Of a stretch of DNA of 47,736 nucleotides, positions 1 through 47,736 are shown in pieces (within the stretch, counting starts at the first letter, position 1; each line of letters begins with the position of its first letter). Source of the stretch: a virus; the IMG/VR virus record IMGVR_UViG_3300032309_001488, positions 1 to 47,736 of that record. One strand, 5' to 3'. A program made the position numbers and the translations under genes. The notes below the pieces were generated by a model. The model searched no databases. It saw only the letters and a list, made by a program, of their open reading frames with translations, and was not told where the DNA came from.

Positions 1-2
1 TA

Positions 3-3000
3 CCATATCCACAATTTACATTAACTCTCAAAGGTTACTACGGAAAGGCGGTTAAGTTACCAATTATGCTTCAAAATTTCAATTCGACATTTGAACCCTC
101 AACAGGTAATTTTACGATAACTTTAAAATTTTTAGGGTATAAATATACTCTTCTTTCATATGTTAATTTTGCTAACTTAATGGCAGTTCCACATATGTAT
201 AACAATGTTGTATCTCAAACAACGGCTTCAACAGAACAAGGAACCAATACAAACGAAAACGTTTTACAAAGTCCGACTATTGTTAGTAAGGGTTATCAAA
301 AAATGAAAGAAATATATTCAATATATAAATCAAAAGGATTAATTGCTGATGATTTTCCCGAAATAACATTGAATCAATTAAAGTATAGATTGCAAGTTTT
401 TATTAAAGATGTCTTAGACAGTTATGCCAAAGAAAATTTAGGGGCTTTGACAACTATGACAGAATATACAAACAACTTGTTGGATTACCAAAAAAATGTG
501 TTTACAGGAAGTAACTCATGGTTTAATAAGTATTTGGATATAAAAAATCCTATAGTTTTAAAAAGTGGTCAAAATGTTTATGGTTTTAAAAAAACATTAA
601 ATGAACCACAAAAAAAACAAGATCTAAGCACTGAGTTAGATGGTATTATAAAAAATTATAACACTAAGTTAAATCAAAATGGTATCTATGGAATAAATGG
701 AAGTTATACTGTAGGTAACAAAACAATCAAAACACAAATACCGGTTAATATTAATTTGGCAACTTGTCAGGTATCTGGTATAACATTAAATGATATTGAT
801 ACTAAAAAAACATTTGCAGCATCAGAAACGGCACCAAAAGGTGAATTGTCACCATTTAACACACCACCATCTGCACTTACAAAAACTGACTTGGCCTTTA
901 TTACCTTTACAAATAATTTTATAAAAACATTTAACCCAACTGGTGAATCGTATTATTTCTTTGAAGGAAAAAATTCATTCATGAGTGTTACGGATCAAAT
1001 TGGAAAAGACGCATCCAAACTTCGAACACAAGTAGAACAACAGATAACAGAAAATTTGGCAGTTAAATTTAGTCAGAAAGGTGACAAAGGATTAGGATTT
1101 ACACCATCTATTAGAAATATTTTAGCAATATTTTATTGTCAGGGTGAAGCATTTTTAAGATTGATGGATGAGGTTCATAAAAAAGCTTGGGATCAAAGAG
1201 AAAATCCATTTAGACGAGCGGCGATTTTTGGGAATGCATCAACCGCACCAAGTGTTGATTTAACAACATCAACACAAAATAATGAACCAATATATCCATG
1301 GCCACAGATTATAAAAGAATCTACGGGTGAAGACGGTAAAGAAAAATTTGAAACAATATATCCGGGTGCTCAAAATGTTGCCGGAATCTACAGATCATAC
1401 AATACTGAAATATGGCCTGAGGTAGAATTTGTTGAACAATTTATAAAAGGGTTTACACAAAGACAAAATGATGCCAACAAACGAGGTGCTGAATTTGATG
1501 AATCAGATCAACAACCACAAAGAATTTCATTAAACGCGATTGATTTTCCTGTTTCAAATGACGTGTTTCAAAACAAAGAAGAATCGAAATACTTTTTTGA
1601 AATTTATGAAAGATTAATATTAAACTCGTATTATAGCCTTTTCAATAGACAATCTGGTTATAACTCGGCTATGTATGAAGTTGAAGCGGACAATGAAGGA
1701 ACAAACATATTAAAAAGTTTAGGAACAGATAATCCGTATTTATCAAAAACGATAAAAGAATATCTTTTAGATGGAACAAATTACTTACCATTTTTAAGAC
1801 ATATATCTAATGAAGGTCAAGGTGAAAGTTGGCAATCTTTTATAAGAGGTGAATTTGTTACATCATATATTAAAAACGATGTCGATAATTCTGCTGTATT
1901 ATATAACGGAGATATTTTTAGTTCTACTAAATCACAACCTAGTGTCTCTTTGGTTAACGCTAAAGATCTTACAAACTTAGAAAACTATATAACACAAACA
2001 TCGACTAATAATGAATATGTTTTTGGTGACACATACCCAATTATCAATCTAAATTGGGATCAAAATAATTTGGCAAACGGAAAAAGTTTAAATAATGCTA
2101 ATGAAGCGTTTGATACCAAATTAGTTTTAGAATATAATGATATTCACAAAACAATTACAAATTTTGATATAGATGATACAACAACAACCAAAAGGCCTGT
2201 AACATATTTTAATTATGAAAATTTAAACGTCACATTGGATACGAATGATCTGAAAAACTTTTATGAAAATAGAAAACTAACAGATCAACTAATAACAGAA
2301 GGTAATTTAGAATACGATAATTATTCTAACTATCTAACTGACATGCAATCAACATCAATGTTGAATACACCATATTTTATAAATGCAATACAAAAAGGGG
2401 TATTTAACTTTAGATACAAACAAAGAGACCAATACCCATATAAGTTAGCAGCATATTTGTTTTTGAATAGTTTACCATTAGCAACATTAAGAGAAAAATA
2501 TGTTTCCAAAAATGGAAACTCAACTACGGATTTAAATTATATTTTATCCACGTTTAAAAAGTTTGGTGCTGTTCATAAATTACCATATGCTTGGATTTTA
2601 AAATATGGATCAATTTGGCATCGTTATAAAATATACAAAGAAACGGGACAAGACATTTTAGATGAGGTTTGGACTGACTTTAATTATAAAGAAAATTGGG
2701 ATCCTGTTAATTCGGCAACCACATTGAACTATAATTTAGTTATTGATGGAACACAAAGAGATTTAGTTTTAGACACAACAAGCGGAACACCGTCTTTTAC
2801 AGATATTAATACAGGATTTTATCCACAATTAGTTGATGATTTTAGTGTCTTCATTCAAGGGTTAAAAATATTTAGCGGACAGACACAAGTTAGTGGAACT
2901 TGTGTAAGTCAACAAATTACTGGAACATGTAATACCTATGAAGTTACGGGAACTTGTTCTACAACAGGGACAGGTATTACAATCAATTCTATTTCAAATA

Positions 3001-6000
3001 ATTACATAACAACACCACACACTATTTTTGTTCCACAACTTAACGCAACAATACAATTAGTTTCACAAGTAAGTGGAACAACGGGAGGAACAGGTTATTA
3101 TACAACACCACTAAACTTTAATGCTGCGTTTAGTAATCTTAATTTTGTCTTGGGATCGTTTGCAGACATTACTAATACCACACAATACCCAAATCAAGTG
3201 GGTCAAATTTTAAGTGGTAGTTCTTCTGTTTCGGCAATTACAATTCAAAGTGTTTATAGTGCGTCAACGGGAACTACATCAATTTATGAAGTAAGTAAAA
3301 TATCTGCAGAAACATTTAATTATACGGTATTAAATCCACCACTACAAATTGTTGCAATAGGTTCAAACGTAATTTCAGGAGGAACAATACTTAATGGGCC
3401 AAATTTAAATGGTAATATAAAAATAGCATCTCAAATATCAGGAACAACAGGAGGTGTTGGGTTATATAATATCACAAATATACAACCACCAACATCATCA
3501 CCATTTGTTGTTCAAGGAGCATTTGTTCAAGGAATCGGATCACAACAAATTCAAAACTTGATTAATAATGGTAAATTGGTTTTAATGAATACTACCAATT
3601 CAACAATATTTGAAACACCTGGTTTTGATCCTAACAACTCTCAAAGATCGATGAGGGTTAGTCCGTGGTCTGTTGTATTGAGACAAATAACGGACGCGAA
3701 TACTTATTTTGTTGTTCCATCTTTCGGTGCAAATTTAAATCAGGCTAAGTTTGAAGCATTTAAAAATGGTAATATGAAAGTTGAACTTTCAAATAATCCT
3801 GAAATGTTTAATGGAAGTGTTAGATTATTTTGGAATTTACCACAATATGGTTGGTTTGACAATACAAAAGTTGTCAAAAACAATCCTAAAACTTATTTGA
3901 AAAAAATAATTAATGATCAAAAAGACCAACAAAACTTTTTAATTACAGGAAAAAATACTGACTATACTGATTTTGAAGAATTGTTCACAACATTCGATAC
4001 TAAAATTTTAGATTATTTTGAATCGGAGTTTTTAAATTACAGTAGATCTGTTTACGACTATGTTGATACATTACCTGAAAATAAGACATACGAATTAGAG
4101 ACAACAACAAATGAAAGTAATCCTGACGGAACAATAAGTTTGGAATCTGACAAAGGGTTTAAAAACTTTCATTACTTTATGAGAGAACTTTTAAAGGTAA
4201 CAGTTCCTGTGGGGAGTTCACCAGAAACAAAATTATCAAGTATTATAGAAAGCCAAAATCAAACATTCCAAAAGTTATTAAGTTCATTTATGAACTATGA
4301 CGTGGCTTTTAAATATGGAAATCCATCTAATTTTGATAGAAGATTATTTTTGACATTTTCTACAAGATTTATACAAGACCCAATAATATATTCACCATAT
4401 AACTTTGGAAATTTACCACCACAAGTTACGCTACAACAATCAAAACAACAAAACCCTAAAACATGGGAAGCTTTGGAATATTATGTTGGTAAATCTTCAA
4501 TTCCACAATTAGAATACAAAAATAGTGGATCATATATAACGGACTTTTTTATTGACATGAATGTTCAGTTTAATGAAAAAAATGTTAAAGACTTTGCACC
4601 GATTATAAAAATATATGCATCTGAAAAATTAAAAGATAATAATTTAAATCTAACTAAGTTTTATTCTTTGATGGATGATTATTTTATACAATCTGACAAT
4701 TATATAAATAATGTAATAAATACAATGTTACCTTATGTTAGAAAACAATTACCAAATGTTATTATTAATGCCGATGAAAGTGATACGAGAGCTCCTTTAG
4801 AGGCTGGTTATACCGAACAAACAAGAACAGAACTTTGGGATACATTTAAAAGTTTGAATGATACATGGATTGCGGGATTCGATTTTCAAAACAAAACACT
4901 ATTTGAAGATGTGATGTTGGTAGATAGAGCGAGTAGAGATCTTGGAGATAAAATTTTAGTTGATATATTTGAAGTCCAAGACCTTGTTGAGAATGGAAAT
5001 TATAAGGCGACTTTGTTAGATATGATTACTACAATATTAGTTCAAAATAATTTCCAACACTTCATGTTACCAGCATTTGTTAATTTTTATAACGTTCAAG
5101 ATGTTCAAAAAAATCCAACACCAAGAACTGAAGGAACTTTAGATTTTGCCAATACTTTATTTGGAACTTATTTGAATGTTGACTACAGAGAAAGTTCACC
5201 AAAATTTTTATGTTATTATACAAGTGTTCCAAGTCAACACTTGCAAATGAAAGAAAATGTAGATTACAAATATAGGGATGATGCTTTTGATTTAAGAAGA
5301 GCAAGTGATAACCCACTTACCGAAAATCAAGCGAACAAAACAGATTGGGATAAATCTAATAAAGTGGTAGGATTTAACGTAGACTTTGGTAGACAAAATC
5401 AACAAACATTTAAAAACTTCAGTCTCGGACAAGATATAGGTAAACCAACTTCAGAATCATTAGAAGTTTTAAATCAAATGGCAAACGTCCAAAGAAACAG
5501 AAGAACCACAACACAATCGGTTTCATTGTATAATTTATATAAAAATAGAAGTTATAAATGCACTGTTGAAATGATGGGATGCGCCTTGATACAACCTATG
5601 ATGTATTTTAATTTAAGAAATGTTCCAATGTTTTCAGGACCTTATATGATTACAGGAGTCCAACACAACATATCACCAGGAGAATTTTCAACAACTATTG
5701 AAGGAACAAGACAACCTTTTTATAGTTTACCAAAAATTGATAATTTTTTACAATCATTAAATATTAAAATATTATCAACAATAGAAGAAAAATATCGACA
5801 AGTTGAAAAACAAAACAGAGAAAAATCAGAAAATGTAAAATCACAACAGGATAATGTTTTGGCAAACATAAAATCTCAAGAAACTTTAACCAAAAATCAA
5901 GATTGTCAAGAAAATATTAACGCTAGATATTTCAGATACACACCTGTTGATATACCAAAACAAACATCTTTAACGACTAAACAATTATTTGAAGAAATTA

Positions 6001-6515
6001 AACAAGAGTTAATATCTCAAGGTTATAGTGAAACAGGTCAAACCACACCAATTATGACATCAATAATCTTCTCGTTTATTTATGTTGACTCTGGAAATGG
6101 AACTGGAATTTCAGGTTATGAAAATAACTATAGCACAATAAACTTACAAGAGATATATGGAGACGCTTTCACAAACTATATAAACAAAAGTTATTTTTGT
6201 GTTTCTCGAGGTGCCAAGTTCAACTTACCTGTGGCTAGTTTTACGTCAACCAAAGACTTCATCAAATTTGTTATAAGTAAAACTTCACAAATGCCTAATT
6301 TAATAGTGGCTGATGCAACAACAAATAATTTAGATTTGGCCAACCCACAAGATCGAGCAACCGCTTATGCTAAACAATATGTTCTTAATTTTCCAATAAA
6401 CCAACCTGAGAATGTTTATACAACAATGTCCGAACAAGATAAACTTACTTTGAGACAAGAATTTGAACTTGCGTGGAATAAATACCAAGAAGTCCAAACT
6501 TTCACAATTAGTTGA
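3..6515 (+). CDS. Giant baseplate-hub-like tail protein (5' partial)
   Basis: The frame is open from base 3 with no stop. The first ATG is at 66, but the 21 codons before it read as ordinary protein (FTLTLKGYYGKAV) and continue smoothly, so the true start lies upstream of the window. At least 2,170 residues are present. Near the C terminus (about residues 1835-1900 counted from the ATG at 66) is a segment with SYKCTVEMMGC, then PMFSGPYMITGVQHN and GEFSTTIEGTRQP. This pattern, a compact beta domain ending in 'pYxItxVxHxixpgxFxTxixGtR', is what I associate with gp27/gpD-like baseplate hub proteins. Around residues 945-1150 lies a low-complexity Gly/Thr/Ser insertion with two copies of a Q(V/I)SGTTGG(T/V)G motif. 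The last 250 residues are partly coiled coil and charged. I infer a virion baseplate hub or hub-associated protein. The hub assignment is by pattern only; the structural role is more certain. Confidence 0.6.
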   Translation, partial: PYPQFTLTLKGYYGKAVKLPIMLQNFNSTFEPSTGNFTITLKFLGYKYTLLSYVNFANLMAVPHMYNNVVSQTTASTEQGTNTNENVLQSPTIVSKGYQKMKEIYSIYKSKGLIADDFPEITLNQLKYRLQVFIKDVLDSYAKENLGALTTMTEYTNNLLDYQKNVFTGSNSWFNKYLDIKNPIVLKSGQNVYGFKKTLNEPQKKQDLSTELDGIIKNYNTKLNQNGIYGINGSYTVGNKTIKTQIPVNINLATCQVSGITLNDIDTKKTFAASETAPKGELSPFNTPPSALTKTDLAFITFTNNFIKTFNPTGESYYFFEGKNSFMSVTDQIGKDASKLRTQVEQQITENLAVKFSQKGDKGLGFTPSIRNILAIFYCQGEAFLRLMDEVHKKAWDQRENPFRRAAIFGNASTAPSVDLTTSTQNNEPIYPWPQIIKESTGEDGKEKFETIYPGAQNVAGIYRSYNTEIWPEVEFVEQFIKGFTQRQNDANKRGAEFDESDQQPQRISLNAIDFPVSNDVFQNKEESKYFFEIYERLILNSYYSLFNRQSGYNSAMYEVEADNEGTNILKSLGTDNPYLSKTIKEYLLDGTNYLPFLRHISNEGQGESWQSFIRGEFVTSYIKNDVDNSAVLYNGDIFSSTKSQPSVSLVNAKDLTNLENYITQTSTNNEYVFGDTYPIINLNWDQNNLANGKSLNNANEAFDTKLVLEYNDIHKTITNFDIDDTTTTKRPVTYFNYENLNVTLDTNDLKNFYENRKLTDQLITEGNLEYDNYSNYLTDMQSTSMLNTPYFINAIQKGVFNFRYKQRDQYPYKLAAYLFLNSLPLATLREKYVSKNGNSTTDLNYILSTFKKFGAVHKLPYAWILKYGSIWHRYKIYKETGQDILDEVWTDFNYKENWDPVNSATTLNYNLVIDGTQRDLVLDTTSGTPSFTDINTGFYPQLVDDFSVFIQGLKIFSGQTQVSGTCVSQQITGTCNTYEVTGTCSTTGTGITINSISNNYITTPHTIFVPQLNATIQLVSQVSGTTGGTGYYTTPLNFNAAFSNLNFVLGSFADITNTTQYPNQVGQILSGSSSVSAITIQSVYSASTGTTSIYEVSKISAETFNYTVLNPPLQIVAIGSNVISGGTILNGPNLNGNIKIASQISGTTGGVGLYNITNIQPPTSSPFVVQGAFVQGIGSQQIQNLINNGKLVLMNTTNSTIFETPGFDPNNSQRSMRVSPWSVVLRQITDANTYFVVPSFGANLNQAKFEAFKNGNMKVELSNNPEMFNGSVRLFWNLPQYGWFDNTKVVKNNPKTYLKKIINDQKDQQNFLITGKNTDYTDFEELFTTFDTKILDYFESEFLNYSRSVYDYVDTLPENKTYELETTTNESNPDGTISLESDKGFKNFHYFMRELLKVTVPVGSSPETKLSSIIESQNQTFQKLLSSFMNYDVAFKYGNPSNFDRRLFLTFSTRFIQDPIIYSPYNFGNLPPQVTLQQSKQQNPKTWEALEYYVGKSSIPQLEYKNSGSYITDFFIDMNVQFNEKNVKDFAPIIKIYASEKLKDNNLNLTKFYSLMDDYFIQSDNYINNVINTMLPYVRKQLPNVIINADESDTRAPLEAGYTEQTRTELWDTFKSLNDTWIAGFDFQNKTLFEDVMLVDRASRDLGDKILVDIFEVQDLVENGNYKATLLDMITTILVQNNFQHFMLPAFVNFYNVQDVQKNPTPRTEGTLDFANTLFGTYLNVDYRESSPKFLCYYTSVPSQHLQMKENVDYKYRDDAFDLRRASDNPLTENQANKTDWDKSNKVVGFNVDFGRQNQQTFKNFSLGQDIGKPTSESLEVLNQMANVQRNRRTTTQSVSLYNLYKNRSYKCTVEMMGCALIQPMMYFNLRNVPMFSGPYMITGVQHNISPGEFSTTIEGTRQPFYSLPKIDNFLQSLNIKILSTIEEKYRQVEKQNREKSENVKSQQDNVLANIKSQETLTKNQDCQENINARYFRYTPVDIPKQTSLTTKQLFEEIKQELISQGYSETGQTTPIMTSIIFSFIYVDSGNGTGISGYENNYSTINLQEIYGDAFTNYINKSYFCVSRGAKFNLPVASFTSTKDFIKFVISKTSQMPNLIVADATTNNLDLANPQDRATAYAKQYVLNFPINQPENVYTTMSEQDKLTLRQEFELAWNKYQEVQTFTIS

Positions 6516-6527
6516 TATTTATAAATA
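6516..6527 (+). promoter_or_regulatory. Candidate late promoter box (TATTTAT) ahead of the 6537 gene
   Basis: TATTTATAAATA lies directly after the stop of the hub gene and 14 nt before the ATG at 6537 (gap counted from the end of TATTTAT). It holds TATTTAT, the box recurring at other late-gene starts in this window, and on the same strand the T4 late consensus TATAAATA. Promoter activity is inferred. Confidence 0.4.
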
Positions 6528-6536
6528 AAATAAAAT

Positions 6537-6761
6537 ATGAACACAAAAATATTATTAGATAACTACTTGGGTAAAAACACAAGAGTTTCAGAGAAAGATA
6601 ATGGTGACGGAACTAAACAAGTTTGTGATTTAGACACCGGTGACTGCTACACATTAAGAATGAAAGATGGTCTTATTGAAAGAGTAGACAATACCATGAA
6701 ACAATTTAGAAAAATACAAGTTGAAACCAAAAGTGGTATAAAAACATTATTAAACGGATAA
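6537..6761 (+). CDS. Small hypothetical late protein, 74 aa
   Basis: The ATG start follows the hub gene by 21 nt and sits behind a TATTTAT box. The product is hydrophilic and mixed-charge, with one CDLDTGDC segment (two Cys six residues apart) in a Gly/Asp turn context, and no membrane segment or signal peptide. It ends one base before the ATG of the next gene, so the two are probably translated together. I do not recognise the family. Position between a hub-like protein and a putative head or internal protein suggests a late virion or assembly role, but this is only context. Confidence 0.6.
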   Translation: MNTKILLDNYLGKNTRVSEKDNGDGTKQVCDLDTGDCYTLRMKDGLIERVDNTMKQFRKIQVETKSGIKTLLNG

Positions 6762-6762
6762 G

Positions 6763-7440
6763 ATGAGAATAGACGAAAAAATATTAAATGAAATTGAAAG
6801 ATATAGAAGTATCAACAACTATATAATGGAACAAGATGCACCACCACCGCCAGCTGATCCTGCGGCAGGAGGAGAAGTTCCACCACCACCTGCCGATCCT
6901 GCGGCGGGAGGAGCACCGGCACCTGATGCAGGTGCGGCACCAGCCCCACCAGCAGCCCCTGAAGGAGAACCGATTGATGTTGCGGCAGATCCTGATGTTG
7001 AAGAAGTTGGAAAAGAAGGTGAAGGAGAAACTGAAGAGTTAGACATCACAGACTTAGTTGACTCTCAAAAAACTATGGCAGACAAACAAGAAGAATACTT
7101 TAACAACTTGTTTGGTCAAATTCAAAAAATGGAAGAAAAATTAGCCGAGATGGATAGTTTAGTTTCTAAAATTGATTCTTTAGATGCTAAAGTAGAAAAA
7201 TATAGACCAAGAACGGCACAAGAAAAACTACAATTACGATCTTTAGATTCAGGACCATTCAAACAAAACTTGGCAGACTTCTTTAAAGACAAAGAAGAAG
7301 AAATGGAAAAAACAGGTAAAAATGAATATGTCCTAACACAAGACGAAGTTGAAAACTTTAGTCCTTCTGATATTGAACAATCATTTAATGAACCAATGGA
7401 AGATGAAGACGATATTTTATTAAACAGATTTAATTCATAA
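6763..7440 (+). CDS. Pro/Ala-rich acidic protein with possible capsid-targeting N terminus
   Basis: The 225-aa product has three parts. Residues 1-25 form an amphipathic helix (EKILNEIERY, ending NNYIMEQ). Residues 26-70 are a Pro/Ala/Gly stretch with two near-identical PPPPADPAAGG units and further PA-rich sequence. The rest is strongly acidic, with a likely coiled coil around residues 95-150 and a C terminus rich in Asp and Glu. The IME at residues 22-24 fits the (L/I)xE cleavage consensus of the T4 prohead protease gp21, and a similar N-terminal helix occurs on the flavoprotein at 16113. A prohead-core or internal head protein is therefore possible. No database family is recognised. The gene follows the 74-aa gene by one base and ends at a strong terminator. 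Confidence 0.6.
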   Translation: MRIDEKILNEIERYRSINNYIMEQDAPPPPADPAAGGEVPPPPADPAAGGAPAPDAGAAPAPPAAPEGEPIDVAADPDVEEVGKEGEGETEELDITDLVDSQKTMADKQEEYFNNLFGQIQKMEEKLAEMDSLVSKIDSLDAKVEKYRPRTAQEKLQLRSLDSGPFKQNLADFFKDKEEEMEKTGKNEYVLTQDEVENFSPSDIEQSFNEPMEDEDDILLNRFNS

Positions 7441-7444
7441 TTAT

Positions 7445-7476
7445 AAGGTCACAGAAATGTGACCTTTATTTTTTTT
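7445..7476 (+). terminator. Rho-independent terminator
   Basis: A perfect 9-bp stem, AAGGTCACA paired with TGTGACCTT around a GAAA loop (7445-7466), is followed by TATTTTTTTTT. It lies five bases after the stop of the Pro/Ala-rich protein gene and separates that late unit from the gp32-like gene. Confidence 0.9.
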
Positions 7477-7487
7477 GGCAACACTAT

Positions 7488-7516
7488 TTGACTATAACTT
7501 TTTATACACTTATAAT
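7488..7516 (+). promoter_or_regulatory. Promoter ahead of the gp32-like gene
   Basis: TTGACT (7488-7493) and TATAAT (7511-7516) are separated by exactly 17 bp, a near-ideal sigma70-type arrangement. The same bases also fit the Bacteroidota form (TTG upstream, TAnnTTTG-like core, here TAATTTAC). It lies between a terminator and the ATG at 7547. The core CACTTATAAT recurs upstream of the RuvC-like gene at 41685. Confidence 0.65.
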
Positions 7517-7546
7517 TTACACATAAACCTTTAATTTTTTTTACAC

Positions 7547-8413
7547 ATGGCGGCAAACGTTTTAGATGCAGTATTAGCACAGTATGAACAATCAACACAG
7601 AACAGCACATCAGGCGGTTCTAAAATGTCATCAGAAGATCGAATGAAAAAATATTTCGCAGCTCTTTTGAAGGACAATGAAAAACAAGGACAGAGACGAG
7701 TTCGTATTCTTCCTACAACAGACGGATCTTCACCGTTCAAAGAAGTATGGTTCCACGAAATTCCCGTGGACGGTAAATACCAAAAATTTTACGATCCAGG
7801 AAAAAATGACAATGAACGTTCACCTTTAAATGAGGTATATGAAGAGTTAATGTCAACAGGGCGTGACGCAGATAAAGAATTAGCAAAACAATATAAAGCT
7901 CGTAAGTTTTATATTGTAAAAGTAATCGATCGTGATAACGAGCAAGATGGAGTTAAATTTTGGAGATTTAAACACAACTACAAACAAGAAGGAATCCTTG
8001 ATAAAATCATTCCAATTTGGAAAGCAAAAGGAGATGTAACAGATCCTGATAAAGGACGAGATTTAATCCTTGAACTTACAAAGGCAAAAACACCTAAAGG
8101 AGCCTTCTACACAGTAATTCAAACTGTTATGTATGATGATCCATCACCTATCTCAGATGACGCAGATCAAATGGCAGATTGGGTTGGAGATGTATTGACA
8201 TGGGAAGATGTTTATTCTAAAAAACCTTTAGAATATTTAGAGGCGATCGCTCGAGGTGAAACACCACGTTGGGATTCTGAAAAAGGTGGATATGTTTATT
8301 CTAACGATGAAACATCTGAAGTTTCTATGGGAGGAAAACCAGCACCAAAATCTATCAATGAAGTCGCTGACCCACAGGTTAACGAGGAAGTTGATGAAGA
8401 ATTACCATTCTAA
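7547..8413 (+). CDS. gp32: gp32-like single-stranded DNA-binding protein
   Basis: The 288-aa product matches T4 gp32 in size (301 aa) and general layout. A short N-terminal helix and Ser-rich basic linker lead to a core with QRRVRILPT, FHEIPVDGKYQKFYDP and KARKFYIVKVIDR strands, as in the gp32 OB fold, followed by a long acidic, Gly/Pro-containing tail. In T4 the protein coats ssDNA at the fork and coordinates UvsX and the primase-helicase. I do not see the Cys/His zinc site of T4 gp32. The C terminus ends in DEELPF, which resembles the DDDIPF tip of bacterial SSB rather than a T4 tail. The gene has its own promoter and terminator, fitting the high expression expected of an SSB. The only real alternative is another phage OB-fold SSB family. 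Confidence 0.85.
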   Translation: MAANVLDAVLAQYEQSTQNSTSGGSKMSSEDRMKKYFAALLKDNEKQGQRRVRILPTTDGSSPFKEVWFHEIPVDGKYQKFYDPGKNDNERSPLNEVYEELMSTGRDADKELAKQYKARKFYIVKVIDRDNEQDGVKFWRFKHNYKQEGILDKIIPIWKAKGDVTDPDKGRDLILELTKAKTPKGAFYTVIQTVMYDDPSPISDDADQMADWVGDVLTWEDVYSKKPLEYLEAIARGETPRWDSEKGGYVYSNDETSEVSMGGKPAPKSINEVADPQVNEEVDEELPF

Positions 8414-8432
8414 TTTATTAGAAAAAAAATGT

Positions 8433-8463
8433 AACGGGAGCAGTTTATTGTTCCCGTTTTTTT
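8433..8463 (+). terminator. Rho-independent terminator after the gp32-like gene
   Basis: A 10-bp stem with one G-U pair, AACGGGAGCA with TGTTCCCGTT around the loop GTTTAT (8433-8458), runs directly into a run of T residues. It lies 20 bases after the stop. Confidence 0.88.
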
Positions 8464-8488
8464 GTCTATATTTTTAAAAAAAGAAATT

Positions 8489-8710
8489 ATGAAAACATTT
8501 ATCGCAGAAAAATTAAAAGAAGCCCTTATAAAAAAATATGAGGCAGAAATCGCAGACGCCGAGGCAAGACTTTATGTTTATTTCACAAGTTCGGTTGGTA
8601 TTGGAGAACATCCACAACACACCGAAGAAATGGATAATTTAGTTGAACAACTCACAAACGCAAACGACAAATTAGAAACAATTAAAAACTTTAAAATTTA
8701 CGAAGTATAA
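8489..8710 (+). CDS. Small helical protein, 73 aa, upstream of uvsX
   Basis: The ATG at 8489 is chosen over an in-frame TTG at 8462, which would start inside the terminator T-run. The product is almost wholly charged helix (KEALIKKYEAEIADAEARLY, then a second Asn/Glu-rich helix) and likely forms a coiled coil or helical hairpin. Its stop overlaps the uvsX start by one base (TAATG), so translation is probably coupled. By position it could be a UvsX or SSB accessory factor. It is half the length of T4 UvsY, and I see no sequence reason to call it that. Function unknown. Confidence 0.65.
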   Translation: MKTFIAEKLKEALIKKYEAEIADAEARLYVYFTSSVGIGEHPQHTEEMDNLVEQLTNANDKLETIKNFKIYEV

Positions 8711-9717
8711 TGGCACTAAAAAAGAATGATTTTAGTTCGTTGAAGAAAAAGTTTTCTTCGGATGCAAAATATAAACCACAAAGATTTTTTGATCTTGGTC
8801 CTGATTTCTTGGATGCGGTTGGTTTACCTGGTCCTGCAATGGGACACCTTAATATGTATTTAGGTCACTCAGATACAGGAAAAACAACAGCGTTAGTTAA
8901 AACAGCGGTTGATGCACAAAAGAAAGGTGTTTTACCTGTGTTTATTATTACAGAACAAAAATGGTCTTTTGAACATGCGAAACTTATGGGATTTGAATGT
9001 GAAGAAGTTGTTGATGAAGAAACGGGTGAATTAACTTGGGACGGATTCTTTTTGTTTAACAATAACTTTAGTTATATTGAACAAATTACAGATTACATCA
9101 ATGATTTATTGGACGCACAAGAAAAAGGTGAATTAGATTATTCTCTTTGTATTATGTGGGATTCAGTTGGATCAGTTCCTTGTAAAATGACCTATGAAGG
9201 CAAAGGTGGAAAACAACACAACGCAAGTGTTTTGGCCGACAAGATTGGTATGGGTATTAACCAACGTATTTCAGGTTCACGTAAAGCGGACTCTAAATAC
9301 GAAAATACCTTAATCATTGTCAATCAACCTTGGGTAGAATTACCTGACAATCCATTTGGTCAACCTAAGATCAAAGCAAAAGGTGGTGAAGCAATTTGGT
9401 TAAACTCTTCTTTGGTATTCTTATTTGGAAATCAAAAAGGTGCGGGAACAACAAAGATCACGGCAACAAAAGACAAACGAACTGTGAAGTTTGCGTCGAG
9501 AACAAAAGTGTCGGTTATGAAAAACCACATCAATGGACTTGGGTTTGAAGACGGAAGAATTATTGTAACACCACACGGATTTTTACCGGGTAAAGATACG
9601 ACAGAAGAAAAAGCATCAATAGAAAAGTATAAGAAAGAATATGCTGACTATTGGAAAGATATAATCGGAGTTGATGGTGACTTTGATTTGAAAACAGAAA
9701 AAGAAGAAGTAGAGTAA
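8710..9717 (+). CDS. uvsX: UvsX-like RecA-family recombinase
   Basis: This 335-aa RecA/UvsX-family ATPase forms filaments on ssDNA and carries out the strand exchange that starts recombination-dependent replication in T4-type phages. Walker A is GHSDTGKTT at residues 52-60. A Walker B-like strand is CIMWDSVGS. NQRISGSRKADSKYENTLIIVNQPW matches the L1 and central strands of the RecA core, and a KAKGGEAIWLNSS segment lies near L2. The C terminus is acidic (KTEKEEVE), as in many UvsX proteins, which tunes displacement of the SSB. The gene is coupled to the small protein upstream and followed by rnh after 22 bases. Confidence 0.93.
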   Translation: MALKKNDFSSLKKKFSSDAKYKPQRFFDLGPDFLDAVGLPGPAMGHLNMYLGHSDTGKTTALVKTAVDAQKKGVLPVFIITEQKWSFEHAKLMGFECEEVVDEETGELTWDGFFLFNNNFSYIEQITDYINDLLDAQEKGELDYSLCIMWDSVGSVPCKMTYEGKGGKQHNASVLADKIGMGINQRISGSRKADSKYENTLIIVNQPWVELPDNPFGQPKIKAKGGEAIWLNSSLVFLFGNQKGAGTTKITATKDKRTVKFASRTKVSVMKNHINGLGFEDGRIIVTPHGFLPGKDTTEEKASIEKYKKEYADYWKDIIGVDGDFDLKTEKEEVE

Positions 9718-9739
9718 GAATCATTTAAGATATTAGAGA

Positions 9740-10747
9740 GTGTCTAAAACATTATTAGTAGACGGAAATAATTTATTGAAAATTGGATTTCATGGTGTTA
9801 GAGATTTCTACCATAATGGAAAACACGTTGGTGGTGTTTGGCACTTTCTAAATACTCTTCGAAAATTTTTAGAAGAACATAATTACAATAAAGTTGTTGT
9901 GTTTTGGGATTCTAAAACATCATCTTCACAAAGAAGATTGATATATCCAAAGTATAAGTTAAATCGTAAATCATCAGAAACCGAATCAAAAGAGGAGTCT
10001 TTTTTAGAACAAAAACAAAGGGTTAAACAATACCTCGAGGAGATGTTTGTAAGACAACTGGAAACAGAACATGCAGAAGCTGATGACTTAATCGCTCATT
10101 ACTGTAAAGTGTCGTTAGATGAAGAGAAAACGATCTTTTCAAGCGATAGAGATTTAACTCAACTTATATCTGAAAAAGTATCAATTTATTCACCATCCAC
10201 AAAACAATATTATGGTATTAATAATAAGATAAAACTTCACGATATTGAAGTTCCATACTATAATGTTAAAACAATTAAAATTCTCACAGGAGATAGTTCC
10301 GATAATATTGATGGAATATTTTATTTGGGAGAAAAAACATTAATCAAATTATTTCCTGAGCTACTTGAAGATAGAGTTGAATTACCCTATATTTTACAAA
10401 AAGGAGAACAACTCTTAAAAGAAGAAAAGGGAAATATTACTCTTCAAAACCTATTAAGTGGTAAAACAAAAGAAGGTATATTCGGAGATGAATTTTTTGA
10501 AATAAACAAAAAACTTGTCGATTTGGATGAACCCCTTTTAAATGAAGAGGAAAAAGAATTGGTGGGACTATATTACTCTGAGTCGTTGGATCCAGATGGA
10601 AGAGGGTATAGAAATCTAATTCGAATGATGATGGAGGACGGGTTTTTTAAATACTTACCAAAGGGTGACGACGCTTGGGTGAGTTTTTTAAAACCATTTT
10701 TAAAACTAACAAGAAAAGAAAAAAACAAGTTTAGAAACAAAAAGTAA
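9740..10747 (+). CDS. rnh: T4 RNase H-like 5'-3' exonuclease / flap endonuclease
   Basis: This 335-aa FEN-1-family nuclease removes RNA primers and 5' flaps from lagging strands. It starts with GTG at 9740. The start is supported because LLVDGNNLLKIG, with the first metal-binding Asp, follows at once. Further acidic metal sites are AEADDLIAHY, SSDRDLTQL and the helix-hairpin-helix region GDSSDNIDGI, in the order expected for T4 RNase H (305 aa). Basic residues between the first two motifs (SSQRRLIYPKYKLNRK) fit the helical arch. The C terminus is strongly basic (RKEKNKFRNKK). It lies between uvsX and the helicase cluster, as in other T4-like replication blocks. Confidence 0.92.
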   Translation: MSKTLLVDGNNLLKIGFHGVRDFYHNGKHVGGVWHFLNTLRKFLEEHNYNKVVVFWDSKTSSSQRRLIYPKYKLNRKSSETESKEESFLEQKQRVKQYLEEMFVRQLETEHAEADDLIAHYCKVSLDEEKTIFSSDRDLTQLISEKVSIYSPSTKQYYGINNKIKLHDIEVPYYNVKTIKILTGDSSDNIDGIFYLGEKTLIKLFPELLEDRVELPYILQKGEQLLKEEKGNITLQNLLSGKTKEGIFGDEFFEINKKLVDLDEPLLNEEEKELVGLYYSESLDPDGRGYRNLIRMMMEDGFFKYLPKGDDAWVSFLKPFLKLTRKEKNKFRNKK

Positions 10748-10763
10748 AAACCAAAAAAAAAAC

Positions 10764-11213
10764 ATGAAAGAGCAAGATATAACAAAAGTAGAATTTTTGT
10801 TAATGTGTAATGAGAACATCGTAGTTCAAAGATTTTTCAACGTAAGAGGGTTTAATAAAAACGCTCACAAATCAATCGAATTTTATAACCACATGAAAGG
10901 ATTAACAAATGAGTTAATGTATGGTTTGAAAATGAGATCGGTGTCTTATATGTTGGAAAATCAATATGAAATTTCTGAGAATCCTGAGATCTTAAACACC
11001 TCAATTACGGAAGGTCCAGAGTTTTTTAATCTAATTATTAAGGTTGGAGATATGACAATTTGTCATAGACAATTCGATGCGAAACCATACCCACCAAAGG
11101 TCAGATACACCGTAGACCTACGCCCAAAGTTAAAATCAATCATGACTGGGTTGACTGACATTTTTTCAGGTAAAAATTTTAATTTTGAATATCCGAGTTT
11201 TATTAAAAACTAA
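10764..11213 (+). CDS. Hypothetical protein between rnh and the helicase, 149 aa
   Basis: The ATG lies 16 nt after rnh in an A-rich leader. The product is a mixed alpha/beta globular protein without membrane segments. Readable stretches are EFLLMCNENIVVQRFFNVRG near the N terminus and YPPKVRYTVDLRPKLKSIM near the C terminus. Position among replication genes suggests a replisome accessory role. In T4 the neighbourhood of rnh holds dsbA, gene 33 and gene 59, but I see no residue pattern tying it to any of these. Function unknown. Confidence 0.7.
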   Translation: MKEQDITKVEFLLMCNENIVVQRFFNVRGFNKNAHKSIEFYNHMKGLTNELMYGLKMRSVSYMLENQYEISENPEILNTSITEGPEFFNLIIKVGDMTICHRQFDAKPYPPKVRYTVDLRPKLKSIMTGLTDIFSGKNFNFEYPSFIKN

Positions 11214-11216
11214 CAG

Positions 11217-11223
11217 TATTTAT
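11217..11223 (+). promoter_or_regulatory. TATTTAT box ahead of the helicase gene
   Basis: ACAGTATTTATCATTAC lies just after the preceding stop, 22 nt before the ATG at 11246. The box matches the recurring late-type motif, but its distance is larger than at most other sites and the gene is a replication gene, so this may be chance in AT-rich DNA. Confidence 0.25.
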
Positions 11224-11245
11224 CATTACTAACAAAAGAAACAAT

Positions 11246-12631
11246 ATGGCGACAGGTAAAAATTTTGAATATTTGGGGAACACTTTTCAACTACAATTAT
11301 TAAATCAAATTGTAGTTGATAAAGACTTTTCACACTCGATTATCGATGTGATTGAAAACAATTATTTTGAAAACAAATATTTTAAAATTATTATTCAAAT
11401 GATTCGTGAGTATTATCTAAAATACGATCACACACCTTCCTTCGAGACATTAGAACAAATCACAAAATCTGAATTACAACAAGCATTGGCGTCTAAAATT
11501 GTATTAGACACAATTAAGAAAATTAAAGACGCACCTATCGATGGCGTAGGTTTCGTGCAAGAAAAGGCCTTGAAATTCTGTAAACAACAAGAACTTCAAA
11601 AGGTTATGGGGAAGGCACAAAAAATCATTGATGGTGGAGAGTTTGAGAACTACGATACTTTAGAAGAGTTAGTTAAGACAGCACTTCAAGTTGGGGCGAA
11701 AGATACATCTATGTTAAATGTATTTTCAAACCTTGATCAAGTCCTTGAGGAAGATTACAGACACCCAATTCCAATGGGAATCCCTGGTATTGACAGATTG
11801 TTGAAAGGTGGTTTGGCAAAAGGAGAAATTGGCGTTATTTTAGCACCCACAGGTGTTGGTAAGTCAACGGTTCTAACCAAGATTTCGAATCACGCATTTA
11901 ACTTAGGATTTAATGTATTACAGATCTTTTTTGAAGACAACCCAAAGGTTATTCAAAGAAAACACTTCACCTTATGGACTAAGGTTCATCCTGACGATTT
12001 GTCAGAGAAAAAAGATGAGGTTATGAAAAGAGTTGTTGAAATTGAGGAGTCAATGCCTAACAAGTTAATTTTGAAAAAACTTCCGTCAGATACTATGACG
12101 ATGTTACAAATCAAAAACCAAATTAGAAAAATGGTTTCTGATGGAATTAAAGTCGATATGATTGTTTTAGATTATATTGATTGTATAGTGCCAGATAAAA
12201 ACTTGGGTGATGAGTGGAAGAGTGAAGGGTCTGTAATGAGAGCATTTGAGGCTATGTGTCACGAAATGAATATTGTAGGTTGGACAGCAACTCAAGGTAA
12301 TAGATCTTCAATATCTTCCGAAGTGGTTACTACAGATCAAATGGGGGGATCAATTAAAAAGGCTCAAGTGGGACACGTAATCATTTCAGTCGCTAAAACT
12401 CTACAACAAAAGGAGTTAAAGTTGGCAACTATAGCCATAACAAAATCAAGAATTGGTGATGATGGTGTTGTGTTTGAAAACTGTAAGTTCGATAATGCGA
12501 TGATCGACATTGACACTGAAAGTTCTATGACATTCTTAGGACTTGAAGAACAAAAAGAAGAAAGACAAAGACAACGTGTCAAAGAACTTTTAGAAAAAAG
12601 AAAACAAAGAGAAACACAAACAAATAATTAA
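11246..12631 (+). CDS. gp41: gp41-like replicative DNA helicase (DnaB family)
   Basis: This 461-aa hexameric 5'-3' replicative helicase is close in size to T4 gp41 (475 aa). The N-terminal half is helical and DnaB-like. The RecA-type motor begins near residue 175 ([18 protein letters not shown]). Walker A is APTGVGKST at 200-208 and the Walker B strand MIVLDYID has its Asp at 309. The DnaB-like motif with [10 protein letters not shown] follows, and KSRIGDDG near the C terminus fits the DnaB loop/motif 4 region. The C-terminal tail is a basic, Gln/Arg-rich helix. It should work with the primase at 44386. It is followed by nrdB after four bases. Confidence 0.93.
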
Positions 12632-12635
12632 AAAC

Positions 12636-13583
12636 ATGGAAAAAATATTAGTTGAAAACCCGAACAGATTTGTTATTTTCCCTATCGAACACAATGATAT
12701 ATGGGAATATTACAAACAACATCAAGCGGCCTTTTGGACGGCCGAAGAAGTCGATCTAACTAACGATATTAGAGATTGGGAAAAACTTACAGAAAAAGAA
12801 CAATATTTTATTAAAAATATTCTATCATTTTTTGCTGCATCTGATGGTATCGTAAATGAAAACTTAGCCGAAAACTTCTATCGTGAAGTGCAATATCCTG
12901 AAGCAAAATTCTTCTACGGATTTCAGTTGGCGATGGAGAACATTCACTCACTTATGTATTCATTATTAATTGACACATACATCAATAATCCGAAAGAAAA
13001 AGATGAATGTTTTAATGCGATTGATCGTTTACCTGCGGTTCAGAAGAAAGCTAAGTGGGCTTTAGAGTGGATTGAAAAAGCGTCATTTGCAGAAAGATTA
13101 GTTGCGTTTGCTGCCGTTGAAGGTATTTTCTTTTCAGGTTCATTCTGTTCTATTTTTTGGATGAAATCACGAGGAATTATGCAAGGATTATGTAATGCAA
13201 ATTCACTTATATTCAAAGATGAAAACCTACACTGTGATTTTGCAATCCATTTGTTAAACAATCATTTAGAAGAAAAACCTTCTGAAAAAAGAATTAAAGA
13301 AATCTTACTTTCAGCCTTAGAAATTGAAAAAGAATTTATTACTGAATCACTTCCAGTATCACTAATCGGTATGAACTCAAATCTAATGAAACAATACTTA
13401 GAGTTTGTTGTTGATGGTTTATTAGTAAAAATGGGTTGTAGTAAAGAATTCAATGTTGAGCAACCATTTAAATTCATGGAACAAATTGCGATTGAAACAA
13501 AAGGTAATTTCTTCGAGTCAAGAACTATGGAATACCAAAAAGCCAAGTTAAATGAATCAATAAGTTTTACAGACGATTTTTAA
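12636..13583 (+). CDS. nrdB: Ribonucleotide reductase class Ia small (beta) subunit
   Basis: This 315-aa diiron-tyrosyl radical subunit pairs with NrdA to make deoxynucleotides. Metal ligands can be read by comparison with mouse R2: Asp70 (AASDG), Glu101 and His104 (MENIHS), Glu162 (AAVEGIFF), Glu196 and His199 (DENLHCDF). The radical Tyr is Y108 in MYSLLIDTY. The sequence around the site is closer to eukaryotic R2 than to E. coli NrdB. The C-terminal SFTDDF would dock into the large subunit. It lies four bases after the helicase gene and ten before nrdA, forming a replication/nucleotide operon. Confidence 0.95.
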
Positions 13584-13593
13584 ATTTTATATT

Positions 13594-16023
13594 ATGTCAT
13601 TAAAAATAAATAAAAGAGACGGCGAATCCGCATCTTTTAACCCTCAGAAAATTTATCAAAGAGTTAAAAGAGCCGCGAAAGGTCTAAACGTAAATTCAGA
13701 TGAAATTTTCATCAAAGTTATTACTTCAGTTCCGACTGAGGGGGAAGTAACAACAAAAGAGTTAGATAAGTTAATATATGAAATTGCTGCGGCATATACG
13801 GGAAGTCATTATGACTATTCTAAATTGGCGGCTCATGTTGCGATTTCATCATATCATAAAGAAACAAATGATAGTTTTTCAGAAACTATGATGGTTCTTT
13901 ACGAAGATGGTATTATTAATGAAAAACTAATGGAAACCATTAAAGAATATGGTGAAGATACTATTGACGCGGCTATCAACCACGAAAATGATTACAACTT
14001 TGATTATTTTGCTTGGAGATCTTTACAAGAAATGTATTTGTTGAAAAGACCTAATGGTAGAGTTATTGAAAGACCACAACACATGTATATGAGAGTTTCT
14101 CTTTGGGTTACAAATAATTTAACTGAGGCTTTGGAATACTATAACTCACTTTCAAATCAGTTAATATCTAAAGCGACACCAATTATGATCAATTCAGGAA
14201 CAAAAGTTCCTCAGTTAGCATCTTGTGTTCTTCACTATAACAATTCAGATTCAAGACAAGGATTGTTGGATACTTTAAATGATATATCAACTTTTTCTTC
14301 AGATGCTGCAGGTATTGGTTTATCAATGTCTAACATTAGAAGTAAAGAAAGTCGAATCACAACTTCAGGTGGTTATGCTGGAGGTCTTTTAAAATATTTG
14401 AAAATTGTTAATGAGTCTCTTAGATTCTTTAATCAACAAGGAAGAAGACCGGGAAGTGCCGCGATTTATTTAGAGCCATGGCATAAAGATATTATTGATC
14501 TTCTTGAAATAAAAAAGAACACAGGTGCTGAAGAACTTAGAGCTCGTGATTTATTTACCGCGATTTGGATACCTGATAACTTTATGAGAGCGGTTAAAAA
14601 CAATTCAGATTGGTATTTGTTTTGTCCAAATGATATAGTAAAAGCAGGACTAAAACCACTACAAGAATGTTATGGTGATGAATATGAAACAAACTACAAT
14701 AAAGCAGTTAGTTTAGGTCTTGGAAAGAAAATTAAAGCACAAGATATATGGACAAAAATCATTGAGTCTCAAGTTGAAACTGGTGTTCCGTATTTATGTT
14801 CTAAAGATAGTGCTAATAGAAAGTCAAACCATCAAAATATTGGTGTTATTAAACAATCTAATTTGTGTAATGAGATTTATCAATATACAGATGAAAAGAC
14901 CACAGCGATTTGCACTTTGTCATCTATGGTTTTGAAAAACTTTGTTGTTAATAATAAATTTGATTTTGATTTATTGTTTTCTGAAGTTAGAAAAGTTGTT
15001 CGTTCATTAAATAAAGTTATTGAAATAAACAATTATTCTACTGAGAAAGGAAGAAAAGGTGGATTAGAACAAAGAGCGATTGCGATTGGAACACAAGGAT
15101 TGGCTGATGTGTTTTATCTTATGGATTATATTTTCACGTCTGAAGAAGCTAGAAAGTTAAATAAAGACATTTTTGAAACCATTTATTACGCAGCGATCTA
15201 TGAAAGTAATCGGTTATGTATGAATGGTAATTATGAACCATATACTTTCTTTGAAGGATCACCGATGTCAAAAGGAGAATTCCAATTTGATATGTGGGGA
15301 TTGAATGAGTCACAACTTTCAGGAATGTGGGATTGGAACAAGTTGAAAAATAGTGTGTCTCAGTATGGTGTTTGTAATTCATTATTCACAGCACAAATGC
15401 CCGTGGCATCTTCAGCTAAAATTACAGGTTCATTTGAAATGACAGAACCAGCTCACTCAGCGTTATTTAACCGACGAGTAGTTGGGGGTGAAATTTTAAT
15501 TGTGAATAAATACTTAATTAATGATTTTGAAAAAATTGGAATATGGTCAGAAGACTTGAAGAATGAAATTATCTTCAACGAAGGATCAATTCAAAATATC
15601 AATTTTAATAATTATTTAGATCCTGAAGATAAAAACTACAATAAGAAAGTTAAACGAATTGAGCATTTAATTCCTAAGTATAAAACTATTTGGGAAATCT
15701 CACAAAGAGAATTAATTGATATGGCATCCGAAAGAGCACCATTTATTGATCAATCACAGTCGATGAATATCTATATGGCAAATCCAACTCTATCAAAGAT
15801 TACATCATCGCATTTCCATTCTTGGGAAAAAGGTTTAAAGACTCTTTGTTATTATGTTAGAACTAAAGCCATTTCAACAGGAGCAAAACACTTGGCAATG
15901 GATATATCAAAAAAAGAAAAACCAAGAGTAACTCCTGAACCACCGAAAGTTGACTATTCTCACTTAAACTTACCACCAAAACCAAACAATTCTGATTTTG
16001 AATGTTTTGGGTGTTCTTCATAG
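13594..16023 (+). CDS. nrdA: Ribonucleotide reductase class Ia large (alpha) subunit
   Basis: This 809-aa catalytic subunit has an N-terminal ATP-cone (residues 1-90, starting KINKRDGESASFNPQKIY), the site for allosteric on/off control. Active-site Cys are C211 (LASCVLHY) and C440 (AICTLSS), with the thiyl-radical Cys C425 in NLCNEI, where N423 and E427 are the usual partners. PVASSAKITGSFEMTEP is the conserved C-terminal barrel segment. The protein ends in CFGCSS, a C-x2-C pair (C804, C807) for re-reduction by a thioredoxin or glutaredoxin, in the eukaryote-like spacing. All catalytic residues are present, so it should be active. A strong terminator follows. Confidence 0.95.
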   Translation: MSLKINKRDGESASFNPQKIYQRVKRAAKGLNVNSDEIFIKVITSVPTEGEVTTKELDKLIYEIAAAYTGSHYDYSKLAAHVAISSYHKETNDSFSETMMVLYEDGIINEKLMETIKEYGEDTIDAAINHENDYNFDYFAWRSLQEMYLLKRPNGRVIERPQHMYMRVSLWVTNNLTEALEYYNSLSNQLISKATPIMINSGTKVPQLASCVLHYNNSDSRQGLLDTLNDISTFSSDAAGIGLSMSNIRSKESRITTSGGYAGGLLKYLKIVNESLRFFNQQGRRPGSAAIYLEPWHKDIIDLLEIKKNTGAEELRARDLFTAIWIPDNFMRAVKNNSDWYLFCPNDIVKAGLKPLQECYGDEYETNYNKAVSLGLGKKIKAQDIWTKIIESQVETGVPYLCSKDSANRKSNHQNIGVIKQSNLCNEIYQYTDEKTTAICTLSSMVLKNFVVNNKFDFDLLFSEVRKVVRSLNKVIEINNYSTEKGRKGGLEQRAIAIGTQGLADVFYLMDYIFTSEEARKLNKDIFETIYYAAIYESNRLCMNGNYEPYTFFEGSPMSKGEFQFDMWGLNESQLSGMWDWNKLKNSVSQYGVCNSLFTAQMPVASSAKITGSFEMTEPAHSALFNRRVVGGEILIVNKYLINDFEKIGIWSEDLKNEIIFNEGSIQNINFNNYLDPEDKNYNKKVKRIEHLIPKYKTIWEISQRELIDMASERAPFIDQSQSMNIYMANPTLSKITSSHFHSWEKGLKTLCYYVRTKAISTGAKHLAMDISKKEKPRVTPEPPKVDYSHLNLPPKPNNSDFECFGCSS

Positions 16024-16048
16024 AACAAAAACAAATATCCAATGTGTT

Positions 16049-16073
16049 ATCCCGAGCTAGGTCGGGATTTTTT
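16049..16073 (+). terminator. Rho-independent terminator after nrdA
   Basis: A 7-bp stem, ATCCCGA with TCGGGAT around a six-base loop, is followed by T6. It lies 25 bases after the nrdA stop and ends the replication/nucleotide block. Confidence 0.88.
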
Positions 16074-16101
16074 ATTTATTAGTTTTTTTACATATCTAAA
16101 C

Positions 16102-16108
16102 TATTTAT
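16102..16108 (+). promoter_or_regulatory. Candidate late promoter box ahead of the flavoprotein gene
   Basis: AACTATTTATTTGTATG places TATTTAT 4 nt before the ATG at 16113. The same extended form (ACTATTTATTTATATG) occurs before the homing endonuclease at 28909. With initiation a few bases downstream, the transcript would have almost no leader. Confidence 0.5.
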
Positions 16109-16112
16109 TTGT

Positions 16113-16880
16113 ATGTCAAATATTATTCAAGAAGAAATTCAAAAGATTAGAAAAATGATGCTCTTGGAAGAACTAGTCCAAGAAGATGGTGCAAAAAAAT
16201 TAAAACAAACTTTAGACATTCTACAAAAAAAAGACAAAGTTTTATTGTTGAGTTGTTCAAATAGATTTAATTGGGATCCTAAAAAGATAGATGTTCCAAA
16301 ATCAAAGATACTTGCAATGTATTTGAATGAAGAACTTGGTGATAAATCAGTTTTTATGGATGTATCAGAACTTAAGATTTTTCCTTGTGAAGGAAATGTT
16401 TCAAGGGAAGAAGGAAATAGTTGTGGTATTTTAAAATCATTACTTAAAGATGATAAAAAAAACCCTTCAGGGCATCATAGGTGTTGGGCAAGTTTAAATA
16501 ATAAAACAGATGAATTATGGAAAGTCAGTAAAGAATTATTTGAATCAGACGCTGTGGTATTCTTTAGTTCGGTTAGATGGGGACAGGCCAATATGTTTTA
16601 TCAAAATCTAATAGAACGTTTAACTTGGATTGAAAATAGATACAGGACTTTAGGTGAAAAGAATATAGTTGAAGGTATTGAAACAGGTTTTATTTGTGTT
16701 GGTCAAAATTGGAATGGTGAAAATGTTACAGAAATTCAAAAAGAGGTTCACAAATTCTATGGATTTAGTCCTAATAAAGAACTATATTGGAATTGGCAAT
16801 ATACAACTGATGATGATGACGAAAGTAAATCTTCTTACAAAAAATCCCACAAAAAATTCATTGATGATATGGGGTTATGA
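16113..16880 (+). CDS. Flavodoxin-fold NAD(P)H/FMN reductase-like protein
   Basis: From about residue 40 the 255-aa product reads as a flavodoxin-like alpha/beta protein of the NADPH-dependent FMN reductase type. A first strand and loop VLLLSCSNR is followed by a long insertion with spaced Cys (FPCEGN, NSCGIL, HHRCWAS). Next come SDAVVFFSSVRWGQANMFYQ, which resembles the flavin-binding 'sPvrwgs.s...k...dr' segment, and a third strand GFICVGQNW. Residues 1-22 form an extra helix (EIQKIRKMMLLEE) not expected in this enzyme family. It resembles the N terminus of the 225-aa protein at 6763 and contains LLE, an (L/I)xE-type cleavage site. I infer a redox enzyme, possibly packaged in the virion. 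Substrate unknown. The Cys pattern could bind Fe-S, but this is not established. Confidence 0.65.
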   Translation: MSNIIQEEIQKIRKMMLLEELVQEDGAKKLKQTLDILQKKDKVLLLSCSNRFNWDPKKIDVPKSKILAMYLNEELGDKSVFMDVSELKIFPCEGNVSREEGNSCGILKSLLKDDKKNPSGHHRCWASLNNKTDELWKVSKELFESDAVVFFSSVRWGQANMFYQNLIERLTWIENRYRTLGEKNIVEGIETGFICVGQNWNGENVTEIQKEVHKFYGFSPNKELYWNWQYTTDDDDESKSSYKKSHKKFIDDMGL

Positions 16881-17052
16881 AATAGGATATTATAAATATA
16901 AATCAACAACAACACCAATTATAGAATGTTTGAGTTGTTATCCTATAAACGAATCTATTAACGAATACATACTTAATCAAAAATTTGTTGAGTTTGAATA
17001 CGAATCTGATGATATAAAGACTATTGATGGTAAAATTGTTGTATTAATTTAA
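16864..17052 (+). CDS. Small ORF overlapping the flavoprotein 3' end
   Basis: A 62-codon frame starts with ATG at 16864, 17 nt inside the flavoprotein gene in a different frame, and runs to a TAA at 17052. The product is short and hydrophilic with Tyr- and Glu-rich segments (GYEIGYYKYKS, FVEFEYESDD) and two Cys (ECLSCY). It could be a separate coupled gene, or a C-terminal part of the upstream protein reached by a +1 frameshift or split by an indel. The flavodoxin fold looks complete without it, so I prefer a separate gene. Confidence 0.4.
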   Translation: MIWGYEIGYYKYKSTTTPIIECLSCYPINESINEYILNQKFVEFEYESDDIKTIDGKIVVLI

Positions 17053-17086
17053 TTGCAGGATTTTTACTTAAAAAAAACCTAACTTA

Positions 17087-17093
17087 TATTTAT
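17087..17093 (+). promoter_or_regulatory. Candidate late promoter box ahead of the baseplate operon
   Basis: CTTATATTTATATGTGATATG places TATTTAT 7 nt before the gp25-like start. It stands at the head of a long run of closely packed tail genes (17101 onwards), the expected place for a late promoter. Confidence 0.5.
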
Positions 17094-17100
17094 ATGTGAT

Positions 17101-17559
17101 ATGGCAAATGGTATAACTTATGGTATTTCTTTTCCTTTTGTAGATTCTTTTACGGGAAGATATTTAGATGTTACTAATTCAACTGAAGGTGAAATAAGGT
17201 CAAGCTTAGTTCATTTAATTTTAACAAGAAAGGGATCAAGATATTTTCTACCTGATTTTGGAACAAGACTTTATGAATTTATTTTTGAACCATTAGACGG
17301 ACCAACTTTTTCTGATATAGAAGCAGAGATCAAAAGTAGTGTTGGGACATACATGCCAAATTTACAAATCACTAACATATCTGTTGAGCCAGGTTCTGCT
17401 GGTTTAGAAGATAAAGGTTACACGGTAAATAAAAATGGAGAAAGAGAGTTTCGTGTTACAAACATTGGAACATTAGAACACACAGCAAAAATCAAAATAG
17501 ATTATAGAATAACAGATTCGGCTTTTGAATCGAGTGATTTTATTATTATCAATATTTAA
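17101..17559 (+). CDS. gp25: gp25-like baseplate wedge protein
   Basis: This 152-aa protein of the T4 gp25 / phage W family (T4 gp25 is 132 aa) joins the wedge to the sheath initiator region of contractile baseplates. Typical features are GEIRSSLVHLILTRKGSRYF near residues 30-50, PDFGTRLYEFIFEPLD at about 51-66, the following amphipathic helix (DIEAEIKSSV), and a C-terminal beta segment with KIKIDYRI. It is immediately followed by gp6, as in T4-like phages and contractile injection systems. Confidence 0.9.
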   Translation: MANGITYGISFPFVDSFTGRYLDVTNSTEGEIRSSLVHLILTRKGSRYFLPDFGTRLYEFIFEPLDGPTFSDIEAEIKSSVGTYMPNLQITNISVEPGSAGLEDKGYTVNKNGEREFRVTNIGTLEHTAKIKIDYRITDSAFESSDFIIINI

Positions 17560-17565
17560 TATTAT

Positions 17566-19407
17566 ATGGCAGAAAAAAAGATATCATATACAGTAAGGGA
17601 CTTTCAAGGAGTTAGAACCGAGTTAATTAATTTTACAAGAACTTATTATCCTGATTTAGTTCAAAACTTTAACGATGCCGGTATTTTCTCGGTAATGTTA
17701 GATATGAATGCTGCGGTAACAGATAATTTAAATTATCAAATTGATAGGAGTATTCAAGAAACCGTATTACAATTTGCACAACAAAAAAATTCAGTATATA
17801 ATATCGCTAGAACTTATGGTCTTAAAGTTCCAGGACAAAGACCATCAGTTGCATTAATTGACTTTTCAATTACGGTTCCTGCCTTTGGCGATAGAGAAGA
17901 TTTAAGATATTGTGGTATTCTACGAAGAGGATCACAAGTTAATGGTGGTGGACAACCATTTGAAACCGTTTATGATATTGATTTCGCATCACCAATAAAT
18001 GCCGAAGGATCACCAAACAGAGTTAAAATACCTAACTTCGATTCAAGTGGTAAATTATTGAATTATACAATCATTAAAAGAGAAGTTGTTGTTAATGGTA
18101 TAACAAAAGTATATAAAAGAGTTATTACACCAAATGATTCTAAACCATATTTAGAATTGTTTTTACCTGAAAAAAATGTTTTAGGAATTACAAGTGTCTT
18201 ATTAAAACCTGGAACACAATATTCTACAATACCTAATCCACAAGACTTTTTAATATTAGGTCAAGAAAGATGGTTTGAAGTTGATGCTTTGGTTCAAGAT
18301 AGAGTATTTGTTGAAGACCCAACTAAAACATCTGATCAACCAGGAATTAAGGTTGGAACATACATCACAACAACAAACAAGTTTATTTCTGAATATACAC
18401 CTGAAGGTTTCTGTAAAATGACTTTTGGTGGTGGAAATATATCCGCTGATGAACAATTAAGACAATTTGCGATTGATGGAAAAGGTTTTGATTTAAGTAG
18501 ATATACTAACAATTACGCGATGGGAGCTGCTCTTCCACCAAATACAACACTATTTGTTCAGTATAGAATTGGTGGTGGCTTATCAAGTAATTTGGGTATT
18601 AACACAATTAACCAAGTTGGAACTGTGTCATTTGCCGTTAATGGACCATCTGATAGTGTAAACCGAAGTGTAATCAATAGTTTACAATGTAATAACGTAA
18701 CTGCGGCAATTGGAGGGGCAAACCCACCAACAACCGAAGATGTTAGAAACATGGTTTCATTTAATTTCGCAGCACAAAAAAGAGCGGTAACTGTAAACGA
18801 TTACGATTCTATTATTAGAACAATGCCATCTCAGTTCGGAGCTCCTGCTAAAGTTGCAATTACAGAAGAAAATAATAAAATTAGAATTAAAATGTTGTCT
18901 TATGATACAACAGGAACATTAACAAATGTTGTGTCTAATACTTTAAAACAAAATGTTGCAAATTATCTATCTAACTATAGAATGATAAATGATTATATAT
19001 CAATCGAATCTGCAGATGTTATTGACTTGGCAGTTACGGTAGATGTCGTATTAGATAATAGTCAAAATCAAGGTGCAATAATTTCTAAAACAATTCAAAT
19101 AGTTGGAGACTTCTTTAATCCTTTAGTTAGACAATTAGGACAAAATGTTAATATCTCTGAACTTAGAAGATTAATACAGGCTGAAAATGGTATTGTTAGT
19201 ATATCTGACATTTCATTCTTCAATCAAGTCGGAGGTCAATATTCATCAGCACAAACATCAATGCCATATTCAGATCCTGCAACAAGACAAATCCAACCAA
19301 CGGCAGATACTTTGTTTGCAACACCAACACAAATATACCAAGTAAGGTATCCAAACAAAGATATTAATATTAGAGTTTTGAACTTAAAATCAGTCAATTT
19401 CTCTTAG
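17566..19407 (+). CDS. gp6: gp6-like baseplate wedge protein (baseplate J family)
   Basis: The 613-aa product is close to T4 gp6 (660 aa), which forms the inner ring of the baseplate. The N terminus has the typical start YTVRDFQGVRTELINFTRTYYPD, followed by DMNAAVTDNLNYQIDRSIQE. This is the helical part that places each wedge. The middle is beta-rich. AAQKRAVTVNDYDSIIRTMPSQFG (about residues 400-430) is the conserved J-like segment, and the C terminus contains a ferredoxin-like region (SADVIDLAVTVDVVLD). It follows gp25 by six bases. Confidence 0.9.
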   Translation: MAEKKISYTVRDFQGVRTELINFTRTYYPDLVQNFNDAGIFSVMLDMNAAVTDNLNYQIDRSIQETVLQFAQQKNSVYNIARTYGLKVPGQRPSVALIDFSITVPAFGDREDLRYCGILRRGSQVNGGGQPFETVYDIDFASPINAEGSPNRVKIPNFDSSGKLLNYTIIKREVVVNGITKVYKRVITPNDSKPYLELFLPEKNVLGITSVLLKPGTQYSTIPNPQDFLILGQERWFEVDALVQDRVFVEDPTKTSDQPGIKVGTYITTTNKFISEYTPEGFCKMTFGGGNISADEQLRQFAIDGKGFDLSRYTNNYAMGAALPPNTTLFVQYRIGGGLSSNLGINTINQVGTVSFAVNGPSDSVNRSVINSLQCNNVTAAIGGANPPTTEDVRNMVSFNFAAQKRAVTVNDYDSIIRTMPSQFGAPAKVAITEENNKIRIKMLSYDTTGTLTNVVSNTLKQNVANYLSNYRMINDYISIESADVIDLAVTVDVVLDNSQNQGAIISKTIQIVGDFFNPLVRQLGQNVNISELRRLIQAENGIVSISDISFFNQVGGQYSSAQTSMPYSDPATRQIQPTADTLFATPTQIYQVRYPNKDINIRVLNLKSVNFS

Positions 19408-19458
19408 AGATTTATTTTTTTCAAAATAGAATTATTTTTATCAAAATAGGAAATAAAC

Positions 19459-19465
19459 TATTTAT
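19459..19465 (+). promoter_or_regulatory. Candidate late promoter box ahead of the 1881-aa gene
   Basis: AAACTATTTATGAAAAAAC lies in the 76-nt gap between the gp6-like gene and the next ATG at 19484, with 18 nt between box and start. It shares the CTATTTAT form with the boxes at 16102 and 28898. Confidence 0.4.
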
Positions 19466-19483
19466 GAAAAAACTGATTTTTTA

Positions 19484-22400
19484 ATGCCAAAATCGTATAG
19501 AATAAGAACCGAAGTCGGTCAAGACAAATATATAAATGTAAATTTAGAACAAGATTGGGAATCTTTAGAGATACTATCTTTAAAGATATTAGCCAACGAT
19601 CTTTATACTAGATTTTGCGCTGACTACGGTGTCGTAGTTGGTCGAGTTTTTGTAAACAATGGGTTTGGTCTTCCAAATGCCAAAGTTTCCGTTTTCATTC
19701 CATTGGAAGAAGCGGATGAATTAAATCCTGTAATTTCTGAACTATATCCGTATAAGAGTATAACGGACACTAACGAAGAAGGTTATAGATATAACTTATT
19801 ACCTAAATTACCATCTTATAACGGACATACATCGACAGGTTCATTTCCGAATAAAGGAGATGTTCTAATGGATAATTCTTATATTGAGGTATACGATAAG
19901 TATTATCGTTTTACTGTAACAACAAATGAAAGTGGTGACTTTATGATCTTTGGTGTTCCTGTTGGAACTCAAACAATCGTAATGGATGTTGACTTATCTG
20001 ATATTGGTTGTTTTTCTTTGGCACCACAAGATTTAATACAACAAGGTTTAGCGACTGAAACTCAAGTTAATGGGGCTAGATTTAAATCATCCACAAATCT
20101 TAGAGAATTACCACAAATTAAAAATTTGGTATTTGATGTTGATGTTCGTCCTTTTTGGGGTGATGCTGAGTTATGTCAAGTTGGTATCACAAGAGTTGAT
20201 TTTGATTTAACTAAACAAGCAAATATCAACATACAACCAACCGCCATATTCATGGGATCAATCATATCAACAACAGATGATGATGCGTTAAAGGTAAAAT
20301 GTAAACCAAAAAATAATACAGGAAATCTTTGTGAATTAGTTGCAGGACCTGGTGAAATACAAGCAATTAGACAAACCATATTTTCTGATGTTAACGGATT
20401 ACCAATTTTAGAAAGATATGAAATAGAAGAAGGTGGAAAAGTTATTGATGACAATGGGACTTATTTATTAAATGTCCCTATGAATTTGGATTATGTGTTC
20501 ACTAATGAATTTGGTCAACAAGTTATATCAAACGACCCAACAAAAGGTATACCAACAAAAGGAAAATACAGATTCAAGTTTAAATGGCAAAACGAACAAG
20601 GACTTCAAGGTAGTTTTCTTAGAGCAGACTTTTTAGTTCCGAATGTTAAAGAATACGGGTGGATCAATTCAAATACAGATCCTTTCGATCCGAATAATGC
20701 GGGAACATATAACTATACATTGGCCGCGGGACAGATATCAGGATTTACAACCGTTATTCCACAGAATGTTGGTTTTGCGAGTCCACAAACAACAAACGTA
20801 GAATCATATCAAATATTGATTAACGGTCAAGTTTATTTAGGAAGTATTGAATCAATACAACTTAACTCAGGAGATCAGTTTCAGATTATCGCAACACCAG
20901 TTAATCCATCATCACCTCAAACAATTTCATTTACATCATACCCTCAAGATTTGTTTGACGTATATAAATCATATGCTTTTAGCACCGATTGGGACGATTA
21001 TGCTAACGCCCAAGATGCAATAGATTGTGAAGATACTTTTTATGAATTTAAATACAATAAAGTTTATACAACGGCAATGTTTTTGGATCGATATAAAAAT
21101 GGAATCGGTAGAGCAAAACATTTGGGTATTAAAGAAATTGATAATAGAAGTTGTAAATCAACAGTTAATACTTTTCCTGTAAACGATATAATTAGAAATT
21201 TCGATTTTATATTTTTTGTTTTTAATATTTTAATAAACATTTTAACTTTTCCAATATTAACACTTTTATTTGTTGCACATTTAATTGCACTTTTATGGCC
21301 TGTTCTTAAATATGTTTTATTATTTTTAGGACCACTTATTGTATATTTTGGTGTTTCTGCAGGTATTGATTTAGGATATTATATATTAAGTTTAACTGAC
21401 GTAACTGCGGTTGGTCCTGTAATATCACCGGCAACTATTTTACAGATCATTGCTCAAGGGGCTAAAGTATTATTTTTAACCGCCGCAGGGTTGGCCTTTA
21501 CATTTTTTTATACAAAGTTTTTTATTAATAACACTGCAAATGGTAAAATAGATAACTTCCCAAGAATAGGTCTTCCTATGATTGCATATCCTGATTGCAC
21601 TAGTTGTGATTGTGAGTGTGGAAATGCAAGTTTAGATGATGATTTTGATGCTAACTCAATACAACAAGAAATACAAGACGCTCAAAATGGTTTGAGTGGT
21701 GGAGGCACAGGTAGTTATGATTTAGAAACAACACAACCAAGTTCATTGATTGCACCATTAAACACACCTCAATCGTATAATGTATCACACCCCAATTTAG
21801 AATTGAATTCAAATGGGGACGAACCGTTTGATTGTGGAGTTGGGTTTGGAGGTAAGTTTGAGTCATTTACAACATTAATTGGAAACGACGATGTTTCTAG
21901 TGACGTTGTTGTAAGAGCTGTTTTAGATTTCCAAAGGATGTTTTCGGGTTATGACGTATTAAGTTCAACAGACCCAAACAAATATATACAAAACGAAGCG
22001 TATTTGTTAAAAGCACCACAACCATTTTTATTTTCAGCTAAGAAAAATGGAAACAATCCACCTGATAGTAGGTATTTTGCATTCCCAACTTCAGTAACTT
22101 TGGCTCAAAAATTAAATGAGTTCAATACGAGAGATAAATATTTCTATAATAACACATCTAATACTCCGAACACTGGTATCAATAAAATTAAAACTTGGGT
22201 TAACCCCACTATTAATAATTTATCAACCGCATATTTGGATCAAGTTGTTGTTGTTTTAATGAATCCAGGAACTACAGCAACATTAGGTGTTGGTAATTTA
22301 ATTACTTTTCAAGACCCAACGTTTACAGGAACCTCATCGACTAATAGATTGGTAAACTTAACAGGGGCAACAACAAACCAATTTAGTAATAATGCGATTA

Positions 22401-25129
22401 CAGGGACAACAATAACAGGAACTACATCTGTTACTGTGACATATGCAAACCCATCCAACCCAAGTGGTGGAATACCAACAACCTTTGATATAATTTCACC
22501 ACAAGTAAGTCAAATTGCCGACCCAACGAACCCATCAGTCGAACAATCATATTTGCAATATGCAACCGACATAGAATATTTCCAACTTATAACTGGTATG
22601 ACATATTCTGATTTTAACTCAATGGATGTTAATACGAGTGGTTATTTCCCTGAAACATTTTTACGACACAACATAGATTATATTAGACCTAATTGTAATT
22701 TAAATGGGTTTATACAAGAAACTTATAGTGACGTAATAACCTTTATGAGTGATTACCAAAATTATGAAGTTTGTATTTTTGTTAGAGGTGTTGATCCGTT
22801 TACTGCTAAACAAACTATAAAATATGACTTATCCCATATTTTTGGATACACAACATTAAACCAACAAGTAACAGTAGAAGGTGAGTATTATTTGAATATC
22901 CCAATTCAACCTAATCAAATTAAACCACAATCACATAACACTGTAAACAATAGTAATGCGATTTTATATCACCCGTCTTATACATTTACGATTGATCCAT
23001 CAAACTACACTGGTTTTACATCTGAATTACCATATTATTACTTAAGCACTGATGATACATTGTCGTCACTATATACTCCCGTTCCATCTTTGTGGAGTAG
23101 TAATTCAAATAGCACCATAAGTTTAAACCAAACACTTATTAATGGGTCTAATATGCCGTTATTACCACCATTTTCTTTCTATACTGTTGGTGGAACATAT
23201 TTTAGATGGAATAGTGGAACAAACTATACCTTCCCAACTAACATCCCACCAACAGAATTGTTTACTCAAGGAAATAGTTCAGGTTGTAATCAAGATTGTC
23301 AAAAACAACAATACTATAATCACCCATCTGCAGGAGGTAGTGGTAATGGACCTTATTTTACATCTCAAGCCGCTTTAACGGCAACATACTCACCAGCATA
23401 TTATAGATATACTTTACCGGGGGTTAACTTCTCGAACTCAAATAATATTGTAATGAGAAGTGATAGACTACCAACATCAACAGGAACACAAAATGGTGTT
23501 GGACCTCAAACAGGTTTTGGTCTTCATCAAAACGATAACTTCACTATTTATTCACCTGGTGGTAATAATGCACCACCACAGATTTTTGTTGGAGGTGATT
23601 TGGCAAATGGTGAGTCTTTTGATTTAGATCCGAATACAGACGCATTAACAAGCACTTTAACTTGTGAGGGTATGGTTCCGTTGGCGTGTTATTCTGGTTC
23701 AGGACAAAACGTCGGAGTATTACCATCAACTTTATGTTCAGTTCCGTCAAACAGAATGATTAATGGTTGTTATTGTTTACTTAACAAAAAATATGTTAAA
23801 GAATATGGTGATGACGTTAGATTATTTTTAGAATGGAAAGTTCGTTTTACAATGAACTTTGCTGCGTGTAGAGGAGTATTCGCCCAAGTGTTCCAAAACA
23901 ATTGGGTTAATGGTGTTTTATATATGTTTAACTTTAATAAACAAACCACCTTCAATATTCAGGCACAACCAAATTATGATTATTGTCAAGATGTGATTTT
24001 ATATAATGACATATCAAATACTTTCTATTATAGATCTTCGCCATGGAATGAAAACACACAGCAATTCGTTGGTAAAAATTCACCTGCTGCTAATCCAAAT
24101 TTACCTCAAAGTTTTTTAGATTTTCCTGGCCTTGGATATAATCAAAAACAAATTCAGTTCCCAACAACCGTTGTGGATTTAGGACCAAGAGATTATTTTA
24201 TTAATGAAATCTGTTGTTCGGGTATTGATGGTTTTGGTTCATACTATGCCGACCAATTAAAATCTACATCATACCAAGATAATTCAGACATAATTCAATT
24301 AGGATTTTTATCTCGAATACTAAATGAAGGTGTAAGACAAAGAATTTTACCAATATCGAATGGTGGTAATAATAGTGAAGGAAAAGGGATCATTCAATTT
24401 TTTAATAGCACACGAGGTGGTTATAGAATTGATGGAGACTGGTCACAAATGTTATCAATCAATTCAGAGTGGAAAGTTTCACCTTTCATAACTGAAAACA
24501 TACCAGCACCTAACTACATTTATTTTGGTGATAATCAAAACGGAACTACAGGACAGATAAACTCTAATGATATAAAACCAATAATGGGGTTATTTTTCTC
24601 ATCAAACACTAATGAAGAAAGATATAGAAAAATAATGTCACCAGGAATTGAAACATATAGTTTTAATCCTCTTATTGAAGAAAAATTTGGATATTCTAAA
24701 TCTCAAGAAGTTCCAAATTATAGGTGGACTATATCTTTACCACAAAATACTGCTGGAACACCTAACATATTTGGATCAGAGGATAACAATTGGTATACAG
24801 ATACTTTAATTTTATCAGGACAAACAGGGTTTGGGTTTACCAAAAAAAGATATCAAGACTTAGATTTTACATCACCACAAGAAAAATACATAACACCAAC
24901 AACTAAATTTGGTTTTATATCAAACTTTTTAAATAACAACCCTAACCCAAGTTCTACGGGGGTTATACAAGGACAACCCGTTCCTGTTTCAGCACAAGGA
25001 ATCCCAACTAATCAAAATGCGCTTCAATCAGTCGTTGTCGGTGCACCATACCACTTCTACTTTGGTTTAAATAATGGAAAAACGGCAATCAATCGTTTTT
25101 ATAAACTTTACGTAGCAACAGGAGAATAA
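19484..25129 (+). CDS. 1881-aa tail/baseplate protein with an internal membrane domain
   Basis: Residues 45-180 contain a beta-sandwich like the carboxypeptidase regulatory fold (GRVFVNNGFGLPNAKVSVF, with GDFMIFGVPVGTQTIVMDV as its closing strands). Further beta-rich regions follow. Residues about 570-685 are a long hydrophobic block that I read as roughly four membrane-spanning helices, including LTFPILTLLFVAHLIALLW and VLLFLGPLIVYFGVSAGI, with a last helix near VLFLTAAGLAFTFFY. Directly after it is a Cys cluster, CTSCDCECG (about 706-714). The C-terminal 1,100 residues are Asn/Thr/Pro/Gly-rich and resemble a virion surface protein. It lies between gp6-like and further wedge genes and overlaps the next gene's ATG by one base. 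I do not recognise a family. A role in fibre attachment or membrane contact is inferred. Confidence 0.65.
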   Translation: MPKSYRIRTEVGQDKYINVNLEQDWESLEILSLKILANDLYTRFCADYGVVVGRVFVNNGFGLPNAKVSVFIPLEEADELNPVISELYPYKSITDTNEEGYRYNLLPKLPSYNGHTSTGSFPNKGDVLMDNSYIEVYDKYYRFTVTTNESGDFMIFGVPVGTQTIVMDVDLSDIGCFSLAPQDLIQQGLATETQVNGARFKSSTNLRELPQIKNLVFDVDVRPFWGDAELCQVGITRVDFDLTKQANINIQPTAIFMGSIISTTDDDALKVKCKPKNNTGNLCELVAGPGEIQAIRQTIFSDVNGLPILERYEIEEGGKVIDDNGTYLLNVPMNLDYVFTNEFGQQVISNDPTKGIPTKGKYRFKFKWQNEQGLQGSFLRADFLVPNVKEYGWINSNTDPFDPNNAGTYNYTLAAGQISGFTTVIPQNVGFASPQTTNVESYQILINGQVYLGSIESIQLNSGDQFQIIATPVNPSSPQTISFTSYPQDLFDVYKSYAFSTDWDDYANAQDAIDCEDTFYEFKYNKVYTTAMFLDRYKNGIGRAKHLGIKEIDNRSCKSTVNTFPVNDIIRNFDFIFFVFNILINILTFPILTLLFVAHLIALLWPVLKYVLLFLGPLIVYFGVSAGIDLGYYILSLTDVTAVGPVISPATILQIIAQGAKVLFLTAAGLAFTFFYTKFFINNTANGKIDNFPRIGLPMIAYPDCTSCDCECGNASLDDDFDANSIQQEIQDAQNGLSGGGTGSYDLETTQPSSLIAPLNTPQSYNVSHPNLELNSNGDEPFDCGVGFGGKFESFTTLIGNDDVSSDVVVRAVLDFQRMFSGYDVLSSTDPNKYIQNEAYLLKAPQPFLFSAKKNGNNPPDSRYFAFPTSVTLAQKLNEFNTRDKYFYNNTSNTPNTGINKIKTWVNPTINNLSTAYLDQVVVVLMNPGTTATLGVGNLITFQDPTFTGTSSTNRLVNLTGATTNQFSNNAITGTTITGTTSVTVTYANPSNPSGGIPTTFDIISPQVSQIADPTNPSVEQSYLQYATDIEYFQLITGMTYSDFNSMDVNTSGYFPETFLRHNIDYIRPNCNLNGFIQETYSDVITFMSDYQNYEVCIFVRGVDPFTAKQTIKYDLSHIFGYTTLNQQVTVEGEYYLNIPIQPNQIKPQSHNTVNNSNAILYHPSYTFTIDPSNYTGFTSELPYYYLSTDDTLSSLYTPVPSLWSSNSNSTISLNQTLINGSNMPLLPPFSFYTVGGTYFRWNSGTNYTFPTNIPPTELFTQGNSSGCNQDCQKQQYYNHPSAGGSGNGPYFTSQAALTATYSPAYYRYTLPGVNFSNSNNIVMRSDRLPTSTGTQNGVGPQTGFGLHQNDNFTIYSPGGNNAPPQIFVGGDLANGESFDLDPNTDALTSTLTCEGMVPLACYSGSGQNVGVLPSTLCSVPSNRMINGCYCLLNKKYVKEYGDDVRLFLEWKVRFTMNFAACRGVFAQVFQNNWVNGVLYMFNFNKQTTFNIQAQPNYDYCQDVILYNDISNTFYYRSSPWNENTQQFVGKNSPAANPNLPQSFLDFPGLGYNQKQIQFPTTVVDLGPRDYFINEICCSGIDGFGSYYADQLKSTSYQDNSDIIQLGFLSRILNEGVRQRILPISNGGNNSEGKGIIQFFNSTRGGYRIDGDWSQMLSINSEWKVSPFITENIPAPNYIYFGDNQNGTTGQINSNDIKPIMGLFFSSNTNEERYRKIMSPGIETYSFNPLIEEKFGYSKSQEVPNYRWTISLPQNTAGTPNIFGSEDNNWYTDTLILSGQTGFGFTKKRYQDLDFTSPQEKYITPTTKFGFISNFLNNNPNPSSTGVIQGQPVPVSAQGIPTNQNALQSVVVGAPYHFYFGLNNGKTAINRFYKLYVATGE

Positions 25130-26928
25130 TGACAGTAGATCCAACAACAAATATTATATTATCGACTGAAAGGTTTAAAGGAGCACCAAGAACCGATCAG
25201 TTTATTAATGTTCCTTTTGCACAGAGTAATAAAGAAATCATTGAGTTTGATAGAAGTGTTGATTTAAACTTGGCCACGGTATTTGATGAGGAAAGACAAT
25301 TATCAACCACTTTTAGACCCGTAACAAAGTTTACCATTTTATTTGAAAATGCTTATACCGGATCAACTAACTACACACCATTCAGAGACAATTTATATTA
25401 TACAAACGCAGTAAACAACGCAGTGGCGTATTACTATCAAGGAATTCCTTCTGTTCCACCTAATGCAACAGACCAATCTGTTTTATGGGATGGTTTTCCA
25501 CAATATCCTGAATTCGACTTTATTAGAACCGACTATGATGTTTCAGGATATACTTTTGGAAATGGAAGACATTTGGATTTTTATAAAGTTAGTGCGTCCA
25601 CATATAACTGGTCACATTACATAAGTTATGCTTATACCAACGATTATAATAAACAACTTTACGCTATTGAACCACAAACAACTCTTTCTTGGAGTTGGAT
25701 TGCTTCAGATGGTATACCTTTTTATATAAAAAATGGAACTGATAACTTGGTTAGAGATATTCAGTTTAAATGTCCTGTCCCACACGGATTATCAGTAGGT
25801 GAATTTGTTCAATTATCGATAAACTATAACGGTAATTCATTTTTTCAAGTCACAAGTTTGGGAGACCCTGCATCAGGATCAGACATTTATATCTTCAACC
25901 TTAGAAACGTTGGATATACAGGAACAACTTTCTTTACAAACACTCAAGGAACTTTTAAACGAATAATAAATTTGGCCAATTCTGCTGACACCATATCAAA
26001 ATATTATGTTAGAAAACACAAAATAATTACAAATTATGATTGTTCTGTTTTAACAAACGCAGGGTTTGAACAAAATGTTTATTTCGACAAAAAGAAATGT
26101 GAAGTAAAAGTATTAACTCAAAATCAAACACAAAGAACATCAGTTAAAGAAGGATCCAGATCTTATAATCTATCATTCAATTGTGATGTTGATATAAACG
26201 GATTAAAAGATAATCAGAATAGACCTGTGTCTAATTTATATTTTACAACAATTTGGAGAGGTTATTTTGGGTGGACTCAAAGACTAAAACAAGGGTGGTA
26301 TTTTAACACATATTTAGATAACTTCCAACCACAAACTTGGTGGGATCAAAACAATCCTGATTCAAATACCCTGATTAATCAAAATCAATACACATCATTA
26401 GTGGGTCAAGGTCCATTCTTTTATAATGACTTTTTAACTACAGGAGATACTATTGATGGAGATTTTTGTGAATGGAATGATTTCGAACAATTTGAAAGAG
26501 TTATTTCAGAATACCAACATAAAATAACTTATAATGCAAATTGGTTCAAATTATCAGAACCACCACAAAGTGTTATTAATCAATTTGGATATTTTTATTC
26601 GCCACATTCACAAATACAAATTAGAGCTTTCTCTGATTATATTGAAGAAGGAAGTTCTGAAAATGTGGTTGGTATTCCTGATTACGCTTATTACTCAACA
26701 ACAAATGCGTTGTTTAGATGGAGGGATCTTTATCCGTATGGATTTATTGATACCGATGGGGTTGGAGTTGATTATCCGTTTTTAAACAACTCACATTATC
26801 CATATAAAAATACAATATTTAGAATTACACCCGAAAATTATAATATACCTAGTGACTACGCGACAATAGGTCAAGTTCCTGCGAACATAACAACAATTGC
26901 AGATCCGATTGCCGATGAATGCGAATAG
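25129..26928 (+). CDS. Baseplate-associated structural protein, 599 aa
   Basis: The ATG at 25129 overlaps the preceding TAA by one base, so translation is probably coupled. The product is aromatic- and Asn-rich, mostly beta, with scattered Trp and no membrane segment. Readable stretches include FKGAPRTDQFINVPFA at the N terminus, CPVPHGLSVGEFVQLS in the middle and NLYFTTIWRGYFGWTQRLKQ at about residues 373-392. By position it could be the equivalent of T4 gp8 (a wedge protein that follows gp7), but I see no diagnostic motif. A virion structural role is well supported by context. Confidence 0.6.
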   Translation: MTVDPTTNIILSTERFKGAPRTDQFINVPFAQSNKEIIEFDRSVDLNLATVFDEERQLSTTFRPVTKFTILFENAYTGSTNYTPFRDNLYYTNAVNNAVAYYYQGIPSVPPNATDQSVLWDGFPQYPEFDFIRTDYDVSGYTFGNGRHLDFYKVSASTYNWSHYISYAYTNDYNKQLYAIEPQTTLSWSWIASDGIPFYIKNGTDNLVRDIQFKCPVPHGLSVGEFVQLSINYNGNSFFQVTSLGDPASGSDIYIFNLRNVGYTGTTFFTNTQGTFKRIINLANSADTISKYYVRKHKIITNYDCSVLTNAGFEQNVYFDKKKCEVKVLTQNQTQRTSVKEGSRSYNLSFNCDVDINGLKDNQNRPVSNLYFTTIWRGYFGWTQRLKQGWYFNTYLDNFQPQTWWDQNNPDSNTLINQNQYTSLVGQGPFFYNDFLTTGDTIDGDFCEWNDFEQFERVISEYQHKITYNANWFKLSEPPQSVINQFGYFYSPHSQIQIRAFSDYIEEGSSENVVGIPDYAYYSTTNALFRWRDLYPYGFIDTDGVGVDYPFLNNSHYPYKNTIFRITPENYNIPSDYATIGQVPANITTIADPIADECE

Positions 26929-27721
26929 AATTAGAATAGTAAAAGACGACATCGATAAGTTTGTTAATATACCAATTAACATGCAATGGGACTTTATGGG
27001 TCGTGATGACAGTATTTCAGAATATGAAGTTGACGTTTTAAAACAAGTTACGGGAGCACCTGCAGATTTTGAAATTGCAAGATTTGCACATAATATTTTT
27101 CCTAACACCGAAAGTTTTATTAATTACGAATTTAATTTCTACGATTATTCATCACCAATAACGGCAAACACGGTAGGAAACTGGACTAATTCATATTTGA
27201 ATAATGGATTTTCAGTTCAAGACGTTTATTACTTTTCAAAACCTTTTACTAAATCGTTCTTCAAGTTGGATTTTTATGATACAACAGAAGAAAGGACACA
27301 ACAAATTTATCTTTCTGTTATTTTACCAACTCAACAAGGATTAACTCAAACGGCAACATTAAGTAATTTAGTTCCGTTAGTTGAAATCAAAAGACCATTT
27401 ATGTCATTAGATTATATTGGTTCAGATAAAGAAGGATTTTTTATTTATTGGTTAAGAAATAGAGACTTTATTGATATATCGTCATTTTATATGACGGCCA
27501 AATTCTTTGACGCAAGACAAGGGGTTTTCAAACAAATGACAAATACAAGACAAGATTTAATAACACCAAGTAAGTTTCAATTTAATAATGCGGACTATTT
27601 TTATTATAAGGTGGATATGAATTACACAAATAAAACATATGAAGTGTTTTCAACATCAACAACTTTACGAGTTGGAGATTTGAACTCACCGATAAAATGG
27701 TATGAATACGTTAATCCATAA
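26915..27721 (+). CDS. Baseplate/tail structural protein, 268 aa
   Basis: I choose ATG 26915, which overlaps the upstream gene by 14 nt. The longer reading from TTG at 26897 adds only six residues without support. The protein starts MNANRIRIVKDDIDKFVNIP and is beta-rich with many aromatic residues (FINYEFNFYDYSS, EGFFIYWLRNRDFIDIS). There is no signal peptide or membrane helix. Its stop overlaps the next ATG by one base (TAATG), placing it firmly in the baseplate operon. Family not recognised. Confidence 0.6.
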   Translation: MNANRIRIVKDDIDKFVNIPINMQWDFMGRDDSISEYEVDVLKQVTGAPADFEIARFAHNIFPNTESFINYEFNFYDYSSPITANTVGNWTNSYLNNGFSVQDVYYFSKPFTKSFFKLDFYDTTEERTQQIYLSVILPTQQGLTQTATLSNLVPLVEIKRPFMSLDYIGSDKEGFFIYWLRNRDFIDISSFYMTAKFFDARQGVFKQMTNTRQDLITPSKFQFNNADYFYYKVDMNYTNKTYEVFSTSTTLRVGDLNSPIKWYEYVNP

Positions 27722-28896
27722 TGGAGTTACAAGAATATAAGTTTACGGTATCACCAGGGAATATCAAAGGTGATTTAGTTTTTGTTCCGTATACAGGTGA
27801 AACTGACGTAACAACAATTATTGATCCATGTTGTTTAACGGCATCTACGGTAAGTGCCACTACAACAGGAACAACAGGGGTATATCTACCAATGGATTAT
27901 GTTTTAAGTGGAAACACAGGTGGGACTTCATTTTTGACTGGTCTATCTGTAAACATAATGATTACTGAGTCTACGGTTGATTTAGGTTATTATTCACCTT
28001 TTGATGGTTTAGTGTTACAGGCTGACGTGTTAAATAACTTTATTGTTACGGCAGATACAATAACTCCTTATTCATATACATTTTATAACACATCAGATTT
28101 AGAACTAATAAAGTTTTTACAACTTGTAACATATACGTTGGATTGGGGTGACGGAACACCACCACAAGCCGTTTTAGGTATATCACCTATTACACATACT
28201 TATCCAAATTCAATTAATAACTATACTATAACTCTAACTGCCAACTCGCCGTGGGGTATATCAAAAGTTCAAAAACCTGTTATAACACCATATAGTGCGG
28301 CGACAATACCAAACCCACAAGGATCAATAACCTTTTTTCCGGCTGGTGGATCTTGGTCGGCAACTCCAATAAGTTATGATTATCTTTTTACAGGAGATTC
28401 AAACACAAACGTAAGTGATTATTATTCATATAACTACACATCTGTTCCATTTCCAATTACAGGTATAACAGAATCGACTTTGAATGATTTAGCACAATTT
28501 GGACCCAAAGTGAATTTATCAGGAGGGAAGTTTAAGTTAGGAATACAAGTGACAGGAACCACAGGTGCTATTGGAACTTATTATGGGCCTGACATAACTA
28601 ACACATATACAGCATATACAATGAATGGTGTTATCTATCACGATTATGAAGATTTCACGATATATTTTGCCGATTCATATGGTATTGTTTCGGGTGATAC
28701 GGTATTATCAGCCCTAACAAAAAACGAAGCATTATTAAATGTTATTGACCAACCTGAAATTATAACTAATGTTTATATAGAAAGGGGAAAATACACTCCT
28801 TTAGAAAATGTTATGAGATTGGGTGAGGTGGATAACGTTGGTGATTTAGAAAAATACGGATACAAATATTTTACAATAGAAAAAGTATCAACATAA
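27721..28896 (+). CDS. Tail protein with a PKD-like domain, 391 aa
   Basis: The middle (about residues 135-185) reads as a PKD/Ig-like domain. YTLDWGDGTPP is the diagnostic W-x-G-D-G strand-turn, followed by THTYPN and YTITLTAN, the closing strands. PKD domains occur in bacterial surface proteins and in phage tail proteins that touch cell surfaces. Residues near 270-290 contain IQVTGTTGAIGTYYG, matching the Q(V/I)SGTTGG motif in the hub-like protein at the start of the window. The gene is coupled to the one before it and ends 12 bases before the homing endonuclease gene. I infer an adhesion or fibre-attachment component. Confidence 0.65.
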   Translation: MELQEYKFTVSPGNIKGDLVFVPYTGETDVTTIIDPCCLTASTVSATTTGTTGVYLPMDYVLSGNTGGTSFLTGLSVNIMITESTVDLGYYSPFDGLVLQADVLNNFIVTADTITPYSYTFYNTSDLELIKFLQLVTYTLDWGDGTPPQAVLGISPITHTYPNSINNYTITLTANSPWGISKVQKPVITPYSAATIPNPQGSITFFPAGGSWSATPISYDYLFTGDSNTNVSDYYSYNYTSVPFPITGITESTLNDLAQFGPKVNLSGGKFKLGIQVTGTTGAIGTYYGPDITNTYTAYTMNGVIYHDYEDFTIYFADSYGIVSGDTVLSALTKNEALLNVIDQPEIITNVYIERGKYTPLENVMRLGEVDNVGDLEKYGYKYFTIEKVST

Positions 28897-28897
28897 C

Positions 28898-28904
28898 TAT
28901 TTAT
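28898..28904 (+). promoter_or_regulatory. Candidate late promoter box ahead of the homing endonuclease
   Basis: TAACTATTTATTTATATG places TATTTAT 4 nt before ATG 28909, inside an otherwise tightly packed operon. The element may have arrived with the endonuclease gene. Confidence 0.45.
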
Positions 28905-28908
28905 TTAT

Positions 28909-29694
28909 ATGAAAAGAGTTGAATTTACACCCTCAGAAATAAAAAAAATTGAGTATGATTATTTAGTGAATGGTTTGTCTTGCAAAACTATTAGTGAAAA
29001 ATACGGGGTAAGTATAACACCAATTAAAAGAGTATTGAGAAAAAATGGAAAATTAAGAAATGGAAATAGCGATGGTAAAAAGAAAAATTTAACAGAAAAT
29101 CAATATGAACTTATAAAAAAATTATACTTGAACGAATTCAAGAATATTGAATCTATATCACAAGAACTAAATATAAATAAACATTTAGTTGCTAAAATAA
29201 TACACTATTCTGATTATAGAAGAACAAGAGGTGAAGCAATGTCAATATATAGAAAAGGAAAAAAATTGAGTGAATCAATTAAAAACAACATGAAAATTGC
29301 TCAACAAAAATTTGCTAAAAGTGGTAATAGAAAACAAACGGGAGGGATATGTAAAAATTATATTGTCGACGGTTTAGAATGTCAGGGAACTTATGAAAAA
29401 TTTTATATTGAAAAATTGATAAATGATGGGGAGTTAAAACCAAAAAAAAGTTTGCCGATTGAAACACCATTTGGTGTCTACTATCCTGACTTTTCTTTTG
29501 AAGACAGATTAATTGAAATTAAATGTGATTACACTTACGATATATTAATAGGTAATAAAGAATCTAGATTTACAAAACAAAAAAATTTGAAACAATATAA
29601 TAAAATTAAATGGGTCAACTCAAACATTAAAAAAGTGGATATTTTGATTGTGGACAAAAGAAATAATAAAGTAGAAAAAAAAGAAATTATATGA
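28909..29694 (+). CDS. HTH-NUMOD-PD-(D/E)XK homing endonuclease-like protein
   Basis: This 261-aa product is unlike its structural neighbours: strongly basic, Lys-rich and encoded by very A-rich DNA. Residues 7-50 and 60-100 each look like a helix-turn-helix (LSCKTISEKYGVSITPIKRVL and a second copy with QELNINKHLVAKI). Residues about 115-140 (GKKLSESIKNNMKIAQQKF) resemble a NUMOD3-type DNA-binding segment. The C-terminal half has the order Glu163 (TYEKFYIEKL), Asp194 (YYPDFSF) and Glu203-x-Lys205 (LIEIKC), the PD-(D/E)XK nuclease layout of EDxHD/Vsr-like homing enzymes. Its stop overlaps the next ATG (ATGA). I infer a free-standing selfish endonuclease inserted between two baseplate genes. 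Confidence 0.8.
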   Translation: MKRVEFTPSEIKKIEYDYLVNGLSCKTISEKYGVSITPIKRVLRKNGKLRNGNSDGKKKNLTENQYELIKKLYLNEFKNIESISQELNINKHLVAKIIHYSDYRRTRGEAMSIYRKGKKLSESIKNNMKIAQQKFAKSGNRKQTGGICKNYIVDGLECQGTYEKFYIEKLINDGELKPKKSLPIETPFGVYYPDFSFEDRLIEIKCDYTYDILIGNKESRFTKQKNLKQYNKIKWVNSNIKKVDILIVDKRNNKVEKKEII

Positions 29695-30596
29695 GCGTTG
29701 GTAACTATGGAACTATAAGACCGGCAGATGTAAGTCCCGAAGATGTGCAGATTGTTTTGGTTTATACCGAATCAAGAGACGACACACAAAACTTTTCATT
29801 AACGACTTTGAACGCACAAGACGTTCTTAGACCTTATTTCAATAATAATGCAACGGGAGGAAACACCGTTGAAATTTTGGGTGGATTATATAATTTAAAA
29901 CTACCTGCAGATCAATTCAACAGATTGGGGATCTATTCTTTGATGATAAGACCGGCTGAAATTAGAACAACAATTACAGATTGTGGGGTTTTATCGTCAT
30001 TACCAAATGTTAAAGGTATTGTGATTGATTTAAATAATGTTCCTGCTCAGTCAAGAAATAAATTTGTTAATCAAGGGTTAGTTGGTTTCAGAGTTGAATA
30101 TTTAAATCCAGATGGGACTAAAATACCAAACTTCTTTAGAATTATAACCTCATCTTTCTATTGTGAACCTGTTGTTCAGAACTTAACAAACACGATTCAA
30201 AAATCGATAAGATATAGATATGTTGAAGGATCAACAAACTTATTGTTTTGCACATTATCACCTTCATCGTCGCCGACTAATAAACCAAGTGCAACACCTT
30301 ATATTGGTCAGCCAAATCAAAATATTATAATAACAAATACATTTTTCAATCCAATAAGCGTGGAAATTGAAATCGTTGACCAAGACATTTCAACACTTGC
30401 AATTGCTCTTTATGGAAATCAAACTAAATCTATTGAGGATGGTATTTACACCATTTACGATTCTAATAACAATATATACAAACAATACAACTTGTATGAA
30501 ATTAAAGATCAGTTTAATGCTCTTCTTTATGAAGTTAGACAAGATCGTGGTGAAAATATTGACTTCTCAAAGGCATTTAACAACATCATCGCTTAA
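29691..30596 (+). CDS. Baseplate/tail structural protein, 301 aa
   Basis: The ATG overlaps the endonuclease stop by 4 nt (ATGA) and the stop overlaps the next ATG by one base, so it belongs to the tail operon. The first 180 residues are a compact alpha/beta region (GIYSLMIRPAEIRTTITDCG, VKGIVIDLNNVPAQ). A short Ser/Pro linker (SPSSSPTNKPSATP) precedes a C-terminal beta domain ending in a helical segment (FSKAFNNIIA). The linker type recurs in the large adhesins downstream. No family is recognised. Before insertion of the endonuclease it probably followed the PKD gene directly. Confidence 0.6.
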   Translation: MSVGNYGTIRPADVSPEDVQIVLVYTESRDDTQNFSLTTLNAQDVLRPYFNNNATGGNTVEILGGLYNLKLPADQFNRLGIYSLMIRPAEIRTTITDCGVLSSLPNVKGIVIDLNNVPAQSRNKFVNQGLVGFRVEYLNPDGTKIPNFFRIITSSFYCEPVVQNLTNTIQKSIRYRYVEGSTNLLFCTLSPSSSPTNKPSATPYIGQPNQNIIITNTFFNPISVEIEIVDQDISTLAIALYGNQTKSIEDGIYTIYDSNNNIYKQYNLYEIKDQFNALLYEVRQDRGENIDFSKAFNNIIA

Positions 30597-33583
30597 TGGC
30601 AACAAATAAATTTACTTGTCCACCTCAAAGTAGTGCCGCTAATGAGTTCTCAAACAATTTAGTCGGAGTTCAACTTGTTACTGGTGGTGGTTTAACGCAA
30701 GCAAATTTTAATTTCACCACAGGTATATCTGAAAAACAAAACAGGACTTTTAACATAGGGACTTTTTCAGACCCAATTAACTTAGAGTCTATTAATATAG
30801 AAAGTCAGGCTGAGGCTAATATTATATTAGCAAACAACTACAGGGTTTATCCAAATTATGACTTATCGCAAGTTACAAATTTTACCCAATACGGGTCGTT
30901 AGTTAAAAGACTTTCAACTTCAATTACAAAAATTATTAACTACTTCCCTGCGGGGTTAGAAGTTAATTCAACAAACCCATCATTTATAACTCAAGAAACC
31001 GCATTTAACATTATATTTGATTCGGTTGAAAATGACACAACATTTGAGGTTTATTTGTCATCAATTCAAAACCCATTTGAAATTGATTATTCAGTTAATA
31101 GTGATATTAATATGCGTTTTAACGAGATGGATGTATCACCATTAAGAAACATGACAAGAGAGTTCAAAAAGTATGTTTTGTATGTAAATGGTAATCAATA
31201 TCCTGTGAATTATTTATATCCTACAGATAGTTCATCGACGACACTGAAACTTATTGTTGATGGTGATCCGTTTAGTGGAAACTCAATATCATATGATTAC
31301 TTAGTAATTAGACCAAGTGACTATGAAACAAATAGAGTGTTTAATTTAAATTTTGATCCTGTTGAAAACTTTTTATTAAACAGACAAATAACACCTGCTT
31401 ACACCGCACAATTCGTTGTTCCAAGAGAACAAGAAGATGGGACGGTTTCGGTTACAAAAGAAACCGCGACTTGGCCAAGAGCGGGATTATGGAATATTGA
31501 TATAACATCAGTTTCGTTTGATAATTATTTAACAAAAATTAATGACTTTGCAATTAATTTGGATCAATATCAAACAAACATATTATCAAGGTTTTTAACA
31601 ACAGGAGCATTAAAAGAATTCGATACACCAGATCAAAGGTTTGAAAAATTACTTCAAATTTATGGAAGAAGTTTTGATGAAACAAAAACATTTATAAGCG
31701 CTTTAGGTAATATTAATAGTGTTCATTACACGGTTAAAAATGATATACCTTCACAATTACTTAAAAATTTAGCACAGACATTAGGTTGGGTTACAAACTT
31801 TTCACCAATATCACAAGAAGAGTTATTACAGGCAGTATTTACAACTCAACCAAATACTTTTCCCGGTCTTCAAATTGGACCAACACCAGAAGAAGTTAAT
31901 TATCAATTTTATAGAAACATAATTGTAAATTCGGCATACCTTTTCAAATCGAAAGGGACAAGAAAATCTATTGAGGCTCTTTTAAGAATGATTGGAGCTC
32001 CTGACGCTTTAATTGATTTCCAAGAATATGTTTATGTTGCTGATCAACGAATCAATATGAGTGAGTTTAATCAACAATACGCTCAAATTAGTTTAGGAAC
32101 TTTAACAACTCAAATACCGGTTTTAGACACCGCAGACGTATTTTCAATTCAAGGAATACAATATACAGGTTTTACAACTACATCAACAAACACAAATGTG
32201 TTGACAGTAAGAAATGATTATCCTGTTGATGAATTTGGTTGTCCAAAAATGCCAACGGCAACCGAAACATATTTCTTTCAAATTGGTGGAGGTTGGTTTG
32301 AATCAACACCACAACATAGAATGCCCGAGTTTGCAATTCCAACAAATCAGGTATTCACAGGAAATAACCCAAATTATCAAACACAAATACTTCCATTTAA
32401 TTATGGAGAAGAGTATCTACAAAGATATAGACAATTTCCATATATGGATATGGGATATGTGTTACGAAGAGTTTCGGATAATAAGAAAAGTTGGGTCGAT
32501 ACAAACCCAACATTAAGAACAAGTTTCGAAGGAAACTTCAACGCATACTATGAAGTTGGTGAAGAATGTTTAGTGTTGAACGTTAAAAACGTTGACATAA
32601 TGTTAAACCCTGGTCAAGGATTATCATATGACGTTTGGTATATGTCTAATCAGTATAATTTCCCAATACCAGAACAAGGTTTGTTTTATACACCACCATC
32701 ACCTTGTAGTATTCCTAACCCATATCCTAAATTAGGTGGGGTCGATTGGACAACAATAGTTCCAAAACCAAAACAAAAAACTTTCTTTGAGTTTGCGCAG
32801 ACCTTTTGGAGAAATATGATTAACACCCGAAATCGTCAATTTATTACTGATGGAAAAACGGGAGGTTACCCAACATTACAATCAATTTATTGGAGATATT
32901 TAGAATCACAAAAATTGGCAGGAGTTCCAAACAATAATTATACATACCAAACAATGATTGATTTTGTTAATGGTATGGGTGACTATTGGATTCAGTTTAT
33001 AGAACAAATGGTTCCAGCAACCACAATTTGGAACACAGGGGTTAGATTAGAAAATTCAATATTTCATAGACAAAAGTTTGTATGGAGAAGACAAGAAGGT
33101 TGTAAAATACTTCCTGTTCCTTGTAAACCATGTAGTCTTACGACTCAACTATACGTTTACGATTGTCCTGTCCAAAGTGTAACATGTGGGTTATATCCTT
33201 GGACAACAGATCCAAACACAACATCATTTGGTGTGGTATTGAATCAAACACTTCAAGACTATTTTACATCACAAGGTATTAACCCTGGTCAATGTCAATT
33301 AAATTCAACAGTTTCAAATTGGTTTGTTGATATAAGAATAAACGGATTACTTGTAACACAATATGGTTTCTTTACAGGAATCGGAACTTCAGGTTATCCA
33401 TCAAGTTCACAATGGTTACAAGGATTACAAGACGCTTTAGATGGTTTACTAACAAGTGGTTATAGTTATAATATTGATGAAGATACAAATGAATTAGTGG
33501 TCTTTAATAATAATTGTTTACCAAATTTTGATGATTTTGAATTGAATGTTGGAATAAACTTTGAAACTTACTGTAACGCATAA
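30596..33583 (+). CDS. gp7 / P2 gpI-like baseplate wedge protein, 995 aa
   Basis: Around residues 440-480 the sequence RNIIVNSAYLFKSKGTRKSI and ALLRMIGAPDALIDF matches the core of the P2 gpI / Tail_P2_I family ('ayl.kskGTrksieallrl.g'). That family links the J/gp6 ring to fibres, and in contractile injection systems it is a protein of about this size (Afp12-like). The N-terminal 330 residues are beta-rich with several fibre-like domains. The C terminus is Cys-rich (CKILPVPCKPC, YDCPVQSVTC) and ends in a domain also present at the end of the next gene's product. It overlaps both neighbours by one base. The wedge role is inferred from the gpI-like core and from downstream position after gp25 and gp6. 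Confidence 0.7.
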   Translation: MATNKFTCPPQSSAANEFSNNLVGVQLVTGGGLTQANFNFTTGISEKQNRTFNIGTFSDPINLESINIESQAEANIILANNYRVYPNYDLSQVTNFTQYGSLVKRLSTSITKIINYFPAGLEVNSTNPSFITQETAFNIIFDSVENDTTFEVYLSSIQNPFEIDYSVNSDINMRFNEMDVSPLRNMTREFKKYVLYVNGNQYPVNYLYPTDSSSTTLKLIVDGDPFSGNSISYDYLVIRPSDYETNRVFNLNFDPVENFLLNRQITPAYTAQFVVPREQEDGTVSVTKETATWPRAGLWNIDITSVSFDNYLTKINDFAINLDQYQTNILSRFLTTGALKEFDTPDQRFEKLLQIYGRSFDETKTFISALGNINSVHYTVKNDIPSQLLKNLAQTLGWVTNFSPISQEELLQAVFTTQPNTFPGLQIGPTPEEVNYQFYRNIIVNSAYLFKSKGTRKSIEALLRMIGAPDALIDFQEYVYVADQRINMSEFNQQYAQISLGTLTTQIPVLDTADVFSIQGIQYTGFTTTSTNTNVLTVRNDYPVDEFGCPKMPTATETYFFQIGGGWFESTPQHRMPEFAIPTNQVFTGNNPNYQTQILPFNYGEEYLQRYRQFPYMDMGYVLRRVSDNKKSWVDTNPTLRTSFEGNFNAYYEVGEECLVLNVKNVDIMLNPGQGLSYDVWYMSNQYNFPIPEQGLFYTPPSPCSIPNPYPKLGGVDWTTIVPKPKQKTFFEFAQTFWRNMINTRNRQFITDGKTGGYPTLQSIYWRYLESQKLAGVPNNNYTYQTMIDFVNGMGDYWIQFIEQMVPATTIWNTGVRLENSIFHRQKFVWRRQEGCKILPVPCKPCSLTTQLYVYDCPVQSVTCGLYPWTTDPNTTSFGVVLNQTLQDYFTSQGINPGQCQLNSTVSNWFVDIRINGLLVTQYGFFTGIGTSGYPSSSQWLQGLQDALDGLLTSGYSYNIDEDTNELVVFNNNCLPNFDDFELNVGINFETYCNA

Positions 33584-35769
33584 TGAGTATAACAATTTAT
33601 AATTATAGTGTAACTGGTGATTGTAGTAATACGGGATCAGGGGCATTTTCATTTGACATTACAGGAACAACACCCCCTTTTGCAGTAACATGTATTAGTT
33701 CAGGTTGTAGTTTACCAAGTTCAGCAACCACAACTTCTTATGGTGTTTCAGGAATTACCGCTGATACATATTTTTTACAAGTTGTTGATGGATCGTCAAA
33801 TAATTACGTTCAGGCCGTTTATGTGTCTTCAGGAACAACCGCAACGATTGATTCTGAAAATACAACGTGCGGATTAAATAATGGATCTATTACTGGATAT
33901 ACTTCAGGTGTTTATAATATTGCAACTTTTAGTTTATATGATGGACTTAATAATTTAGTCACTTCATCACAAGTTGCAACTAACTATTATAATTTCACAT
34001 CTCTTTCAGCAGGAACATATTATATAGTTGCTGATGATGGTGGTGGTTGCACAGGAATCACGGCTTCAGTAATTGTTACACCATCAACAGGTTTTACTTT
34101 TGGTGGTTATGTTGTTGACGACGCAAGTTGTAACGGAGTTGGGAGTGGAAAAATATTTCTTACAGGTTTAACATTACCTTCATCGGCATATACAATAAAT
34201 TGGTCACCAAATGTTAATGGACAAACAGGAACAACCGTTACGGGTTTAACGGGGGGAACTTATATAGTTACAGTAACAGATCCTAGCAATTGTTCTAATA
34301 CACAATCGTTTAATGTTCAAGCCGTAGATCCTTTAGGTTCAGGTGGGTTTATTGTTATTTCACAACCAACTTGTTTTGCCAATGACGGTGAAGTTGAATT
34401 TATTGTAACAGGAGGAACAGCACCTTATTTCTTTAGTGGTTCGTCAGGTCAAGTTGATGTTACGTTTGCATCATCAGTGACATTTACTGGTCTATCATCA
34501 GGTAATTATTCATTTTTAGTTACAGATGCTGGGCTATGCACCACCTATGGTTCAGTGTCAATGTTAACACCGAATTCATTCACTACGGTTGCAGTTAACA
34601 CTACACCATCTTTTTGTTCTCAAAACTCAGGATCTGTTCAGGTTATAGTTGATAATGGGTTGAGCACAGAACCAAGTTTATTAATTTCAATATCAGGAAC
34701 AAGTGGAACACAACAAGTTGGAAGTTTAGGAAACCCAACTCAAACATTCAACGGACTTCCAAATGGAACGTATTTAATTACCGTTCAATCAACAAGCTGC
34801 ACTTACACGGCAACAACTAATATAACTTCTGTTAATTTATTTACGGTTACCGCAACAACAACAGGAACAACTTGTGGTGGTAATAATGGTATTTTAAATG
34901 TTGCAGTTTCAACGGGAGGAACATTACCATACATATTCACTCTTACGGGACCAACATATAGTCCTGTGACCACAACAACTTTCTTATCTACATTTACAAA
35001 TCTTAAATATGGTAATTATACCTTAACAGTTCAAGATTCAGGATCACCAAGTTGTATTCAAACATATAATGTTTATATAGACAATAGTCAGAATGTATTT
35101 TTTAATTTAATACCATCACAACCAATTAACGGAAATGATGGCGCAATTACCGCATACATTTTATCGGGAGTTCCTACCTTTGATTTAACGTGGAGTAGTA
35201 ATGTTAATGGTCAAACAGGATCCACTGTAACAGGACTAACGGCAGGGACGTATACTTTGACAGTTGTTGATAGTGAAGATTGTTCTTTAACAAAATCAAT
35301 CACATTAAAAGGAACTAAAAAATATAGTGATTACAGATACTACAATATTTGTGATAATACTTTTTCGGATACAGGAACGGTAACCAAAAGAAGTATGAGA
35401 GCAATGTATTTGGAAGGTTTTTCTGATCTTACAAGTGGAGATACAAACTGTATTATAAATGACGCAACATTTTCTATATATGCTCAAGTTGGATCACAAT
35501 CGGCTCAAACACAATTCTATACTTCAAGTGGATCAACCGATTACCCAACAGATGTTTTGTGGTCTCAAACGATTGTTGAAACCTTAGATTCGTTTTTAGG
35601 TATTTCAGGAACCACAGTTGACATAGTTTCAAATAGAATAACAATAACTACAACATGTGAAGACATACCAAAAGGGTGTGAAATAGTCCCTTTAAATCCA
35701 TTACAAGATAATGAGATTATTGTTAAGTTGATTATTGATTATGATATATCTTGTGTGAGTTGTAGTTAA
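33583..35769 (+). CDS. SprB-repeat tail fibre/adhesin protein, 728 aa
   Basis: The product is built from about seven tandem beta repeats of 75-95 residues, each following the SprB repeat pattern: a Cys near the start (CFANDGEVEF, CGGNNGILNV), a GG-x-x-PY turn, a Trp/aromatic strand, and a closing (L)xxGxYxxxVxDxxxC strand (LTGGTYIVTVTDPSNC, LTAGTYTLTVVDSEDC). SprB repeats are known from the mobile gliding adhesin of flavobacteria. The last about 130 residues form a different domain (QFYTSSGSTDYPTDVLW) that resembles the C terminus of the preceding gpI-like protein. No secretion signal is present, as expected for a virion protein. I infer a baseplate-attached fibre that binds the host surface. 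It is coupled to the gene before and followed after three bases by a small Cys protein. Confidence 0.75.
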   Translation: MSITIYNYSVTGDCSNTGSGAFSFDITGTTPPFAVTCISSGCSLPSSATTTSYGVSGITADTYFLQVVDGSSNNYVQAVYVSSGTTATIDSENTTCGLNNGSITGYTSGVYNIATFSLYDGLNNLVTSSQVATNYYNFTSLSAGTYYIVADDGGGCTGITASVIVTPSTGFTFGGYVVDDASCNGVGSGKIFLTGLTLPSSAYTINWSPNVNGQTGTTVTGLTGGTYIVTVTDPSNCSNTQSFNVQAVDPLGSGGFIVISQPTCFANDGEVEFIVTGGTAPYFFSGSSGQVDVTFASSVTFTGLSSGNYSFLVTDAGLCTTYGSVSMLTPNSFTTVAVNTTPSFCSQNSGSVQVIVDNGLSTEPSLLISISGTSGTQQVGSLGNPTQTFNGLPNGTYLITVQSTSCTYTATTNITSVNLFTVTATTTGTTCGGNNGILNVAVSTGGTLPYIFTLTGPTYSPVTTTTFLSTFTNLKYGNYTLTVQDSGSPSCIQTYNVYIDNSQNVFFNLIPSQPINGNDGAITAYILSGVPTFDLTWSSNVNGQTGSTVTGLTAGTYTLTVVDSEDCSLTKSITLKGTKKYSDYRYYNICDNTFSDTGTVTKRSMRAMYLEGFSDLTSGDTNCIINDATFSIYAQVGSQSAQTQFYTSSGSTDYPTDVLWSQTIVETLDSFLGISGTTVDIVSNRITITTTCEDIPKGCEIVPLNPLQDNEIIVKLIIDYDISCVSCS

Positions 35770-35772
35770 ACC

Positions 35773-35997
35773 ATGGCAAACCAAATAACAATAACTTCTG
35801 TTACAGGACTAACAACTCCATTTAGTGGATACTGTTGTGATGTATACGGAAATCAATGTTCATTTGTTGGAGTTATTAATAGTTTGCCAACAACAATAAC
35901 TTTACCAAATCAGTTTAATACCGCTCCCGCGATAGGTTTGAAACTTACTGATGGTGCCGGATGTCAAACTTTAGAAACAATTTACTGCACCCCATAA
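35773..35997 (+). CDS. Small Cys-containing fibre-associated protein, 74 aa
   Basis: This small beta-rich protein starts with ITITSVTGLTTPF and has Cys at four or more fixed-looking positions (CCDVYGNQC, GAGCQTLETIYC). It is a paralogue of the 72-aa protein encoded on the minus strand at 43842-44060. Shared features are an N-terminal ITI-S-GL-PF, a Y-x-CD pair, a second Cys after five or six residues, a hydrophobic core and a late KxxDxxxC. It lies three bases after the SprB-repeat gene. The pairing of each paralogue with a large adhesin gene suggests a cap, linker or assembly factor. Function unknown. Confidence 0.6.
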   Translation: MANQITITSVTGLTTPFSGYCCDVYGNQCSFVGVINSLPTTITLPNQFNTAPAIGLKLTDGAGCQTLETIYCTP

Positions 35998-36031
35998 TTC
36001 ACTTTATATATTTTTCCTTTAATTTTTATTT

Positions 36032-37012
36032 ATGGAAAAAATTCTATTTGTCACCGCACAACCTGACGTGCCATATTTTATTTGGCAAATAAAGTTATAT
36101 GTTCACAATTTCATAGAAAAAGGAATCAACCCCAACCAAATACACGTTATTTTTAGTTTATTGAACAAAAATAAACAACCATCAGAAGAATCTTTACGGT
36201 TAAAAGATCTTGGAATTAACGTTCATCACTTTGTTGACGAGAGAGTTAAAAAACATTACATACCCTCAATAAAACCATTTTTAATTTCAAAGTGGATTCA
36301 AAAAAATCCCAAACATGGTGAGTTATTTTTTCTTCACGATTCAGATATTATTTTTAACGAACTACCGAGTTTTGATCGGTTGTTGAATGATGAGGTTTGT
36401 TATATGTCAGATACGATTGGTTATATTGGATATGACTATATTATGGATTGTTGTAAAAGATATGAAAATCAACACCCGACTTCTGAGAAAGGACAACTCA
36501 TTTCTGAAATGACAAATGTGATTGGAGTTGATGTTGACACAATTAAAGAAAATCAAGAAAATTCAGGAGGAGGACAATACCTTTTTAAAAACACGAATTG
36601 TGAACTGTGGGATAAAATGTATAAAGACTCAATAAAATTATACGATCAGATGTTAGATTATCAAAAACGTTTTCCAATCAATCCAGGTCAAATACAATTT
36701 TGGACCGCAGAAATGTGGGCGGTGTTATGGAATTTATGGTTATACAAATACAAAACAAAAATAATTTCAGATCTTGATTTTTCATGGGCTACTGACACCA
36801 TCGACATTTATAATTCAAAAAACATATTACACATGGCAGGTGTCACAGATGATCTAAAAACTACAAAATTCTATAAAGGTGATTATATTAATATTGACCC
36901 CATTTTAAAACTAAAAGAGGATAAAAACTATTTTGATTACATTGATAAAACTAGTTCGACAATTAAATACATCGAAAACATGAAATCATATATAAAAAAA
37001 TACGAAAATTGA
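36032..37012 (+). CDS. GT-A-fold glycosyltransferase-like protein, 326 aa
   Basis: The N terminus is a Rossmann-like strand (KILFVTAQPDVPYFIWQI), followed by HVIFSLL and VHHFVDE. The segment ELFFLHDSDIIF carries a D-x-D motif (D103, D105), the metal and nucleotide-sugar site of GT-A enzymes. SGGGQYLFKN and QIQFWTAEMWAVLWNLWLY are later conserved-looking segments. The pattern reminds me of peptidyl-serine galactosyltransferase and hydroxyproline arabinosyltransferase-type enzymes, but only loosely. It lies inside the fibre operon, just before two Thr/Pro-rich adhesins, so I infer modification of fibre proteins; a host-glycan or DNA target cannot be excluded. The start lies within a TTTATTTATGG sequence, making a very short leader possible. 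Confidence 0.7.
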   Translation: MEKILFVTAQPDVPYFIWQIKLYVHNFIEKGINPNQIHVIFSLLNKNKQPSEESLRLKDLGINVHHFVDERVKKHYIPSIKPFLISKWIQKNPKHGELFFLHDSDIIFNELPSFDRLLNDEVCYMSDTIGYIGYDYIMDCCKRYENQHPTSEKGQLISEMTNVIGVDVDTIKENQENSGGGQYLFKNTNCELWDKMYKDSIKLYDQMLDYQKRFPINPGQIQFWTAEMWAVLWNLWLYKYKTKIISDLDFSWATDTIDIYNSKNILHMAGVTDDLKTTKFYKGDYINIDPILKLKEDKNYFDYIDKTSSTIKYIENMKSYIKKYEN

Positions 37013-37013
37013 T

Positions 37014-37020
37014 TATTTAT
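37014..37020 (+). promoter_or_regulatory. Candidate late promoter box ahead of the 690-aa adhesin
   Basis: GATTATTTATAATATTATATG places TATTTAT 8 nt before ATG 37029, directly after the glycosyltransferase stop. Confidence 0.45.
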
Positions 37021-37028
37021 AATATTAT

Positions 37029-39101
37029 ATGATTGAAAACTGTTATATACTATATTCTTGTGATGGAGGTTACCAACCGATCATTTCTAATTACAGTGGA
37101 TTAAGTGCTTATTCTGAAAGTTACGTATCCATTAACATTATTGATTTGGGTGAAACTCCCGATACTTGTTTTTATGTTTTGAGTTTAGGTGAAATGGAAT
37201 GTGATATAACCTATGATATAAATATAAACACAGGAACAACATGTTCTTGTCAATGTTATTGTTACTTTATAAGAAGTTTAGAAACAAATGTTGATGTGAC
37301 TTATGTGGATTGTAATGATCTTATTGTTGTTGAAACATTACAAGAAGGACAAACATATAATATTTGTAGTAAAGTATTTCCTCAATTTGATGGGGAGTCT
37401 CAAATACCAATTAAAATAACGGATATTTGTCAAAACAACCAATGCCCACCAACAATACCAACGGTAAAACCACCTAACGAATGTGATGTTATTACAATAT
37501 TTCCGATGGACGTTGAGTGTATTGTTCAAAACCCATCCAACGATAGATCTTTTGATGGTGCCGCAACATTAGCAATTACAGGAGGAACACCACCTTATAC
37601 TATATTTTGGGAGATTGGAAGTTTTGCACCAGCTCTTAATAATTTAGGTGTTGGTGAGTATTCGGCAACTGTGACTGATTACTATGGTGATTTTACTGCG
37701 AACACCACTTGTGTTTTAACGGCAGAAACATTAACCATATCTGGTATGTGTTTTGTTATTACGGGAATTACAGGTGAAGTTTTAACTTATATTTCGGCCG
37801 AAAGTCTTGGACTTAAAAACGGAAAACCATATTACCAAATACAATATTTGGGTGAAACGTATGGTTATGTATTTTGGAATACAGAATTAGAAACTTGGTA
37901 TTTTTGTCAAACATTAGATTGTCAAAATATAAGTCCATATAATACTTATACAGGAACAACATATTATCCTTCAGGAACTACAGGTGATTGGGTGGTTGAA
38001 TCCGATAGTCAATATCAAATAATTGAATCTTATGTTGGTCCATGTCAAATACCAGCAATTGTTAGAGGGGACACCAATCTTTGTGTTACATTAATTATAA
38101 ACACAGGAAATTCAGACTCACCAACGGACACTTTAAATATTGAATTAGATCCAAGTAACGAAATTAATGGACAACCAAGTTGGTCATCATCAACGGGACA
38201 ATATGTAATTTATTGGAATACAGGATCAACACCTAATCAATGGGTTATGACGGGCTATACGAATCCATATCTTACATTAACAAACAACGATCCGTCAGAC
38301 CCGCCAGTTAGTAATTGGGTTATTAATGGTGAAACTGAAATTATAGAAATGTTTGTTTTAACGGGTGATTGCTCCACAGGATACACAATAAATGTTGTTG
38401 CAGCGGTTAACGAAGCGTTATGTGAAGGATCGGGAAGTATTACAATAACTGCCAGTGGTGGTATTGCACCATATTTATATTCGGTTGATGGTATAAATTA
38501 TCAGGCATCTCCGATATTCAACGGACTAACACCAGGGTCTTACATAGTTTATGCGAAAGATTCATTAAATAATATTGGATTGTATTCACCTGTAGTGATA
38601 AATAATATACCACCTGTATCATATTCGGTTGTATTAAATGTGAACTATAGCACGGGATTATTTACAATAACAGCACCTACTTTACCGGCAGGAGTGACGA
38701 TAGATCTTAATTTGGTAATGACATCAACATTTAGTTATTACCCAACCACACTTTCACCACAACCAACTTATAATAATTTTACAACGATAGTTGGAACAGG
38801 ACTTATGACTTTGACAAATACTATGTTAAATATAACTCCATTGACTGGTCCTTGTGTTAGAACAGGTTCTATTGGTGTTGCTCAAACAACAAATACTTAT
38901 ACAAATACAATCACGTTATCAAGTAACCAAGTTGTTAGTGGAACGACAACAAATAGTATAATTAATGACCCAACTGGAAAATGTGAAAATGCTATTGGTT
39001 CATATAATTTAACCATGACGAACCCATCAATCAATAATTGTAAGTGTTGTTCGGTATTTCTTCTTAACCCAAGATTAAACCCGGCACCTCCTATTACATA
39101 A
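37029..39101 (+). CDS. Cys-rich multidomain tail adhesin, 690 aa
   Basis: The N-terminal 150 residues are Cys-rich (CSCQCYCYF) and end in a Pro-rich linker (CPPTIPTVKPP). Two SprB-like repeats can be read: about residues 175-225 (GAATLAITGGTPPYTIFW with LGVGEYSATVTD) and about 470-520 (GSITITASGGIAPYLYS with LTPGSYIVYAKDS). Between them, about residues 255-440, are two copies of a Trp/Tyr domain (GKPYYQIQYLGETYGYVFW and GQPSWSSSTGQYVIYWN, each followed by a W strand), and a related copy is in the minus-strand adhesin. The C-terminal end is a Thr/Asn-rich beta region closing with CKCC. I infer a surface-exposed fibre or receptor-binding protein. No enzyme motif is visible. Confidence 0.65.
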   Translation: MIENCYILYSCDGGYQPIISNYSGLSAYSESYVSINIIDLGETPDTCFYVLSLGEMECDITYDININTGTTCSCQCYCYFIRSLETNVDVTYVDCNDLIVVETLQEGQTYNICSKVFPQFDGESQIPIKITDICQNNQCPPTIPTVKPPNECDVITIFPMDVECIVQNPSNDRSFDGAATLAITGGTPPYTIFWEIGSFAPALNNLGVGEYSATVTDYYGDFTANTTCVLTAETLTISGMCFVITGITGEVLTYISAESLGLKNGKPYYQIQYLGETYGYVFWNTELETWYFCQTLDCQNISPYNTYTGTTYYPSGTTGDWVVESDSQYQIIESYVGPCQIPAIVRGDTNLCVTLIINTGNSDSPTDTLNIELDPSNEINGQPSWSSSTGQYVIYWNTGSTPNQWVMTGYTNPYLTLTNNDPSDPPVSNWVINGETEIIEMFVLTGDCSTGYTINVVAAVNEALCEGSGSITITASGGIAPYLYSVDGINYQASPIFNGLTPGSYIVYAKDSLNNIGLYSPVVINNIPPVSYSVVLNVNYSTGLFTITAPTLPAGVTIDLNLVMTSTFSYYPTTLSPQPTYNNFTTIVGTGLMTLTNTMLNITPLTGPCVRTGSIGVAQTTNTYTNTITLSSNQVVSGTTTNSIINDPTGKCENAIGSYNLTMTNPSINNCKCCSVFLLNPRLNPAPPIT

Positions 39102-39115
39102 AATTAAAAGAATAA

Positions 39116-39122
39116 TATTTAT
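39116..39122 (+). promoter_or_regulatory. Candidate late promoter box ahead of the 832-aa gene
   Basis: AATATTTATTCAATAATG places TATTTAT 6 nt before ATG 39129 in the 27-nt gap after the adhesin gene. Confidence 0.45.
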
Positions 39123-39128
39123 TCAATA

Positions 39129-41627
39129 ATGGCCTACATAATTAAAAATACATCAGGTTTGGTTAACACCCGAGTTACTGACACGGGAAGACAAAGATTG
39201 TCTGAAGGTAGATTCAATATCACATATTTTGCTATTGGTGATAGTGAAATATCTTATAATAAACTACCAAACACTTATAATCAATCCAACACCGTTGTAT
39301 TGGAACCAGAATTCAATGCTCAAAATAGTTCAGGTGTTCCTGAATCAAATAGACAATATATTAAATATCCTTATTTGGTTGATGAAAGTCAAACAAACAT
39401 TTATGGTATTCCATTTATGGATTCACAAATTGAATCTGTATACAACCGAGCTGCGATGAGAGGATTTTTTACAGGAAACACAACAGCGTCTACGGTTGAT
39501 TGGAAAGCTCTTGTAAATAACTCATATGTTGTTACACCTAATTATGTTGTTAATATGTCAACATTAAATGGGACTAATGAAATTGATGTATATAGATTAG
39601 ATTGTAATGATCAAAATAATAATACACCACAAGTTGGTGATTTTATAACAATTTATTATGATGGTAGAGCAAAAACAGATTGTTCTTGTTCTAATTTCCC
39701 GACACCAACACCAACCGCATCTGTAGGACAAACACCAACTCCAACACCGACACCATCTTCAACATCGTCAGAACCTTGTGCGTCACCAACACCGACACCA
39801 AGCCCAACTCAAACACCTTGTTTGTCACCAACACCAAGCGCACAATGTCCTTTACCACCACCACCTGATTGTTTAAAAGATGTGGTTTCATGTTTTTCTA
39901 TTTTAACATATAGAATTGTTGCGGTTTGTGGTAATAAATTAACTTTAGATAGACCAACACCTGATTTTACAAATCTTTCAAGTGATTGTGTTGCAAGAAC
40001 ATTGATATATCCACCACAAATGGTTCCTTTGTATGATAGTTTTACACCTGAACCGCATTGGGCTCAAAGTGTTATTGATTTTGAATCAGTTTGTGATACA
40101 GATCAGTTTGATGTTAAAATTTGGAACATGAATATTCCTTGGACTGAAAGTCCTGCAGGTTTATTGTCATCACAATACCAAGACTATACTAAATTTGGAT
40201 CGGTTAACTATATTGGTCAAAAAGAATATTTTGGTTATACAACAAGTGCTCAAACATCAACAGACGATGTTTATTACTATAACTCTTTTGGTGAAAAACA
40301 AGTTGTAACACCAAAAGATCAAAAGGCTATTGCAATTATTCATTATACTAATCAAACAATAGATTTCTTTTATGGTGAAAAATTTGCACTTGAACCATAT
40401 GACACACAAAATCCTGAAAACACACAAGGTCAAGCAAGAAACTTCAAATTACATATACCAACATTAATGTGGCATAAAAACCCTGAATGTTGTTTTGGTC
40501 AAACATTTTATGTTGATCCTCCAGGGTTCGACGGCAAAAACTTATTTACAGTTCAATATACAACATCAAATATTTCAACCAACATGAATAAACCTGGATT
40601 GAGATATTATAATTTATGGGACACATTTACACAACCAAATGGACTTCCAAGTAGAATTGGAAAAGTATATCCCGATTCTAAATTAATAGTGATTGACGAT
40701 GAAGAAATAGTTGCGGCACTTTCATATAAGTCAAATCGAAATTGGACATTACCGGCACCTCAAGTTTCTTTAATAACACCAAACACTTGTGGAGTATCAA
40801 ATTCAACAGGAGTTTTAACAGGTGGTGGAGAAACAATGTGGATAACTTATAGATTGTCAAACACAGATTATTTTACTAACTCACTACATTGTAATTACTA
40901 TGTGAACGTGGTTGGAACTGAAAATGTTTGTTCACCTGAAACACCAAAGAATGTTGCCGTTAGATTCGGAGGAGACTTCCCTTGTTTAGTTCAACCAGGG
41001 TTTTCACCAACAACCACAACAACAACTATAATTCCAACTACGACAACAACTACAACCACAATTCCACTAACAACAACTACAACAACTATTTGTCCTAATT
41101 GTGTTGTTCCTGCTGGGTTCTACGCAAATGAATTCCAAATATTAGCTCAAAGAGTTCCTTCAGGACAAAGACCAAATCCTGAAAGTTGGAAATTGATTGA
41201 TTTCACACAACAAGCAAGTGATTTCTTTATTAATGGATATGTGACACAAGAATCATTAACTGCAACGACATTTACAATCACGGCCGAAAATTATAACAGT
41301 GCTCCATTCTACAATCTAAATGATTATGTTTCACTTGTTCCTAATGGTGCGACAGGTCAACAATTAAATTTTGGTGATGAATATTATTTCTATGGAAACT
41401 TAGAAACAGATATTCAAGCAACAATCTACGAAATGAAGTATAAAATAAACTTAAGTTCTTCTGAATTTTTGGCGTCTCAAAACCCAACATGGACAAAAGG
41501 AACTCAATCTTATGTTACAGAAATTGCGTTATTAGATGAAAATGAAGATATTCTTGTTATGTCAAAATTACAATCACCTGTTTTACGACAAGGAATTCAA
41601 CAATACGTAGTAAAATTAGATTTCTAA
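39129..41627 (+). CDS. Tail/fibre protein with PT and poly-Thr linkers, 832 aa
   Basis: The N-terminal 190 residues (YIIKNTSGLVNTRVTDTGRQ, with RFNITYFAIGDSE) look like a phage baseplate or fibre-attachment domain. Residues about 191-237 are a Pro/Thr/Ser linker with TPTPTPTPS-type repeats and spaced Cys. The central 380 residues form a mixed domain rich in Tyr, Asn and Cys (HKNPECCFGQTFYVDPPGFD). A second, mucin-like linker of almost pure Thr lies at about 627-654, before a C-terminal domain ending in a regular beta segment (VTEIALLDENEDILVMSKL) typical of structural proteins. It probably anchors or forms a fibre. Thr-rich linkers of this kind are possible O-glycosylation sites. The function of the central domain is unknown. 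Confidence 0.65.
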   Translation: MAYIIKNTSGLVNTRVTDTGRQRLSEGRFNITYFAIGDSEISYNKLPNTYNQSNTVVLEPEFNAQNSSGVPESNRQYIKYPYLVDESQTNIYGIPFMDSQIESVYNRAAMRGFFTGNTTASTVDWKALVNNSYVVTPNYVVNMSTLNGTNEIDVYRLDCNDQNNNTPQVGDFITIYYDGRAKTDCSCSNFPTPTPTASVGQTPTPTPTPSSTSSEPCASPTPTPSPTQTPCLSPTPSAQCPLPPPPDCLKDVVSCFSILTYRIVAVCGNKLTLDRPTPDFTNLSSDCVARTLIYPPQMVPLYDSFTPEPHWAQSVIDFESVCDTDQFDVKIWNMNIPWTESPAGLLSSQYQDYTKFGSVNYIGQKEYFGYTTSAQTSTDDVYYYNSFGEKQVVTPKDQKAIAIIHYTNQTIDFFYGEKFALEPYDTQNPENTQGQARNFKLHIPTLMWHKNPECCFGQTFYVDPPGFDGKNLFTVQYTTSNISTNMNKPGLRYYNLWDTFTQPNGLPSRIGKVYPDSKLIVIDDEEIVAALSYKSNRNWTLPAPQVSLITPNTCGVSNSTGVLTGGGETMWITYRLSNTDYFTNSLHCNYYVNVVGTENVCSPETPKNVAVRFGGDFPCLVQPGFSPTTTTTTIIPTTTTTTTTIPLTTTTTTICPNCVVPAGFYANEFQILAQRVPSGQRPNPESWKLIDFTQQASDFFINGYVTQESLTATTFTITAENYNSAPFYNLNDYVSLVPNGATGQQLNFGDEYYFYGNLETDIQATIYEMKYKINLSSSEFLASQNPTWTKGTQSYVTEIALLDENEDILVMSKLQSPVLRQGIQQYVVKLDF
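39701..39840 (+). repeat. PT-linker coding repeat (CCAACACCGACACC-type), plus strand
   Basis: Short imperfect units of ACACCA and ACACCG code Thr-Pro pairs in the 832-aa protein. The same sequence occurs in inverted orientation in the minus-strand adhesin gene at 42543-42600, 42917-42966 and 43021-43080. Confidence 0.85.
41007..41088 (+). repeat. Poly-Thr coding low-complexity repeat
   Basis: A run of ACA/ACT/ACC/ACG Thr codons, interrupted by ATTCCA (Ile-Pro), codes a mucin-like linker. Synonymous third positions vary, so selection on the protein rather than recent slippage probably maintains it. Confidence 0.8.
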
Positions 41628-41653
41628 CCAAAAACTTTAATTTTAATTCTTTT

Positions 41654-41663
41654 CACTTATAAT
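41654..41663 (+). promoter_or_regulatory. Promoter -10 region ahead of the RuvC-like gene
   Basis: CACTTATAAT is identical to the core of the gp32-gene promoter (7507-7516) and lies 21 nt before ATG 41685. No clear -35 element is seen at 17 bp, so this may be an activator-dependent promoter of the replication class. Confidence 0.45.
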
Positions 41664-41684
41664 AATTTAATACAAACAATTTTT

Positions 41685-42293
41685 ATGGTAAAAAATCTAA
41701 AAAACACACCAAAAGTCTTGGGGCTTGACATATCAACCAAAACGATTGGTTGGGCTTTATTTGACATTCAAACTCAAGAGTTATTAGAACTTACCCACGT
41801 TTCGCCAAGACCTAAAATGGATAAAGATGATGATGATAAATTAAAAGAGTTATTACTTAAATCAGAAATTTTTTCAGAGAAGTTAAAACAATATAAAAAT
41901 CTTGGAATTGTAAGAATCGTAATTGAAGAACCTTTATTAAATTCTAACAACGTATATACGATCCAAACCCTATTAAGATTCAATAGTTTTGTTTTTAAAG
42001 AGATATATAATATATTCGGAATTGTTCCCGAATTCATTTCAACATACAATTCAAGAAAGTATGCATTTCCTGAATTAGTTCAAGAAAACGATAAAAAGAA
42101 ACACGTTCTATTTGGAGGTCTTCCAAAAGATGTGGATAAGAAAATGATAATTTGGGAAAAGGTTGCAAAAAGAGAACCTCAAATCAAATGGTTATACACC
42201 AAAAATAATACACTCAAAAAAGAAAACTTCGATCAAACTGACGCTTATACTTGTGCGTTAGGATTTATGAGACATAAAGGTATTTGGGAATAA
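41685..42293 (+). CDS. RuvC-like Holliday-junction resolvase
   Basis: This 202-aa product has the RNase H/RuvC fold and acidic residues in the right places: Asp15 in VLGLDISTKTIGWAL, Glu81/Glu82 in RIVIEEPLL, and Asp183/Asp186 in FDQTDAYTCALGF near the C terminus. RuvC-type enzymes cut four-way junctions; a phage uses them to resolve replicated, branched DNA before packaging. T4 itself uses the unrelated endonuclease VII (gp49) for this, and none is seen in this window. The gene stands alone between tail genes, with its own candidate promoter and a terminator after it. Other RuvC-like nucleases cannot be fully excluded. Confidence 0.85.
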   Translation: MVKNLKNTPKVLGLDISTKTIGWALFDIQTQELLELTHVSPRPKMDKDDDDKLKELLLKSEIFSEKLKQYKNLGIVRIVIEEPLLNSNNVYTIQTLLRFNSFVFKEIYNIFGIVPEFISTYNSRKYAFPELVQENDKKKHVLFGGLPKDVDKKMIIWEKVAKREPQIKWLYTKNNTLKKENFDQTDAYTCALGFMRHKGIWE

Positions 42294-42319
42294 TATCTTG
42301 TAAAATACCCAATAATTTT

Positions 42320-42351
42320 AAATATCGTTTTTTTAGACGATATTTTTTTTT
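42320..42351 (+). terminator. Terminator between convergent genes
   Basis: AAATATCGT (42320-42328) pairs with ACGATATTT (42337-42345) as a 9-bp stem and is followed by a run of T, stopping the RuvC-like transcript. It lies at the meeting point with the minus-strand gene ending at 42350. On the minus strand the trailing sequence is less T-rich, so termination there is less sure. Confidence 0.75.
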
Positions 42352-43840
42352 AACAAGAAAATCCTGTATTTGTTATTAGAGTGTTTTGAGGATTGTTCGA
42401 TACTGGTGTTGTTGATGAACACAAATAAATTGAAGTATTTGGATTCATAGAAATTGAAGAAGGACCATTTTCACAACTAAAATAAGATATTGATATTTTA
42501 GATGGACTGTCATTAACAATTATATATTCAAACTGAACACATGGTGTTGAACTTGGTGTTGGTGTTGGAGTTAAAGTCGGTGTAGGTGTTGGAGTTTGAG
42601 TTAAATCAGGAATACAGTTTAAACAAGCACCATCTGTGGTCGACCCGATTTCAGTTATTAACTGAATTGTATCCACACCACTTATATTTTCAAATAACCC
42701 ATCATATATTACACAATATCCTTGTCCGTTAATTATTGCGTTATACACATAACCTTCTTTTGGTGATGTAGTTCCTGAAACTAAAACCAAATCTGATGTA
42801 AAATATTGAATACCTGTAAAGCAATCTCTGAATTTTTTACTATTAGCACATTGTAGTATTTCACTAAACGTATTGAATATAACCTCACCTGAAAAATTAC
42901 AAGGTCTGTCAACTTCTGGTGTGGGAGTTGGTGTTGGTGTAAACGAAGGGGTTGGTGTGGGTGTTATGTCTAATTTAGAAACGACCATTGAAACACCACC
43001 ACAAATTGCAGAACTTGAAGGAGTCGGTGTTGGAGTTGGTGTTGGTGTTTTTGAAGGAGTAATAGTTGGTGTTGGTGTAACATAACAATCAAAAACCGCA
43101 TCCAAGTCTAAGGTAGAACAAGGATTGATTGTTGTTGTGGTTGTTGTGCACGGACCAAAATAAACAACACTATCATCTAAATCAGGACAAGAAGATGTGC
43201 TACCATATGGACCAAACTGATCACAAGGATCACCAAGATTTTGAGCCAAACACCATTTTGTCTCACCTGTGGAATAATATATCACATATCCTGTTGATTC
43301 GCCTGTATAATATGATTGACTATTATAAGTTCCTGCAATTTCATATGTGTCGTCGTATGTTGTATCATTTTGAACACAAAATGTTCCTGTGCAAGTGCAG
43401 GCAGATATCCCTAATATTTCACCAGCACTATCAACATCATAAACATCAACACCATCAGAGTAATAAGAATTTAAGGCTGTTGATGTGCAAGCTGAATTTG
43501 TATATACAATACTTCCAATGTTTAAATCAGAACCATACAAGGTATAATCTAGTGGTGATAAACAAGAAAGTTCTGGATCTGATGCTGATGAAAAATTTCC
43601 TAAAAAATTACAAGAACAACCTGTAATTCCTGTGATTTCACCAAAACTATTAGTTGAGTATAAATTTGATCCGTTACTTAAATATATTGAGGCTAAAGGC
43701 ATTGTGCAGCCTGAGTTAATATACATTTCTTGACCAATCACCAAACTATCTCCGTATACCGTAGTTGTAAGTGCAGATAAACACAAGTTTAAACTAGCGG
43801 ACGTATCAAGAGCAAATAAACCTAAATTATTACAAGCCAT
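42350..43840 (-). CDS. Modular PT-linker adhesin on the minus strand, 496 aa
   Basis: Residues about 19-150 hold two tandem copies of a 60-residue Cys-containing repeat. Each has Y-G-(D/S)-x-L-x-I-G, a Y-x-N-S-x-C-T turn, a Y-S strand and G-E-I-x-G-I-x-x-C at the end. Next is a Trp domain (GYVIYYSTGETKWCLAQNLG) also found in the 690-aa protein, followed by a Thr run (CTTTTTT). Then three Thr-Pro linkers (YVTPTPTITPSKTPTPTP and two more) separate small Cys-containing domains, and the protein ends with a C-terminal beta region. There is no signal peptide. The layout of small domains joined by PT linkers suggests a virion adhesin or receptor-binding protein. It starts one base after the paralogue of the small Cys protein and forms a two-gene minus-strand cassette. 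Confidence 0.7.
   Translation of the reverse strand: MACNNLGLFALDTSASLNLCLSALTTTVYGDSLVIGQEMYINSGCTMPLASIYLSNGSNLYSTNSFGEITGITGCSCNFLGNFSSASDPELSCLSPLDYTLYGSDLNIGSIVYTNSACTSTALNSYYSDGVDVYDVDSAGEILGISACTCTGTFCVQNDTTYDDTYEIAGTYNSQSYYTGESTGYVIYYSTGETKWCLAQNLGDPCDQFGPYGSTSSCPDLDDSVVYFGPCTTTTTTINPCSTLDLDAVFDCYVTPTPTITPSKTPTPTPTPTPSSSAICGGVSMVVSKLDITPTPTPSFTPTPTPTPEVDRPCNFSGEVIFNTFSEILQCANSKKFRDCFTGIQYFTSDLVLVSGTTSPKEGYVYNAIINGQGYCVIYDGLFENISGVDTIQLITEIGSTTDGACLNCIPDLTQTPTPTPTLTPTPTPSSTPCVQFEYIIVNDSPSKISISYFSCENGPSSISMNPNTSIYLCSSTTPVSNNPQNTLITNTGFSC
42543..42600 (-). repeat. Inverted copy of the PT-linker repeat (third linker)
   Basis: GGTGTTGGTGTTGGAGTT-type units on the plus strand code Thr-Pro pairs on the minus strand. 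They are inverted relative to 39701-39840. Confidence 0.8.
42917..42966 (-). repeat. Inverted copy of the PT-linker repeat (second linker)
   Basis: GTGTGGGAGTTGGTGTTGG-type sequence codes TPTPTPSFTPTPTPTP on the minus strand and matches the plus-strand repeat at 39701-39840 in inverted orientation. Confidence 0.8.
43021..43080 (-). repeat. Inverted copy of the PT-linker repeat (first linker)
   Basis: The most regular of the three minus-strand linkers codes alternating Thr-Pro with TITPSKT interruptions. It is inverted relative to 39701-39840. Confidence 0.8.
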
Positions 43841-43841
43841 A

Positions 43842-44060
43842 TTATGTTAAAGTTTGAGTTACCACACATTCATTACTATCAACTACTTTTACACTAAAAG
43901 AAGCCATACCCTCCAAAATTATTGGAAGATTGAAAATGTAAGGTATATTTCCCGAAGTGATTGTTGCGATATAAACACAAGTTGTGAAACCTGTATCACA
44001 TGTATATACATCAAAGGGGGAAAGACCCGAAAGTGAAGAAATTGTAATTCGCGTTGGCAT
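43842..44060 (-). CDS. Small Cys-containing protein, 72 aa (paralogue of the 35773 gene)
   Basis: The protein starts MPTRITISSLSGLSPFDVYTCD and follows the 74-aa protein of the fibre operon through most of its length: ITIxSxxGLxPF, YxCD, a second Cys, a hydrophobic middle, then KVVDSNEC. It lies one base upstream of the 496-aa adhesin on the same strand, so the pair mirrors the SprB-repeat/small-protein pair at 33583-35997 in reverse order. A TATTTAT box lies 7 nt before its ATG in its own orientation. I infer a fibre-associated factor. Confidence 0.6.
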   Translation of the reverse strand: MPTRITISSLSGLSPFDVYTCDTGFTTCVYIATITSGNIPYIFNLPIILEGMASFSVKVVDSNECVVTQTLT

Positions 44061-44067
44061 ATCAGTA

Positions 44068-44074
44068 ATAAATA
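44068..44074 (-). promoter_or_regulatory. Candidate late promoter box for the minus-strand cassette
   Basis: Read on the minus strand, TTTATATTTATTACTGATATG places TATTTAT 7 nt before the ATG ending at 44060. This is the only minus-strand transcription unit in the window, and its box points the same way as its gene. Confidence 0.5.
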
Positions 44075-44099
44075 TAAATGAAGATAAAACTTTGTGTAG

Positions 44100-44130
44100 T
44101 TGATTAAGTAAAAGATGTTTTTTATATTTT
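44100..44130 (+). promoter_or_regulatory. Possible Bacteroidota-type promoter ahead of the primase operon
   Basis: TTG at 44100 and TATATTTT at 44123-44130 are about 20 bp apart, fitting the TTG...TAnnTTTG layout, directly before ATG 44135. It lies back to back with the minus-strand box in a 74-bp divergent region. Weak evidence. Confidence 0.3.
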
Positions 44131-44134
44131 AGAT

Positions 44135-44386
44135 ATGACAGAAAAAGAAATACAATTACTGGGTTTTGAGATGCAAGAATCTAGCGACGAATTCGAACCA
44201 TTTTATTATTATACCTACAAAATCGCCGACGGATTGGAATTTATCAGTTGTGCCAATGACGAGGTGTCAGAAGATCAAGAGTGGTATATTGACATATTCA
44301 ATACAGATCCCCATATTAGATTTACCGAGTTTGGTGATGTTCAGGGGTTAATCAATATTTTAGAAAAAAGAAGGGTAAAAAAATAA
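44135..44386 (+). CDS. Small acidic protein upstream of the primase, 83 aa
   Basis: This acidic, aromatic-rich small protein has an N-terminal KEIQLLGFEM helix, FEPFYYYTYKIADGLEF as a likely beta hairpin, and a basic tail (EKRRVKK). It has no metal site or membrane segment. Its TAA overlaps the primase ATG by one base, so the two are co-translated. It may be a primase or replisome partner. Family not recognised. Confidence 0.6.
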   Translation: MTEKEIQLLGFEMQESSDEFEPFYYYTYKIADGLEFISCANDEVSEDQEWYIDIFNTDPHIRFTEFGDVQGLINILEKRRVKK

Positions 44387-45285
44387 TGGATGAAAATGAA
44401 GCGTTAGTTGAATTATTAGAGGATGTTCTTGGAGATCACGGACTTCACTATCCTAATCGCGGTCAAATATCCTTCAATTGTCCTGTTTGTGACGATGATA
44501 GGAACAAACATAATTTAGAGGTTAATTACATCGACAACGTATATAAATGTTGGAGTTGTGGTGATAGTGAGGGAACACACGGACCTTTGGGTAGAATTTT
44601 TGATAAATACGGAAATAAAAAACATAAGAAACTATATAATGTTTTAAAACCTGAAACCGTTGTAAAACGAGAAAGACCTAAAAAGACCCTTAAACTTCCA
44701 GACGCTTTCACCCTATTCAAAGACTCAAGTCCGGTATATCCCGTTAGAAGACAAGCCATGAATTATTTAAAAAGTCGTGGTATTACAGACGAGATGATTG
44801 AAAGGTATGGTATTGGATTTTGTGATAAAGGTGATCACTCAGGTCGTATTGTGGTTCCGTCTTATAATAAAAATGGTGAGTTAAACTATTATATTGCAAG
44901 AAGTTGGAATCCTATGAGTAGAGCAAAATACAAGAACCCTGAGGCGGAAAAAGATAAAATTATATTTTGGGAAAACCTTATTGATTGGAACAAAGACATC
45001 TTTTTAGTTGAGGGTGCCTTTGACGGATTATTTGTGAATAACTCAATTCCAATGTTGGGTAAACATATGTCCGAACTTTTATTTGAAACCATATACACAA
45101 AAGCTAAAGGTGATATTATTATATGTCTTGACGCTGATGCGTGGCAAAACGCAATTAAACTATATCACGAATTAAGTGGGGGTGATTTATGGGGTAGAAT
45201 AAAATTAATCAAATTACCTGATGATAAGGATATTGCCGATCTTCGAGGTGAGATAAAAGATGAATATTATCATATAATAAAATGA
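44386..45285 (+). CDS. gp61: gp61-like DNA primase (DnaG type)
   Basis: This 299-aa primase makes RNA primers on the lagging strand. The N-terminal zinc finger has C32-x2-C35 (NCPVC) and C55-x2-C58 (YKCWSC), the spacing seen in T4 gp61. NYLKSRGITDEMIERYGIGF and GRIVVPSYNKNGELNYYIAR form the N-terminal catalytic half. The Toprim metal sites are Glu209 in FLVEGAFDGL and D249-x-D251 in IICLDADAW. Its size is near T4 gp61 (342 aa). It should act with the gp41-like helicase encoded at 11246. It overlaps the next gene's ATG by 4 nt. Confidence 0.92.
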   Translation: MDENEALVELLEDVLGDHGLHYPNRGQISFNCPVCDDDRNKHNLEVNYIDNVYKCWSCGDSEGTHGPLGRIFDKYGNKKHKKLYNVLKPETVVKRERPKKTLKLPDAFTLFKDSSPVYPVRRQAMNYLKSRGITDEMIERYGIGFCDKGDHSGRIVVPSYNKNGELNYYIARSWNPMSRAKYKNPEAEKDKIIFWENLIDWNKDIFLVEGAFDGLFVNNSIPMLGKHMSELLFETIYTKAKGDIIICLDADAWQNAIKLYHELSGGDLWGRIKLIKLPDDKDIADLRGEIKDEYYHIIK

Positions 45286-46148
45286 CAGATCTAAAAAAAA
45301 TATCACAAGAAATTAGAGAAATTATCTCTGAAAGACAAAAAGAGTTCCAACTTACATTTGAGGAAGAAACACATACATATACAATGTTGAATTCAAAAGG
45401 AGAGTTGAGATCTGATTTTCCATCTGTTTCAAAAGTAATGAAACTTTTTTATGACGAGTTTCCAACTGAACAAGCGGCATTTAGTAAAGCTGGAGGTGAT
45501 CCTGATGAAGCCGAAAGATTGATTAATGAATGGGCTGAATTAGGAAGAAAATCAACAAATCTTGGATCTCGTTGTCATTACTTGTTAGAGGAACATACAT
45601 TAAAAGAATTTGGTATTGAAAAAGAAGTTCGTCAACCAATATTTGATTGTGATGCTGAACAAATAATCAAAAGTGATTCGATGATCATGGCTGGAAAACA
45701 TTATATTGAACTTCTTAAAGAGAGGGGATGTGAATTGATTGATACGGAAATGGTTTTGGGACATCCTGAATTGGAATATACCGGGCAACCCGATAAGGTT
45801 TGGTTAGTTGTTGGAACAAATGGTAATTTAGGTATTTTAATAACAGACTGGAAAAGTAATAAACCAAAAAACTTTGTGGTCACACGTTATACAAAACAAA
45901 TGAAAAAACCATTTCAAGATCTTCCTGACAATGCTTTGGGACACTACAACACACAATTACCTTTTTATGGTAAGTTACTTTTGAAAATGTTGGAGGGAAC
46001 CAAATATGAAAACATACAATTATTAGGATGTATTGTGGTGTTGATTACTGATGAGAGGGAGTATCACGAATATCGAGTATCTAAAAAAACAATCAACACA
46101 ATTTTAGAAATGGATATGAAACAATATTTGACTAAACTTAAAAAATAA
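45282..46148 (+). CDS. RecB/Cas4-like PD-(D/E)XK exonuclease
   Basis: This 288-aa nuclease of the RecB/Cas4 class has motifs in order: an early His in LGSRCHYLLEEHT (H99), Asp171 in YTGQPDKVW, Asp189-x-Lys191 in ILITDWKSNK, and the QxxxY helix in HYNTQLPFYGKLL. I see no four-Cys Fe-S cluster as in true Cas4. Phage enzymes of this type process DNA ends for recombination or degrade competing DNA. It overlaps the primase stop (ATGA), which suggests a joint role in replication or recombination. The exact reaction cannot be read from sequence. Confidence 0.8.
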   Translation: MTDLKKISQEIREIISERQKEFQLTFEEETHTYTMLNSKGELRSDFPSVSKVMKLFYDEFPTEQAAFSKAGGDPDEAERLINEWAELGRKSTNLGSRCHYLLEEHTLKEFGIEKEVRQPIFDCDAEQIIKSDSMIMAGKHYIELLKERGCELIDTEMVLGHPELEYTGQPDKVWLVVGTNGNLGILITDWKSNKPKNFVVTRYTKQMKKPFQDLPDNALGHYNTQLPFYGKLLLKMLEGTKYENIQLLGCIVVLITDEREYHEYRVSKKTINTILEMDMKQYLTKLKK

Positions 46149-46161
46149 ACTATAATTAGAT

Positions 46162-46251
46162 ATGGAAACTACAACTACACCCATTTATTATACCAATACT
46201 ACTTGGGACAACGAAACAATTAAAATAAACATAAATTATATTATAAAATGA
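46162..46251 (+). CDS. Tiny ORF, 29 aa, coupled to the zinc-ribbon gene
   Basis: ATG at 46162 opens a 29-codon frame (METTTTPIYYTNTTW...) whose TGA overlaps the ATG of the next gene in an ATGA junction, a sign of translational coupling. A TATAATTAGATATG sequence stands right before it. It may code a small protein or serve as a leader peptide. It fills the 99-nt gap between its neighbours. Confidence 0.4.
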   Translation: METTTTPIYYTNTTWDNETIKININYIIK

Positions 46252-46466
46252 GCGACGATATTATCAGACCAAAAATCGACTTACGACAACAAGAAACAAT
46301 TAAATGTGAAAAGTGTGAGTCAAAATTCTTCAAAGAAATAACAATGTTGAAGAAAGTTCCAAAATTATTAACAGGAAGTCACGAAGACACAATTGTTCCA
46401 TTCCCAACTTACATGTGTAATGATTGTGGTCATGTGAATTCTGACTTTGAATTATTCATTGACTAA
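46248..46466 (+). CDS. Small zinc-ribbon protein, 72 aa
   Basis: Two C-x2-C knuckles are present, CEKCESKFF near residues 20-23 and CNDCGHVN near 57-60, with about 33 residues between them. This is the layout of a small zinc ribbon. Such proteins in phages often bind nucleic acid or host RNA polymerase. No other domain is present. Its stop overlaps the next ATG by one base. The specific role is unknown. Confidence 0.7.
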   Translation: MSDDIIRPKIDLRQQETIKCEKCESKFFKEITMLKKVPKLLTGSHEDTIVPFPTYMCNDCGHVNSDFELFID

Positions 46467-46612
46467 TGGAAACAAGAAAAATGACTATTAATGAAGCGTA
46501 TCCACACCTTCAAAGTATTGCAAACCTTTATGGTTTAAAACTTAATAGAGCGAAAGAATTTAAATTAGCAAGAACAATATTAATAAATCTCTATTGTAGA
46601 GAATTAATATGA
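46466..46612 (+). CDS. Small hypothetical protein, 48 aa
   Basis: The ATG overlaps the zinc-ribbon stop (TAATG) and the frame runs 48 codons to TGA at 46610-46612. The product is one basic amphipathic helical stretch (TINEAYPHLQSIANLYGLKL then a basic helix). The overlap with the preceding gene and normal codon use support a real gene. Function unknown. Confidence 0.55.
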   Translation: METRKMTINEAYPHLQSIANLYGLKLNRAKEFKLARTILINLYCRELI

Positions 46613-46641
46613 CACACAAAGAATTTTTATAGATTTGTTAG

Positions 46642-46648
46642 TATTTAT
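46642..46648 (+). promoter_or_regulatory. Candidate late promoter box ahead of the GIY-YIG gene
   Basis: TTAGTATTTATATATATG places TATTTAT 4 nt before ATG 46653, the same spacing as at the other homing endonuclease gene (28898). Confidence 0.45.
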
Positions 46649-46652
46649 ATAT

Positions 46653-47375
46653 ATGAGAATAACATATATATATTACTTACAAGACCCAACAAATGGTGAC
46701 ATTAGATATGTTGGAAAAACAACCAATTTAAAACGAAGAGTAAAAGACCACATTAAACGGTCGTCAAAATATAAATTTCATTCGGCTACTTGGATAAAAT
46801 CTTTATCAGATAAGGGAGTTTTACCTATTATAGTTGAAATTGAACGTGTTTTTGATAATTCGTGGAAAGATAGAGAGAAATATTGGATTCAGTTTTATAG
46901 GGAAAAATATGATTTAACTAATATTTTAGATGGGGGTCAAGATGGACCTAATGATGAAACATTATTAAAAATGAAAGAATCTATTAGAAAACATTATGAT
47001 TCTATTTTGAAACCTGTTAATCAATATGATTTGGATGGGAACTTCATTAAACAATGGAAATCAAGTGTTGAAGCTTCAAATGAATTAAGGATTAATAATT
47101 CAAATATTAATCGTGTTTGTGGTGGTTATAGAAACAAAGCCGGTGGGTTTATTTGGCGTTACAATGAAGAAAATACTGTTGTAGAAAAATATATAAAAAA
47201 ACCAAACTATAATGAAAAAAAAATATTAAAATTAACACTTGATGATGTAATAATAAAAACTTATAATAATATAAAAATGGCATCTGAAGAAAATAAAATA
47301 TTAAGAACATCAATAATGAATTGTTTAATGAATAGGTCAAAAACCGCTGGAGGTTATAAATGGAAATATGTGTAA
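46653..47375 (+). CDS. GIY-YIG homing endonuclease with NUMOD1 repeats
   Basis: ATG 46653 is chosen because the conserved N terminus follows at once; an upstream TTG at 46635 would only translate the promoter-like box. In the 240-aa product, residues 4-23 carry the GIY-YIG signature in variant form (YIYYLQ ... IRYVGKT), followed by R29 and a later Glu in DREKYWIQFY. Two NUMOD1-type DNA-binding repeats follow: about 117-165 (NQYDLDGNFIKQWKSSVEAS) and about 190-240, each ending in GG(F/Y)xW(R/K)Y. These enzymes cut a DNA site and spread by repair. It lies in the replication block between small genes. Confidence 0.88.
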   Translation: MRITYIYYLQDPTNGDIRYVGKTTNLKRRVKDHIKRSSKYKFHSATWIKSLSDKGVLPIIVEIERVFDNSWKDREKYWIQFYREKYDLTNILDGGQDGPNDETLLKMKESIRKHYDSILKPVNQYDLDGNFIKQWKSSVEASNELRINNSNINRVCGGYRNKAGGFIWRYNEENTVVEKYIKKPNYNEKKILKLTLDDVIIKTYNNIKMASEENKILRTSIMNCLMNRSKTAGGYKWKYV

Positions 47376-47376
47376 T

Positions 47377-47619
47377 ATGTTAAGTTATAAAGAATTTTAT
47401 ATTTGGTTACAAGGTTACCTTCATGGAAAATTAGAAGATAAGAACATTGATATTGCACCAATTGTGGAAAAGATGAATTTAGTGAAAGAAAGTAGTAAGA
47501 TTGATATTTCTGAACCATTTAGAGTTCCAATACCGGTGAATCCTTTTCCAATTCAAGACGACCCATATAAACCACCATTTGAGGTATATTGTAATGATAA
47601 ACAACAATTAAACGATTAA
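47377..47619 (+). CDS. Hypothetical protein, 80 aa
   Basis: I prefer ATG 47377, one base after the GIY-YIG stop. An ATG at 47368 would add three residues (MCN) and overlap that gene. The N terminus is a helix with LSYKEFYIWLQGYLHGKL, and the second half is Pro-rich (VPIPVNPFPIQDDPYKPPF) and probably extended. No known family. If the homing gene is an insertion, this gene formerly followed the 48-aa gene. Confidence 0.55.
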   Translation: MLSYKEFYIWLQGYLHGKLEDKNIDIAPIVEKMNLVKESSKIDISEPFRVPIPVNPFPIQDDPYKPPFEVYCNDKQQLND

Positions 47620-47623
47620 AATT

Positions 47624-47736
47624 ATGAAAACAGAAATTAATGAGATGGCAATTACTCAACAAGTAAAAATTGCATTAGAAAACTCCAACTTAGATGTTGT
47701 TGTTACACCGATTATGTTTGACCCCGACGCATTTAA
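47624..47736 (+). CDS. Start of a further ORF (3' partial)
   Basis: ATG 47624, in an ATTAAAATTATG context four bases after the preceding stop, opens a frame to the window end (37 codons: MKTEINEMAITQQVKIALEN, then a VVVTPIMFDP strand). Too little is present to assign a function. Confidence 0.5.
   Translation, partial: MKTEINEMAITQQVKIALENSNLDVVVTPIMFDPDAF

Follow-up and report, generated by a model that had tools for sequence, protein, structure and literature searches.

An 1881-aa protein (19484..25129, + strand) encoded in the baseplate gene cluster of a 47.7-kb virus fragment (hereafter the window, that is, the whole stretch of DNA analyzed) contains a hairpin of hydrophobic helices. The place of this hairpin in the protein, its conservation among homologs, a lipid-type substitution pattern, a conserved polar stripe and the joint loss of two pairs of cysteines all emerge from the computational analysis. 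As judged from gene order only, the protein appears to be a structural part of the baseplate wedge or of its periphery in a lineage of uncultured contractile-tailed phages. Our tentative preference, held with somewhat less than even confidence, is for a model in which a baseplate protein carries a disulfide-stapled hairpin that is masked in the virion and would enter the host membrane.

Genomic context and distribution of the family

The gene is preceded on the + strand by a gp25-like baseplate wedge/sheath-initiator gene (17101..17559, 152 aa), identified by matches to phrog_261 (E 1.1e-16) and phrog_43 (E 3.3e-11), and by an adjoining gp6-like baseplate wedge gene (17566..19407, 613 aa) that matches phrog_219 with an E value of 1.9e-20; the match of the latter to Pfam Baseplate_J (E 8e-4) is below the cut-off of that family. 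The initial annotation had described an 1881-aa tail protein encoded directly after gp6, and both the length and the position are borne out by the open reading frame check and the gp6-like profile match. A gp6-like gene is found upstream of the homologs of this protein in 206 of 230 cases, and some of the 24 exceptions might be artefacts of the removal of duplicate open reading frames. The next gene (25129..26928, + strand, 599 aa) is a conserved neighbor as well, with a homolog located directly downstream in 135 loci. We refer to the places of these two genes as the gp7 and gp8 positions, respectively, terms that denote gene order only.

The tail gene cluster is interrupted by a gene for an HNH-like/DNA-binding endonuclease (28909..29694), and a gene for an HNH/GIY-YIG-like endonuclease is located at 46635..47375. 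Among the tail genes, one encoding a 326-aa protein (36032..37012) strongly matches phrog_4417 (function unknown; E 3.6e-67). A 728-aa protein (33583..35769) shows similarity to the Y_Y_Y domain (E 2e-7) and, below the cut-off, to the SprB repeat (E 9e-6); these domains, which we take to be associated with Bacteroidota surface proteins, hint at the host or at an adhesin function.

Homologs of the 1881-aa protein, including full-length ones, are numerous in IMG/VR. Searches of this protein against Pfam (0 families), PHROGs, PDB sequences and the isolated phages of INPHARED (tblastn) returned nothing; thus, the family is widespread in uncultured phages and absent from the isolated phages searched, a set that may omit records lying particularly close to the window. 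The phages immuto, Mel-JY01 and the 484-kb LR756508 encode no homolog near gp6, although their gp6-like genes match. More distant relatives occur in contigs assigned by binning to Bacteroidota, Cytophagales, Mycoplasmatota and Wolfebacteria, bins that phage contigs can contaminate.

The most conserved part of the protein is the N-terminal module (residues 1-400; 19484..20683, + strand), which is 32-44% identical in distant relatives and is predicted to be beta-rich, with an AlphaFold pLDDT mostly above 85 from residue 50 onwards. A C-terminal cysteine-rich region (residues 1394-1578; 23663..24217, + strand) is also conserved and includes the motif WVNGVLY, common across the family, along with C1394, C1429, C1462, C1501 and C1577, which are invariant in 75 homologs. 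The first AlphaFold model, for which the alignment was shallow, had a low overall quality (pLDDT 59), and a fold search started with it was uninformative. The second model, which covers residues 1-735 and is based on 86 diverse rows, reaches a pLDDT of 82.5; its PDB fold matches are generic beta-sandwich proteins, e.g., pilins. Comparison of the N-terminal module with carboxypeptidase-regulatory and pilin-like beta-sandwich folds yields only weak matches to shaft pilins (best E 3e-4) and no Pfam match. The closest predicted viral structure is A0A8S5LA66 from Myoviridae sp. ctPuP5 (E 6e-45), with 44% of the positions being identical across 392 columns of the residue 1-735 model; this protein is unannotated, and the match spans about 390 of the 735 modelled residues.

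The hydrophobic hairpin

The segment 21190..21625 corresponds approximately to residues 569-714 of the 1881-aa protein. Within it, the presence of the hydrophobic block reported in the initial annotation is confirmed at residues ~575-685, and the motif CTSCDCECG follows at residues 705-713. The protein contains 41 windows of 19 residues with a mean Kyte-Doolittle value of at least 1.6, compared to a maximum of 25 in 300 shuffled sequences. The best single window (2.49) falls within the range of the shuffles (maximum 3.15), so that the exceptional feature is the extent of the block. Among the 31 open reading frames of the window that were scanned, no other encodes a strongly TM-scoring protein; one marginal TM segment was detected in 37029..39101, with an apparent dG of 0.5 on a home-made centre-weighted version of the Hessa scale, which ranks segments rather than giving calibrated energies. 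Scans of the 1881-aa protein by hydrophobicity and by dG detect no second TM segment outside the block.

The same architecture recurs in related phages: 196 of the 214 uncultured-phage homologs with enough sequence possess a TM-type segment at the same place (apparent dG<0 on the same ranking scale), whereas in 16 the helices are weakly hydrophobic and in 2 such a segment is missing. The N-terminal module, used as a control for this count, is clean, and among 161 complete members only one contains a TM-like segment elsewhere. Codon comparisons within the block give dN/dS values of 0.06-0.32, which indicates that the block is under purifying selection. Chance hydrophobicity is ruled out by the extent of the block, its conservation in the family and purifying selection, and an artefact of gene fusion or frameshift by the occurrence of the same architecture in about 150 complete homologs. 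In six homologs (L329, L341, L345, L350, L295 and L359), amphipathic helices replace the TM-like hairpin and CxxC replaces CxxCxC; in another (L163), the block is entirely absent. These cases show that in some phages the protein manages without a fully TM-like hairpin.

Instead of the roughly four helices originally proposed, AlphaFold predicts two long ones that form a single hairpin, nearly the same in both models and with a moderate pLDDT of about 55-83 in the second. Helix 1 (residues 575-636; 21206..21391, + strand) is hydrophobic all round up to residue ~618 (21337), so the description of the block as near-continuously hydrophobic holds for residues ~575-618; the remainder, i.e., helix 1 past ~618 and helix 2 (residues 649-684; 21428..21535, + strand), is amphipathic, with helix 2 best described from its helical projection as amphipathic-hydrophobic. 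When helix 1 is divided in projection into six 60-degree faces, five prove to be hydrophobic and a single one polar. The positions that vary between phages make up a half of this helix with a mean Kyte-Doolittle value of 2.72 and only 1% charged, N or Q residues, and the conserved positions include N581, N585, H599, W605 and K609, of which N581, N585, H599 and K609 line up as a narrow polar stripe. The variable side of a soluble helix is usually the polar one, and lipid-facing helices typically show the reverse. The combination of a hydrophobic variable face with a conserved polar stripe in helix 1 thus appears to be of the lipid-facing rather than the soluble-bundle type. Accordingly, the membrane-type character suggested from the first reading is supported by conservation, the variable face and the stripe.

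Conserved cysteines and predicted disulfides

The 1881-aa protein contains 25 cysteines, most of which show no or almost no variation among 75 close homologs. The pattern of joint loss was analyzed in 128 non-redundant wider homologs. C45 (19616..19618) and C231 (20174..20176, both + strand) are both present in 122 of these and both lost in 6, with no discordant case. Similarly, C283 (20330..20332) and C557 (21152..21154, both + strand), the latter located 18 residues before the hairpin, are both present in 115 and both lost in 12, with one discordant case (Fisher p 5.5e-16). On a tree built without the cysteine columns, all independent supported pairs are concordant (3 of 3 for C283/C557 and 2 of 2 for C45/C231). 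The independent changes are few, 4 and 3, respectively, and the tree-based sign tests, although concordant, include too few events for significance. Given that the members of each pair are lost together, we infer that both pairs form disulfides and that the start of the hairpin is tied to the N-terminal module; because C557 lies just before the hairpin, a C283-C557 bond would fix this start to the module.

Directly after the hairpin comes the cluster C705xxC708xC710xC712 (21596..21619, + strand). In the 75 close homologs, C705, C708 and C710 are invariant and C712 is present in 96%; in the 128 wider homologs, the respective counts are 115 for C705, 123 for C708, 103 for C710 and 39 for C712. 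C710 is missing from many homologs in which the hairpin is merely amphipathic. A further cysteine, C515 (21026..21028, + strand), is loosely associated with C710: it is found in 79 of the 128, 76 of which also possess C710.

The initial annotation allowed for metal binding or disulfides in this cluster. C557, C705, C708 and C710 are widely conserved and were compared as the possible ligands of a single four-cysteine metal site, and the Fe-S/metal-binding tail proteins gpL of lambda and the RcGTA hub were considered for comparison. However, the loss of C557 tracks that of C283 more closely than that of C705 and does not track that of C710, so that, judged by co-loss, its partner is C283; the four-cysteine site is a possible, if less likely, candidate. 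Pairwise co-loss favors disulfides: the cluster is more likely to be part of a disulfide staple than to form a separate metal site, and the CxxCxC following helix 2 may pin the end of the hairpin. Other cysteine-rich proteins are encoded near the tail cluster, namely 37029..39101 (27 cysteines in 690 residues), 33583..35769 (20 in 728), 39129..41627 (19 in 832) and 42350..43840 on the - strand (27 in 496), which suggests a disulfide-rich virion like that of Agrobacterium phage Milano. That phage has cysteine-rich structural proteins with disulfides in the wedge (PMC10811340), whereas the disulfides proposed here are deduced from co-loss; we know of no membrane hairpin in its baseplate.

Possible roles of the hairpin

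Under the model that we tentatively favor, the putative C283-C557 disulfide would attach the beginning of the hairpin to the N-terminal module, and its end would be held by the CxxCxC cluster. In the resting virion, the hairpins would be masked inside the baseplate, with the polar stripe of each copy facing its neighbors or the hub. Upon contact or contraction, the wedges would open and the hairpins could swing outward from the stapled base into a membrane of the host envelope, where they would either anchor the baseplate or line the path taken by the tube, similarly to the L-loops of phi29 gp9. Three known systems provide precedents for parts of this scheme: the gp9 L-loops exit the phi29 tail knob as a barrel of hydrophobic helices that serves to penetrate the membrane (PMC6542822), Eag chaperones keep the TM helices of T6SS effectors masked up to the moment of firing (PMC12881460), and the baseplate wedge of phage Milano contains a disulfide network that must break before contraction (PMC10811340). 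Release of the hairpin on contraction into the host membrane is a fair and plausible hypothesis. Against the membrane model, a 62-residue helix exceeds a single span, helix 2 is amphipathic, some homologs have weakly hydrophobic helices or lack the segment, the cysteine co-loss involves few independent events, and no role in membrane insertion could be demonstrated for the hydrophobic regions of a tape measure protein (PMC5099701).

What the 1881-aa protein shares with phi29 gp9 is a hydrophobic segment embedded in a tail protein, whose structural role is in the present case suggested by gene order only. However, phi29 is short-tailed and gp9 forms the knob tube, whereas the 1881-aa protein is encoded in the baseplate cluster of a contractile phage; gp9 is absent among the 50 PDB fold matches listed for residues 1-735, and no hit of the PDB sequence search led to it. 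Tape measure proteins, e.g., that of TP901-1, are also tail proteins with predicted TM segments and a debated role in insertion (PMC5099701), but outside the hairpin the 1881-aa protein is rich in beta structure, its gene follows gp6, and nothing suggests that it is a tape measure.

The main alternative, which we regard as a real possibility although not a probable one, is that the hairpin is purely structural, permanently buried and never meets lipid, packing with helices of the gp6-like protein or with its own copies in an arrangement akin to a (gp6)2-gp7 core bundle or to a hub collar. The wedge proteins gp16 and gp17 of phage XM1 build the core bundle from helix-turn-helix hairpins (PMC10457771), and the amphipathic hairpins of some homologs are what would be expected of a graded protein-protein interface. 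A hairpin is indeed predicted here, but it exceeds the XM1 motifs, which comprise 48-68 residues (PMC10457771), in both length and hydrophobicity, and helix 1 is hydrophobic over about 300 degrees, with its variable positions being the hydrophobic ones, unlike in a normal bundle.

T4 gp7 bears on the same question. It is encoded directly after gp6, is large and contains a single TM-scoring segment (residues 886-904 of the protein encoded by L374:5061-8159), and its GenBank record carries a note on an integral membrane domain predicted at the C-terminus; the initial view that membrane helices are unexpected after gp6 was, therefore, too strong. Given that gp7 is part of solved baseplates, it suggests that a TM-scoring segment may reside in such a structure, in keeping with a buried hairpin. 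However, the gp7 segment is short, and T4-like phages conserve it at the level of individual residues, with VGFGFIGITLLTMFINSGL in some relatives, in contrast to the long, substitutable hydrophobic hairpin of the 1881-aa protein. Moreover, gp7 yields no fold or profile match: hhalign comparison with each half of the 1881-aa protein gives a probability of 0.1%, the PDB sequence search produced no match to gp7, and membership in the gp7 family by profile is rejected.

A less probable role, in our estimate an outside chance, is that of an assembly anchor, whereby the hairpin would hold the nascent protein or baseplate at the inner membrane of the infected cell and have no part in entry. A long hydrophobic segment in a protein made in the cytoplasm would be expected to draw membrane-targeting factors, and T4 heads assemble at the inner membrane (PMC3185693). 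However, the 1881-aa protein contains no other TM segments, the hairpins would have to be extracted from the membrane once the particles are finished, and a disulfide-stapled base would be needless. Finally, docking of a tail-assembly chaperone to a hydrophobic stretch that is covered in the virion, as put forward for hydrophobic regions in the tape measure protein of TP901-1 (PMC5099701) and in line with the masking of TM domains by T6SS Eag chaperones (PMC12881460), is the least credible reading, given that no chaperone gene was identified beside the 1881-aa open reading frame and that the length of the helices and the stapled base would be left unexplained.

Little is understood of the way in which contractile phages seal or anchor the envelope as the tube passes through it. 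An extension of the favored model that we consider doubtful is that disulfide-stapled, spring-loaded hairpins would insert on contraction, such that the baseplate itself would surround the tube as a membrane anchor or collar in a widespread group of uncultured contractile-tailed phages. To our knowledge, a baseplate that forms such a structure is known for no contractile tail, and we know of a tail membrane tool of this kind only in a short-tailed phage. The co-lost cysteines represent bonds that could be broken or checked by mass spectrometry, and the conserved, lipid-type hairpin in a baseplate-cluster protein is a specific, testable candidate for sealing or anchoring the envelope. If the hairpin inserts in the host membrane, contractile-tailed phages would gain a tool so far shown only in a short-tailed one.
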